A stretch of 50,552 nt of DNA from Acidimicrobiia bacterium (GTDB taxonomy: Bacteria > Actinomycetota > Acidimicrobiia > Spongiisociales > JAHEDJ01), in assembly GCA_029210695.1 (NCBI GenBank), contig JARGFH010000025.1:1-50552 (forward strand), read 5' to 3'. A program made the translations under genes and the position numbers. Position 1 is the stretch's first letter, and every line of letters starts with the position of its first letter. Shown here piece after piece: positions 1 to 50,552 of the stretch. The notes beneath the pieces are model-generated. The model made no database searches. It was not told the origin of the DNA and saw only the letters and a list, made by a program, of their open reading frames with translations.

Positions 1-7
1 CCCACAA

Positions 8-55
<48 letters not shown>

Positions 56-60
56 TAGCA

Positions 61-96
61 AAGGCCCTGGTCAGAGCGTTTTCTGACCGAGGCCTT
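61..96 (+). terminator. Hairpin terminator after tRNA copy 1
   Basis: AAGGCCCTGGTCAG pairs with CTGACCGAGGCCTT (two mismatched positions) around the loop AGCGTTTT. The same hairpin follows copy 2 of the tRNA fragment, so the repeat unit includes the tRNA terminator. Confidence 0.65.
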
Positions 97-119
97 GTCG
101 CGTGATGGGCCGAACTTTT

Positions 120-146
120 AACGGATCTTCTAACGGGTTCTAACGG
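120..146. repeat. Short repeats next to att copy 1
   Basis: AACGGATCTTCTAACGG at 120-136 recurs perfectly at 8393-8409. Within this copy, TTCTAACGG is present twice with a 10-bp period (128-136 and 138-146). Short phased repeats beside an att site could be integrase arm-type sites, but no integrase is present to support this. Confidence 0.4.
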
Positions 147-160
147 AGAAGTGTGCGAGT

Positions 161-207
161 TCGGTTGATACTGGACATTGTGGCTCCGGTTGGTGGGTTC
201 CACTTTG
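161..207. repeat. IS-end-like repeat, copy A
   Basis: A stretch of about 47 bp containing GATACTGGACATTGTGGC and GGTGGGTTCCACTTTG matches 8673-8721 with only a few differences. It lies just upstream of the IS481-type transposase fragment, so it is probably the left end of that insertion sequence. The second copy has no transposase beside it. Confidence 0.5.
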
Positions 208-265
208 CGTCTGGAGCTGACGGACATTGCTGACATCTGGGTTCTCCAAAACGAAAGGAGAACTG

Positions 266-518
266 ATGACTGAGAGAGAGCATCAGCGACTGGTGAATCA
301 TCGTTTGGCGGTCATCCGCCACGCCGAGGAAGTGACCGGGAACGTCGCTCAGACGTGCCGAAACTTCGGGATCACCCGCCAAACCTTCTACGTGTGGCTA
401 CGCCGCTACCAGGAGAAGGGGCTGGAGGGACTCCGAGACAAGTCGCGTCGTCCGCATCACAGTACCAATGCCACCTCGGCTGAGGTGTTCGGAAAGATCA
501 TCTACCTGCGACAGATCG
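266..518 (+). pseudogene. IS481-type transposase, N-terminal fragment
   Basis: The ATG at 266 follows the Shine-Dalgarno sequence AAAGGAG with short spacing. The first ~83 residues carry an N-terminal helix-turn-helix with the QTCRNFGITRQTFYVWLRRY signature and the GLEGLRDKSRRPHH linker that I associate with IS481-family transposases. Reading continues to IIYLRQ and then leaves the family, because the DNA from about 519 belongs to a cation-efflux gene. The DDE catalytic domain is absent, so the element cannot encode its own transposition. The frame runs on to 907 through unrelated sequence. I see this as a broken IS joined to another gene fragment by deletion or recombination. Confidence 0.75.
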
Positions 519-890
519 ACGGGCTGGCCCTACGCCGATCCGCTCTTTGCGGCGCTCATCGGGCTTTTCATCCTTCTCAGAGCGTGGCGGCTCGGACACC
601 AGGCGCTCCGCATCCTCGTGCAGGCGGCACCGTCGGGCCTCGACCTCGACAGACTTCGCTCGGATCTCGCCTCGATTTCAGGTGTGGTCGACGTTCACGA
701 CCTGCACGTAGGGGCCCTCACCTCCGAGATGGACGTGGCCACTGTCCACCTCATGACAAGCGATGGAAGGGACTCTCACCAGGTTCTCGATCAGGCGCAT
801 TCGGTCCTCGAGGACCGCTACCACATTGCTCACGCCACCCTCCAGGTGGAACCACACGCCCACCAGGGCTGTTCCGAGATGAGCTGGTAG
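519..890 (+). pseudogene. CDF zinc exporter, C-terminal fragment
   Basis: In the frame that ends at 890 the codons from 519 onward encode about 123 residues that match the C-terminal 123 residues of the intact CDF transporter at 12353-13255, with roughly 80-85% identity by eye and the same ending (CSEMSW). It covers the last membrane helix and the cytoplasmic domain. The conserved HVWTLT motif has become HVGALT. There is no start codon or N-terminal membrane domain in frame, so it is a pseudogene. The divergence from the intact copy means it came from a related gene rather than a recent duplication. Confidence 0.8.
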
Positions 891-1032
891 ACGGCGGCCA
901 CAGTTGACGTAGTCGCGTCGGTTGCTGGGCTTGGTCTACCAACTATCGACGCACTACCCATGATGCCGCCTCGGTTGTTATCGATTCTGATCTGAGCTTT
1001 ACTCTTGTTCTATAGATTTATAAAATGATGAG

Positions 1033-1764
1033 ATGTCTTCTACTCAAGGTGCCGGTCGGTTGGTCAAGGACGGGTTGTATGCGCAGTTCGCCCGGATCGG
1101 GAAAGCGGTTGCTCACCCGAAGCGGATCGAGTTGTTGGATGTGTTGTGTCAGGGGGAGCGCAGCGTCGAGGTATTGGCTGCGGCGGCGGCGACGACAGTG
1201 GTGAATACGTCGGCGCATTTGCGGGTGTTGCGTGAGGCCCGGTTGGTGGCGACTCGCAAGGAGGGGACCCGAGTCTTCTACCGGCTTGCCGACGACGCGG
1301 TGTGCGAGTTCTACTTCTCGTTGCGTGAGCTGGCTTCGGACCGGTACGCCGAGGTGGACAGGATCGTGCGGGACTTCTTCGACGCCCGGGACGAGCTGGA
1401 GCCGGTCAATCGCGATGAACTGCTGTCACGGGCAGGCGAGGGAGACGTGATCGTCCTCGATGTCCGTCCCCGCGAGGAGTACGAGGCAGGCCACATCCCG
1501 GGTGCGGTCTCGATACCGCTCGCCGATCTCAAGGGACAAATGGCCAGCCTGCCCCCTGGGGCCGAGGTCGTCGCCTACTGCCGTGGCCCCTATTGCGTGC
1601 TCGCCCCCCAGGCAATCGAATTGTTGCGCAAGGGGGGGTTCACAGCTCGACGCCTCGAGGACGGGTTTCCCGAGTGGCGGCGGGCCGGCCTCCCGGTGGC
1701 GACCGGAGAGGAACTCACAGCGGATCTGCACCCAACAACAACCACGGAGATGACAGGACCATGA
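1033..1764 (+). CDS. ArsR-family regulator with rhodanese domain
   Basis: A protein of 243 residues. Residues ~15-110 form an ArsR-type winged helix (recognition part TSAHLRVLREARLVATRKEG). Residues ~125-225 form a rhodanese domain with the active-site loop CRGPYC (Cys183 and Cys188). Such fusions are expected to sense or handle sulfane sulfur: the cysteine can take a persulfide. No metal-binding ELCVCDL motif is seen. It overlaps the next gene by 4 bases (ATGA), so it heads a three-gene sulfur operon with the DsrE and SQR-like genes. No clear Shine-Dalgarno precedes the ATG. The AT-rich stretch just upstream (about 1008-1026) could hold the promoter and operator. Function is inferred from domains and neighbours. 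Confidence 0.85.
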   Translation: MSSTQGAGRLVKDGLYAQFARIGKAVAHPKRIELLDVLCQGERSVEVLAAAAATTVVNTSAHLRVLREARLVATRKEGTRVFYRLADDAVCEFYFSLRELASDRYAEVDRIVRDFFDARDELEPVNRDELLSRAGEGDVIVLDVRPREEYEAGHIPGAVSIPLADLKGQMASLPPGAEVVAYCRGPYCVLAPQAIELLRKGGFTARRLEDGFPEWRRAGLPVATGEELTADLHPTTTTEMTGP

Positions 1765-2114
1765 GTGAGACGCTCTTTGTTCTCAACGACCCGCCCTACG
1801 GCACCGAACGCAGCTACAACGGTCTGCGTCTCGCTGGATCGTTAGCTAAGCGTGAAGGCGAAACTGTGAGGGTGTTCCTGATCGGCGACGCCGCCTCCTG
1901 CGCCAAGGGAGGCCAAAGGGTCCCTCAGGGCTATTACAACCTCGAGTTGATGCTGCGATCGGTGGTCCGCCGCGGCGGCGAGATCGGGGTGTGCGGCACA
2001 TGTATGGACGCTCGGGGAATCACCAACACGGAACTGGCTGAGGGATGTCACCGCAGCACCATGGAAGAGCTGACCGACTGGACCCAACACGCCGACCGGG
2101 TCCTGGTGTTTTGA
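1761..2114 (+). CDS. DsrE-family sulfur-carrier-like protein
   Basis: A protein of 117 residues with the DsrE/F-like layout: a beta strand (ETLFVLNDPPYG), an amphipathic helix, a second strand ending in FLIGDAASC, and the motif VCGTCMDARG. Cysteines sit at 47, 78, 81 and 96. In this family a cysteine near the middle can carry a persulfide for transfer between enzymes. The ATG overlaps the stop of the rhodanese regulator (ATGA), which fixes the start and suggests translational coupling. A longer upstream in-frame reading would lie wholly inside the regulator gene. The likely partner is the SQR-like enzyme 30 bases downstream. Confidence 0.8.
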   Translation: MSETLFVLNDPPYGTERSYNGLRLAGSLAKREGETVRVFLIGDAASCAKGGQRVPQGYYNLELMLRSVVRRGGEIGVCGTCMDARGITNTELAEGCHRSTMEELTDWTQHADRVLVF

Positions 2115-2144
2115 CATGGCGGTCATGAACGAAAGGACTCCATC

Positions 2145-3326
2145 GTGAATGAAGCCAAAACTGTCGTGATCCTGGGTGGGGGCGTCGGCGGTGTCGTCGC
2201 TGCCACCACCCTCCGCAAACAACTCCCGACCCGGCATCGGGTGGTTCTTGTGGATCGTGAACCCGACCACCTGTTCGCACCGTCGCTGCTGTGGCTGATT
2301 ACCGGTCAACGCACCGCCCGCCAGATCTCCCGGCCCCTCGACCGCCTCGCCAAGAAGGGCATTGAGGTGGTCTGCGGCGACATCGACCGAATCGACCCCG
2401 AGACACGCCGTGTTTCGATCGTAGAGCGGTCATCGACCGGCGACAGCTCAAGGGACATCGAGGCCGACCACCTGGTGGTGTCACTGGGAGCCGAACTCGC
2501 TCCCGAGACCATCCCCGGCTTGGTCGAGGCCGGTCACAGCTTCTACACGCTGGCGGGAGCCGAGAGCCTCCGTGACGCGCTACGAAGCTTCGATGGTGGC
2601 CGGATCGTGGTCCTCACTGCCGCCCCAGCCTACAAGTGTCCGGCCGCCCCCTACGAAGCCGCCATGCTGATCAACGACCACATCCACAAACGGAACCTGG
2701 GTGATCGGACCCAGATCGACCTCTACGCCGCCGAGCCCGGCCCGCTCGGAGTCGCCGGACCGGACGTGTCGGCCGGCGTACGTTCGATGGTCGAAGCGGT
2801 CGGGATTGGCTATCACCCAGAACATCAGGTTATCTCGGTCGACTCCACAGAACAGCGCCTCACTTTCGCCAACGGGACTACCGCCGACTTCGACCTGTTG
2901 GCGTACGTGCCACCGCATCGGGCGCCCCTGGTGGTTCGCGACGCGGGACTCGTGGACGACAGCGGCTGGATTCCCGTCGATCGAGACACTCTTCACAGCC
3001 GCTACCCGGGTGTGTACGCCATCGGCGACGTGACGGGGATCCCATTGAAGATGGGTAAACCGCTCCCCAAAGCTGGGGTGTTCGCCGAACGTGAAGCCAA
3101 AGTGGTCGCCCACAACATCATCGGGGACATCACCGGCCACGGTGAAACAGAGTCGTTCGACGGTCACGGCGAATGTTTCGTCGAAACCGGTGGTGGGAAG
3201 GCAGGGTTTGGACGCGGCGACTTCTACGCCGAACCGACGCCGCAAGTGGTACTGCGCCCGGTGGGCCGCCGCTGGCACTTGGGCAAACTGTTCTTCGAGA
3301 AGAATTGGTTCCGTCGATGGTTCTAG
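2145..3326 (+). CDS. SQR-like FAD/NAD(P)-dependent oxidoreductase
   Basis: A protein of 393 residues from a GTG preceded by AAAGGA at 8-base spacing. It has an N-terminal FAD-binding Rossmann motif (ILGGGVGGVV, residues 9-18) and a C-terminal flavin motif (YAIGDVTGIP). Cysteines at 77, 165 (YKCPAAPYE) and 344 (GECFVETG) match the pattern of sulfide:quinone oxidoreductase and flavocytochrome c sulfide dehydrogenase-type enzymes, where two cysteines carry the sulfur during sulfide oxidation. The tail rich in Trp, Phe and Arg (KNWFRRWF) could attach to the membrane for quinone access. The operon partners, a rhodanese regulator and a DsrE protein, support a role in sulfide or polysulfide handling. 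An NDH-2-like role is the main alternative. Confidence 0.8.
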   Translation: MNEAKTVVILGGGVGGVVAATTLRKQLPTRHRVVLVDREPDHLFAPSLLWLITGQRTARQISRPLDRLAKKGIEVVCGDIDRIDPETRRVSIVERSSTGDSSRDIEADHLVVSLGAELAPETIPGLVEAGHSFYTLAGAESLRDALRSFDGGRIVVLTAAPAYKCPAAPYEAAMLINDHIHKRNLGDRTQIDLYAAEPGPLGVAGPDVSAGVRSMVEAVGIGYHPEHQVISVDSTEQRLTFANGTTADFDLLAYVPPHRAPLVVRDAGLVDDSGWIPVDRDTLHSRYPGVYAIGDVTGIPLKMGKPLPKAGVFAEREAKVVAHNIIGDITGHGETESFDGHGECFVETGGGKAGFGRGDFYAEPTPQVVLRPVGRRWHLGKLFFEKNWFRRWF

Positions 3327-4027
3327 GAACCGATCGACGGCTCCAGGACTGCTATCGGATCCCATAGCCGGACTGTTGCGACCCAGTGGCGACTTCTCCG
3401 TCAGACGCTGTCGCGGTAGCTTCGTGTGGCAATGGAACACCCCCCGAGTCAGATCCCGCTACCCGATCATGCCGAGCGTGAGCATCGCGGTTTGATCCAT
3501 CGGCTCCGCCACATGGTGGCCACGAACACGATCACGATTCGGCGTTCGGGGCTCGTCGCGTCCGAGACAGCAGCGACGACGACGCCCCGACGCCACCTGA
3601 TCGTTACCGGCCCGACCGCGTCTTTCCGACGCCTGCGCCCAACGGGCTCATGGTGCGGGTTCATTGGCCGTTCTCTCGTTCGTCTCACCACCGGCATCAG
3701 CGTCCCGCTCGAGCCGCCGGAGCGGCACGCATGAGCTTGTCAGCCGAGGTGGTGGGAACGCCCTGCGAGCGGAGGGGTGAGGCCAGAGACGAGGAGGTGG
3801 GAAATCAGCGTTGGTCAACTATACGAGCCGTGCCCACTCGGTCAAGTACGGGTATCGCGCGCCGAAGTGTCTTGTCGCGGTGAGCCCCTTGTCAGCACGT
3901 TGTCAGCATGACTGGCACCAACGCACGCCAACCGGCGCATACGAACGGCCTCTCTTTCTCCGGTGATCGGTCGCCTGACCAGGACGTACACCTATGTCTC
4001 CCCATCCAAGCGGACGAGCGTCTGTGC
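3327..4027. other. Intergenic stretch left of att copy 2
   Basis: I find no convincing gene here; the open frames have no family resemblance and poor starts. About 120 bp before the second tRNA fragment, TTGTCAGCA occurs twice with an 11-bp period (3889-3897 and 3900-3908). This may be a remnant of integrase arm-type binding sites. Confidence 0.4.
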
Positions 4028-4070
4028 GCTCATAACCCGAAGGTCGAGGTTCAAATCCTACCCCCGCTAC
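4028..4070 (+). repeat. 3' part of initiator tRNA-fMet, copy 2 (att-like)
   Basis: Homology with copy 1 begins at GCTCATAACCCGAAGGTCG, at the anticodon loop, and runs through the T arm and acceptor 3' strand to GCTAC. One T is missing in the T stem (TCGAGG instead of TCGTAGG), and the bases before the anticodon loop are unrelated to tRNA. It is a non-functional scar. The repeat continues past the tRNA through the same terminator to about 4117. Confidence 0.75.
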
Positions 4071-4075
4071 GAACG

Positions 4076-4111
4076 AAGGCCCTGGTCAGAGCGTTTTCTG
4101 ACCGGGGCCTT
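4076..4111 (+). terminator. Hairpin terminator after tRNA copy 2
   Basis: AAGGCCCTGGTCAG pairs with CTGACCGGGGCCTT around AGCGTTTT. It is nearly identical to the hairpin at 61-96. Confidence 0.65.
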
Positions 4112-4544
4112 GTCGCGTTTCCGGTCGGCACCGAGCAGGTGTTCATGACCACTCACCTCGACGCTACGTCAAGCCTTCGGCCTTCCGTGTCCACGCAGAG
4201 GTGACTGTGGTCATGGACGGTCAGTACCGGAATGAAGACCGCCTTCTGCGTGCGTTTCAACAACGAACCCGACGAATTCGTCGACCCGCGTCTCGAGTAT
4301 CCGACGACCACCGATGGATCGATCTCGTGTGCGCGGGGCAGGTGTTCTGGTTGGTTCAGCAAGTGAAAGCGGGTGATCTCGTTGTCTATTGTTGGAGTGT
4401 CTCGAGGGCGAGGGGTTGGTGTTGTGCGTATCCACGAGGAACAGGCGCGGCACATATCCTGCAGGGACGATCCTGCGCTTCTCGCCTCGGGGATGATAGT
4501 GAGGTGGCTGCCAGTCCGATGACCGGCGGGAGGTTGAAGGTCTG
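4112..4544. other. Intergenic stretch before the SWIM gene
   Basis: No well-supported gene. A frame of 44 codons (ATG at 4232, stop ending 4366) begins MKTAFCVRFNNEPDEF and looks protein-like at first, but it has no good Shine-Dalgarno and no recognised family. It may be the start of a decayed gene. Confidence 0.3.
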
Positions 4545-6311
4545 TTGTCTGACTACGAGCTGAGTTGGGCGTTCACATCGGTGGCGATCGGTGAGTTCGC
4601 TGGTCCGCGGTCGTACCTGCGCGGTGTGGGATACCAACGAGAGGGCAGGGTCGAGCTCGAAGCAGGGAACGACGTGCGGGTCCGAGCGACGGTGCGTGGG
4701 TCGATGCCCTACGCCGTCGAGCTGTGGGCCGACGACGGTGAACCCGGGTGGTCGTGCACCTGTCCCGCTGCCGAGGATGGATCGTTCTGCAAGCACTGCG
4801 TCGCAGTTGCCCTCTCGCTGGCCCCTGATGACGCCTCGGCCCCGAAACTCGTCCCGGTGCTGACATCCCCGACCGGCCCGTCGCCGGCCGATGAGCTGGC
4901 CGCGTTCGTGGAGGGTTTGTCGCACGAGCGCCTGGTGGAGATCGTGCTCGATCGGGCCGGGTCAGACTGGCGGCTCGGTGAGCGTCTGCTGGCTGAGACT
5001 CGCGCCGAGCGAGCCGCAGGGCTCGACCTTGACGTGTGGAAGCGTCGAATCGCCGACGCCTTCGCCCCGTACAGCGATTTTGTCGGGTACCACGAGGCAC
5101 AGGGGTGGGCGGGCGACGTCGATGAGATGATCGACGCGCTCGAGGATCTCGCGGCGGCGGGCCATGCTGCGGCGGTGTTGCCGCTGGCGGAGTACGCGCA
5201 TCGCCGGGCGGATGAGGCCGTCCAGTATGTGGATGACTCAGACGGCTGGTTGTCGAACATCTCGACCCGGCTGAGCGATGTACATCTCAGTGCGTGCATC
5301 AAGACCCGGCCTGATCCGGTCGAGTTGGCCTGCCGCCTGGTCGATCTGGAGCTCACCTCGGAGCTCGACGGATTCCATCGTGCCGCTGCTACCTACGCCG
5401 ACGTGCTCGGTGAGGGCGGGTTGGCGGCTTTTCGCGAACAGCTCGAACCGCGCTGGCAGAAACTCGGCCCCGACGATGACGAGGTCGGTGACGAGGACGA
5501 GGAGGCGTGGCTGAGTTCGTTCGCAGTACGGCAGGCCATGGTCGGCTGGGCGCTTGGCACGGGTGACCCCGATGCGCTCATCGAGGTGCACAGCCGCGAA
5601 CCGCTGCGAGTTGATGCGGTCCTGGAGATCGCTCGGTCGCTCACAGACGCTGACCGGGTCGAAGAGGCGGTCGAGTGGGCGACCCGCGGGTTGGAAGATC
5701 ATGCTGATCGCTCGTGGCAGACCGGGCCGCTGCGGGAGTTCCTCGCTGGGATCTACCGCTCGCAGGGCGAGTCGGAAGCAGCCGTCGGCCTGTTCTGGGA
5801 TGCATTCGTGGCCGCGCCGTCGCTCACGGCGTATCGGCGTCTGCTCGATGAGGCCACCGGTGAGGATGGTTGGTCGCAGCGCTGTGTCGAGCATCTTCGG
5901 CAGCAGCTGGCCGGCGTGGCGCCGCCCCGGTTCGCACCATCGCAGGGGCGTGGGTTCGGTGACGGGTCGGTGCTCGCCGAGATCCTGCTCTATGGGGGCC
6001 GCGCCGATGAAGCCTGGCAGGCAGCCACCGACCACGGGTGCGGACGGCGACTGTGGATGACCTTGGCGCGGGCCCGCGAGGACACCCATCCGCTCGACGC
6101 CATCGGAGTGTACGAACCCGAGGTCTTCGCGCTGATCGACCAGAAGAAGACGCCCGCCTATCGGTCGGCGGTCGATCTGATGAGCCGAATCCGGCGGTTG
6201 GCAACCGCTGCCCGTCAACCCGATCGTTTCGCGGTGGTGCTCGAGCGCGTCCGGGTCGAGCACCGCGCCAAACGCAACCTGAAGAAGCTGTTGGACGACA
6301 AGGGCTGGTGA
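4545..6311 (+). CDS. SWIM zinc-finger protein with helical repeats
   Basis: A protein of 588 residues from a TTG start, with GGGAGG about 12 bases upstream. Near the N-terminus (residues ~66-82) is a SWIM-type zinc finger: WSCTCP, eight residues, then CKHC, i.e. CxC...CxH. The long remainder is rich in alternating Ala/Leu helices that resemble TPR-like repeats, with an acidic linker (DDDEVGDEDEE). SWIM domains bind nucleic acid or protein, so a chromatin- or defence-linked role is possible, but I cannot assign one. It sits in the second island module between the tRNA scar and the AbiE-like pair, transcribed towards them. Stronger starts upstream were not found. Confidence 0.7.
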   Translation: MSDYELSWAFTSVAIGEFAGPRSYLRGVGYQREGRVELEAGNDVRVRATVRGSMPYAVELWADDGEPGWSCTCPAAEDGSFCKHCVAVALSLAPDDASAPKLVPVLTSPTGPSPADELAAFVEGLSHERLVEIVLDRAGSDWRLGERLLAETRAERAAGLDLDVWKRRIADAFAPYSDFVGYHEAQGWAGDVDEMIDALEDLAAAGHAAAVLPLAEYAHRRADEAVQYVDDSDGWLSNISTRLSDVHLSACIKTRPDPVELACRLVDLELTSELDGFHRAAATYADVLGEGGLAAFREQLEPRWQKLGPDDDEVGDEDEEAWLSSFAVRQAMVGWALGTGDPDALIEVHSREPLRVDAVLEIARSLTDADRVEEAVEWATRGLEDHADRSWQTGPLREFLAGIYRSQGESEAAVGLFWDAFVAAPSLTAYRRLLDEATGEDGWSQRCVEHLRQQLAGVAPPRFAPSQGRGFGDGSVLAEILLYGGRADEAWQAATDHGCGRRLWMTLARAREDTHPLDAIGVYEPEVFALIDQKKTPAYRSAVDLMSRIRRLATAARQPDRFAVVLERVRVEHRAKRNLKKLLDDKGW

Positions 6312-6439
6312 GGCTCGACCCTCTACCGCTACTCCCTGGGTCCCGGCTGGTGCACTCGACCGGATGGTGGAGATCCCGAGCAAGCCAGCATGTACGACAA
6401 GACGGCGGAGCCCACACGGACGCGCTGATCGGTTCTGGC

Positions 6440-7243
6440 TCAGAGCACGGCGAGTAGGTCCGACACCAGGGCTGTCATCGACGCTGCGATCGTGTCGGGG
6501 TCGGCGTCGAGCCCAGCGGCACGGATGGCCATTTCGACGCCGACCGCATCGACACGACCGAACAACGGCTCAAGCTGGGCAGCAGCCTCGACGGTGACGG
6601 CTGCGCTCAGCTCATGGGCGCGTAGACGATCGATGCGCTCGGCCAGATCCGTGGTCACGGTGGCCTGGAGAAGCCGGAGCACGTCAAGCGCATCCTTGTC
6701 CCGCACCCGGTCGTCGGCGTTGGTGCGCTCCGTGATCTTGTGGACCTTCGCAACCAGGAGCGCGCCCGGCCCAGCGACCAGCATGGTGACGGATCGAGCA
6801 TCAGCTGGATCGAGGGCGCCGATCGTCATCGGTTGACGGTCAACGAGTGCTGCTTCGAGTCCCTTGGCGCGTCGGGCGACGCGCTTGCCATGTGGTCCGA
6901 GCCGAGCGCCGCGAGTGCCCGGGCCGGCCAGCGCTTCGGGAACCATCAGATCGACGTAGATGCCATCGGGGTTGAGCCAGCCGCCGGGGTGCTCGCGGGT
7001 GGTGAAGCCACGCGCCGTCAGGAGGTCGGCTAGCAGCGGGAAGTCGGCGAGGTCAGCAGGGCCGATCGTGAAGTCGGCGTCGGTGGTGTACTCGACGGCG
7101 GCGAGGTCGGCGTCGCCGGTGTGGAGGTAGATGGCCTGGGCGCCGACGAGGACGATGGCGTCGAGATGGACAGCGAGCGCGTCGGTTGCGTCGAGCAGCG
7201 CCGAGCGGGCGCGGACATAGAGCGGATCAGGATCGCCAGGCAT
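6440..7243 (-). CDS. Nucleotidyltransferase, AbiEii-like toxin candidate
   Basis: A protein of 267 residues with a polymerase-beta-type nucleotidyltransferase core: VLVGAQAIYLH (residues ~31-41, where the helix normally starts with GG or GS), the acidic pair TTDADF (Asp55 and Asp57), and a third candidate acidic residue in GIYVDLMV. The rest is helical. AbiEii toxins and the related MenT enzymes transfer nucleotides to tRNA acceptor ends. The gene is downstream of, and overlaps by 17 bases, a wHTH gene at 7227-8303, the arrangement of type IV AbiE modules. The GA in place of GG/GS is unusual and could alter activity. Function is inferred from fold and context. Confidence 0.65.
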   Translation of the reverse strand: MPGDPDPLYVRARSALLDATDALAVHLDAIVLVGAQAIYLHTGDADLAAVEYTTDADFTIGPADLADFPLLADLLTARGFTTREHPGGWLNPDGIYVDLMVPEALAGPGTRGARLGPHGKRVARRAKGLEAALVDRQPMTIGALDPADARSVTMLVAGPGALLVAKVHKITERTNADDRVRDKDALDVLRLLQATVTTDLAERIDRLRAHELSAAVTVEAAAQLEPLFGRVDAVGVEMAIRAAGLDADPDTIAASMTALVSDLLAVL

Positions 7244-8303
7244 CCTCGTTCTCCCTCATCCACCGGAGTATCTCCTCGCCCTGTGACGGTTCTCGGCCCG
7301 GTCCTGTCAGCAGGTCGACTGCGAGCTGGCTCGGGGCGACGCATCGCAGGCCGTCGCGACTGATAGTCCGGTCGAACACAACCGGATCGAACGGTTCGAG
7401 CAGCACGACGTTCGCGCCCGCCTCGGCTTCGCGGAGGCCGAGTCGGTTGGCGGCCTTGGTCACGTCGACGACGTAGAGGGTGGCGGTTCTGGCAGGTGCG
7501 ATTGGATCGAAACGCTGCGCCGCGAATGCACCGGTCGCGGCGTAGCTGAACTTCGCGTCTCGAACCTTCTTCTCGATCGCCGGGAGCCCACGCGGTTCCA
7601 GGAACGTCGCGGCCATGTTCGAGCCCACCTGGTCGTAGTCCGTCGCCCACCGACGAATGGCAGCCTGCCAGTCGACGGCCAGTACGAGACCGCGGGGCTC
7701 ACGGGTGACGACGCCTTCTCGCTCCAAGAGTTCGAGCACACGCGAGACGGACGCCGCAGACGTGCCGGTCGACTTGGCGAGCTCGCGGACACCGAACGGG
7801 GGAGCGCTGTCGATGATCGCCCTCACCGCACGTGCCGCGCCGCGACCGCGAAGCGATTGGAGATCACTCTTCTGAGGCCACGGATCTCGATCCGCTCCCA
7901 CCGTCGAGATGAACAGTCCAGGCGAGGACCCCTCGATTCGGACGTTCCCGGTCGTGTCGATGTAGCCGATTCTGAAGTCGTCGAGGATCTCCCGGGATCG
8001 AGGTGAAAGATACGCGGCGGCGATGACGGGCACAGCAGCCGGCAGGGCTTCGGTAGTGAGCATAGAGATCTGCTCGGCTGCCTCGGGCACGAGACGCGGT
8101 TCCAGCAGTCGCTTGATCTCGATCGCCAGGACGGCGCGCTCGCCACTCGGCGAGGTGATCTCGATGAGGAGGTCGATCCGGGAGTCCGCGGCGGACGCGC
8201 TGGTCCTCGGTCGGATCGACCAACCCGAGGGGAGGCGCTCGACCAAGATCTGCTCGACGCCGCGAGCGATACGCGTTTCACTGGGCAGCCGTTTGCTCGC
8301 CAC
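7227..8303 (-). CDS. wHTH protein with nuclease-like N-terminus, AbiEi-like
   Basis: About 358 residues. The N-terminal half has the layout of a PD-(D/E)XK fold: a strand with Asp (RIDLLIEI) and then AIEIKR. The signature GYIDTTGNVRI follows. A winged helix lies at about residues 165-215 (FGVRELAKSTGTSAASVSRV). The C-terminal part includes a conserved-looking GLRCVAPSQLAVDLL. The GTG at 8303 has AGGAGG eight bases upstream; a TTG at 8309 is only two bases from that site, so GTG is the better start. As first gene of the pair and the likely DNA-binder, it is the candidate antitoxin and autoregulator of the operator at 8333-8388. It could instead be a nuclease-like defence protein. Confidence 0.65.
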   Translation of the reverse strand: MASKRLPSETRIARGVEQILVERLPSGWSIRPRTSASAADSRIDLLIEITSPSGERAVLAIEIKRLLEPRLVPEAAEQISMLTTEALPAAVPVIAAAYLSPRSREILDDFRIGYIDTTGNVRIEGSSPGLFISTVGADRDPWPQKSDLQSLRGRGAARAVRAIIDSAPPFGVRELAKSTGTSAASVSRVLELLEREGVVTREPRGLVLAVDWQAAIRRWATDYDQVGSNMAATFLEPRGLPAIEKKVRDAKFSYAATGAFAAQRFDPIAPARTATLYVVDVTKAANRLGLREAEAGANVVLLEPFDPVVFDRTISRDGLRCVAPSQLAVDLLTGPGREPSQGEEILRWMRENEDAWRS

Positions 8304-8332
8304 AGGCAAGTCCTCCTTCCAGGCACCTCGGC

Positions 8333-8388
8333 TGTTCCAGAAAGGATACTGTTTCAGTGTTGGCGAAACAAGCGTGTTTCTGGAACAC
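8333..8388 (-). promoter_or_regulatory. Nested inverted-repeat operator of the AbiE-like pair
   Basis: TGTTCCAGAAA (8333-8343) and TTTCTGGAACA (8377-8387) are perfect 11-bp inverted repeats. Between them lies a second perfect dyad, TGTTTC (8350-8355) and GAAACA (8365-8370), and GTGTT/AACAC (8374-8378/8384-8388) overlaps the right arm. The array is 25-80 bases upstream of the wHTH start, where an autorepressor would bind. Confidence 0.65.
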
Positions 8389-8392
8389 TTCC

Positions 8393-8409
8393 AACGGATC
8401 TTCTAACGG
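8393..8409. repeat. Second copy of 17-bp border repeat
   Basis: AACGGATCTTCTAACGG is identical to 120-136. Here it lies about 118 bp left of tRNA copy 3, whereas the first copy is to the right of tRNA copy 1. Confidence 0.5.
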
Positions 8410-8526
8410 ATAGGCTGGCACGAGGAGTTATCCACCGGCACAGGCCAGCAAGCCGATTCCGCGAAACCCCTGGTAGACGGTACTTTCCGGCACCAGCCGG
8501 CACCAGCCGGGATCACCAGAAAGGAA

Positions 8527-8564
8527 CTCATAACCCGAAGGTCGTAGGTTCCTACCCCCGCTAC
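8527..8564 (+). repeat. 3' part of initiator tRNA-fMet, copy 3 (att-like)
   Basis: Homology starts exactly at the anticodon loop (CTCATAACCCGAAGG) and ends at GCTAC. Five bases (CAAAT) are missing from the T loop, so it cannot fold as a tRNA. Copies 2 and 3 share the trailing GAACGAA, but the terminator that follows is different from copies 1 and 2. Confidence 0.7.
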
Positions 8565-8569
8565 GAACG

Positions 8570-8595
8570 AAATCCCCTGTAAACACAGGGGATTT
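8570..8595 (+). terminator. Terminator after tRNA copy 3
   Basis: AAATCCCCTGT and ACAGGGGATTT form a perfect 11-bp stem with loop AAAC, followed by a short T run (CTTTTCT). It has the form of a standard intrinsic terminator. Confidence 0.8.
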
Positions 8596-8672
8596 CGGCT
8601 TTTCTGACTTCCCTCGGAACGGCCGTTGCGGGCGTCCATACCGCGTCGATACCCCGAACCACTGTGTGCTCC

Positions 8673-8721
8673 TTCGGTAGATACTGGACACTGTGGCTCC
8701 GGTAGGTGGGTTCCACTTTGT
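8673..8721. repeat. IS-end-like repeat, copy B
   Basis: This matches 161-207 with a few differences. Part of it (TGGCTCCGGTA plus GTGG) repeats again about 55 bases further on, around 8750-8765. No transposase gene is attached here, so it is a solo end. Confidence 0.45.
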
Positions 8722-8947
8722 GGACGCGGTTCCGGTTGCTGGGCGACAGTGGCTCCGGTACGTGGACGACACCTTGCTGGTTGCATGCTCCTCGGTTCGT
8801 CTGAGAAGGTTGTCGCCCGGCCGTCAGACAAATCCTGATCTGGCCCGCCACAACGCCCGGTGGGTCGACCTCAGTTAATGCCTTGTATCCGGTCGACCAC
8901 CGACAGGCGAGCCAGGTCCGGTTCGGAAGGTGCGACCGGGGTGGCGT

Positions 8948-9190
8948 TCATGTGAGGGCGCCGGTGAGCAGGGTCTGGAGTTCGGCGACTTTGGGAACCC
9001 GCCCGGTCAGTACCACTTGTTCGTCGATGACCAGGGCTGGGGTGGACATGACCCCGTAGGCGGCGATAGCGGTGTAGTCGGTGACTTTCTCGATCTCAGC
9101 GTCCAGTCCGAGCAGGTTGACTGCTTGGGTGGTGCGTTTCTCGAGGGTTTGACAGTTGGCACAACCCGAACCGAGCACTTTGATCTTCAT
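8948..9190 (-). CDS. Small thioredoxin-like redox protein
   Basis: An 80-residue protein of the small redox-active disulfide type (thioredoxin fold). It has the active site GCANC at the N-terminus (Cys10 and Cys13), the cis-proline segment GVMSTPALVID, and a C-terminal helix. The start at 9190 has AAGGAGG directly upstream. It is the last gene of the operon after an ArsR repressor and a DUF318-type permease. The same pairing is common in bacterial arsenic or metal efflux clusters, where the small thioredoxin is thought to serve the permease. The exact reaction is not known. Confidence 0.85.
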   Translation of the reverse strand: MKIKVLGSGCANCQTLEKRTTQAVNLLGLDAEIEKVTDYTAIAAYGVMSTPALVIDEQVVLTGRVPKVAELQTLLTGALT

Positions 9191-9200
9191 GTGAGCCTCC

Positions 9201-10256
9201 TTATAGGACCAGATTGAATAGGAAACCGACCATCAGGATCCCAACTCCGACCACTCCGACGAAGACGCCGAGCAGGCGGGGTTTGAGGACCCGCCGTAAC
9301 AAGACCAGTTCCGGGACCGAGAGGGCGACCACCGACATCATGAACGCCAGGACCGTACCCAGGGCGAGGCCCTTGGCATAGAGGGCTTCGACCAAGGGCA
9401 GAATGCCGGCGGCGTTGGAGTAGAGGGGGATCCCGAGACCGACCGCTACCGGTACCGCCAGGGGATTGTCGGGTCCGGCGTACTCCACAAAGAACCCCTC
9501 CGGGACCCAGCCGTGGATGACGGCTCCGATCCCTATCCCCACCAACAGGTACGGCCAGATCTTTCGAATGATGGTCCGGACCTCTTCACGGGCGATAGCG
9601 AACCGGTCTGCCCAGCTCAAAGCAGTAGACATGTCGACGGGTTGGCCTCGAAGGGTTGTCTCGAAGACGAAGGGTTCCACCCACTTTTCGAGGCGGAGAC
9701 GGCCGATCACCCACCCGGCCACGATCGCCACCGCCAGTCCCGCGGTTACATAGAGGGCGGCGATCTTCCAACCGAACAGCCCGTACAGCAACACGATGGC
9801 GACTTCGTTGACCATTGGGCTGGCGATCAGGAAACTCATGGTGATACCCAAGGGAACTCCGGCTGCGACGAACCCGATGAATCCCGGTACCGCACTACAC
9901 GAGCAGAAGGGGGTGACCACCCCCAACCCGGCCGCAGCGATATTCCCAACCCCCTCGCGGCGGCCCCCCAGCAGAGCCCGGGTGCGTTCCACGCTCATGA
10001 AGCTCCGCAAAACGGTCACCGCGAAAATGATCCCGCCCAACAGCAGCAGTATCTTGACGGTGTCGTAGAAGAAGAACTCGACCGCCGAACCCCACCGGCT
10101 GACCGAATCGAACCCGGCCAGGTCGAAGACCGCCCACTCCCACAAAGACCTGTTCAGCTGATACGCCACCAGCCAGGCCCCAGCAGCGGCCAGCAACCCA
10201 CCCCACAGCCGCCACGGCGCACGCACGACCGGCGCAGACTGCAGGCCGGTGCTCAC
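9201..10256 (-). CDS. DUF318/ArsP-like metal(loid) permease
   Basis: A 351-residue integral membrane protein with about eight to ten hydrophobic segments. The first cytoplasm-facing helix pair ends in the family signature TPFCSCSAVPGF (Cys118 and Cys120), and the second half repeats the motif as GIPLYSNAAGILPL. This is the UPF0718 family that includes ArsP (organoarsenical efflux) and SO_0444-type efflux proteins. It starts with GTG overlapping the repressor's stop (GTGA). Given the Cys-rich ArsR upstream and the small thioredoxin downstream, export of arsenic compounds or a soft metal is likely. The substrate cannot be read from sequence alone. Confidence 0.8.
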   Translation of the reverse strand: MSTGLQSAPVVRAPWRLWGGLLAAAGAWLVAYQLNRSLWEWAVFDLAGFDSVSRWGSAVEFFFYDTVKILLLLGGIIFAVTVLRSFMSVERTRALLGGRREGVGNIAAAGLGVVTPFCSCSAVPGFIGFVAAGVPLGITMSFLIASPMVNEVAIVLLYGLFGWKIAALYVTAGLAVAIVAGWVIGRLRLEKWVEPFVFETTLRGQPVDMSTALSWADRFAIAREEVRTIIRKIWPYLLVGIGIGAVIHGWVPEGFFVEYAGPDNPLAVPVAVGLGIPLYSNAAGILPLVEALYAKGLALGTVLAFMMSVVALSVPELVLLRRVLKPRLLGVFVGVVGVGILMVGFLFNLVL

Positions 10257-10558
10257 CGCCCGCCCTCAACAAGCTCGGCAGGGAGGGACCCGCGCACCAG
10301 GTCAGCCGCCGCGTCTGCGAGCCGGTAGTCGACCCAGCGGCCCCGCTTGGAGGCTTCCACCAAACCGGCTTCCCGCAGCACCCGCAGGTGATAGGACAGC
10401 AGATTGGGGGCGACGTCGATGGTCTCCTGTAACTCGCACACACACTTCAAGCCGCAGGTCAGTTCGTCAAGGACCTGCAAACGGATCGGGTCCCCCAACG
10501 CCGAAAACAAGGTCGCCCGCTCTTCAAGCGTTGTTGATTCAAGAATCATTGAACTCAT
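10253..10558 (-). CDS. ArsR-family metalloregulator
   Basis: A 101-residue winged-helix repressor. Residues 35-41 carry TCGLKCVCEL, matching the alpha-3 metal site of ArsR-type sensors (ELCVCDL), with Cys35, Cys39 and Cys41. This favours As(III), Sb(III) or another thiophilic ion. The DNA-recognition helix is LLSYHLRVLREAGLV. The start is ATG at 10558; an internal ATG at 10549 is possible, and no strong Shine-Dalgarno is seen. It is first in the operon with the permease and thioredoxin. The early codons overlap the dyad GATTCAAGAATC (10536-10547), which could be part of its own operator. Confidence 0.85.
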   Translation of the reverse strand: MSSMILESTTLEERATLFSALGDPIRLQVLDELTCGLKCVCELQETIDVAPNLLSYHLRVLREAGLVEASKRGRWVDYRLADAAADLVRGSLPAELVEGGR

Positions 10559-10702
10559 AAGCACATTGTGACATGAGCACGGCCCAGCGGTTAGGGGCGA
10601 AGGTCCCGAATTGGCCACAGACCGGTGCCTGCAAGCCGCGGCCACCCCGGCAAAGGTCCATAGCGTGGTCTGCCCTGATGCAGTTGCAGAGGGGTCTTGC
10701 CA

Positions 10703-10855
10703 GACTCCCTTGTCGAGTTCTTCGATCTGGCCGCAACCGACAAGATGAGACCGGTGATTGCCGAACGCTTCCCTCTGCTCGAAGCCTCCCATGCCCACGA
10801 GTTCAGGGAGCGTGGCGGATATGCCGGCAAGGTGGTCTTGACCTCTGATGCCTGA
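10703..10855 (+). pseudogene. MDR alcohol dehydrogenase/quinone reductase, C-terminal remnant
   Basis: One frame reads through about 50 codons to a TGA at 10853. It includes KMRPVIAERFPLLEASHAHE and GGYAGKVVLTSDA, the typical C-terminal end of zinc-type or quinone-reductase MDR proteins (the 'EAHRALEssghxGKvVL' region). Upstream of about 10700 the homology stops and there is no start. It is a 3' stump left by a deletion or insertion between the ars operon and the YdeI-like gene. Confidence 0.65.
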
Positions 10856-10992
10856 CCGGATCTTGCTCTCCGAACCTGCATGCAAATCCGGCGGTCCAGA
10901 ACACCGGAACTGGCCGCAGGAACGGACTGGTAGCGAATCGCACAGAACGCCCAATATGCGCCGTATCGCCCGCCACTAGGGGCGCACCGCGG

Positions 10993-11601
10993 CTATGTAG
11001 AGCCGAGGGTTTCTCCCGACGAGAGCCTGCGGATGGTTTCTTCTATTCGGTTGGCACGGGCAGCCGGCCGTTTGGCGGTGTGAATCCACCACAGGTACTG
11101 CTTCTTGGCCGAGGCGTAAAGAGCCTGATAAGCGGCCCTAGCGGCCGGGGCGGCATCGAGGGCGGCTTGCAGATCAGCCGGGACAATCAGGGCATCGACC
11201 TGGTCGGTCTGAGACCACGAGCCGTCGGCCCTTGCCTCGTCGATCGTCGCCTGACCGACCTCGGTCATGAGTCCGTCGCGTACCAGCCGCTTGATCCGGT
11301 CCTTGTTGAGCGCCGACCACAAGCCGCCCTTTCGACGGGGGGAAAACCACTGCATCATTCGGTCGCCGTCAACGCGCCGGGATTGACTGTCGATCCACCC
11401 GAAGCACAGTGCTTCTTCGACCAGGTCGTCGTACACCGGACCGTCGAGGCTGCTCGACTTCTTGCGGTAAACGATCCACAGACCCTCTTGCCGGTCGGGG
11501 TTCGAAGCGAGCCAACTACGCCAGCCGGCACGGCTGACTGGCGCCATGACGTCTTTTCCATTCGGTGAAGGGGGATCCTCTAGGTCGGCGGTTCGTGTCA
11601 T
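10993..11601 (-). CDS. YdeI/OmpD-associated family protein
   Basis: About 202 residues. The family signature ALCFGWIDSQSRRVD and FSPRRKGGLWSALNKDRI lies in the first half. The C-terminal domain has PADLQAALDA and YLWWIHTAKRPAARANRIEE, typical of the OmdA/YdeI family linked to bacteriocin or stress protection in some species. The biochemical activity is unknown. I chose the ATG at 11601, which gives a usual family length; an ATG at 11655 is in frame and would add 18 residues. It stands alone, transcribed away from the CzrA-CDF pair. Confidence 0.75.
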   Translation of the reverse strand: MTRTADLEDPPSPNGKDVMAPVSRAGWRSWLASNPDRQEGLWIVYRKKSSSLDGPVYDDLVEEALCFGWIDSQSRRVDGDRMMQWFSPRRKGGLWSALNKDRIKRLVRDGLMTEVGQATIDEARADGSWSQTDQVDALIVPADLQAALDAAPAARAAYQALYASAKKQYLWWIHTAKRPAARANRIEETIRRLSSGETLGST

Positions 11602-11840
11602 CGCTACCGACCCTACGCCGAGGAAGGGGGAGCGGCGCACTTTGCGGTCGTCCATGATCGTCGGCCGTAGCTCGCCCCCGATGTCGAGGCGCCCGGAGAC
11701 GCCGTCGCGCAGGTCTCACTGGACGGCGTCAATGCTCGACCCGAGAGTCGATCGAACCAGCGTCCGGCGGAGGAGCGGTTCCATTCGCGGGCAAGGGGCG
11801 GCTGGACCGGTTCCAGCACCCGAGCGCACCGCTCATACAT

Positions 11841-11864
11841 CTGAATATCTGAGCTCGTATTCAG
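11841..11864. promoter_or_regulatory. Inverted repeat, probable CzrA-type operator
   Basis: CTGAATA and TATTCAG are perfect 7-bp arms around TCTGAGCTCG, giving a 24-bp dyad like the 12-2-12 operators of the SmtB/CzrA group. It is 133 bp from the repressor start, but only about 20 bp away if the MITE-like insert at 11868-11978 is left out. Confidence 0.45.
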
Positions 11865-11867
11865 GTG

Positions 11868-11978
11868 CTAGTGGTCCGTCGCGGATTTGGTGACTTGGTC
11901 TCCTGCCGGACGATCCCCGCTGTGGCAGGGTTCGTGGCACTGCCTACCCCGGTCATCAAATAGCAGACAGACCACTAG
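11868..11978. mobile_element. Small MITE-like element with terminal inverted repeats
   Basis: The left end CTAGTGGTCCGTCGCGGATT and the reverse complement of the right end, CTAGTGGTCTGTCTGCTATT, match at the 9 outermost bases and at about 23 of the first 30 positions (ATTTG and TGAC blocks included). The 111-bp unit has no coding capacity and an internal CCTGCC/GGCAGG stem. Such a structure fits a MITE or an IS remnant. It lies between an operator-like dyad and the repressor gene. Confidence 0.5.
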
Positions 11979-11996
11979 TGGCCATATTCTGCCCTG

Positions 11997-12356
11997 ATGA
12001 GCCAGTCGAGTGATACTTCTGATCTCAGCCACGATTCGAAGCCTGGTCGGTTGTTGGGACTCGACGATGCCCACTTGCTGGCGGAACGGTTCAAACTTCT
12101 GAGTGATTCAAGGCGGTTGCGCATCATCGACGCCCTGCTGGAGACAGGCGATATCTGCGTGAGCGATCTGGCCTGCCTGGTCGAAGCCAGCGAGTCGGTG
12201 ACCAGCCACCAACTCCGGCAGCTGCGGTTGGCCGGTCTGGTCCGGGCTCGTAAACGGGGCCGGGAGGTGTTCTATGGAGTCGCAGACACCCATGTGCGGT
12301 TGCTGCTCGACGTGGCAGTCGAACACTATCTGCACGGGCATGAGGAGCACCGATGA
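11997..12356 (+). CDS. SmtB/CzrA-type zinc-responsive repressor
   Basis: A 119-residue ArsR-superfamily winged-helix protein. The last helix has the exact alpha-5 metal site Asp97-x-His99-x10-His110-x2-His113, the pattern of CzrA and SmtB, which bind Zn(II) or Co(II) across the dimer. The alpha-3 region reads DICVSDLAC and lacks the full Cys set of arsenic sensors. The DNA-contact helix is SVTSHQLRQLRLAGLV. It overlaps the CDF exporter by 4 bases (ATGA), so repressor and exporter are one operon. There is no clear Shine-Dalgarno; CATATT just upstream could be a -10 element of a near-leaderless transcript. Confidence 0.9.
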   Translation: MSQSSDTSDLSHDSKPGRLLGLDDAHLLAERFKLLSDSRRLRIIDALLETGDICVSDLACLVEASESVTSHQLRQLRLAGLVRARKRGREVFYGVADTHVRLLLDVAVEHYLHGHEEHR

Positions 12357-13255
12357 GCGTTCCGCACACTCACGTCCCCCGGGCCGGGCGCCGTCATCTC
12401 CGCCCCTTGGCCATCGCTTTCCTACTCGTGGCGTCATTCATGGTGGTCGAGGCGGTGGCCGGGTTCCTGACTGGTTCGCTGGCGTTGATCTCCGACGCCG
12501 GGCACATGGCCACCGATGCCCTCGGCTTGGGAATGGCGTTAGCGGCGATCGTCGCCGGTGATCGGGCGCAGACCGGCAACGGACGAACCTACGGGCTGTA
12601 CCGGCTGGAGATCCTCGCCGCCCTCGCCAACGCGGTGCTGCTCTTCGCCGTGGCCGGCTACGTCATCTTCGAAGCCGTCCAACGGATCCAGGAGCCATCC
12701 GAAGTGCTGGCCACACCGATGCTGGTGGTGGCGGTCGCCGGCCTGGCGATCAATTTGATCGGTTGGAGGCTCCTCCGGTCGGGAGCAGAAGAGTCGATCA
12801 ACGTCAAGGGCGCCTACCTCGAGGTTCTGGCGGATCTCGCCGGTTCAGTGGGGGTGATCGTCGCCGCCCTGGTCATGATCCTCACCGGCTGGCCCTACGC
12901 AGATCCGCTCTTTGCCGCACTCATCGGGCTGTTCATCCTCCCCAGAGCGTGGAAGCTCGGACACCAGGCGCTTCGCATTCTCGTGCAGGCGGCACCGGCG
13001 GGCCTCGACCTCGACGAACTTCGTTCGGACCTCGCCTCGATCCCCGGCGTGGTCGACGTTCACGACCTCCACGTGTGGACCCTCACCTCTGAGATGGACG
13101 TTGCCACCGTCCACCTCATGATCGGCGAAGGAACGGAACCCCACCAGGTCCTCGACCGGGCGCGTTACCTGCTCGAGGATCGCCACGACATTGCTCACGC
13201 CACTCTCCAGGTGGAGCCGGACACCCACCAGGGCTGTTCCGAGATGAGCTGGTAA
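12353..13255 (+). CDS. CDF-family zinc/cation exporter (CzcD/ZitB-like)
   Basis: A 300-residue protein with six predicted membrane helices and a C-terminal cytoplasmic domain (VVDVHDLHVWTLT, HATLQVEP). The transport site in TM2 is intact: DAGHMATD with Asp48, His51 and Asp55. In TM5 the usual HxxxD reads ExxxD (YLEVLADLAGS, Glu157 and Asp161), so one zinc ligand is replaced by Glu. In the family this site sets metal selectivity. It is co-transcribed with the CzrA-like repressor and presumably exports Zn(II), Co(II) or a similar ion by proton exchange. A diverged C-terminal fragment of a sister gene lies at 519-890. Confidence 0.9.
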   Translation: MSVPHTHVPRAGRRHLRPLAIAFLLVASFMVVEAVAGFLTGSLALISDAGHMATDALGLGMALAAIVAGDRAQTGNGRTYGLYRLEILAALANAVLLFAVAGYVIFEAVQRIQEPSEVLATPMLVVAVAGLAINLIGWRLLRSGAEESINVKGAYLEVLADLAGSVGVIVAALVMILTGWPYADPLFAALIGLFILPRAWKLGHQALRILVQAAPAGLDLDELRSDLASIPGVVDVHDLHVWTLTSEMDVATVHLMIGEGTEPHQVLDRARYLLEDRHDIAHATLQVEPDTHQGCSEMSW

Positions 13256-13383
13256 TCAGGCTTACAGATTCACTGGATCAGCCGTCGGTTTTGGCTGCCG
13301 CCCGTGCTCACGGAGAGGCGATCGAAAACCGGGCGGGGGCCGCGACTGTACTCCGATTTGGGTGGCAGGCCCGATGTTGCCCC

Positions 13384-13416
13384 TTGACATTCCAGTCGAA
13401 TGGAAGGTGTATGGTG
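13384..13416 (+). promoter_or_regulatory. MerR-type promoter, box 1
   Basis: TTGACA is followed by the dyad TTCCA-N6-TGGAA lying in the spacer, and by GGTGTATGG as the -10 region with a spacer longer than 17 bp. The first 28 bases match the box at 22314 with a single difference. Overlong spacers holding a dyad are the hallmark of promoters activated by MerR-family metal sensors. Confidence 0.75.
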
Positions 13417-13421
13417 CTGGA

Positions 13422-13571
13422 GTGGCAAGTTCCCAACCTTCCCGATGGGTACGACGTACCGGTCGTGTTCGTTCCCGGCCAACCGGGCGAACCGATGTTG
13501 CCAAGTTTCCGTCTCGGGACACCGCCTTCGACACCGCGGTTGCCACCATCGACGATCGAAGAGGAGGATGA
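13422..13571 (+). CDS. Possible leaderless 49-aa ORF
   Basis: GTG at 13422 lies about where the MerR-type promoter would start transcription, so it could be read as a leaderless message. The frame runs 49 codons and its stop overlaps ATGACC just before the YHS gene, whose Shine-Dalgarno (GAGGAGG) lies within its last codons. The product is rich in Arg, Thr and Ser and matches no family I know. It could be a real small protein, a translational leader or noise. Confidence 0.3.
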   Translation: MASSQPSRWVRRTGRVRSRPTGRTDVAKFPSRDTAFDTAVATIDDRRGG

Positions 13572-13576
13572 CCATC

Positions 13577-13720
13577 GTGAAAGATCCTGTCTGTGGAATG
13601 GAAGTAGGAGAGGGAGCGATCCGCGTCGAGGGATATGACGACGTGGCCTTTTGCTGCGAACACTGCAAAAAGACCTTCCTTGCCGATCCGTCCGCCTATC
13701 TCAGCAAGGATCCCCACTGA
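13577..13720 (+). CDS. YHS-domain metal-binding protein
   Basis: A 47-residue protein that is almost entirely a YHS/TRASH-type domain: DPVCGMEV at the start and FCCEHCKKTF in the middle, with four cysteines able to bind a metal such as Cu(I). GTG at 13577 is nine bases from GAGGAGG; the ATG at 13568 in the same frame directly touches that site and is less likely. It is the first well-supported gene behind the MerR-type promoter, followed by a cupredoxin 21 bases later. Similar small YHS proteins often accompany copper ATPases and may act as cytosolic copper chaperones. Confidence 0.85.
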   Translation: MKDPVCGMEVGEGAIRVEGYDDVAFCCEHCKKTFLADPSAYLSKDPH

Positions 13721-13741
13721 GTTGACCGAAAGGAATTAACT

Positions 13742-14158
13742 GTGCGTTTAGCCAGAATGATGGTCGTGTTCGTGGTGTTGGTCATGAGCGCGGTGGCCTG
13801 CGGGGGTGGTGCTGCCCCGGAAGGCACCATCAAAGTGACGGCCTCGGACATGAAGATCGAAAGCAACTACACGACCTTCAAGGTTGGTGTTCCGTACCAT
13901 TTTGAAGTCACCAACGAAGGGGCGATTCCCCATGAGGTCATGCTGATCCAACCTATTGAGGGTGGGATGATGACCATGGAAGAGATGGACGCAATGGCCC
14001 GGGGCATGGTGGAGGCAGATGACCTTCCGTCCGGCGCGACGGCATCCTTCGATTACACCTTCACTTCGGCTGATGTGGGGACTCCTTTGGAGTTGTCGTG
14101 CCATGTTGAGGGTCACTACGAGGCGGGGATGTTCCTACCGATTACGGTCGAGGAATAG
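13742..14158 (+). CDS. Cupredoxin lipoprotein
   Basis: A 138-residue exported lipoprotein: signal peptide with lipobox VMSAVAC (Cys20), then a plastocyanin-like beta sandwich. The type 1 copper ligands can be read as His64 (IPHEVML), Cys120, His125 and Met130 (ELSC, four residues, H, four residues, M). Residues ~75-90 insert a Met-rich loop (GGMMTMEEMDAMARGM), which might bind extra Cu(I). The GTG start has AAAGGAA upstream. It sits between the YHS protein and two c-type cytochromes, so it may shuttle electrons or buffer copper at the outer face of the membrane. Confidence 0.88.
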   Translation: MRLARMMVVFVVLVMSAVACGGGAAPEGTIKVTASDMKIESNYTTFKVGVPYHFEVTNEGAIPHEVMLIQPIEGGMMTMEEMDAMARGMVEADDLPSGATASFDYTFTSADVGTPLELSCHVEGHYEAGMFLPITVEE

Positions 14159-14246
14159 AACCCTTCAGCTAATGGGGACCGGTGGGCGCTTCGGGTGGTT
14201 GTCCATCCGGAGTGTGGGGCGAGACCCGATCGAGCGAAGGAAAACC

Positions 14247-14645
14247 GTGCGGCGTACGACCCAGGGGTTGGCGGTCAGCGCGATGGCGATTGTCTTGGCA
14301 GGTTGCGGTGGCTCTGGTTCCGCCGTCGACATGGAGGTGTTGAATCAGGACCCCGGGTTGGTTGCCATCGGGGCTGACCTGTACGCCACGGCCTGTGCAA
14401 GCTGTCATGGTGATGACCTTCGAGGAACCGAGGAAGGTCCCTCTCACCTGTCGGAGGTTTATGAACCGAGCCATCACGCCGATGGGGCGTTCCTGTTGGC
14501 GGTCCGTCGTGGCGTTGCGCCGCATCATTGGTCGTTTGGGCCGATGCCGCCGGTCGAGGGTCTCACCGACGATGATGTCGAGGCGATCGTTGCGTTTGTG
14601 CGGGATGTCCAGGGTCGGGAGGGATTCGAGTCATACCCGCCCTAG
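14247..14645 (+). CDS. c-type cytochrome lipoprotein
   Basis: A 132-residue lipoprotein with lipobox VLAGC (Cys20). The single haem motif CASCH (Cys50, Cys53, His54) is followed by an axial Met candidate in FGPMPPVEG (Met100), the class I cytochrome c layout. GTG at 14247 is preceded by GAAGGAAAA; the longer upstream reading overlaps the cupredoxin and lacks a signal. The mature domain would lie on the outer face of the cytoplasmic membrane. It needs cytochrome c maturation, which the thioredoxin and CcdA genes at 17.7-20.7 kb could supply with reductant. A second similar cytochrome follows. Confidence 0.88.
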   Translation: MRRTTQGLAVSAMAIVLAGCGGSGSAVDMEVLNQDPGLVAIGADLYATACASCHGDDLRGTEEGPSHLSEVYEPSHHADGAFLLAVRRGVAPHHWSFGPMPPVEGLTDDDVEAIVAFVRDVQGREGFESYPP

Positions 14646-14671
14646 CGGGTAGGTTCGCATACCCTTGGTGC

Positions 14672-15166
14672 ATGCGAAGTGGGCTCTTGTTGGTGGTCGT
14701 TGCCGTGTTTTTGGTGTTGGCTGGGTGTTCGAGTGCGGCAGATACGACTACCACCTTCAGTTTGCCGGCCCTTCCGGGAAGCCCAACCGTGCCCGGGGGA
14801 GAGCCGTTGCGGGAGTTGGACTCGGATAAGATCGCGGCGGGCGAGGACCTTTACGCCGGTTTATGCGCCTCATGTCATGGCGCCGATCTGAAGGGTGATC
14901 CAGATTGGCAAGTGATGAACGCGGACGGCAGTTTCCCGCCACCTCCTCAGGACTCCTCCGGCCATACCTGGCATCACGGCGATGATCTTCTGGTCGAGAT
15001 CATCCTGACTGGCTCCGAGTTTCCCCAGAGCAGGATGCCGGCGTTTGCGGGTCAGGTAACCGAGGCAGAGGTTCTTTCGATCCTCGAGTTCTTCAAATCG
15101 ACGTGGGGTCCTCAGGAACGAACCCTCCAATGGGAGGTAACCCTCCGCGAGCGCGCTTCGTCCTGA
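14672..15166 (+). CDS. c-type cytochrome lipoprotein
   Basis: A 164-residue lipoprotein with lipobox VLAGC (Cys19), a Thr/Pro-rich linker, then a class I haem domain: CASCH at Cys65-His69 and axial Met candidate Met122 (SRMPAFAG). It resembles the preceding cytochrome in layout but has a longer linker and an added segment between the two haem ligands. It may pass electrons between the cupredoxin and a terminal acceptor not seen in the window. It could equally serve copper oxidation. The partner is inferred from gene order only. Confidence 0.88.
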   Translation: MRSGLLLVVVAVFLVLAGCSSAADTTTTFSLPALPGSPTVPGGEPLRELDSDKIAAGEDLYAGLCASCHGADLKGDPDWQVMNADGSFPPPPQDSSGHTWHHGDDLLVEIILTGSEFPQSRMPAFAGQVTEAEVLSILEFFKSTWGPQERTLQWEVTLRERASS

Positions 15167-15214
15167 CCAGGGCTTGGTCGAAGCCGGGTCGAGTGCCCAG
15201 CGGACTCAGGTTCA

Positions 15215-15233
15215 CCTTTATTGAAGCTTTACC
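15215..15233 (+). promoter_or_regulatory. Direct-repeat box 1, OmpR-type
   Basis: CCTTTATTGAAGCTTTACC contains CTTTA twice with an 11-bp period, as expected for an OmpR-family response regulator. It matches 17 of 19 bases of the box at 21773-21791 when both are read in the direction of the gene downstream. It lies about 110 bp before the Met-rich protein gene. Confidence 0.6.
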
Positions 15234-15341
15234 TGTGCCCACATCCTGTCGTGACCTTGATCAGTTTGTATGGCGCCAAGAACAGAAACAGATGGGGGCA
15301 CCTCAATGGGCGGCTCCCAGAATCAGGAGAGGAAGAATCAG

Positions 15342-15737
15342 ATGCGTAGGTCGATCTTTGTAGGTGTTGTCGTCGCAAGCCTGGTAGCGGTCGGTGCAGC
15401 TGTGGCACTGGCCCAGCAGCCGGACCAGGGAAGTAGCCAACTGGATGAGGGGCTGCGACCTCCCAACGAGATGTACTCGCCGATGGCCGAGAACTGGGAT
15501 GATATGCCCATGAACAGCGGCACTACTAGCGAGTGGATGTCCGGCAACTGGGATGAGATGCCCATGTTCGGCGGTTCGGGTGTGGTCGGGGAGGATTGGC
15601 AGCAGTTTCATGATGAGATGCATTCGTGGATGAGCGAGAACTGGAATGAGATACCGATGAACGGCGGTATTACCAGCGGCTGGATGTCCGGCAACTGGGA
15701 TGAGACGCCCATGCACGGCGGAGGCTTCAGCGGATAG
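15342..15737 (+). CDS. Exported Met/Trp-rich repeat protein, probable copper binder
   Basis: A 131-residue protein with a signal peptide (cleavage probably after VALA, residue ~24). The mature part has four copies of a 12-residue unit with consensus (S/E)xNW(D/N)(D/E)xPMx(G/S)G: ENWDDMPMNSG, GNWDEMPMFGG, ENWNEIPMNGG and GNWDETPMHGG. Each unit offers one or two Met, a Trp, an Asn and acidic residues, and a His-containing segment (WQQFHDEMHSWM) separates pairs. Met and Trp together are known Cu(I)/Ag(I) ligands in CusF-like proteins, but this repeat is not one I recognise. The start has AGGAGAGG upstream. An OmpR-type box precedes it and the two-component genes follow. Confidence 0.8.
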   Translation: MRRSIFVGVVVASLVAVGAAVALAQQPDQGSSQLDEGLRPPNEMYSPMAENWDDMPMNSGTTSEWMSGNWDEMPMFGGSGVVGEDWQQFHDEMHSWMSENWNEIPMNGGITSGWMSGNWDETPMHGGGFSG

Positions 15738-15810
15738 ATGGTGGATTGCCGAGGTGAAGGTGAGGTTGGTAGGTGACCTCACTGGCGGACCACTTGCCTA
15801 ATCCAGCGAA

Positions 15811-15843
15811 GGTAGGGGCGGACTCTCGCGAGCCGCCCCTACC
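15811..15843 (+). terminator. Strong hairpin between Met-rich gene and response regulator
   Basis: GGTAGGGGCGG and CCGCCCCTACC form a perfect 11-bp stem, extended by CTC/GAG around the loop TCGC. No T run follows. It ends only 9 bp before the regulator ATG, so it may terminate or attenuate transcription into the two-component genes. Confidence 0.6.
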
Positions 15844-15852
15844 ATATTGGGC

Positions 15853-16557
15853 ATGGAACGGCGAAGGGTCCTTATCATCGACGATGAGCGGGAGTTGCGC
15901 ACGATGCTCAGCTCCTATCTCCAGGCGGAGGGATTCGAAACCCTCGAGGCAGCCGACGGGCAGCAAGGCCTCGAGTCCGCAACGAAAACCGAACCCGACC
16001 TCATCGTCCTCGACGTGGGGCTTCCGGGAATCGACGGCTTCGAGGTGCTTCGCAGACTGCGGCAGCGTTCCGATGTGCCGGTGATCATGTTGACCGCCCG
16101 AGCCGAGGAAATGGACCGGGTGGTCGGGCTCACCGTCGGGGCCGACGACTATGTCACTAAACCGTTCAGTCCCCGGGAGGTTTCGGCTCGTATCACAGCC
16201 ATCCTCAGGCGGAGCTCGATGGCCATGCGGTCCTTGGATGATGCCGAGCCGGTGCTGCGCTTCGAAGGCTTAACGATCGATCCGGCCAGGCGGGAGGTGG
16301 TGCGTGACGGGATACCCGTCGAGATTTCGACTCTGGAGTTCGATCTGCTGGCCGCGTTGGCTACCTCACCCGGTCGAGTGTTCAGCCGCGAGCAGTTGAT
16401 GGAGAAGGTGTGGGGTTGGGATTACTTCGGTGTGGACCGGGTGGTAGACGTCCACGTGGTCAACATCCGCAAGGCGCTGGGCGACGACCCGGCACATCCT
16501 CGCTTTGTCGGTACGGTGCGTGGGGTCGGCTACAAGTTCGTGGGAGACCGGCTGTGA
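15853..16557 (+). CDS. OmpR-family response regulator
   Basis: A 234-residue protein: receiver domain (residues ~5-120) with acidic pocket IIDDE, phosphoacceptor Asp54 (IVLDVGLPG), Thr in MLTARAE and Lys in VTKPF; then an OmpR/PhoB-type winged helix ending in RFVGTVRGVGYKFV. ATG at 15853 was chosen; a TTG two codons upstream is possible. There is no Shine-Dalgarno, and the CATATT just before it could be a -10 element for a leaderless message. It overlaps the kinase gene by 4 bases (GTGA). It is the best candidate to bind the repeated CTTTA boxes at 15215 and 21773. Confidence 0.92.
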   Translation: MERRRVLIIDDERELRTMLSSYLQAEGFETLEAADGQQGLESATKTEPDLIVLDVGLPGIDGFEVLRRLRQRSDVPVIMLTARAEEMDRVVGLTVGADDYVTKPFSPREVSARITAILRRSSMAMRSLDDAEPVLRFEGLTIDPARREVVRDGIPVEISTLEFDLLAALATSPGRVFSREQLMEKVWGWDYFGVDRVVDVHVVNIRKALGDDPAHPRFVGTVRGVGYKFVGDRL

Positions 16558-17651
16558 AAGGCTGGTTCCGGAGTCTGCGAGTCCGGCTCTTGATCATGCA
16601 GCTGGCGGTGATCATTGTCGGGGTGGTGGCGCTGGTGGTGGTGATTGAGCCGCTGGCCAAGACTTTCTTTCAGGGTCACCTGGACACCATGAACCAGATG
16701 ATGGAGGGGATGATGGGCGACGTGCTGGCTCGTGACCTCGAGTCGGCCTTCGACAATTCGCTGGGGCGGTCGCTAGCCATCTCGGTGGCGGCCAGCACGG
16801 TGACCGCTCTGGCTTTGAGTGCGTTCGCTACCCGCCGGATTCTGGCCCCGCTCGACAGCGTTCGCGCCGCCTCCCGGCGGATGGCCGGCGGTTCGTACGG
16901 GGAGCGGGTGGCGGCCCCGTCGGAGGTCGAGTTGGCGGCTCTTGCCGATGATTTCAACGCGTTGGCGGAGGCATTAGACACAACCGAGCAGCGGCGGGTT
17001 CGTCTCATTTCTGAGATCGCTCATGAGCTGCGTACTCCCCTCACCACCGTCGAGGGATATTTGGAGGGGATGCTGGACGGTGTCTTCGAACCGAGCGAAG
17101 AGACCCTCGGGGCGTCCATTCGCGAGGTTCGCCGGATCAAGCGGCTGGCCGATGACCTGTCGCTGTTGTCGAAGACCGAGGAAGCGGTCCAACCTCTCAA
17201 TCCGGTCGAACTTGATGTTGCAGCGCTGTCCGCGGAGGCCGCCGACCGGCTCCGCCCGCAGTTCGAGGCAGAGGCGATCGACCTGGTGGTTGACGCAGCC
17301 GCCGGTCTGATGGTTCGGGCCGACCCCGACCGGATAACTCAGGTGCTCACCAATATCCTCGGCAATGCTCTCGCTTACACCCCGGAGGGAGGCTCGGTGC
17401 GGGTCGAGGCAACAGCACAGGACGGGATGGCGCTGGTTCGAGTCATCGATAGCGGCAAGGGGTTGACGGCCGAGCAGCGTGAGGCGGTGTTCGAGCGCTT
17501 CTACCGGGTCGACCCGACCGCGCCCGGAGGCTCTGGGATCGGTCTGACGATCGCCCGAAGTATCGCCCGACGCCACGGCGGTGAGGTGCACGCCGAATCG
17601 GCGGGACCGGGCCGAGGTTCGACCTTCACCCTCCGTATTCCGATCGCCTGA
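16554..17651 (+). CDS. Sensor histidine kinase with Met-rich sensor loop
   Basis: A 365-residue membrane kinase. Two membrane helices (about 12-32 and 72-92) flank a short extracytoplasmic loop holding MNQMMEGMMGD: Met46, 49, 50, 53 and 54, a cluster able to bind Cu(I) or Ag(I). A HAMP domain follows, then a dimerisation helix with His157 (SEIAHELRTPLTT), and a catalytic domain with N box (NILGNALAY), DSGKGL and GGSGIGLTI. The GTG start overlaps the response regulator stop. Short loops are usual for CusS-like sensors of periplasmic stress. Copper sensing is my inference from the Met cluster and the copper genes around it. Confidence 0.9.
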   Translation: MKGWFRSLRVRLLIMQLAVIIVGVVALVVVIEPLAKTFFQGHLDTMNQMMEGMMGDVLARDLESAFDNSLGRSLAISVAASTVTALALSAFATRRILAPLDSVRAASRRMAGGSYGERVAAPSEVELAALADDFNALAEALDTTEQRRVRLISEIAHELRTPLTTVEGYLEGMLDGVFEPSEETLGASIREVRRIKRLADDLSLLSKTEEAVQPLNPVELDVAALSAEAADRLRPQFEAEAIDLVVDAAAGLMVRADPDRITQVLTNILGNALAYTPEGGSVRVEATAQDGMALVRVIDSGKGLTAEQREAVFERFYRVDPTAPGGSGIGLTIARSIARRHGGEVHAESAGPGRGSTFTLRIPIA

Positions 17652-17711
17652 CGCCGCCGGGGCGGGGCCAGGCAATACCTACGGGCCGCGGCACCCCTGT
17701 CTTGGATCCGA

Positions 17712-18362
17712 TTAGCTGCCGGGTGCCGGCTGAACGGGGTCGGTCTCGAGGGAATCCGGAGCCCGGCCGGCGAGCATGTCGTCGAGGACGGCCGCCAGTG
17801 CGGCAAAGGTTGATTCGCCGCTGATCTTGGCCACCACCACACCTTCTCGGTCGATGAAGAAGGTCTCCGGTATCCCGTAGACTCCGTAATCCACCCCCAG
17901 CCGTGATCCCTCGTCGACCACATTTGGATAACCCCGGCCGAGTTCGTTGAGGAAGGCAATTGCGTCTCCGAGTTCGTCCTGAAACACGACGCCGACAAGT
18001 CGGGCGCCTTGCTCGCGGTAGGCGTTGGCGGCGGCCAACAGGTCGTCGTGTTCTTGCCGGCAGCCGACGCACCACGACGCCCAGAAGTTGAGTACGACGA
18101 TCTGACCTCGCAACTCCGAGAGCGAGAGCTGCCCTTCTTGTTCGAGGAAGGGGAGGGTCGCATCCGGGCTGGGTTTGCCGATGAGGGGGGATTCGACCAG
18201 ACGGGGGTCTTTGCCGAAGCGGCTCCCCAAGACGACACCGAGCGCCAGCGTCAACGCGACAAAGGAGAACACGGCCAGCCGGAGGCCCCACCGTCTCTTT
18301 GAACGCGTAGCAGCCGCATCTCTGGTCGTTTGTTCCATATCTGTGAGGAGTTCACTGCTCAT
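17712..18362 (-). CDS. TlpA/ResA-like membrane-anchored thioredoxin
   Basis: A 216-residue protein with one N-terminal membrane anchor (about 28-46) and an extracytoplasmic thioredoxin domain. The active site is NFWASWCVGC (Cys98 and Cys101) and the cis-Pro loop is YGIPETFFID. Proteins of this group reduce apocytochrome c or other exported thiols, receiving electrons from a CcdA partner. That partner is the next gene upstream, 64 bases away. It is the last gene of the seven-gene minus-strand operon. The ATG at 18362 has GAAGGA upstream; an internal ATG at 18338 is less likely. Confidence 0.88.
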   Translation of the reverse strand: MSSELLTDMEQTTRDAAATRSKRRWGLRLAVFSFVALTLALGVVLGSRFGKDPRLVESPLIGKPSPDATLPFLEQEGQLSLSELRGQIVVLNFWASWCVGCRQEHDDLLAAANAYREQGARLVGVVFQDELGDAIAFLNELGRGYPNVVDEGSRLGVDYGVYGIPETFFIDREGVVVAKISGESTFAALAAVLDDMLAGRAPDSLETDPVQPAPGS

Positions 18363-18426
18363 AGGGTCTCGTCCTTCAGAGTCATGTCGTACCGGGCTGG
18401 TGGTTTGACGGGTCACATCGATGCCT

Positions 18427-19152
18427 TCAGATGGGCGGCCAGCCGAGCCGCGCAAAGGTGCGTTGCAAGGGGATGAAGATGGATTGCCAGATCCCGGTGG
18501 TGAAGAGCACCCCGACGATGATCAGCATGCTGCCGCCTGCCAGCTCGATGCGGCGACCATTGCGCCGCAACCAGTCCAGGGTTGAGTGGGCCTTCTGGAA
18601 CCAGACTGCCGCCAGCACGAAGGGGATGCCGAGACCAAGGGAATACAGCATGAGCAGGGCGGCTCCCCAGCCTGCGGTCTGGGTGGCGCCGGCGATGGCG
18701 AGGATGGTGCCGAGGATCGGCCCGATACACGGGGTCCAACCGAAACCAAACGCCAATCCCAGGGGAAATGCAGAACCGGGACCGCGAGCTATTCGCCCGA
18801 GATCGAAGCGCCGTTCCCGTTGGAAACCGGGGAGTCTGAACCAGCCGATCATGGCCGCCCCCATGGCAATGATCCCCAGGCCGGCGATCCTGGTGATGGT
18901 ATCGGCGTTGCGTAGGAGCAGCGATCCGACCAGCGCGAAACCGGCCCCCAACGCGGTGAATACCACCGTGAAACCGGCCACGAACAGCAGCGATGCTCGC
19001 AGGGCGGTTCGCTTTGCCTGTGCCGTTCCCAGTTCGGGTACAGGGAGGGCGGTGATGTAGGAGATGTAGCCGGGTATGAGCGGCAGCACACAAGGCGAGC
19101 TGACCGACACGAAACCGGCGACGACTGCTAGAAGGGGGAGCGCAAAATCCAT
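18427..19152 (-). CDS. CcdA-type thiol electron carrier
   Basis: A 241-residue membrane protein with six helices. Cys21 (SVSSPCVLPLIPGY) and Cys142 (FGWTPCIGPILG) are the two redox cysteines of the CcdA/DsbD beta-domain fold, which moves reducing power from cytosolic thioredoxin across the membrane. The start ATG at 19152 gives the standard family N-terminus. It is placed between two exported thioredoxin-fold genes (redoxin upstream, TlpA-like downstream), its probable electron acceptors, and is likely to support maturation of the two cytochromes c encoded on the other strand. Confidence 0.9.
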   Translation of the reverse strand: MDFALPLLAVVAGFVSVSSPCVLPLIPGYISYITALPVPELGTAQAKRTALRASLLFVAGFTVVFTALGAGFALVGSLLLRNADTITRIAGLGIIAMGAAMIGWFRLPGFQRERRFDLGRIARGPGSAFPLGLAFGFGWTPCIGPILGTILAIAGATQTAGWGAALLMLYSLGLGIPFVLAAVWFQKAHSTLDWLRRNGRRIELAGGSMLIIVGVLFTTGIWQSIFIPLQRTFARLGWPPI

Positions 19153-19210
19153 GAAAGGCAAGCTCTGTCGGAGTCGCGGTCGGGCGCAATGTGTGGCATC
19201 TTCGGCCGGC

Positions 19211-19822
19211 TCACAATCCCGGAACCTCCGCCAGGAACTCCTCAGCGGAAACGAACATGGTGGCGTAATGCTTGACCCACTTGACCTCCCCGTCAGTGCC
19301 GACCAGGGCGAAGCTGTGGCTGGGGCGATCGCTGTGCCCGTAGACACCCAGCATCTCGTAGGCGTTGGAGACCGAGCGGTCCTCGTCGATCAGGATCGGA
19401 TCGACGATGCCAAACCGGACGCTCTCGTCTGCGACCATCTGGGCCGGGTCGACCATGACCGGAACGAGGGTGACCCCCCGGGCGGCGAGGGTCTCGTCGA
19501 TCTCGGAGATCTGCGCAAAGCATCCATCGCAGCCAACCCCCATCGAGAAGTAGAGCATCGCTTCATTGCCCCCCGCCAGGACCTGATCGAGGGTCACCTC
19601 GGTACTTGCTGAGGTGGGCAACGCGAAGCCGGGGGCTTCGCTTCCCAGCAGGCCGTGCTGAGGTTCGAAGGTGGAAACTCCTATCGCCACCAGCAATCCG
19701 ATGGTCAGCAGTGGTGCTGCGAAACCCAGCCACGCCCAGCGACGGGATGTGCGCTTTGATGTCGTGCTCTTGGTGGGGGTGCGCATAGTGGTGCTTGTCT
19801 GCAGTTTCGTGGGTCGGCTCAT
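19211..19822 (-). CDS. Membrane-anchored redoxin with CDGC site
   Basis: A 203-residue protein. A Thr/Ser/Lys-rich cytosolic start is followed by one membrane helix (about 30-50) and an AhpC/TSA-like redoxin domain. It has GVGCDGC (Cys98 and Cys101) where the peroxiredoxin or thioredoxin site lies, then LVPVMVDPAQMVADE and PSHSFALVGTDGEVKWVKHY. ATG at 19822 has GGAGGG upstream. The first 260 bases also lie inside the open frame of the upstream DsbD-like gene, read in a different phase. The role is probably thiol-disulfide exchange outside the membrane. Confidence 0.8.
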   Translation of the reverse strand: MSRPTKLQTSTTMRTPTKSTTSKRTSRRWAWLGFAAPLLTIGLLVAIGVSTFEPQHGLLGSEAPGFALPTSASTEVTLDQVLAGGNEAMLYFSMGVGCDGCFAQISEIDETLAARGVTLVPVMVDPAQMVADESVRFGIVDPILIDEDRSVSNAYEMLGVYGHSDRPSHSFALVGTDGEVKWVKHYATMFVSAEEFLAEVPGL

Positions 19823-20711
19823 GGCAACTCCCTCCAGTTTCGTTTTGTTCGACTCGACGTCGGCGTCCGGAGATCGCCACGGCGGCAATAGCGATGCCCA
19901 CCAACCCCATGCCGACCGCCAGGTCGGGTATGGGTTCCATCCATCTGACCACCGGCATGAGGAGGTCTTCGATCCACACTCCGATACCGGCCTGGAAGGT
20001 GGGGGCGATGGACTCACCGGTGAACGAGACCACGAACAGGACGATCCCCATCACCGCGAACAGCCCGGCGGAGACCAGATTGATGGTGTTGGTGGTGAAA
20101 GTCCGCCCGGCCAGGCTCCATTGGACTTCCCGACCGCGAAAGGCTGGGCGGTCGCCCAGCCCGAGACGGTCCCAGAGGACGGTCATAACGAGGAGAGGAA
20201 AGACCATCCCGAACACGTAGGTGAGGCCGATGGCCACACCTTGGGTGAGGCTGGGGGCGATGGCCGACATGGTCAGTACTCCTGCCAGTACCGGGGCGCA
20301 GCAAGCGCTGGCCGCCCCGGAGAAGACCCCGAGAGCAAAGATCCCGCCCGAGTCGGTGCGTTGGATGTCCGGGGCGCCGCGCAGCATCGGCAACGCCCAG
20401 CTGACCCCCATCGCCGAGATGACCGCCAAACCCAGCAGCAGCACCCCGCCGAGGAAATAGATCGGTCCGTGGAACTGGAGCAGCGACCGGGTGAGGAAAC
20501 CGATGCCAAGGGTCACCGGCACCAGCACCACGGCGATCCCCGCCGCGAAGACCAGGGTGAGGGGCACCAGCCGCCAGCGGCGATTTCTCACCGCGGCGGC
20601 CAGGTAGGCGGGGAACATGAACACGATGCAACAGGGAGCGAAGAGCGCCACCCCGCCGGCGACGAAGGCCGCGAATAGCGACCCGCCGAAGAAGATACCT
20701 TCCACGATCAT
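19563..20711 (-). CDS. DsbD/CcdA-like membrane protein with long C-tail
   Basis: A 382-residue reading. The first ~295 residues form a six- to seven-helix membrane protein with the double-cysteine motifs FAPCCIVFMFP (Cys27, Cys28) and ASACCAPVLAG (Cys137, Cys138), a divergent relative of CcdA/DsbD. After the last helix the frame continues for ~85 residues through a His-rich piece (HETADKHHYAHPHQEH) that overlaps the next gene in another phase. The true stop may have been lost by a frameshift near 19830. Start: ATG 20711 overlaps the glutaredoxin-like gene (ATGA); a GTG at 20705 with GGGGAGGA six bases before it is the alternative. Confidence 0.75.
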   Translation of the reverse strand: MIVEGIFFGGSLFAAFVAGGVALFAPCCIVFMFPAYLAAAVRNRRWRLVPLTLVFAAGIAVVLVPVTLGIGFLTRSLLQFHGPIYFLGGVLLLGLAVISAMGVSWALPMLRGAPDIQRTDSGGIFALGVFSGAASACCAPVLAGVLTMSAIAPSLTQGVAIGLTYVFGMVFPLLVMTVLWDRLGLGDRPAFRGREVQWSLAGRTFTTNTINLVSAGLFAVMGIVLFVVSFTGESIAPTFQAGIGVWIEDLLMPVVRWMEPIPDLAVGMGLVGIAIAAVAISGRRRRVEQNETGGSCHEPTHETADKHHYAHPHQEHDIKAHIPSLGVAGFRSTTADHRIAGGDRSFHLRTSARPAGKRSPRLRVAHLSKYRGDPRSGPGGGQ

Positions 20712-21025
20712 TCCTCCCCATCGACGAGCCGGGTGAGGGCCCGGGTCAGCTTGCGTTCCGAGATGCGCCCGTGGGCGTGGTATTGGCCGTCGATAAGAAG
20801 AACCGGCGGGAACGGAACCCGAAAGCGTCGGGCGAGTTCGACGCCTTCGGGGCTGGTCAGGTCGATCCGCTCGATGCTGAGCGGGAACCGCTGTCCGAGG
20901 TTGCCGAGCAACTGGTCTGCTTCCCGACAGAAGTGACAACCCGCACTCGTCACCAGCTTCAGATGAATACTCAGGTCACCGGATGCTGGTTGGCCGGTCG
21001 GGGCGGGTGACGATGCTGTGGTCAC
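20708..21025 (-). CDS. Glutaredoxin-like protein
   Basis: A 105-residue thioredoxin-fold protein with site AGCHFC (Cys30 and Cys33) after the first strand, the conserved cis-Pro region RVPFPPVLLIDG and a C-terminal helix. There is no signal peptide, so it acts in the cytosol, where it could deliver electrons to the DsbD-like membrane protein encoded next. GTG at 21025 overlaps the cupredoxin stop (GTGA). Confidence 0.82.
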   Translation of the reverse strand: MTTASSPAPTGQPASGDLSIHLKLVTSAGCHFCREADQLLGNLGQRFPLSIERIDLTSPEGVELARRFRVPFPPVLLIDGQYHAHGRISERKLTRALTRLVDGEE

Positions 21026-21483
21026 GGTTCCGCCACCGTCAGCGTGCCGCGCATCCCGGCGTTTGCGTGTCCCGGGTAGGTGCAGACGATCGAGAAGGTT
21101 CCCGGTCCGGTGGGGGTGAACCCGACCGTCGAGCTTTGCCCCGGCCGTGCCTCGATGTGAACGTCGAGGTCGGCCACCGAGAGATCGTGGGGAACCGATC
21201 CGCTGTTCACCAAGGTCAGATTGACCGGCTGACCCGAGGTAACTGTGATCTCAGTAGGAGAGAAGGCGAAATCGGTAGCGGTGATCTCCACCTCTGCCGC
21301 TCCCCGGATCGGCGAGTCCGTTCCGGAGCCTTCCCATCCACCCATCATTGGGCCCATCATTGAGTCATGCCAGGACCCCAGGTGGGTTCCCGAGCCCGGT
21401 CCGGTCATCACCCCACCCACCAGGGCGGCGGTCACCAGGATCAGGCCGGCGATAAGCAGCCGACTTTCGTGGATCCGGGTCAT
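21022..21483 (-). CDS. Membrane-anchored cupredoxin
   Basis: A 153-residue protein with an N-terminal membrane anchor (about 9-26), a Met/Trp/His-rich linker (WHDSMMGPMMGGW, residues ~38-50) and a C-terminal cupredoxin domain. Copper ligands appear as His99 (SVPHDLSV), Cys134, His139 and Met144 (CTYPGHANAGM). The linker resembles the Met clusters in the kinase loop and the Met-rich repeat protein, which suggests extra Cu(I) sites. It overlaps the SHOCT gene by 4 bases and the glutaredoxin-like gene by 4. Confidence 0.85.
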   Translation of the reverse strand: MTRIHESRLLIAGLILVTAALVGGVMTGPGSGTHLGSWHDSMMGPMMGGWEGSGTDSPIRGAAEVEITATDFAFSPTEITVTSGQPVNLTLVNSGSVPHDLSVADLDVHIEARPGQSSTVGFTPTGPGTFSIVCTYPGHANAGMRGTLTVAEP

Positions 21484-21704
21484 GATCGCGTGAGTTCGCG
21501 GCGTCGCTCGGCCAGTTCGGTGGCGTCGATCTCACCGCGAGCGAACCGCTCCTCGAGGATCTCGAGGGCGCTGCTACCCCTCTGGGATTGCCCGCCGCTC
21601 GGTACGAACCGTACGGCCCAGACGATCAGCAGCACGACCCCTACCCAGAACAGCACCATCCATAAACCACCCAGCCAGCTTCCGGTTCCCCATCCCCACA
21701 TCAT
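21480..21704 (-). CDS. Small SHOCT-domain membrane protein
   Basis: A 74-residue protein with one membrane helix (FWVGVVLLIVWAVRFV) after a Trp/Gly-rich start (MMWGWGTGSW), and a C-terminal SHOCT motif (ALEILEERFARGEIDATELAERRREL). SHOCT domains are short helical modules often at the ends of membrane proteins. ATG at 21704 has GGAGA about eight bases upstream. It is the first gene of the seven-gene copper-redox operon, behind the OmpR-type box at 21773. Confidence 0.82.
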   Translation of the reverse strand: MMWGWGTGSWLGGLWMVLFWVGVVLLIVWAVRFVPSGGQSQRGSSALEILEERFARGEIDATELAERRRELTRS

Positions 21705-21772
21705 CGTGTCGTCTCCTAGATCGGATTCGCACGTATCCAAGCGAGCGCGGGTCAAGGCACGATTCGGTTCTG

Positions 21773-21791
21773 GGTAAAGCTTCTGTAAAGG
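21773..21791 (-). promoter_or_regulatory. Direct-repeat box 2, OmpR-type
   Basis: Read towards the minus-strand operon the box is CCTTTACAGAAGCTTTACC, equal to the box at 15215 except for two central bases. CTTTA is repeated with an 11-bp period. It lies about 70 bp before the SHOCT gene. Confidence 0.6.
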
Positions 21792-21839
21792 CCACCTCGG
21801 CAGCTTGTTGAAGGATGTCGTACTCGGCGAGGTGTCTGC

Positions 21840-22298
21840 TCAGTGCCGGTGTGGAGTCGGCGCCCCGTGTAGCTCGGCTCCCGTCTCTGCCGTTAACGAT
21901 TTGCGGGGGGCGATGGTCTGGCATCGGTGGGGGTCCGTGCAATCGGCCGGGTCGAGCGCTTGCCCACGTTCGATCATGGTCTCCAGTTCCAGGCGGGTCT
22001 TCTGGAGGACGGCGATGCGGGTATCGAGGTCGCGGAGATGATGCTTCAACAGACCGAGGACATGTTGGCAGGTGGAGGCGCCCTGTTCCCGCAGCTCGAG
22101 GACCGAAGTGATCTCCTCCAGGGTGAGACCCGTTGCCTGCGCTTCTCTGATGAACCGCAATCGCTCAACTGCGTCGTGGTGGTATGCCCGGTACCCGTTC
22201 GGCGCTCGCTCGGCGGGGGGCAGCACCCCTACGTCTTCGTAGAAGCGGATGGTTTTGGTGTTCACCCCGGTTGCCTGGGCCAGTTGACCGATCTGCAT
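21840..22298 (-). CDS. MerR-family metal-responsive regulator
   Basis: A 152-residue protein. The N-terminal winged helix (MQIGQLAQATGVNTKTIRFYE, split as MQIGQLAQATG and NTKTIRFYE, with NGYRAY wing) is typical of heavy-metal MerR proteins. A dimerisation helix follows. Metal ligands are likely Cys77 (STCQHV), Cys120 and Cys126 (ADCTDPHRC), with His79 and His124 nearby. Cys77 is shared with MerR, ZntR, PbrR and CadR rather than CueR, so the metal is not certain from the site alone. It is divergent from the P1B ATPase and probably controls both MerR-type promoters (22314 and 13384). Confidence 0.88.
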   Translation of the reverse strand: MQIGQLAQATGVNTKTIRFYEDVGVLPPAERAPNGYRAYHHDAVERLRFIREAQATGLTLEEITSVLELREQGASTCQHVLGLLKHHLRDLDTRIAVLQKTRLELETMIERGQALDPADCTDPHRCQTIAPRKSLTAETGAELHGAPTPHRH

Positions 22299-22313
22299 GA
22301 TTGGGAATTTTAC

Positions 22314-22345
22314 TTGACATTCCAGTCGGATGGAAGGTGTAGAAA
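22314..22345 (+). promoter_or_regulatory. MerR-type promoter, box 2
   Basis: TTGACA, the dyad TTCCA-N6-TGGAA, then TAGAAA as -10 with a 20-bp spacer. It lies between the divergent merR-like gene and the ATPase gene, and is almost identical to the promoter at 13384. Confidence 0.8.
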
Positions 22346-22377
22346 GGTACAATCGACCACGAACCTTGGAACCAAAG

Positions 22378-24429
22378 ATGACTACCCATGCTGACATGAC
22401 TCACTCCGGCCACGATCCCGTTGTGCCGACCACAGCCGGTGATGATGCCAATCAGAGCCATGACAAGCATGAGGGGCACAGCCCGGAGATGTTCCGGGAC
22501 CGACTGTGGGTGAGTCTGGCCTTGACGGTCCCCATCCTCTATTTCTCCACTCAGATTCAGGAGTGGTTTGGTTACCAAGCGGTTACTTTCCCGGGCGACG
22601 CTTGGGTAAGTCCAATCCTGGCCACGGTGCTGTTCTTCTACGGGGGGATCGTGTTCCTGAGGGGCGGGTACCGGGAGCTGCGGGATCGGGTTCCGGGGAT
22701 GATGGTTCTGATCTCGATCGCTATCACGGTCGCCTATGTCTACAGCGTGGCGGTGTCGTTGGGTTTGGACGGCAAGCCGTTCTACTGGGAGCTGGCCACC
22801 CTGTTGGATGTGATGCTGTTGGGTCACTGGATGGAGATGCGCTCCGTCCAGTCGGCGAGCCGGGCGTTGGAGCATCTCGCCTCGATGGTCCCGTCCGTCG
22901 CACACCGCGTCGGCGTCGACGGGGCGGTCGGGGATGTTCCGGTTGCCGATCTGGTCGACGGTGATTCGATATTGATCCGCCCCGGCGAGCAGGTACCCGC
23001 CGACGGCGACATCACCGAGGGCGACTCGAGTATGAACGAGGCGTTTCTTACCGGCGAATCCCGCCCGGTGATGAAAGGAGCCGGCGATGAGGTGGTGGCC
23101 GGAGCTGTCAACGGGGAAGGTGCCCTGACCGTTCGGGTCACCCGCACCGGCGAGGCGACCACTCTCAGCCAGATCATGCGGCTGGTCGAGGAAGCTCAAG
23201 CATCCCGCAGCCGCTTTCAGATGCTGGCCGATCGGGCCGCCTACTGGCTGACCATCATCGCCGTCGGGGTGTCGCTCCCCACCCTGATCGCCTGGCTTGT
23301 CTTCGGAACCGGGGGGATAGATTTTGCGGTGGCCCGGGCGGTCACCGTGCTGGTGATCGCCTGCCCGCACGCGTTGGGCCTCGCCATCCCGCTGGTCAAC
23401 ATGAACGCCACCTCGCTGTCGGCCCGCAACGGGATCCTGGTCCGCAACCGGGAAGCATTTGAGCGGGGGCGCAGTATCCGCTTCGTCGCTTTCGACAAGA
23501 CCGGAACCCTCACCGAGGGGCGATTCGAAGTCTCGGCGGTCGAAGCAGATGACCTCAGCGAAGACGAGTTGCTGAGGGCGGCCGCTTCCCTGGAGCGATC
23601 CTCCGAGCATCCGCTCGCGGCGGCGATCGTTGAAGCAACCCAGAAGCGCAACCTCGAGCTCGCCACGGGGCAGGGAGTGACTGCGGTGCCCGGCTACGGC
23701 CTCGAAGGACGAGTGAACGGGCGGCGCCTGCGGCTAGGCCGTCCCGAATGGGCTGAGGAACTTGGCGCCGAGTTGTCCGGCCCGCTGGCCGCCGCACTGG
23801 AACAGGCGGACCGTCGAGGGGAGAGCGCGGTGGTGATGATCGAAGACCAACGGACGGTCGGGGTCATCGCGCTGGCCGACAAGATCCGGGACACGGCGAG
23901 AGACGCCGTGGCGCGACTGCGAGAGCTGGACGTGACCCCGGTGATGGTCACCGGCGACGCAGAAGCGGTGGCTGCCACCGTCGCCGCAGAACTCGGGATC
24001 GACCGCTACTACGCCCGGGTGCTTCCCGCCGACAAAGGAAGGATCGTCAGGGAACTCAAATTGGAGGGCCCCACGGCATTCGTGGGAGACGGGATCAACG
24101 ACGCCCCGGCGCTGCTGGAAGCAGACCTCGGCATCGCGATCGGGGCCGGTACCAATGTGGCCATCGAATCCGCCGACCTGGTGCTGGTCGACGACGACCC
24201 CTCCGACGTGGTCAGAGCACTGGTCCTCTCCCGAGCCACTCACCGCAAGATGATCCAAAATCTGGCCTGGGCCACCGGCTACAACACCATCGCCATTCCC
24301 CTGGCGGCCGGAGTTGCCGTCTCCGCCGGGATCCTGCTCAACCCGGCCGTCGGGGCACTCCTGATGAGCCTCTCGACGGTGATCGTGGCGATCAACGCCA
24401 TGCTGCTTCGACGGGTGCAGCTTGACTGA
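22378..24429 (+). CDS. CopB-type P1B copper/heavy-metal ATPase
   Basis: A 683-residue P1B ATPase. The N-terminus is His-rich (HADMTHSGHD, SHDKHEGH) instead of carrying a CxxC ferredoxin-like domain. TM6 has the CPH motif (IACPHALGLAIP, residues ~328-340), diagnostic of the P1B-3/CopB group that transports Cu(I), Cu(II) or Ag(I). Also present are TGES, DKTGTLT (~373), the SEHPLAAA nucleotide-binding motif and GDGINDAPAL. It exports metal from the cytosol using ATP. ATG at 22378 is chosen; no strong Shine-Dalgarno is visible. Transcription starts at the MerR-type promoter 30-60 bp upstream. Confidence 0.93.
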   Translation: MTTHADMTHSGHDPVVPTTAGDDANQSHDKHEGHSPEMFRDRLWVSLALTVPILYFSTQIQEWFGYQAVTFPGDAWVSPILATVLFFYGGIVFLRGGYRELRDRVPGMMVLISIAITVAYVYSVAVSLGLDGKPFYWELATLLDVMLLGHWMEMRSVQSASRALEHLASMVPSVAHRVGVDGAVGDVPVADLVDGDSILIRPGEQVPADGDITEGDSSMNEAFLTGESRPVMKGAGDEVVAGAVNGEGALTVRVTRTGEATTLSQIMRLVEEAQASRSRFQMLADRAAYWLTIIAVGVSLPTLIAWLVFGTGGIDFAVARAVTVLVIACPHALGLAIPLVNMNATSLSARNGILVRNREAFERGRSIRFVAFDKTGTLTEGRFEVSAVEADDLSEDELLRAAASLERSSEHPLAAAIVEATQKRNLELATGQGVTAVPGYGLEGRVNGRRLRLGRPEWAEELGAELSGPLAAALEQADRRGESAVVMIEDQRTVGVIALADKIRDTARDAVARLRELDVTPVMVTGDAEAVAATVAAELGIDRYYARVLPADKGRIVRELKLEGPTAFVGDGINDAPALLEADLGIAIGAGTNVAIESADLVLVDDDPSDVVRALVLSRATHRKMIQNLAWATGYNTIAIPLAAGVAVSAGILLNPAVGALLMSLSTVIVAINAMLLRRVQLD

Positions 24430-24510
24430 TCCGGCGACAGGAGAGTGCGCCACCGTTCTGCGTTTTGCAGTCAAGGTCCGCTCCGCTGTCAAGAGCCCGC
24501 TGTCAAGAGT

Positions 24511-24542
24511 CCGCCCATCACGCGAGATGGCGCGATGGGCGG
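24511..24542 (+). terminator. Hairpin downstream of the ATPase
   Basis: CCGCCCAT pairs with ATGGGCGG, and inside it CGCG with CGCG around AGATGG. It sits ~80 bp after the ATPase stop in an otherwise gene-free stretch (24430-24756). A short tandem GCTGTCAAGAG repeat precedes it (24485-24508). Confidence 0.5.
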
Positions 24543-24756
24543 GGAAACAACGCGACATGATGGGAAGGGAAAGCGGCTTCGGAGCGGGCGTCTCGCGCAT
24601 CATACGACTTTGACCGGTATTCGGGCTTTGATGAGCAGCGGCATATGAATGACTGAAACCGAAGACCCTGCGACTGGTGTGAATCGCCACCGTCAATGGC
24701 ACACCTATTCTGGTTGCGCTGTAGAAGCATCCATCGATCGAGAGAGAAGGTTCGAG

Positions 24757-24981
24757 ATGAACCCGCTAGTCAAGTTCATGGCTTCGGTTAACGGTCGCCT
24801 GGTCCGCGTCGTTGCCGGCATCGCGTTGATTGTGTGGGGTATCTGGGGACTCGGAGGCGCGATTGGGGTCATAGTGGCCGTTGTGGGCGCAGTGCCTCTG
24901 CTGGCCGGAGCGTTCGATGTCTGCGTATTGGCACCGCTGTTCGGCAACCCTTTCCAGGGCAAAGACATCCGCGCTGAATAG
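24757..24981 (+). CDS. DUF2892-type small membrane protein
   Basis: A 74-residue protein with two membrane helices (VVAGIALIVWGIWG and VIVAVVGAVPLLAG) and the conserved tail FDVCVLAPLFG, as in the YgaP-like DUF2892 family. In some bacteria this domain is fused to a rhodanese, which links it loosely to sulfur handling. GAGAGAAGG lies upstream of the ATG. It follows the ATPase gene after a terminator and seems to be its own unit. Confidence 0.8.
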   Translation: MNPLVKFMASVNGRLVRVVAGIALIVWGIWGLGGAIGVIVAVVGAVPLLAGAFDVCVLAPLFGNPFQGKDIRAE

Positions 24982-25251
24982 CCCTCGGCGTCCTCCCCAC
25001 AGTCTCGCTTGGAGGGCTCTATCAGTCACCCGATCCCGCCAGGGACAACGGCCCCGGTCATCACATCTAGGTAACTGCGGCTTCCTCCGATTTCGGGCAT
25101 TCGCCGATGCGGGGGTGAGTCCGTCATCGCACTCGGGCGAAGCCGGCGACCAGCGTGGCGGCCCGGTCGGCTCGAGCTTTGTCGTTTCGCCCGTGAGGAG
25201 GAGGCGTCTCCGCCGCCTTACATTCCATGGCCGTTCGCTGGTGATGGCGGC

Positions 25252-25338
25252 ATGCACAAGTGGCGAGTGCTCATCTCCGCCGCTCGTGTAATCCACGACA
25301 TCGTCGAGGAGACCTTCGACCTTCTGGACCGGGCGGGA
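25252..25338 (+). pseudogene. Possible N-terminal stump of a 2-hydroxyacid dehydrogenase
   Basis: ATG at 25252 opens MHKWRVLISAARVIHDIVEE and continues to LLDRAG, which resembles the first strand and helix of D-isomer 2-hydroxyacid dehydrogenases. Beyond about 25338 the frame runs antisense into the UvrA-like gene and loses sense. It may be a decayed gene start. The 270 bp before it (24982-25251) hold nothing I can support. Confidence 0.3.
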
Positions 25339-25339
25339 T

Positions 25340-27690
<2,351 letters not shown>

Positions 27691-27691
<1 letters not shown>

Positions 27692-27927
27692 CAGTCTTCA
27701 GGAAGAGCCGCAAAATCGCGCTTGGTGTTCCTGTACCAGCCCATTCCTTTGATGGGGTTCTTCCATCTCCCTTTCATGTCGTTCAAAGCGCTCTTGTGCG
27801 CTTCGTCGCCGGCTGCGACAACCTCTTTGAGATGCTGGTCTTGCGCCTTGATCACCTCGTCGGCAGTTTCCCCACGGAGGGGGAGGTCGCATGCTCCACC
27901 CAATTGTCTACAAGTCATGGTTTTCAT
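27691..27927 (-). CDS. DUF1059-family small protein
   Basis: A 78-residue protein beginning MKTMTCRQLGGACD, the signature of DUF1059 (two conserved Cys), followed by a charged helix with ETADEVIKAQDQHLKEVV and a C-terminal segment (KGRWKNPIKGMGWYRNT) that extends beyond the usual domain. ATG at 27927 has GAAAGAGA upstream; longer readings are shadows. Function of the family is not known. It is translationally linked to the UvrA2-like gene. Confidence 0.75.
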
Positions 27928-27980
27928 GGGTCTCTTTCGGTTCAGATCGTTCGGGTTGTCGAAGCACCGGCCAAAGGCAA

Positions 27981-28310
27981 TCAGGTCCGTTCTCCGACGA
28001 GAAGCTGTTGCACACTTTGAGACGAACGAGCGGCCCGTATCAGGTAGATGCCCAGGGCGAGGTTTCCGGTCAGCATGAGCCCCAGCCACCACGGCGCCGC
28101 TCGGGCGACTGAGGCCTCACGCCACCCGATCCAAACACCCGCCACCAACAACCCGGAGGCAAGATCGGCGAGTGTCACCCGACCCCAGGGGTCTCCGACC
28201 ACGACGCGAAGGCCTTCAACGAAACCGCCCGCGGCCATCCCGTAGGCGATGGCGGCAATCATGGTGATGGCAACGACGGGGCCAATAGCCCTAGCGGTCC
28301 GCAGTTGCAT
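27981..28310 (-). CDS. Small multi-pass membrane protein
   Basis: A 109-residue protein with three hydrophobic segments (about 9-28, 45-63 and 72-94) and the stretch DPWGRVTLADLASGLLVAG, then VWIGWREAS, reminiscent of DUF1475/DUF2834-like proteins. The role is unknown. ATG at 28310 has GAGAGGG upstream. It lies between the hydrogenase operon end and the UvrA pair, with gaps on both sides, so co-transcription is uncertain. Confidence 0.65.
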   Translation of the reverse strand: MQLRTARAIGPVVAITMIAAIAYGMAAGGFVEGLRVVVGDPWGRVTLADLASGLLVAGVWIGWREASVARAAPWWLGLMLTGNLALGIYLIRAARSSQSVQQLLVGERT

Positions 28311-28425
28311 AGGATCCCTCTCTCGTCGGCACGATCGACGCTCGACTCTACCCCGCTCGCTCGCGCACGGACCCTCGACGAGTGTGAATTGGAGGGTAGA
28401 TCCGTGAGGATGCTCGACCCGGTGA

Positions 28426-28659
28426 TCAGCCAGATCCAAGCTCGGTACGGGCTCGCGCAATGGCGGCAGCCTCCTCATCGGTCAGCCGGCGCACTGCCAG
28501 GCCGGTGGCCACCAGCACCCAGTCCCCGGGGATGATCACCTCGCCTGCGAGCGTCAGCACGGCCAGGGAAAGGGACACGGTCCGGCCCTCCGAAACGCCA
28601 ACGGCCCGGCTGCCGTCGGCGTCGACCGCCTCGATACGTGCGAGCCTGCTCAGGCACAT
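28426..28659 (-). CDS. hypC: HypC-type hydrogenase chaperone
   Basis: A 77-residue protein beginning MCLSRLARIEAV with the essential Cys2 of HypC/HupF chaperones, which carry the iron centre to the hydrogenase large subunit. The usual core (GDWVLVATGLAVRRLTDEEA) follows. Its start overlaps the endopeptidase stop by 10 bases. It is the last gene of the hydrogenase operon. The other maturation genes (hypA, B, D, E, F) are not in this window. Confidence 0.85.
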   Translation of the reverse strand: MCLSRLARIEAVDADGSRAVGVSEGRTVSLSLAVLTLAGEVIIPGDWVLVATGLAVRRLTDEEAAAIARARTELGSG

Positions 28660-29108
28660 ACCGCCCTGACCTCCTCTGCGACCTGATGGATGAGACCGGG
28701 CAGAGCCAGCTCAACAGCTCTCGACAGACCGTGGCCGTCGCTCAGATCGGCCGGTTCGATGCCGTAGACGACCAACACCCCGGGGTTTCTGTCGAGGGCC
28801 CGCCCGAGCGCGACGGCCGACTCCAGGCCGGCACGGTGAGAGCTGAGGTGTGCGAACGTGGCGGGTATCGGGTCGACACCAACCTGGATGCGGTGCACCG
28901 TGCCGGGTGGGTCGCCGCCGCGCACGGCGTCGAGCACGATCGCCAGCCGGCGGCCCGCCCAGGCGTCCACGAGCCGGGTGGGCTCTCCATCGAGGAGCAG
29001 GACGTCTGCGTCGGGCACCATGGTCATGAGCGCCTCGGCGGCGGCGTGTCCCACTCCGTCGTCGCCCCGATAGGTGTTGCCGATCCCGATGATGACAACG
29101 TCGATCAT
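28650..29108 (-). CDS. Hydrogenase maturation endopeptidase
   Basis: A 152-residue protein of the HyaD/HycI protease family: GIGNTYRGDDG (Asp17 or Asp18 region expected to bind nickel), LDGEPTRL and LDAVRGGDPPG with a second acidic ligand, and a His in LSSHRAGL. It cleaves the C-terminal tail of the large subunit after nickel insertion. ATG at 29108 overlaps the large-subunit stop (ATGA). Confidence 0.9.
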   Translation of the reverse strand: MIDVVIIGIGNTYRGDDGVGHAAAEALMTMVPDADVLLLDGEPTRLVDAWAGRRLAIVLDAVRGGDPPGTVHRIQVGVDPIPATFAHLSSHRAGLESAVALGRALDRNPGVLVVYGIEPADLSDGHGLSRAVELALPGLIHQVAEEVRAVCA

Positions 29109-30409
29109 GTTCGTACCACCGTGAGGTCGAGAAAGTGGGTGGCGCAGCTGATGCATGGATCGTGGTTGCGAATCGTCACCTCTGCGCCCTTCCGAAGTTC
29201 TTCGTCGTCCAGGCCGATGTTCGCCTGCACGTAGCGGGTCAGGTCGTCTTCGATGGCCGCCTGGTTCTGTGAGGTCGGCGGTGTGATGACGGCGTCGGTG
29301 ATCACTCCATCATCACTCAACTTGTACCGGTGGTAGAGCAGGCCGCGCGGGGCCTCGGTAGCGCCGTGGCCGGTGCCGCCGCCGATCGTTGCCTCGAGGT
29401 ACGGCCGGTCGGGTTCGTCGTATGCATCGACGATGGCGAGTCCCACCTCGATCACGTCGAGTGTTTCCACCGCCCGTACCACGATGCTTCGGAACGGATT
29501 GCTGCAATCAGCGGTCAAGCCGACTGCCCCGGCCGCGTCTGCGGCGACCGTCGTCAACCGGTCGAAGTTGAGGCGAAAGCGGGCCAGCGGACCGACCAGG
29601 TAGGTACCCCTGGCCCGGATCCGCGAGTGCAGCGCCGTCGAATGCTCGACATGTTCCTCCACGAAATGCTCCGGGTACTCCTGATCGGTGATGTCGAGGC
29701 CGCCGTCGGAGATGATCCGGCCGTCGAGGATGGCGTACTCGGTGGGATGGCGCAGCGCCACCATCTCATGGTCCACTTCGAGTTCGGGGAAATCGAGGCC
29801 GCCCACCAACTCCACCACCTCGGCCGCCATGTCCCTGGCATGCTCCAGCTTCGGTCGGAACGCCAGCAACTCCCTTCGCGTCGGCACCTTGTAGAAGCCG
29901 CCCACCTGCACGTTGATCGGGTGGATGGCGCGTCCGCCGATGAGCTCGAGCAGTTCGTTGCCGATCTTCTTGAGAGCCAGTGCGCGCTCTACTGCCGGGC
30001 GGTTGATGCCTGCCAGATCTATTGCGCTGTCCAAACCGAAGAAGTCGGGAAGGTGGAGGAAGTGAATGTGGAGGATGTGGCTCTCGATCCATTCGGCGCA
30101 ATAGAGAAGGCGGCGGAGCTCCCGGAGCTGCCCGTTCACCTCGAGGCCGAGGGCATCTTCGATCGCCCGGCAGGCGCTCATCTGGTAGGCCACGGGACAG
30201 ATCCCACAGATGCGGGCGGTGATGTCGGGCGGTTCGCTATATCGCCGGCCGCGAAGAAAACCTTCGAAGAAGCGGGGCGGCTCGTAGATGTTGAGTTCGA
30301 CCCGGCCGACCGTCCCTTCGTGGATCTCCACCCGCATGGCTCCTTCGCCTTCGACGCGGGCGAGCTCCTCGGTGGTGAGGGTGCGGCTCGGCTTGGCCTT
30401 GTGGGTCAT
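29105..30409 (-). CDS. hyhL: NiFe hydrogenase large subunit, group 3b-like
   Basis: A 434-residue catalytic subunit. The L1 motif [14 protein letters not shown] (residues ~64-77) and the L2 motif [11 protein letters not shown] near the C-terminus supply the four Cys that hold the Ni-Fe centre. The short tail after ATH is the probable cleavage product of the protease encoded next. Sequence style and the neighbouring ferredoxin-like and flavin subunits point to the cytosolic NADP-coupled group 3b. ATG at 30409 has GGAGAGG upstream and overlaps the small-subunit stop. Confidence 0.92.
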
Positions 30410-31194
30410 GGCCTCTCCTCCCGACGGCCGGCGGTGCGGAATGGTTCCGACCACGCGTTGAACGTATGGAACACCCGGTCGACGTCTTCTGCCGGCATGC
30501 CCACCTCGGTCAATGCACCGATGAGCGATTCGACATTGGGGGACTCCATGGGGCCGAAGCAGCCGTAGCAGCCCCGGTTGAATGCGGGGCACAACCCCCC
30601 GCAGCCCGCATGGGTCACCGGGCCCAGACACGGAGTGCCGTGGGCAACCAGCACGCAGGGGTTGCCGCGCTGCTTGCACTCAACGCACACGCAGTGGTCC
30701 CGAACGTTGGGTTTGCGACCGGCCAGGAACGCCCCGATTACCTCGAGCAGTTGCCGTTTGTCGATCGGGCAGCCGCGCAACTCGAAGTCGACCGGCACGT
30801 GGTCCGAGATGGGCGTCGAAGTACCCAGTGTTGAGAGGAACGAGGGGGTGGCATAGACCACCGAGAGGAATTCGTCGACGTCTGTGAAGTTGCGGAGCGC
30901 CTGAATCCCACCCGCGGTGGCGCAAGCTCCGATGGTTACCAGCGACTTCGACTCCGCGCGGACCTTGCGGATTCGATCCGCGTCGTGTGCGGTCGTGATC
31001 GAGCCTTCCACGAGCGACAGGTCGAAGGGTCCCGCCACGCGGGCGCTCGACGCCTCGAGGAAGTGGGCGATCTCGACACGGCCGGCGACTTCGAGCAGTT
31101 CGTCCTCGCAGTCCAGCAGGGTGAGCTGGCACCCGTCGCAGCTGGCGAACTTCCATACCGCCAGCTTCGGACGTGAACCCGATCGGTTGTTCAT
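30406..31194 (-). CDS. hyhS: NiFe hydrogenase small subunit
   Basis: A 262-residue subunit with proximal cluster ligands SCDGCQ (Cys19, Cys22), GACATAGG and GCPI, and a C-terminal Cys-rich part ([29 protein letters not shown]) for the further Fe-S clusters. No signal peptide, so the enzyme is cytosolic. It passes electrons from the Ni-Fe site to the flavin subunit. Its start has GAGGGAAC upstream; it overlaps both neighbours by 4 bases. Confidence 0.92.
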
Positions 31195-32042
31195 CGTTCC
31201 CTCACCAGCATCAGCTTCTCCATTCGGTCCCACGGGAACACCGGACCGTCCTTGCAGACGAACTCCGGCCCGAGCTGGCAGTGGCCGCAGTGGCCGATCG
31301 CACAACGCATGTTCCGTTCCATCGACAGCAGGATCTGACCGGGCGGCACACCGCGGTCGGCCAGGCCCGCCGCGACGAAACGCATCATCACCTCGGGGCC
31401 GCACACGACGGCGGTGGTATTGCCGAAGTCCACGGGAGCGCGGGAGAGCAACTTGGTGACCACGCCTACATCGCCCCGCCAGGACGGTGGGGCGGCGTCG
31501 ACGGTGACGGCGACATCGATATCGAACCGCCCCCGCCACTGCTCGAGTTCCCTGACAAACATCAGCGATCCCGGGTCTCGTGCACCTACCAGCAGTACCA
31601 GCCGCCCGAACCGGTGGCGGTTGGTCAGCGCCTCCAGCATGGCGGGTCGCAATGGAGCGAGGCCCAGGCCACCGGCCACAATCAGCAGGTCGTGGCCCGT
31701 TGCCCGGTCCAGGTCCCACCCGACCCCAAACGGACCGCGCACCCCGATCACGTCGCCGACCGCGGTCGTGCACAGCGCTTTGGTGACGGCTCCCACCGAC
31801 CGGATCGTGTGTTCTAGCTCACCGCTGCCGTTGCCGAGGCCGCTGATCGAAATCGGTACTTCCCCGACGCCGAAGGCCAGGAGCATCTCGAACTGTCCCG
31901 GCTTCGGATCTGCGAGCTGCCCTGCAATGGGGGCGATGCGGATCGTGACCGTGTCGGCCAACTCCTGATGGCGCGCCTCGACGCGGTACAGAACCGGGGT
32001 CATTGGGCCCCGGCCGGCGGGCTCGTTGGAGTCAGCCGGCAT
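31191..32042 (-). CDS. hyhG: Hydrogenase gamma subunit, FAD/NAD(P)-binding
   Basis: A 283-residue ferredoxin reductase-like protein. An FAD domain comes first, then the nucleotide domain ([30 protein letters not shown]) and a C-terminal 2Fe-2S motif ([14 protein letters not shown] with a later Cys in FVCKDGP). It links hydrogen turnover to NAD(P). The start at 32042 overlaps the upstream gene by 11 bases; an ATG at residue 14 is the alternative. Confidence 0.88.
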
Positions 32043-32496
32043 GGTTCCCGTAGAGGTCGAGCAGTTGGAGCCGGGTCGCCTGGAGGCGATCTCGCATCAG
32101 CCGGGCGAAGCTCTTGAACACCTGGTAGCCGAGGAGCGGCTCTTGATCGCATTTGTTCCGCAGGCACTCGGCGTCCATGGCGATCGCCGAGGTGGGATCG
32201 ATCGCCGTGGAGCTGAACTCCCAGCGGTACGGAGGGAATGGCCAGGATACGCCGATCACCTCGTCTGGTCCGAGCGTTTCGATCAGAACAGTGCCCCGAT
32301 TGGGTACCGTGACGCCCACCGATGCTTTCCCGCTGCGTATCAGGTAGAACTCGTTGGCGGGTGCGCCCTCGGTCAGTATCTGTTCGCCTGCCGCGAAGTG
32401 CACGTTGTGCCCGCAGCCTGCCATCAGCTCGAGCAGATCGGGGTGGAAGTCTCGAAAGAGCAGATGCTCGCCGAGCAGGTCGCGGATCGATTTCAT
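32032..32496 (-). CDS. Cyclic-nucleotide-binding-domain protein without HTH
   Basis: A 154-residue protein consisting of one cNMP-binding beta roll (FAAGEQILTEGAPANEFYLI and SGKASVGV) and a trailing helix. The phosphate-binding cassette is degenerate (GVSWPFPPYRWEFSSTA), and there is no DNA-binding domain, so it is not a CRP-type regulator. It is embedded inside the hydrogenase operon with 4- and 11-base overlaps. A role as sensor or accessory subunit of the hydrogenase is likely but not shown. Confidence 0.8.
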   Translation of the reverse strand: MKSIRDLLGEHLLFRDFHPDLLELMAGCGHNVHFAAGEQILTEGAPANEFYLIRSGKASVGVTVPNRGTVLIETLGPDEVIGVSWPFPPYRWEFSSTAIDPTSAIAMDAECLRNKCDQEPLLGYQVFKSFARLMRDRLQATRLQLLDLYGNHAG

Positions 32497-33599
32497 GACG
32501 GGCCTCCGGGGTCGAGAGCAAGGGCGGCCATCTCGGCGGTGAGGTCGATGCCGACCGGGCACCAGGTGATGCAGCGGCCGCAGCCGACACAGCCGGATGT
32601 GCCGAACTGGTCGTGCCAGGTGACCAGCTTGTGCAGCAGCCACTGGCGATAGCGGGACTTGGTGGACGTGCGCACGGGAGCGCCGGCCAGGAACGAGAAG
32701 TCGAGTGCAAAACAGGAGTCCCAACTTCGCCACCGTTCGGAGACGGCACCGCTCAGGTCGGTCGTGTCCTCGGTGGTGCTGCAGAAGCAGGTAGGGCAGA
32801 CCATCGTGCAGTTGGCGCACGCCAGGCAGCGGCGGGCTACCGCCTCCCATTGGGGATGTTCGAACCGTTCGGCGGCCGCCGTGGGGTGGGTGGGGTCGAG
32901 GTGGCGGCCCATGTTGTGGGTGGCGTTGCTCACCAGTTGGCCGGCGGCTGCCAGGTCGGCTTGGTTTGGTGCCCTGCCATTCACCGATCCGAGCAGGTCT
33001 TTGCCCTCGTCGGTAGCGGCTTCAGCCAGGAACTCATGGCGGTCTCCGGTGCACAGCTCGGTGAGGGCGATGTCGTAGCCGACGGTGGGAGCAGGACCGG
33101 TTCCCATCGATACGCAGAAGCAGGTTCCGCCGGGCCGGGCGCAGGTGGCCGCAACCACAAACAGCTGCTCGCGCCGCGCTGCATAGGTCGGGTCGACCGG
33201 ATCGAGTAGGACTCGATCGAGGATGTCGAGCGCGTGGACGTCGCACGATCGAATGCCGAAGAAGGCCAGAGGTTGAGCGTCGGGGGCAGGCTCCTCGATG
33301 GTCACCGACCCGTTGTTCCGACTTGCCCGCATCAACATGGTGCGCGGCGGGTACAACCAGCTTTTCCACGCCAACGCCGGCGTGGCGTGACCGAACAGCT
33401 CGGGCCGGTGGAGCCGTTCGAGCCGGTAGCTCCCGCCATCCTGGTGCTCTGTCCAACCTGCGGGCAGATCGTCGATGCCATCGATTGTGTCGAGGCTGAT
33501 CGTGGCGTTGCGAAGAACCGGCGCGATCACCTTCCGACCATCGTCTCGCAGATGGTCAATGAGCGCCGCCACCGCGTCGAGGGACAGCATCATCGCCAT
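32493..33599 (-). CDS. hyhB: Hydrogenase beta subunit, 4Fe-4S ferredoxin-like
   Basis: A 368-residue protein of the HydB/anaerobic sulfite reductase A type. The N-terminal two thirds has GIRSCDVHALDILDRV and ATCARPGGTCFC. The C-terminal third has two 4Fe-4S motifs: CLACANCTMVCPTCFC and CVGCGRCITWCPVGID. It carries electrons between the hydrogenase small subunit and the flavin subunit. It is the first gene of the operon; ATG 33599 or ATG 33593 are both possible. A DosR-like dyad lies 38-51 bp upstream. Confidence 0.88.
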   Translation of the reverse strand: MAMMLSLDAVAALIDHLRDDGRKVIAPVLRNATISLDTIDGIDDLPAGWTEHQDGGSYRLERLHRPELFGHATPALAWKSWLYPPRTMLMRASRNNGSVTIEEPAPDAQPLAFFGIRSCDVHALDILDRVLLDPVDPTYAARREQLFVVAATCARPGGTCFCVSMGTGPAPTVGYDIALTELCTGDRHEFLAEAATDEGKDLLGSVNGRAPNQADLAAAGQLVSNATHNMGRHLDPTHPTAAAERFEHPQWEAVARRCLACANCTMVCPTCFCSTTEDTTDLSGAVSERWRSWDSCFALDFSFLAGAPVRTSTKSRYRQWLLHKLVTWHDQFGTSGCVGCGRCITWCPVGIDLTAEMAALALDPGGPS

Positions 33600-33636
33600 G
33601 AATTCGACGGTACGCCCGACACGTGCTCTGCGCCAG

Positions 33637-33650
33637 GGACGGAGGTCCTA
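33637..33650 (-). promoter_or_regulatory. DosR-like dyad before the hydrogenase operon
   Basis: GGGACGGAGGTCCT has arms GGGAC and GTCCT separated by four bases, close to the GGGACN4GTCCC core of DosR/DevR hypoxia boxes. It is 38 bp from the first start codon of the operon. Confidence 0.4.
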
Positions 33651-33734
33651 ATCGTCACGGCGACCGGAGTTTGTCTCCAGCTGCTTCTTCACCGGGATCG
33701 CGCGGCCTCCCTGGATGGAGCACGGGCGCGAGGG

Positions 33735-34097
33735 CTAGGTCCACGTCCATGCGTTCCAGATGATCGCTCCGTTGAAGATGAAGCTGAAGATGAGTAGGAA
33801 GTTGTCGTAGGCCCCCGGGTACGGCATGCCGATGAGATTGAAGATGACCAGAAAGGCGGCTGCGACGACGTTGACCCAGCGGATGGTGGGATACGGCACG
33901 GTTAGGGCAAGGACCACCATGACAATCGGGATCAGCATCAGCACGGCGGCCGCGATCCACATTGCCTGGTTTGCTTCCTGGCCGTCGATTTCACCGGCGG
34001 TGAAGTCACCGGCGAAGATCCGCAGCACGTCCCCCAGTAAGTAGGTCAGCATCATTGCTACCCAGAGCCCTGAGAGGATGATCCTCACGTCTTCCAT
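33735..34097 (-). CDS. Small four-helix membrane protein (DUF6326-like)
   Basis: A 120-residue protein with four membrane helices (about 8-28, 48-68, 74-92 and 98-115), starting MEDVRIILSGLWVAMMLTY. The style matches the actinobacterial DUF6326 group. The function is unknown. ATG at 34097 has GAAAGAGG upstream; longer readings start in non-coding sequence. It is on the same strand as the hydrogenase operon but 135 bp separate them. Confidence 0.7.
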   Translation of the reverse strand: MEDVRIILSGLWVAMMLTYLLGDVLRIFAGDFTAGEIDGQEANQAMWIAAAVLMLIPIVMVVLALTVPYPTIRWVNVVAAAFLVIFNLIGMPYPGAYDNFLLIFSFIFNGAIIWNAWTWT

Positions 34098-34416
34098 GAT
34101 TCCTCTTTCTTCACGATGGCCCGGCTGCGCCACTACCGGGTTCCTTCTTCTGCAGCTCTCGTGTCCTACTCCTTGTACAACCCCAGCCGACCCGATTTCT
34201 AGAGGACTAGGTCCCTCAACCGGACTGAGGGGGTTACCGGGACGGGCCATTCGGCCCTAGTGATCAACGTGCGTCCGGCTCGAGTTCAGTCCCTCTGTCG
34301 ATGTCGGGACCCTCAACAGGCCCTTTGGCCCTTGCCCCGAAGCGATCCCTTTCGTCCAATGAACGGAGGTGGGATCGATGACACAAGCTGACTCTGCCCT
34401 GAATGAGGAGAACACC
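34098..34416. other. Divergent intergenic region with dyads
   Basis: No gene. It separates the DUF6326-like gene and the MDR oxidoreductase. It holds a CCCTCA/TGAGGG hairpin (34213-34231), the near-palindrome GAGGACTAGGTCCCTC (34202-34217) and GGGCCATTCGGCCC (34244-34257), which has the same arm spacing as the DosR-like dyad at 33637. These may be regulator sites or a terminator pair. Confidence 0.35.
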
Positions 34417-35382
34417 ATGAAGGCAATGGTTCACGATGAGTACGGTCCGCCTTCTGTACTGGGCCTCAAGGAGATCGACACGCCGCGCCCCAAAGACGAC
34501 GAAGTGCTGATTCGGGTCCGCGCCGCCGGTGTCAACTGGGCCGACTGGTCCATGGTGCGAGGCATGCCGTACATCATGCGGCTGGGGTACGGGTTGCGAA
34601 AACCTAGGAAAGGGCTCCGGGGCACCGATGTTGCCGGTGAGGTGGAGGCGATCGGCGCCGACGTTACAAACGTCAAGCCGGGGGATCAGGTTTTCGGTTG
34701 GTGCACGGGCGCCTTCGCCGAGTACGTGTGCACAGGTGAGGGCAGTGTTGTCTTGATGCCGCCCAGCCTCACGTTCGAGCAGGCGGCGGCCGTTCCGATG
34801 GCCGGGATGGTTGCCCTGCAAGCCCTCCGCAACGTCGGAAAGGTGCAGCGAGGACAGAAGGTCCTGGTTGTCGGGGCATCCGGCGGTATCGGGTCGTTCG
34901 CCGTGCAGATCGCCAGGTCAATAGGGGCGGAAGTCACCGGCGTGTGCAGCACGAACAACATGGAACTGGTCCGTTCGATCGGCGCAGAGCATGTCATCGA
35001 TTACACCCGGGACGACTTCACGCAGGGAGACCAGCGTTACGACCTCATCCTCGACATCGCCGACAAGCAATCGCTGTCTGTTCGTCGGCGTGTGCTGGTG
35101 CCCAAGGGGACTCTCATCCCCAACAGCGGCCACGGTGGCCCGTGGTTCGGGAGTGTTGGCCGGATCTTCAGGGCCTGGATGGTGTCGCCCTTCGTGGGTC
35201 ACCGCCTGCACCCGTTTCTGTCACTCCCGAAGCAGGAGGACCTCGTTGCTCTGGTCGAGCTGATCGAGTCCGGGGACGTAACGCCGATCGTCGACAGGAC
35301 GTACCCCCTCATCGAAGCCGGTGAAGCCGTCGCCTATGTCGGAGCGGGCCACGCACGAGGGAAAACCGTCATCAACGTGTGA
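34417..35382 (+). CDS. MDR-family NAD(P)-dependent oxidoreductase
   Basis: A 321-residue zinc-free medium-chain dehydrogenase/quinone reductase: GroES-like N-terminal domain (residues ~1-120), then a Rossmann domain with KVLVVGASGGIGSFAVQIA and GAEHVIDYTRDDF, and C-terminal GHARGKTVINV. The catalytic Cys/His zinc set of alcohol dehydrogenases is absent. It probably reduces quinones or enones with NADPH. ATG at 34417 has GAGGAG six bases upstream. It appears monocistronic. Confidence 0.85.
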   Translation: MKAMVHDEYGPPSVLGLKEIDTPRPKDDEVLIRVRAAGVNWADWSMVRGMPYIMRLGYGLRKPRKGLRGTDVAGEVEAIGADVTNVKPGDQVFGWCTGAFAEYVCTGEGSVVLMPPSLTFEQAAAVPMAGMVALQALRNVGKVQRGQKVLVVGASGGIGSFAVQIARSIGAEVTGVCSTNNMELVRSIGAEHVIDYTRDDFTQGDQRYDLILDIADKQSLSVRRRVLVPKGTLIPNSGHGGPWFGSVGRIFRAWMVSPFVGHRLHPFLSLPKQEDLVALVELIESGDVTPIVDRTYPLIEAGEAVAYVGAGHARGKTVINV

Positions 35383-35387
35383 GGTTT

Positions 35388-35407
35388 CGACCGCCGTTGA
35401 TCGGTCG
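35388..35407. terminator. Weak hairpin between convergent genes
   Basis: CGACCG and CGGTCG form a 6-bp stem around CCGTTGAT between the MDR gene and the DUF2207 gene. It could serve as a bidirectional terminator, but it is short. Confidence 0.3.
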
Positions 35408-35419
35408 GGCCGTCTTGTG

Positions 35420-37285
35420 TTACCAGGCGCCGCCCCCACCACCGCCACCGCCGCCACCGCCGCCGCCACTGAACCCGCCGCCTGATGAGCTCGGGGGAGC
35501 GAAAGCGCCGCTCAGTGCCGATTGCAGTCCGGCCAGGGCGTTGGTGGAGTGGCCGCCGGAAAACCCCTGCGAGCCGTACCAGTAGATGTGACTGGTCTGG
35601 GCTAGTTCCTCCGGTGCGTGGATCCGGGCCGCCTCCAGCACATCGTCCGCTACCCCCAGGGTGATTGCGTATACGAGGTACTCGTCCCAGAGACCTAGCG
35701 CGATCGGCGGTGCTTCGTGCAGGCGGCTGAAGTCCTGCAAATACCTCTTGAACGCCTGCCAGCGCACCGCCAGCAGTGCACCCTCGTTGGTGCGTTTCAC
35801 CCAACCCGTCTGTTTGACCCCGAAAACCAGCAAGACGGCGGCGTTGATGAAGAAGGCAATGACGAGGCCGGGCACGAGCACCGGCGTCCACCTTGTGCCG
35901 GCCACGGCAAGCGTGATCATAAATACGACCGCGAACACGGCGATGAGGATTCCGATGGTCAAGGCAAGCGGTTTGCCGCCTCTGCGGTCGAGCAGCCCGA
36001 GTCGAACCTGCTCTTCTCGAACTTCGCTCTCGAAGGTCTTGTAGGTGGCGGCGTTGGCTGCGGCATCCTCGCGAATCTCGTGGCGGAACTCGGTGAGCGC
36101 CAGAGGGCCGTCCGACAACACTCGCTCGAGGATCTCCATGACCGGCTTCTCCGTGGCCCCATCGGCGAGTTCGGTCCTGGCGAGTCCTATCTCGAGATCG
36201 GAGATGTCCTCACGACCCAGTCCCAGCCAGGTCTTCTTTTCGACGTTGACCGGCTGGGCGCGCAGGGCGCCGCGGCGGATCAGGTCAAACATCGTGGCGA
36301 CGAAGTCCTCGGTGGCTGCCGAGCCTTGCCGGAGCAGTCCTCCGATCACAGCGGGCGGATGGTCGGAGGGCGGCTCCTGTTCATACTCCCGGTCGTAGGC
36401 AACCGCCGGTTCGCGCCCATGCCGGCGATAGATGACGAATACCGCAATAGTGGCCGGTAGGAAAGCCATCAATGCGATGATTACGGCCAGGACGACGAGA
36501 AGGCTCCGGGCGGTGGCCGCCTGGCTGTCCTGTGTCTGCTCATAGTTGAGTATTTCATCGAGGCCGTTGCCGGCAATGACGGTCGCTCCATCGGTCGATC
36601 GCAGGTCGGAGCGAGGGAATACGACCCGGAGCTCCACCCACTGGCCGGCGGGGATTCCGTCAGCCGTCAGGCTCGGTGAGGTTCCACTCGCCCCGAGCGA
36701 GGTTGCCCCGTTGACGGAGCGAGGGTGGCCCCACAACAGCACGTCGCCCGACGACTGGTCGCCAGGCAAGTACATCGCCGCAAAGAGGTTGTCGAGCGGC
36801 TGCTCCCACTGGTCGCCCCATACCTTCAGGTTGACGTCGACCACATCGTCGTATGCAACTGCCAGTCCGAGGATTCGATAGCTGATCGTGAAAGTGCGGG
36901 CTTCGATGTAGGCGTCGTAGTGCCACACAACCCGCACCGACCCGGCCCGCCGCTCGACCCCGAACGTTCCCGGATCGCCGTACGAGCCGAGTTCCGTCGA
37001 GGCGCCCGGCTGGTAGGCCACACCAGCCTCGGCGACCCGGACGTCGACCACCTCTTCCCCGGCTCGGAGCGGTATGTCGCGCCAGGCTCCCGAGAACGAG
37101 TCATCGAACACGAACGTGATGTGTTCGGCCACCGAAACCGAACCATCCGGTTCGACGACGACTTCGACGTCGGCATTGGTGAGGTCGAAGGACTTGGCGT
37201 CTGCAGGTGCGGCCGCGAGAAACGACAACAGCGTCGCCAGGACGGCGACGAAGCCGATCGACCGATGGCGCCCGACTCGCTTCAG
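35420..37285 (-). CDS. DUF2207-family membrane protein
   Basis: About 621 residues: signal peptide, an extracytoplasmic DUF2207 domain (SVAEHITFVFDDSFSGAWRD, ISYRILGLAVAYDD), a membrane helix near the middle, a cytosolic linker, two further helices and a C-terminal tail that ends in a run of 13 glycines with AW. The family is of unknown function and is usually next to lemA, as here. The start is notable: CTG at 37285 has GGAGG seven bases upstream, overlaps the LemA stop (CTGA) and restores a full signal peptide (MKRVGRHRSIGF then VAVLATLLSFLAAAPADA). The first standard start, TTG at 37228, would cut that signal short. Confidence 0.8.
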   Translation of the reverse strand: MKRVGRHRSIGFVAVLATLLSFLAAAPADAKSFDLTNADVEVVVEPDGSVSVAEHITFVFDDSFSGAWRDIPLRAGEEVVDVRVAEAGVAYQPGASTELGSYGDPGTFGVERRAGSVRVVWHYDAYIEARTFTISYRILGLAVAYDDVVDVNLKVWGDQWEQPLDNLFAAMYLPGDQSSGDVLLWGHPRSVNGATSLGASGTSPSLTADGIPAGQWVELRVVFPRSDLRSTDGATVIAGNGLDEILNYEQTQDSQAATARSLLVVLAVIIALMAFLPATIAVFVIYRRHGREPAVAYDREYEQEPPSDHPPAVIGGLLRQGSAATEDFVATMFDLIRRGALRAQPVNVEKKTWLGLGREDISDLEIGLARTELADGATEKPVMEILERVLSDGPLALTEFRHEIREDAAANAATYKTFESEVREEQVRLGLLDRRGGKPLALTIGILIAVFAVVFMITLAVAGTRWTPVLVPGLVIAFFINAAVLLVFGVKQTGWVKRTNEGALLAVRWQAFKRYLQDFSRLHEAPPIALGLWDEYLVYAITLGVADDVLEAARIHAPEELAQTSHIYWYGSQGFSGGHSTNALAGLQSALSGAFAPPSSSGGGFSGGGGGGGGGGGGGAW

Positions 37286-37827
37286 AAACGCACCTCCGGC
37301 GCCTGATCCGCCTCCGGAGGGGCGTCGAAAAACGGTTTCACGGCGAAGCCGGTCATCGCCGCCACCAGGTTGGACGGCACCGTCTGAACCCGGTTGTTGA
37401 ACGTGAGGACGGCATCGTTGTAGATCTGGCGGGACACGGCCACCTTGTTCTCGGTCTCGGCCAGCTGCGCTTGGAGCTCCGAGAAGTTCTGGCTGGCTTT
37501 CAGGTCTGGATAGGACTCGGCCAGGGCAAACAGTTGCCGGAGCGCACCGGTGAGGAAGTTGTCAGCCTTTGCCTGCTCCTCGACCGTCCCGGCTGCCAGC
37601 GCCTGGTTCCTCGCTTCCACAACCTGCTCGAACGTGGATTGCTCATGGGCGGCATAGCCCTTGACGGTTTCCACGAGATTCGGGATCAGGTCGTACCGCC
37701 GCTTCAGTTGGACGTCGACCTGCGCCCATGCATTGTCCGTCCGGTTGCGGAGCCGGACCAGCCCGTTGTAGATAACGACAACTGCCGCTATCAGGAGGAT
37801 GATCACGCCACCAATCGCATACCCCAC
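37282..37827 (-). CDS. lemA: LemA-family protein
   Basis: A 181-residue protein with an N-terminal membrane helix (GGVIILLIAAVVVIYNGLV) and the long-helix LemA domain: NAWAQVDVQLKRRYDLIPNL and SEARNQAL-type segments, then SQNFSELQAQLAETENKVAV and RQIYNDAVLTFNNRVQT. Its role is not well defined; LemA proteins may organise membrane assemblies. GTG at 37827 has GAAGGGAAA upstream. It is the first gene of a two-gene unit with DUF2207. Confidence 0.92.
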   Translation of the reverse strand: MGYAIGGVIILLIAAVVVIYNGLVRLRNRTDNAWAQVDVQLKRRYDLIPNLVETVKGYAAHEQSTFEQVVEARNQALAAGTVEEQAKADNFLTGALRQLFALAESYPDLKASQNFSELQAQLAETENKVAVSRQIYNDAVLTFNNRVQTVPSNLVAAMTGFAVKPFFDAPPEADQAPEVRF

Positions 37828-38049
37828 GCGTTTCCCTTCTCGTCGGCTGTCGAGGATTCTAGGGATTCAACACGGAGGCCCGGACCAAGGGTGGTACGGG
37901 AGTTCTTCCACCCGCCGCTCAACTCCTACAGCACGAGGATCCCGCTCGCCCGAGGTTCGAACGCTGCCGCAACCGGAGTGAGAGAATGTGACGGACACCG
38001 CAGACAGGCCAATGCCGATTCGTACTCCGGCGGGGGAAGGTTGAGCTGA

Positions 38050-39099
38050 GTGAACAACGCTACGAATACCCGTCATGCCTGGGATCCGCTCCGGGTGGCG
38101 GTGCTCGCCCCGATTTCGTGGCGGGTTCCACCCCGGCACTACGGACCCTGGGAGCAGTTCGTCTCGCTGCTCACCGAGGGGCTGGTGGCTCGCGGAGTCG
38201 ACGTCACCCTGTTCGCCACGGCCGATTCCGTTACGTCGGCCCGATTGGTGGGCATAGCCCCTACCGGGTACTCGGAAGACCCGACTCTCGACGCCAAGGT
38301 GTGGGAGGCGCTTCACATTGCTGCCGTGTTCGAGCGCGCCGGAGAGTTCGACTTGATTCACAACAGCTTCGACTTCTTGCCGCTCACCTTCACGAGACTG
38401 GTCGAGACGCCGATCGTCACCACGATTCACGGATTCGCCTCAGACGCCACGCTGCCTGTCTACCTGGAATACGCCGACCGGGTGCGGTACGTTGCGATCA
38501 GCGACGCCGACCGACACCCGGCTCTTCCCTACGCGGCAACGATTCATCACGGCATCGACATCGAGTCTTTCGATGTCGGTCCCGGCGGGGACTCGTTGGT
38601 ATTCTTTGGGAGGATTCATCCCGACAAGGGAACGGCCACTGCGATTGAAGTGGCCGGCCGGGCGGGAATTCCGCTCGTGATCGCAGGTATCGTCCAGGAC
38701 CGCGAGTACTTCGAGCGCGCCGTTGAGCCGCACATCGACGGCGATCGCGTGAGCTATCTGGGGCCGGTCGGCCCGGAGGTCCGCCAGGAGGTCCTGGGCG
38801 GTGCCCGGGCGCTTCTTCACTTGATCGACTTCGACGAGCCATTCGGGTTCAGTGTGGTTGAGGCGATGGCCTGCGGGACCCCGGTGATCGCGCATCAGCG
38901 CGGGTCGATGGGAGAGATCATTCAGCCGGGTGTGAACGGGTTCCTGGTCTCGACCGGAGAGGAAGCGGTGGCTGCTGCTCGCGATGCCGGCCTTCTCGAC
39001 CGCCCGGGCGTCCGCAACTCGATCGTGGGGAGATTCGACGCGGCCAGGATGGTCGACGACTACCTGCGGCTATACCGACGGATTCTCGAGGACGGCTGA
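38050..39099 (+). CDS. GT4-type glycosyltransferase
   Basis: A 349-residue GT-B fold enzyme. The N-terminal acceptor domain contains FDLIHNSFDFLPL and TTIHGF. The C-terminal donor domain has SLVFFGRIHPDKGTATAIEV and the EX7E motif region EPFGFSVVEAMACGTPVIAH, then GEIIQPGVNGFLV. It would transfer a sugar from a nucleotide donor. GTG start with GGGGGAAGG upstream. It converges on the three-gene glycan operon on the other strand, with only about 10 bp between the stops. Confidence 0.88.
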   Translation: MNNATNTRHAWDPLRVAVLAPISWRVPPRHYGPWEQFVSLLTEGLVARGVDVTLFATADSVTSARLVGIAPTGYSEDPTLDAKVWEALHIAAVFERAGEFDLIHNSFDFLPLTFTRLVETPIVTTIHGFASDATLPVYLEYADRVRYVAISDADRHPALPYAATIHHGIDIESFDVGPGGDSLVFFGRIHPDKGTATAIEVAGRAGIPLVIAGIVQDREYFERAVEPHIDGDRVSYLGPVGPEVRQEVLGGARALLHLIDFDEPFGFSVVEAMACGTPVIAHQRGSMGEIIQPGVNGFLVSTGEEAVAAARDAGLLDRPGVRNSIVGRFDAARMVDDYLRLYRRILEDG

Positions 39100-39109
39100 G
39101 AGGTTCGGT

Positions 39110-40570
39110 TCAGGTCAACGCGGCTAGGAGCGCATCAACCGGCGCCGTGGCAAAGGTGGTGGACGTATCGGAAGCGCCGTATGCGATCACAAGGCGATCG
39201 CCGTGGATCAGCGATCCGCACGAATAGACGACGTTGGGTACGTAGCCATCTCGTTCGCTTTCGTCGGGTACCAACAGGGGTTCGCGGAGGTGACCGATGA
39301 CCAGGCGGGGGTCGTCGATGTCGAGCAGGATGGCACCGAGGGAATACTGCCGCATTGGACCGACCGCATGGGTGATCACCAACCACCCCGCTTCAGTCTC
39401 GATCGGAGCGCCGCCGTTACCGATCTGCATCAGCTCCCATGGACGGGCCGGAAGCTGAATCCGCTCGGCATCGTGCCAGAACCGTACGTTCTCCGACAGC
39501 ATGAGGTAGTTGCTCTCCCCGTCGCACCTGGCCAGGGCCGCGTACGCTCCGGCGACTCGCCGGGGGAAGATGGCTATGCCTTTGTTCCGGGCGGCCGGTC
39601 CGTTGAGAGTGGCGATTCGAAAGGTCTCGAAGTCGACCGTCTCGATGAGCTGGGGGAGAATGCTGAAGCCGTCGAAAGCCGTGTAGGTGGCGTAGTAGAG
39701 AACCGATCCGTCGGCCTCGACGAACCGGACCCATCTGGCGTCTTCCATGCCCTGGCTCTCGGTTGGCCCGCTCGGGTACAGCACCCTCTGTGAGACCTCC
39801 GAGTGTGGAGGGAACGTGAGCTCATAGTTGGACGAAGCCAGCCAGTGCATCACCTGGAGGACATGTTGGACTTCGTGCGAGGCTTCTGTTCTACCGAGTT
39901 CGGCGAGCGACGCGTCGAGGTGTGCCATCGTGAACTTGTCGCCGAGGCGACCCAGCGTTTGGGCGACGAGGCCATCGCCGGCACCCAACTCCTCGAGCTT
40001 GGCACCAAACAGCTCCTTGTCGAACTCCGGGGATCGGCGATTGCCGATTACCGGCACGCCGGCCGTTGCGAACTCGATCTCTCCCTCCGGTCCCAGCACT
40101 CCGGTCCGAAACTCGATCGACGAGACATGACCTTCGCCAATCGCTCGAAAGCTGACGATTACCCGAAGCGAGCCGTCTGCCACACCGGTTTGGTCGGGAG
40201 CTTCGACGATCGAAGGGTTGGTGAGTGCGGCGGATTCCAGGGAGTACTCGTGTGCGAAGTAGGCCCCGATGAGCCGTTGCAGGTCGCCGGAGAGCCCGGC
40301 CGCATCGGGAACCGCGTGCGCCACGGCAGAGAAACCTCTTATGAATACTTCATCGAGGTCCAGGTGCCGTTGGCCGAATGTCTTCCGGAGCTGTTCGAGT
40401 GTGTCTTCCGACTCATTGGAGGGCAGTGCCAGAATCCGCTGAATCATCTGCTCGATTCGGGTCCTCCCCTCGGCCGAGACCGGATCGGCGGGAAGGTAGG
40501 GCTTGGTGATGAGCCGTCGTGGGTCCGGGAGCAACTCTACGTGCGACCGTGTGATGGGGACGGAGGGCAT
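39110..40570 (-). CDS. GH130-type glycoside phosphorylase/hydrolase
   Basis: A 486-residue five-bladed beta-propeller protein. N-terminal region with RPYLPADP-like RRLITKPYLPADP; propeller blades show TNPSIVEAPDQTG, GMEDARWVRFVEADG, YYATYTAFDG, AIFPRRVAGAYAAL, IGNGGAPIETEAGWLVITHAV and PNVVYSCGSLIHGDRLVIAYGASD, the last with the usual GH130 signature. Enzymes of this family act on beta-mannosides, many by phosphorolysis. Its ATG overlaps the stop of the upstream six-hairpin gene (TGATG). Confidence 0.85.
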   Translation of the reverse strand: MPSVPITRSHVELLPDPRRLITKPYLPADPVSAEGRTRIEQMIQRILALPSNESEDTLEQLRKTFGQRHLDLDEVFIRGFSAVAHAVPDAAGLSGDLQRLIGAYFAHEYSLESAALTNPSIVEAPDQTGVADGSLRVIVSFRAIGEGHVSSIEFRTGVLGPEGEIEFATAGVPVIGNRRSPEFDKELFGAKLEELGAGDGLVAQTLGRLGDKFTMAHLDASLAELGRTEASHEVQHVLQVMHWLASSNYELTFPPHSEVSQRVLYPSGPTESQGMEDARWVRFVEADGSVLYYATYTAFDGFSILPQLIETVDFETFRIATLNGPAARNKGIAIFPRRVAGAYAALARCDGESNYLMLSENVRFWHDAERIQLPARPWELMQIGNGGAPIETEAGWLVITHAVGPMRQYSLGAILLDIDDPRLVIGHLREPLLVPDESERDGYVPNVVYSCGSLIHGDRLVIAYGASDTSTTFATAPVDALLAALT

Positions 40571-41697
40571 CAGTGGGTCGTCGCCACGTCACCAGCCGGT
40601 GTGCACAGGGCGGCAATCTGAAGGGCAGCTATCCCGGCGAGGGTCGATTCTGCGCCACGGTTCTCGTTGACCGAATCCTCCATCAGACCGTCGCAGGTTC
40701 CGCCTGTGACCCGGTCGTAGAGCACCATTCCTGTGTCGTTTCGTCCCAAGAACCAGCGGGCCGCATTGACGGCGCGCACTCGCCACACCGGGTTGCCGGT
40801 CACGGACCATGCCCGGTAGCAGGCGTCGGCCATCGCCCATGCCTCGATCGGTTGCTGGTCGAAGGCAGGGCGCGGCTCCCCCGGAGTCAATCCGACGGAT
40901 GGGGTGAAGCTGAAATACTCACCGTTCGTCTCGACGCCGACCAGCCACTCGAGCAGTCTGATGCCGATCGAGACCATTTGGCGATTGCCGAGCGTTGCAC
41001 CTGCCGCGAGCAGCGCCTCCGGCAGGCGAGGGTTGTCGTAGGTGAGCCGATTCTCCGGCCAGGGAATCCTGGCGCGGGCGGCGCCGGCGATGATTTCTGA
41101 CGTGCGCTCGAGGAGATCTGTGGCAGCGGCGTGATCTGGATCGGCCCGCAGCATCTCGGCGGCACCGAGCGCGGCGTAGGCGTTGGATCGTAGGTGAGGC
41201 GAGTCGAACGAGTTGCAGGTCGCGAAGGCGTCGGCTCCCGCTCGACGCATCCATGCGGTCGTCCCCAGGTGGGCCACAACGCCAAGACCCCACCAGGCTC
41301 GGCCCTGGCTATCGTCGCTACCGACCTCATCGGTCCATTCGCCATCGGCCCGGCGGCGATTGTGAAATGTACCGGAGACGGTCCGAGCTTCCAGCAGGAA
41401 CTCGAGATATGTAGCGGCCATATGTCCGAGTTCTTCGGTCGGCGCGGCCTCCCGGGACACAACTACCAGCGCGCGGGCGTTGTCGTCGGTGCAGAACCCA
41501 TGCTCGATGCGGGGCGTTGTCATGCGGGCATGCTCCCAGAGGCCGTTCTCGTCTGTGAGGTCTCGGAGATGATCGAACGCCGGGAGCGGGAGTTGCAGCC
41601 GCTCGTCGAAAAACGAAGAGGAGGAAGGATGTCCGGAAGCTGTGGCCCGATCATCCGGCGACACGGTGCACCTCCCGTGCGATTCGTGGAGCACCAA
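40570..41697 (-). CDS. Six-hairpin (alpha/alpha-barrel) glycan protein
   Basis: A 375-residue helical protein. Motifs include EHGFCTDDNARALVVV, WGLGVVAHLG, LTYDNPRLPEALLAAG, FDQQPIEAWAMADACYRAW and GTCDGLMEDSVNENRGAEST, repeated helix pairs typical of an (alpha/alpha)6 barrel glycosidase or phosphorylase. The same gene type is often found between a GT4 enzyme and a GH130 enzyme in actinobacteria and cyanobacteria. The catalytic role is unproven. It overlaps the GT gene by 47 bases. Confidence 0.75.
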   Translation of the reverse strand: MVLHESHGRCTVSPDDRATASGHPSSSSFFDERLQLPLPAFDHLRDLTDENGLWEHARMTTPRIEHGFCTDDNARALVVVSREAAPTEELGHMAATYLEFLLEARTVSGTFHNRRRADGEWTDEVGSDDSQGRAWWGLGVVAHLGTTAWMRRAGADAFATCNSFDSPHLRSNAYAALGAAEMLRADPDHAAATDLLERTSEIIAGAARARIPWPENRLTYDNPRLPEALLAAGATLGNRQMVSIGIRLLEWLVGVETNGEYFSFTPSVGLTPGEPRPAFDQQPIEAWAMADACYRAWSVTGNPVWRVRAVNAARWFLGRNDTGMVLYDRVTGGTCDGLMEDSVNENRGAESTLAGIAALQIAALCTPAGDVATTH

Positions 41698-42847
41698 AAC
41701 GGCCTGCTTCTGCCACTCTTCCCATCATTGATCCAAACCGCTGTCCAATCGTTGGCCAATACCATCCGTTTGCCAGAGTTTGCGCTTCGTGGGCCATTTG
41801 GGCCGTCAGTCGCGCGTCGGTCAGTAGGCGGCGGAGCGCTGCGCTCATCGCGCCGGGGTCGCCATGCGGCACCGTGATGCCGGCGCCACCTGAGAGGAGT
41901 TCGACGGCATGGGAGAACTGTGTGGCGATCACAGGTTTGGACGCGGCGATCGCCTCCACCAGGACGCCCGAGGTCACCTGCTCGACAGACTCGTACGGAA
42001 GGACGACGAGGTCGGCGCTGCGCACCAACCTGGCGAGGCTCTTGCGGTCGAGGTACTGGTTGTCGAATTCGATGAGGTCTTCAAGCCCGAGATTGTGGAC
42101 CAGGGAGATCAGGCTCTGTCGATACGACTCCCCGGCGGCTGCGCGAACGTGAGGATGCGTGGCTCCGGCGATCAGGTAGCGAGGAAGCGGATCAAGGTCG
42201 ACGAGTTCGCCGAAGGCTTCGATGGCCGACTCGAGTCCCTTGCCTGGTCCAATCAGACCCCACGTGAGGGCGAGTGGACGGTCGCCCGTCACCAGCGAAG
42301 GACCGGCGAACAGAGCATCTGCCCCGTGAGGGATCACTTCGACACGTTTCGGATCGACGCCATACCGGAGGATCAGCCTCTGTGATGCCGTCTGGCTCAT
42401 AACCACCATACGGTCAACCTGTTCGGCGAGACGGTCGACGATCAAGCGCTGGTTCTCCGAGGGGTACTCGAGCACCGTGTGGAACGTGACCACCGTCGGC
42501 ACGGTGAGTTTCGAGACGAGGTCGATGACCTCATCTCCGTCGGTCCCACCGAAGATCCCGAACTCGTGTTGGATCGACACGGCATCGAATGAGTTCAACG
42601 TTCGCGCCGCCTTCCTCAATGAAGCCCGGTCGCCGGTTCGGTGATGGAAGACAACGTCGGGCGTTATCGAATCGCTGGAGCGATCTGTGAGGTCGACGAC
42701 CCCTAGACCGAATCTGGAGTCCCGGTCGCTGGCAACGGCGTTGACGAGCGATGCGGTGTAGCTGGCTATGCCGCAAACGGTGGGCGCGTATGTGCTCACG
42801 AATCCGATCGATGTGTCGTGTGAATCGATGTCCAATGAATCCTCCAT
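41651..42847 (-). CDS. GT4-type glycosyltransferase
   Basis: A 398-residue GT-B enzyme. N-terminal part: SIGFVSTYAPTVCGIASYTA, AVSIQHEFGIFGG and VVTFHTVLEYP. Donor domain: ALTWGLIGPGKGLESAIEAF, IEFDNQYLDRKSLARLVRSA, ADLVVLPYESVEQVTSGVLV and EAIAASKPVIATQFSHAVEL. It is a relative of mannosyl- or glucosyltransferases. ATG at 42847 is used; the longer upstream reading is not protein-like. It heads the three-gene glycan operon. Confidence 0.87.
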   Translation of the reverse strand: MEDSLDIDSHDTSIGFVSTYAPTVCGIASYTASLVNAVASDRDSRFGLGVVDLTDRSSDSITPDVVFHHRTGDRASLRKAARTLNSFDAVSIQHEFGIFGGTDGDEVIDLVSKLTVPTVVTFHTVLEYPSENQRLIVDRLAEQVDRMVVMSQTASQRLILRYGVDPKRVEVIPHGADALFAGPSLVTGDRPLALTWGLIGPGKGLESAIEAFGELVDLDPLPRYLIAGATHPHVRAAAGESYRQSLISLVHNLGLEDLIEFDNQYLDRKSLARLVRSADLVVLPYESVEQVTSGVLVEAIAASKPVIATQFSHAVELLSGGAGITVPHGDPGAMSAALRRLLTDARLTAQMAHEAQTLANGWYWPTIGQRFGSMMGRVAEAGRFGAPRIAREVHRVAG

Positions 42848-43091
42848 TGAGTAGGCCCATCCATGTGACGAGCTGTGACGATCACTCGTCAAGCAGGGAA
42901 ACCGGGTGCCAGGTCGGAGGCTCCGCGAGTAGAAGTGAACGGCGACTGAACCGCCGTGGTATGGATATGGTACACGGATGGCATGACTACCGATTCGCCT
43001 GGCCCTCATCGTCGGCAAATGGGACGTGTAGGGTGCACAGCGTGCGACAATGAGCATGGCAGCCAATTCGGCGGCCGGCATGGAGGCACTG

Positions 43092-43217
43092 ATGGCAAGC
43101 AAAGACAAAGGTGGCAGAAGCGCCAAGAAACCAGCCGCCAAAGATCTGAAGCAGAAGCGCCTCGAGAAGAAGGCGAAGAAGAGTTCCCTCGAAGGAAAAC
43201 CGAGCAAAGTCGTCTGA
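43092..43217 (+). CDS. Small Lys-rich basic protein
   Basis: A 41-residue protein: MASKDKGGRSAKKPAAKDLK then QKRLEKKAKKSSLEGK and PSKVV, with about one third Lys. GGAGG lies five bases before the ATG. In-frame ATGs at 43080 and 43050 could extend it to 55 residues. Such short basic proteins in actinobacteria may bind nucleic acid. No family is recognised. It lies just right of the divergent GT operon and left of a helicase region. Confidence 0.55.
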   Translation: MASKDKGGRSAKKPAAKDLKQKRLEKKAKKSSLEGKPSKVV

Positions 43218-43592
43218 CGAGACCAACGCCTCGAGTTGCCGGTGGGTCAACCATCCTCGGTCTTGCCGACCGGACTCATCGGGCGATTCATGGCGGCGCT
43301 CGTTGTTGCGATGCCCGCTTTCCGCCGCTATCGGCTAACCTTTCTTATTGCATAGGCAGAAACATTGAGGACGCAACCTCATCGTTCGCCGATTCGACAC
43401 GGGTCCTGGGTGTGAATGTCCGCGGGTATTGCAGCCCGGTTCACTCGCCAAAGCCGGTATGCAGACCCCAGGAGGTCACCTCAATGACATCGACCGCAGC
43501 TTTTGTTTTGTTCAACCGACACCTTTGCTTCAGTTCTATCACCTTGTCCGCCGGTCGGCCGGCCTGACATGGCACAACGAGGACGCGAAGGC
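43218..43592 (+). other. Intergenic leader with a short ORF and dyads
   Basis: A frame of 27 codons (ATG 43484, stop ending 43567) has a good Shine-Dalgarno, AGGAGG, eight bases upstream, and stops one base before ATGGCACAACG of the next gene. Upstream, TGAGG and CCTCA (about 43367-43382) can pair, and GAGGTCACCTC is a palindrome over the Shine-Dalgarno. This may be a structured, translated leader. Confidence 0.35.
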
Positions 43593-43835
43593 ATGGCAAA
43601 ACGTGCTCGAGAGCGGGCACGGCAGGAAAGACAGGACGCCAAGCGCATCAAGCGCGAATCCGGTCCCGACGCCGCTTCGGAGCCTGTTGAGGCCGACGAC
43701 GAGTCGGCACTCATGGAGGAGTTCCATGAGTTGAGCGAGCGCCACGCCGCCGGGGTGGTCGGACAGGACGCCTACGACCAGGAGCGCCGGCGGATATTCG
43801 TCGAGCTCGGCATTGAATCTGAAGAGGATGGCTGA
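43593..43835 (+). CDS. Small charged helical protein
   Basis: An 80-residue protein: a basic start (MAKRARERARQERQDAKRIK) and an acidic helical end (ALMEEFHELSERHAAG then YDQERRRIFVELGI and ESEEDG). An in-frame ATG at 43569 would add eight residues. It fits the short actinobacterial proteins of unknown function with an N-terminal basic coil, perhaps RNA- or ribosome-linked. The leader ORF is directly upstream. Confidence 0.6.
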   Translation: MAKRARERARQERQDAKRIKRESGPDAASEPVEADDESALMEEFHELSERHAAGVVGQDAYDQERRRIFVELGIESEEDG

Positions 43836-43941
43836 GCCGCTCAGCTCGCCGTCTCAACAACCCGGTCACGCCACGGTATCCCGTCGCGTTCGACCACACC
43901 TCTATCAACTGCCCCACCGGGGCCAACATCAAAGGAGTGCC

Positions 43942-44154
43942 ATGAGGGCACAAATACAACCGCGAGAAGCGGCAACCATCGACATCAACCACCTCCAAAT
44001 CGGTGGCACTTATGAAGCAAGAACTCAGGCGGGTCACGTCACGCTGGGGGAGTACCTCGGTATCGAGGTTGCCTACGACGACCGGCGGATCTTGCTGCGC
44101 GGCCGCGCAGGCACCGACTCGATCATCGTTGACCACCTAGCCTCGGTGGCCTGA
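43942..44154 (+). CDS. Small protein of unknown function
   Basis: A 70-residue protein with AAAGGAG five bases before the ATG. The product (MRAQIQPREAATIDINHLQI then GGTYEARTQAGHVTLGEYLG and IEVAYDDRRILLRGRAGTDS) looks like a small beta-rich fold, possibly Sm- or SH3-like. No family is recognised. It is in the same direction as the preceding small proteins and the helicase 286 bp downstream. Confidence 0.6.
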   Translation: MRAQIQPREAATIDINHLQIGGTYEARTQAGHVTLGEYLGIEVAYDDRRILLRGRAGTDSIIVDHLASVA

Positions 44155-44440
44155 GCGGAGGACTGAGACCCCGTCGTTCCTACGTTGGGGCTCCCGCCGA
44201 CGAAGGACACTCGACGCAAGAACGGTCTCCGGTTTCGGGATTCCCTGCTATCGTTCCGCAAGCCGCACCGGGTGGAGGCCAGCGAATAGTCGCTTCCCCG
44301 GAGATCTCACGGCTTAGTTTCTCATCCGGTTGGACCGCCTCTTCGGCCGATTCTCGATCACCAAGGCGATGGACGCCGCGCGGTCGAGCGAGACATCGGC
44401 ATATCCAACTATCGGTCCCCGTTGGGGGCCAGGAGTCATC

Positions 44441-45961
44441 ATGACCACTACATTCGCCCATCTCGGGCTACCCGACACGCTCGTCCGTGCCCTCGCTAAG
44501 CGGGACATCGTCGAGCCATTCCCGGTACAGGCCGCCACCATCCCGGACGCCATTGCCGGAAGGGATGTGTCCGGCAAAGCCCCAACGGGATCCGGCAAGA
44601 CGCTGGCGTTCGGGCTACCCCTGCTCGCCATGGTCGATAAGGCAACCCGCCATCAACCACGGGCGCTGATCCTGGCTCCCACCCGGGAACTCGCCGAGCA
44701 GATCAAGCAGGAACTTGCCCCGCTCGCCAGAGCAGTCGACCGCTCCGTCCACGCCGTATACGGCGGGGTTTCCTACGGCCCACAGAAGGGCGCCCTGCGC
44801 AACGGTGTCGACGTTCTGGTGGCCACTCCCGGGCGACTCGAGGACCTCATGGAGCAGCGATCCGTGGACCTGAGCCGCGTTGAAGTCGCCGTGGTCGATG
44901 AAGCAGACCGGATGGCCGACATGGGATTTCTTCCTGCGGTGCGGCGAATCCTCGACCGTACGGCCAAGCGTCGTCAGACCTTGCTGTTCTCGGCGACGCT
45001 CGATGGCGACATCGCTGTGCTGAGCCGTGACTATCAGACCAAACCCGTCCGGCACGAGGCCGGCACGGTCGAGCCGGAAACGATCGACGCCCGGCACCTG
45101 TTCTGGCTTGTGCAACACCATGACCGTGTTCAGCACACCGCAGACCTCATTGAGGCGGCCGGTCGCTCGATCGTATTCACCCGGACCCGCCACGGCGCCG
45201 ACCGGCTCGCCAAGCAGTTGGACAAGCTGGGTGTCGCGGCGGTTGCCATGCACGGCGGGCGCTCCCAGAGCCAGCGCAGCAGGGCCCTCCAGACGTTCTC
45301 GTCCGGTCGGGCTCAGGCGCTCATTGCAACGGACGTTGCCGCGCGCGGAATCCATATCGAGGCGGTTGCATCCGTGATTCACTTTGATCCGCCGGGCGAC
45401 GCCAAGGACTATCTCCATCGATCCGGTCGTACGGCTCGCGCCGGCGCCACCGGAACGGTGGTCAGCCTTGTAACCGGCGAGCAACAGAGAAACGTCCGCA
45501 TCATGCAGCGAGATCTCGACCTGCGGGTTCCGATCGAGGCGCCCCAACTCGACGCGATCCAGCATGGCGGGTACAAGATGGGTGACCTGTCGCCGGTAAG
45601 CCGGGGCCGGGGAGCTTCCGGTCCGAAGAACGGAACTCATCGCGAACGGGCCGCCACCAGTCGGCCGGCTCCATCCGAGAACGTACCGCGTCATCCGGCC
45701 AGGGATGAGCAAAGTGTGTACGTGGCCAACCTGCCGTGGGACGCCACCGCCGACGACATTCAGACGTTGTTCGGCCGCTTCGGCGAGGTACGCCAGGCCA
45801 CTGTGATCATCGACCGGCGTTCCGGGCGATCCAAGGGATTCGGCTTCGTCGACATGTCCGAGACCGCTGCGCGAACCGCGATCGAGGCGTTGCACGGCTC
45901 TGATTTGAAGGGTCGCGACCTCACGGTTCGCCTCGCCCAACCGAGGCAGTACGGCGGCTAG
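44441..45961 (+). CDS. DEAD-box RNA helicase with C-terminal RRM
   Basis: A 506-residue helicase. Core motifs: Q motif FPVQAATIP, Walker A APTGSGKT, PTRELAEQ, VDEADRM (DEAD box), SATL, IATDVAARGIH and HRSGRTAR. After a short basic linker (about 385-425) comes an RNA recognition motif, with RNP2 SVYVANLPW and RNP1 SKGFGFVDM. Many bacterial DEAD-box proteins carry other C-terminal domains (DbpA or CsdA type); a canonical RRM of the eukaryote-like form is less common. AGGAG lies just before ATG 44441. The role is likely RNA remodelling, perhaps in cold growth. Confidence 0.9.
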   Translation: MTTTFAHLGLPDTLVRALAKRDIVEPFPVQAATIPDAIAGRDVSGKAPTGSGKTLAFGLPLLAMVDKATRHQPRALILAPTRELAEQIKQELAPLARAVDRSVHAVYGGVSYGPQKGALRNGVDVLVATPGRLEDLMEQRSVDLSRVEVAVVDEADRMADMGFLPAVRRILDRTAKRRQTLLFSATLDGDIAVLSRDYQTKPVRHEAGTVEPETIDARHLFWLVQHHDRVQHTADLIEAAGRSIVFTRTRHGADRLAKQLDKLGVAAVAMHGGRSQSQRSRALQTFSSGRAQALIATDVAARGIHIEAVASVIHFDPPGDAKDYLHRSGRTARAGATGTVVSLVTGEQQRNVRIMQRDLDLRVPIEAPQLDAIQHGGYKMGDLSPVSRGRGASGPKNGTHRERAATSRPAPSENVPRHPARDEQSVYVANLPWDATADDIQTLFGRFGEVRQATVIIDRRSGRSKGFGFVDMSETAARTAIEALHGSDLKGRDLTVRLAQPRQYGG

Positions 45962-45990
45962 CCGTCCAACCTCAACGTTCCAGGTGGATC

Positions 45991-46018
45991 AACTCCCGGG
46001 TCGCAAGGCCCGGGAGTT
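45991..46018 (+). terminator. Terminator after the helicase gene
   Basis: AACTCCCGGG and CCCGGGAGTT form a perfect 10-bp stem with loop TCGCAAGG. It sits between the helicase stop and the convergent GT39-like gene. Confidence 0.75.
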
Positions 46019-46054
46019 TCACATGGCAGGCAATGAAGCCGGGATTGCGGCTTG

Positions 46055-47515
46055 TCAGTTGTAGTGACGGACCTGGTCCCAGATGTCGGCGAGCTGACCC
46101 TCTGGAGCAAGACACAGGAACAACGGCAAGCCGGCTTCCTCGTTCTCAACACCGTAGGGGTTCGTGATCGTGCCTGCCTGGACGGTGGTCGGGCAGATGC
46201 CGGCAAGAACGTCACCGATTTGACCAACCCCGATGATCGGCCCGTGGTGGCCCGGCGGGCCCCACAACCAGTAGTTGTTGTGCCCGCTCGTAGCGGGCGG
46301 CAACCCTACCTCGGGCCCGAGCACGTCAACCGCCCCGGCCTCGCCGTACGAACCGGTGAAGATGGCGACGTCGGCGCGCTGATCGACCGGGATCATCTCA
46401 TAGACGGCGACGACCTGGTCGATCAGTTCGGGCCACCCGACGGTCTCGCCGAGTTCACCGGTGGCGTCCAGTACCGACATGTCCGACGGCGGGAGCAGCG
46501 GGAGCGCGATGAATAGCCCGATGAAGATTCCTGCTGCTGTGGCGCCGATCATGATCTTCCGCCGCCTCCCCTCCAGGCGTTCGAACCAGAGGGAGCCTGC
46601 CGCCAGCAGCGCCGGATACATCGGCGCAACGTAGTAGGCCTTGCCGCCGGTGAGGAGGAAGAACACGAACAAGAGCACGAAAGCGAGGCCGATCGGCCGC
46701 CAACGCTGCAGGTCGTCCGCCCGGAGGAGACGCCACAGTCCGACCGCCGCCGGAACTGCCAGGACGATCGAGAGCAGGCCGATCTGCTGCAATACGAACG
46801 CCACGGGGCCGTCGCTTCGCCCGGCGAGGGATCTGGCCATTTCCAGCTGCGGCAGGTCGTTGCCGATCTGCCAGATGAGGTTGGGGACGGCAATCAGAGC
46901 GGCCGTCCCCGCCCCGATCCATGGCCACTTCCCGCCCAGCAGGCTGCGCCGGGAAGAGGCAAGCAATGAGATCAGCACCGCCAGCGCCAGGAGGCCGATG
47001 AGATGCTTGTTCTGGAGGCCGACGCCGACGGCGAGTCCCAGCCCGAGCCACCAGCGGGGATCGTCGCCGTCGAGCAGGCGCACGAGCATCCAGGCGGCAA
47101 GGGTCCAAAGGAAGTAGTCGAAGGCGGCTGTGCTCAAGAGATGCCCCATTGCCAGGGCTACACCCGCTCCGCCGGCCGTGACCCCTGCGTAGACCCGGCT
47201 TTTCGTGCTGCCACCGAACCGCTTGGCCATCGCAGCCGCAAGGATCACGACGCCTCCGATCGCCACCGCCGGGAGAACGCGCAACGCAACCGGTGAGGTG
47301 CCGGCGAATTGCTCCGCCGCGTTGGCGATCAGAGGCGTGAGCGGTGGCTGGTCGACGAAGCCCCAATCGAGCCGCCGGCCGGCGACGAGGAAGTACAGCT
47401 CATCGCGATGGAATCCGTATCTCCCCGACGTCGACAACAAGAGGACGACGACGGCACCTACCGTCAACCATACGCGGCCGGGCAGCCGGCTCGGGTTGGG
47501 GTCAATAATGGTCAT
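46055..47515 (-). CDS. GT39-like membrane glycosyltransferase
   Basis: A 486-residue polytopic protein with about ten membrane helices. The start has the first loop FHRDELYFLVAGRRLDWGFV and DQPPLTPL, the pattern of GT39/ArnT-type mannosyl- or arabinosyltransferases that use lipid-linked sugars (acidic Asp/Glu in the first outer loop). A C-terminal extracytoplasmic domain has GHNNYWLWGPPG. It likely glycosylates proteins or lipids outside the membrane. ATG at 47515. Confidence 0.82.
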   Translation of the reverse strand: MTIIDPNPSRLPGRVWLTVGAVVVLLLSTSGRYGFHRDELYFLVAGRRLDWGFVDQPPLTPLIANAAEQFAGTSPVALRVLPAVAIGGVVILAAAMAKRFGGSTKSRVYAGVTAGGAGVALAMGHLLSTAAFDYFLWTLAAWMLVRLLDGDDPRWWLGLGLAVGVGLQNKHLIGLLALAVLISLLASSRRSLLGGKWPWIGAGTAALIAVPNLIWQIGNDLPQLEMARSLAGRSDGPVAFVLQQIGLLSIVLAVPAAVGLWRLLRADDLQRWRPIGLAFVLLFVFFLLTGGKAYYVAPMYPALLAAGSLWFERLEGRRRKIMIGATAAGIFIGLFIALPLLPPSDMSVLDATGELGETVGWPELIDQVVAVYEMIPVDQRADVAIFTGSYGEAGAVDVLGPEVGLPPATSGHNNYWLWGPPGHHGPIIGVGQIGDVLAGICPTTVQAGTITNPYGVENEEAGLPLFLCLAPEGQLADIWDQVRHYN

Positions 47516-47917
47516 AGGCTGTGTTCCGGCGCTCGGGCAGGATCTCTTCCGTTGTGGTCCTCAGGGAAACATGACGTGAGCACGTCCCGCGCAGTACACA
47601 GGAGAAGATTCTCAGCTCTTCTCACAGTCCGCGTTCTCGCCATGTAGGTTACATGCAGGCTGGTGAGATTCCGGCGGTCACATCGGAATCCGGATTGGGA
47701 TTATTCGCATGGGAGGCGCAGACCCTAACCTGCTCTGTTGTTACGACGGGGCCCATCCTGGGGACCATGGGTGGGCCGATCTCCGCTCGGGCTTTCGGCC
47801 TGCGGCATCCAACACCTTCCCTGTGCCACTTTGGCGCGTCCACGTGTCGACTTGGATGACACGTCGGCGCCGCATTTCGCGGACGGCAGTCCATTCTGAA
47901 GGCGGAGGTATCACAAC
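47516..47917. other. Intergenic region with two dyads before the RND gene
   Basis: No gene supported. CATGTAGGTTACATG (47641-47655) is a perfect dyad of the type used by TetR-like repressors. ACGTGTC and GACACGT (47842-47864) form a second perfect dyad about 55 bp before the RND start. No regulator gene is nearby in the window. Confidence 0.4.
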
Positions 47918-50479
47918 ATGATGCGCTGGTTGGTCGAGTGGAGTCTGAAGTTCCGCCGGATCGTTCTTGCCCTGACTGCGGGGATGCTGGTCTTCGGCAT
48001 CTTTCAGCTCAACGACGTCAAGAAAGACATGCTGCCTGAGTTCAGCCCGGTGACCGTCGAAGTGCAGACCGAGGCCCTCGGTTTGTCGGCGGCCGAAGTA
48101 GAGCGCCTCATGACGATCCCACTCGAGCAAGACCTACTCAGCGGGGTCGCCTTTCTGGAGAGCATCGAGTCGGCCTCGTTGCCGGGACTGTCCTCGGTGG
48201 TTATGACGTTCGAACCGGGCACAGACCTGTTGGACGCCCGTCAGGTGGTCGCAGAGAGGCTGGCGCAGGCGGCCGGTCTCCCCCAGGTGGCCGCCCCGCC
48301 GCTGATGATCCAACCTTTGTCATCCACGGGGCGGGTGGCGATGGTGTCGATGTCTTCCGACGTGCTGAGTCCCATTGAGACGTCGGTGCTCGCCCGCTGG
48401 GTGGTAGTGCCGCGGCTCCTCGGGGTGAAGGGCGTTGCCAACATCTCGATCTGGGGTTTCCGGGACAGGCAACTGCAGGTGCTGGTGGATCCGGAGCGGC
48501 TGCAGGCTCAGGACGTGACATTGAGTCAGGTGATTCGCACTGCGGGCAACGCGCTCGAGGTTTCGCCGCTCACTTTCCTGCAGGCTTCGAGTCCGGGAAC
48601 CGGGGGCTTCATCGACACGGTCAACCAGCGACTACACGTATTCCACGAGCAGGCGATCTCGACCCCCGAAGAACTCGCCCGGGTTACCGTGGAAGGCGAG
48701 GAAGGGGAGGCCGTCTACGTCGACGGACGACCTCTCTCGCTGGGCGAAGTAGCACAGATCGTGACGGGCCACCAGCCGCTCATCGGGGACGCCAGGTGTA
48801 GCTCCGGTCCATGCGTGTTGCTGGTAATCGAGAAATTCCCGGGAGCGAACACGCCGGAGGTCACGAATGACATCGACGCCGCGCTCCGCGCCCTCGGTCC
48901 GGGACTTCCCGGGTTGAAAATAGACAGTTCGATCTACCGGCCGGCGTCCTTCGTAGCGACTGCATTCAACAACCTGGGGATGATCTTGCTCATCGGCGCC
49001 TTCATGCTGCTGCTCGTGCTCGTGCTGTCGTTCCTGGATTGGAGGATGGTTCTGATTGCCGCAGTATCGATTGCCGCGGCACTCACCACGGCCGGCCTGG
49101 TGTTGTATGTCAGCGATGCGACGGTCAATGTGATGACTCTCGCCGGCCTCGTGCTGGCCGCCGGGGTCATCGTCGATGACGCGATCGTCGGTGCCTGGGC
49201 TCAATCAGCGGCTGCCCTGGAGCAGAGGGTCGAGGAGCGATCACCACTTCACCGTGTCCGCGATGCGGTCCTCCAGAGGCGGGGACCCACGCTCTACGCG
49301 GCAGTGATATCGGGTGCGGTGGTCCTGGTGTTCTTCTTCCTCGAGGGTGAGGGGGGCGCGTTCCTACCGCACATCGCATCCTCCTATCTGCTGGCGATAG
49401 CAGCCGCGCTGGTGGTGAGTTTGTCGGTCACCCCGGCGCTGAGTGCGCTTCTGTTGCAGGATCCACACGTCGTCAGAGCCGACGGTCGCGTCGTTCGGGC
49501 GATGAAGGAGAGGTACTCGGTAGGAATAGAGCGAATCGTTGGAAGACTCACCGCAGCTGCGGTCGTCTTCGTCGTGTTCGTCGGAGCGGCTCTGGCTGTC
49601 CTTCCGTTCTTCGATCAGTCCCTGCGCCCCGCCCTGCAACAGCGCGACGTGCTGGTCCGGTTGGATGCACCGCCCGGCACCTCTCTGGTTCGGATGGATG
49701 AGATCGCCGCACAGGCGGTCTACGACCTGGGGTCCTTGCCGGACGTCACCGGTGTCACCGCCCACGTAGGTCGGGCAATGACGTCCGACCAGGTAGTCAA
49801 CGTCAATTCTGCCGAGATCTGGGCCAAGCTGGATGCAACGGCCGACTATGAGCCGGCACTGGTAGCCATCGAGCAACTGGCAGCCGGTATCGAAGGAGTG
49901 ACCAGCAGAGTGCAGACGTACTCTGATCAGCGTGTCACCGAGATTCTGGGCAGGCCGGCGAACGAGCTGACCGTCCGCGTCTACGGCAACAACCCTGATG
50001 TCCTGCGGACATCTGCCGAAGAAGTCCTGGCCCTCGTTGAAGAGACGGATGGAGTGGCGAGCGCCGGCATCGATCTGCCCGCGGAGCAACCGACGATCGA
50101 GGTCGCCGTCGATCTCGACCGGGCGTACGCCCATGGCCTCAAACCCGGGGACGTCCGGCGGCGGGCGGCGACGCTGGTGTCGGGCATCGTCGTCGGGAAC
50201 CTGTTCGAAGAGCAGAAGGTGTTTGACGTCGTCGTGTGGGGCGCTCCCGCCATCCGCCAGACGGTTGACGACGTTCGCGCCATCCAGATTCCGACTCCCG
50301 GCGGAACGGTCGTAACCCTCGGGGATGTTGCCGACGTGTCGGTGGAGCCGAATGCCACCGTCATCCGGCACGAAGCGGTGGAGTCCTACCTCGACGTTCT
50401 GGCAGCCGTCGATGGTCGCAACATCGAAGACGTGGCAGCTGAGATCGATGACGGTCTGGCGAAGCTGGCGCTACCCTGA
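47918..50479 (+). CDS. RND-type efflux transporter, C-terminally truncated
   Basis: An 853-residue reading of the AcrB/MMPL-like HAE family. N-terminal helix, porter domain (LGLSAAEVERLMTIPLEQDL), membrane helices about 350-370 and onward, with the TM4 motif VLAAGVIVDDAIVG (Asp pair), PLHRV and a second porter half (PPGTSLVRMDEI). Normal length is above 1,000 residues: the frame ends at 50479 after KLALP, just before the second set of membrane helices (TM8-12). The transporter is therefore probably inactive, unless the rest follows beyond a frameshift. GGAGG lies nine bases before ATG 47918. Confidence 0.85.
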   Translation: MMRWLVEWSLKFRRIVLALTAGMLVFGIFQLNDVKKDMLPEFSPVTVEVQTEALGLSAAEVERLMTIPLEQDLLSGVAFLESIESASLPGLSSVVMTFEPGTDLLDARQVVAERLAQAAGLPQVAAPPLMIQPLSSTGRVAMVSMSSDVLSPIETSVLARWVVVPRLLGVKGVANISIWGFRDRQLQVLVDPERLQAQDVTLSQVIRTAGNALEVSPLTFLQASSPGTGGFIDTVNQRLHVFHEQAISTPEELARVTVEGEEGEAVYVDGRPLSLGEVAQIVTGHQPLIGDARCSSGPCVLLVIEKFPGANTPEVTNDIDAALRALGPGLPGLKIDSSIYRPASFVATAFNNLGMILLIGAFMLLLVLVLSFLDWRMVLIAAVSIAAALTTAGLVLYVSDATVNVMTLAGLVLAAGVIVDDAIVGAWAQSAAALEQRVEERSPLHRVRDAVLQRRGPTLYAAVISGAVVLVFFFLEGEGGAFLPHIASSYLLAIAAALVVSLSVTPALSALLLQDPHVVRADGRVVRAMKERYSVGIERIVGRLTAAAVVFVVFVGAALAVLPFFDQSLRPALQQRDVLVRLDAPPGTSLVRMDEIAAQAVYDLGSLPDVTGVTAHVGRAMTSDQVVNVNSAEIWAKLDATADYEPALVAIEQLAAGIEGVTSRVQTYSDQRVTEILGRPANELTVRVYGNNPDVLRTSAEEVLALVEETDGVASAGIDLPAEQPTIEVAVDLDRAYAHGLKPGDVRRRAATLVSGIVVGNLFEEQKVFDVVVWGAPAIRQTVDDVRAIQIPTPGGTVVTLGDVADVSVEPNATVIRHEAVESYLDVLAAVDGRNIEDVAAEIDDGLAKLALP

Positions 50480-50552
50480 GGTGTATCTGACTCTTTGATA
50501 TAGGTCGCCGGGTTCCTAACCCAATTCATGGTCGGGTCCGGGGCGGGTTGTT

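Follow-up and report, generated by a model that had tools for sequence, protein, structure and literature searches.

A candidate Cu(I)/Ag(I) sponge: a Met/Trp-rich repeat protein encoded beside a Met-loop sensor kinase in an Acidimicrobiia genome

Background

Several described systems resemble the locus analyzed here. SilE and PcoE, the metal binding of which has been measured, were described as first-line metal sponges (PMC7558416, PMC5008109), and the transcript of silE is separate from that of silRS (PMC5008109). CopM of Synechocystis is an exported, Met-rich protein that binds copper and is encoded in copMRS (PMC4335983). CusF folds into an OB barrel with a single Cu(I)/Ag(I) site containing His, Met, and Trp, of which the Trp was proposed to shield Cu(I) against oxidation (PMC7558416). 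On the sensor side, CusS senses periplasmic copper via sites that include Met (PMC10100754).

In this work, we analyzed a 50,552-nucleotide stretch of DNA from an Acidimicrobiia genome (the window), in which a gene for a Met/Trp-rich repeat protein precedes the genes for a response regulator (RR) and a histidine kinase (HK) with a Met-rich loop. The repeat protein is probably a disordered, secreted sponge that is induced by this two-component system and would bind Cu(I)/Ag(I). This best reading rests on synteny with Met-loop kinases, on positional equivalents in relatives, and on a shared operator, and not on composition alone.

Results

Gene and architecture of the repeat protein

The features of the locus are collected in Table 1. 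The ATG of the repeat gene is preceded by a Shine-Dalgarno-like sequence, AGGAGAGGAAG, at positions 15325-15335. As an earlier, sequence-only reading of this DNA had claimed, the translation begins with a signal peptide-like stretch, which is basic and hydrophobic (MRRSIFVGVVVASLVAVGAAVALAQ), and the protein is predicted to be secreted. The same reading had reported four units of the form NW(D/N)(D/E)xPMxGG; four are present (NWDDMPMNSG, NWDEMPMFGG, NWNEIPMNGG, and NWDETPMHGG), although the first of them ends in SG and not in GG. The pattern NW[DN][DE]xPM is observed four times, whereas none of 100,000 shuffled versions of the mature sequence contained it more than once. Past residue 25, the remaining 106 residues include 12 Met, 8 Trp, 18 Asp/Glu, 3 His, 1 Arg, and no Cys.

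Table 1. Features of the repeat protein locus and of its presumed regulon in the window
Feature	Position	Strand	Basis
Operator-like box, CTTTAT-N5-CTTTAC then CCTTGA	15216..15260	+	One of only two in the genome; kept in relatives
Gene for Met/Trp-rich repeat protein, predicted to be secreted, 131 aa	15342..15737	+	Translation; no Pfam match; pLDDT 49 model
Repeat module A, two NW units	15443..15574	+	132-nt direct repeat
Repeat module B, two NW units	15590..15721	+	77% identical to module A
Intercistronic hairpin between repeat gene and regulator	15811..15843	+	Region folding z -4.4
TACCAT, -10-like, 7 nt 5' of regulator ATG, leaderless-type start	15840..15845	+	TANNNT survey
OmpR-type response regulator	15853..16557	+	Response_reg, Trans_reg_C
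HAMP sensor histidine kinase with short Met-rich extracytoplasmic loop, HLDTMNQMMEGMMGDV	16500..17651	+	Domains; loop alignment; clade
Cupredoxin with Met-containing N-terminus, presumed regulon member	21022..21483	-	Pfam
SHOCT-type small membrane protein, presumed regulon member	21480..21755	-	Match below Pfam cut-off
Second box copy, 5' of SHOCT-cupredoxin operon	21752..21790	-	Motif search

The four units represent a duplicated two-unit module, the copies of which form a 132-nt direct repeat at a spacing of 147 nt and with 77% identity; the sequence-only reading had missed this duplication at the module level. The modules differ by a dN of 0.26 and a dS of 0.50, which, at the few sites available, hints at coding constraint. 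The structure prediction proposed by the earlier reading was carried out with AlphaFold2 on the single sequence and yielded a mean pLDDT of 49 with no confident fold. Such a low-confidence single-sequence model is consistent with a protein that is probably disordered.

Search for sequence relatives

The assertion that the repeat is unlike known families held in all of the databases searched. The protein had no match in Pfam at E 1, and a sequence search of the PDB, a tblastn search against plasmids, and a search of viral contigs gave no match or relative. A peptide-pattern search of the genome contigs of 85,000 species genomes likewise found no relative, and the motif GRNAAYTGGRAYGANAYNCCNATG gave 19 matches in genome contigs, about the estimated chance number, none of them within a repeat. 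No convincing relative was found among 59 relatives, 395 genomes of the class, and 138 genomes of the order; three weak matches in class genomes (E 1e-4 to 4e-3), which sit within open frames of 538-569 aa, were set aside. In Pfam and NCBIfam, the only match obtained was to the NCBIfam Bfi1 immunity protein; it scored 22 bits where the cut-off is 100, had no significant single stretch, and was dismissed as an effect of repeat bias. By these searches, the NWDExPM-type unit is an orphan known from one genome only.

The sensor pair, the box, and the transcript layout

The extracytoplasmic loop of the adjacent kinase comprises about 35 aa and holds no obvious docking domain. Genes for a Met-loop kinase, cupredoxins, and cytochromes had been said to surround the repeat gene, and we found this kinase, two cytochromes c, and one clear and one weak cupredoxin. 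The region 9201-24429 constitutes a metal/redox island, which includes an ArsP-type permease, a cation-efflux protein, a YHS protein, cytochromes c, DsbD- and thioredoxin-like proteins, a MerR regulator, and a P-type ATPase. No efflux pump is adjacent to the repeat gene, the closest P-type ATPase beginning at 22330.

The box upstream of the repeat gene reads CTTTATTGAAGCTTTACC...CCTTGA and contains two CTTTAY half-sites 11 bp apart, followed by a -35-like CTTGA. A half-site spacing of 11 bp is usual for OmpR-type regulators. The combination of CTTTAY-N5-CTTTAC and CTTGA occurs twice in the window and was absent from shuffled sequences; in the whole 3.9-Mb genome, the box has exactly two sites, both of them in the window and 6.5 kb apart. 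The start of the SHOCT gene behind the second copy is probably internal, near 21704, 76 nt past the box. In 0.69 Mb comprising the loci of the relatives and the window, a looser form of the box was found 15 times where 0.1 would be expected, in almost every case directly 5' of SHOCT or Met-protein genes. The exact form is present in only 1 of 58 relatives, and the box sequence therefore appears to drift between lineages. The sequence-only reading had taken the box to be dedicated to the repeat gene; the box itself is real, but it is common to the SHOCT-cupredoxin operon and to operons of the relatives. The best reading of the box is an operator common to a regulon; the adjacent regulator would bind it, and the repeat gene is very likely under the control of the adjacent copper-type sensor pair.

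A strong hairpin lies downstream of the repeat gene, ahead of the regulator, and hairpins occur at the equivalent place in most relatives. The motif TANNNT stands 5-8 nt ahead of the regulator start in 40 of 53 loci, against 0.9% in the control. In positions 15811-15855 and in the 53 related loci, it is usually located at the end of a strong hairpin. A sigma-70-type promoter and a canonical terminator were looked for, and neither was found. This layout suggests that the RR-HK pair may have its own leaderless promoter, separate from the repeat gene, which would allow the sponge to be made in bulk while the sensor is kept low.

Positional equivalents in relatives

Related loci were gathered by a search with the neighbouring kinase, and the genes around each kinase were then read. 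In many relatives, a small secreted Met-rich protein, usually repetitive, is encoded immediately 5' of the response regulator, and its gene often follows one for a SHOCT-type small membrane protein. The units of these proteins are lineage-specific and include WMEQMHESMWGADG, SYDWMNEMHDYMWNG, MDSEDWDSMMGPNG, MDTQMANMMGSN, DHETLMNGHMGG, and DHMGTMGDMTTM. Among the 38 informative loci, defined by at least 450 nt of upstream sequence, a secreted Met-rich protein is present 5' of 18 of the 22 kinases with a Met loop (at least two Met in the extracytoplasmic loop) and of none of the 16 Met-poor kinases. The statistics for this pairing (Fisher 2e-7, Spearman 0.69) ignore descent and are thus inflated. 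Of the four exceptions, three have a different secreted protein at this place: L084 and L098 encode a cupredoxin whose N-terminus contains Met, and L083 encodes a thioredoxin-like protein. The upstream stretch of the fourth, L078, has no clear candidate. A kinase tree from which the loop was left out shows six changes of the Met protein and three of the loop, and there are only three supported independent pairs of loop and sponge, with none contradicting. The window protein belongs to a recurrent positional class in which a secreted Met-rich protein is followed by the RR and a Met-loop HK. No paper describing this class was found in the open literature searched, which does not prove that none exists elsewhere.

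The window kinase falls into a clade of seven with 100/100 support. The other six members (L071, L073, L074, L076, L077, and L125) have Met/Trp proteins of the WMxxMHxxMWG type at the same position, and the box precedes several of their genes. These proteins are similar to the window protein in their position before the RR-HK pair, signal-peptide-like start, acidity, and richness in Met and Trp, whereas the repeat unit differs. Homology between the two units was considered and rejected (PSSM shuffle p 0.16; hhalign aligned the signal peptide only), and an order-wide profile search with the WMxxMHxxMWG family matched a genus-type copy on contig C96 of the same genome and not the window gene. 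As the link at the unit level is unsupported, we claim positional equivalence and not homology. The copy on C96 (L071, oriented positions 1-150) is part of a second sponge-RR-HK locus with a genus-type WMNQMHDSIWND unit, the sponge of which is truncated by the contig end.

Further variants were seen elsewhere. On two Streptomyces plasmids, a Met/His-tailed secreted protein is encoded 5' of the RR and a Met-loop kinase, and on a plasmid of Deinococcus gobiensis, a related kinase, whose own loop is not particularly Met-rich, adjoins a DUF305 protein and a copper ATPase. In L149 (G008:C9, oriented positions 3940-4450), a WMTEMHDSVWGPDG protein with near-perfect tandem repeats has an imperfect half-box, AGAAGCTTTA, upstream, and no RR-HK pair is adjacent in the stretch read. 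Other kinases of the same family have different neighbours. In L072, on contig C4 of the same genome, a secreted protein with DxDGDGVxD calcium-type repeats is encoded 5' of the RR-HK pair with a Met-poor kinase loop. In L107, a secreted 259-aa protein, which we take to resemble ferritin-like DUF2202, lies about 90-870 nt 5' of the RR, and the kinase is Met-poor. In L111-L114, secreted Gln/Thr/Gly-rich proteins are encoded 5' of the RR, and the loops of the kinases are Gly-rich and Met-free.

Discussion

In the mechanism that we propose, the Met-loop kinase would sense extracytoplasmic Cu(I) and/or Ag(I) and phosphorylate the response regulator, which would bind the tandem CTTTAY-N5-CTTTAC box and switch on both the repeat gene and the SHOCT-cupredoxin operon. 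Once exported, the repeat protein would take up the ions via its Met thioethers, while its Trp residues would shield Cu(I) and its acidic groups would attract cations, and this uptake would buffer the extracytoplasmic side and feed back on the sensor by damping it. The kinase and regulator would be expressed apart, from their own promoter behind the hairpin. Besides the synteny, the positional equivalents, and the box, the sponge reading is favoured by the enrichment in Met and Trp behind a signal-peptide-like start, by the lack of a confident fold, and by the DUF305 and copper ATPase neighbours of the related Deinococcus kinase. Four points speak against the sponge reading: the unit is an orphan, the pairing of loop and protein is confounded by descent, His residues are few, and no efflux pump is adjacent.

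The repeat protein might instead act mainly in signalling, contacting the Met loop of the kinase according to its metal load and thereby setting the threshold of the sensor. Accessory proteins of the CpxP/ZraP type serve as the model for such a role. The gene adjoins the RR-HK pair, the Met content of the loop and that of its partner match, and SilE has been proposed to take part in signalling to SilS (PMC5008109). However, the kinase loop of about 35 aa shows no obvious docking domain, the lack of conservation of the unit would be expected of a buffer more than of a binding partner, and the repeat protein of G008:C9, with its imperfect half-box, has no adjacent kinase in the stretch read; we regard a mainly signalling protein as unlikely. 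Somewhat less probable still is a sacrificial Met antioxidant or a cell-surface protein, co-regulated with the cytochromes and cupredoxins, for which metal binding would be incidental. Met and Trp are easily oxidised, and genes for cytochromes c and for thioredoxin-like and DsbD-like proteins are close by, but the box is common to the SHOCT-cupredoxin operon, and the linked kinases have Met loops and not redox domains. That the open reading frame at 15342-15737 is spurious or a decaying, functionless repeat is highly improbable: no search gave a sequence relative and the dN/dS of the duplicates is about 0.5 at few sites, but the frame has a ribosome-binding site, a signal-peptide-like start, an in-frame duplication, a place ahead of the regulator that is conserved, and a box copy of its own.

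If the sponge reading is true, sponges beside copper sensors are selected for chemistry and not for sequence. Under such selection, homology searches would miss sponges, which could be found by the combination of position, box, and Met-loop kinase. The pairing of sensor and neighbour would also let the ligand of a sensor be guessed from the neighbouring gene, and the Trp-rich unit is a simple candidate for a Cu(I)/Ag(I)-binding peptide. A broader proposal, possible but doubtful at present, is that the secreted buffer, regulator, and sensor form a general module in this bacterial class. The sequence of the buffer would be replaced almost freely while its chemistry matches the loop (Met for copper, the calcium-type DxDGDGVxD in L072), and NWDExPM would be a newly arisen Met/Trp version.

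Comparison with known systems

The sequence-only reading had invoked the Met and Trp chemistry of CusF-type Cu(I) binding. CusF is a folded one-site barrel, to which the window protein corresponds only in its Met and Trp, and the functional kin of the window protein would rather be SilE, PcoE, and CopM; membership in the CusF family was rejected, as neither a CusF match in Pfam nor a sequence match in the PDB was obtained. Like SilE and PcoE, which are disordered without metal, the window protein is small, Met-rich, predicted to be exported, and encoded beside an RR-HK pair (PMC5008109; PMC7558416), and the repeat gene may be transcribed apart from the pair in the same way as silE is transcribed apart from silRS (PMC5008109). 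In contrast, ten His are conserved in SilE and PcoE, and NW-PM units are absent from both, whereas the window protein has 3 His and 8 Trp (PMC5008109; PMC7558416). Membership in the SilE/PcoE family was rejected given these His counts, the lack of a Pfam match at E 1, and only a sub-threshold, unrelated NCBIfam match.

With CopM, the locus shares the order of an exported Met-rich protein, an RR, and an HK (PMC4335983). CopM has two DUF305 domains and shares an operon with copRS, whereas the window protein has no such domain, which excludes it from this family by Pfam, and the locus has an intervening hairpin and a putative second promoter (PMC4335983). Judged by analogy, the window protein is best read as one that is no sequence member of these families and that would work like SilE, PcoE, and CopM.
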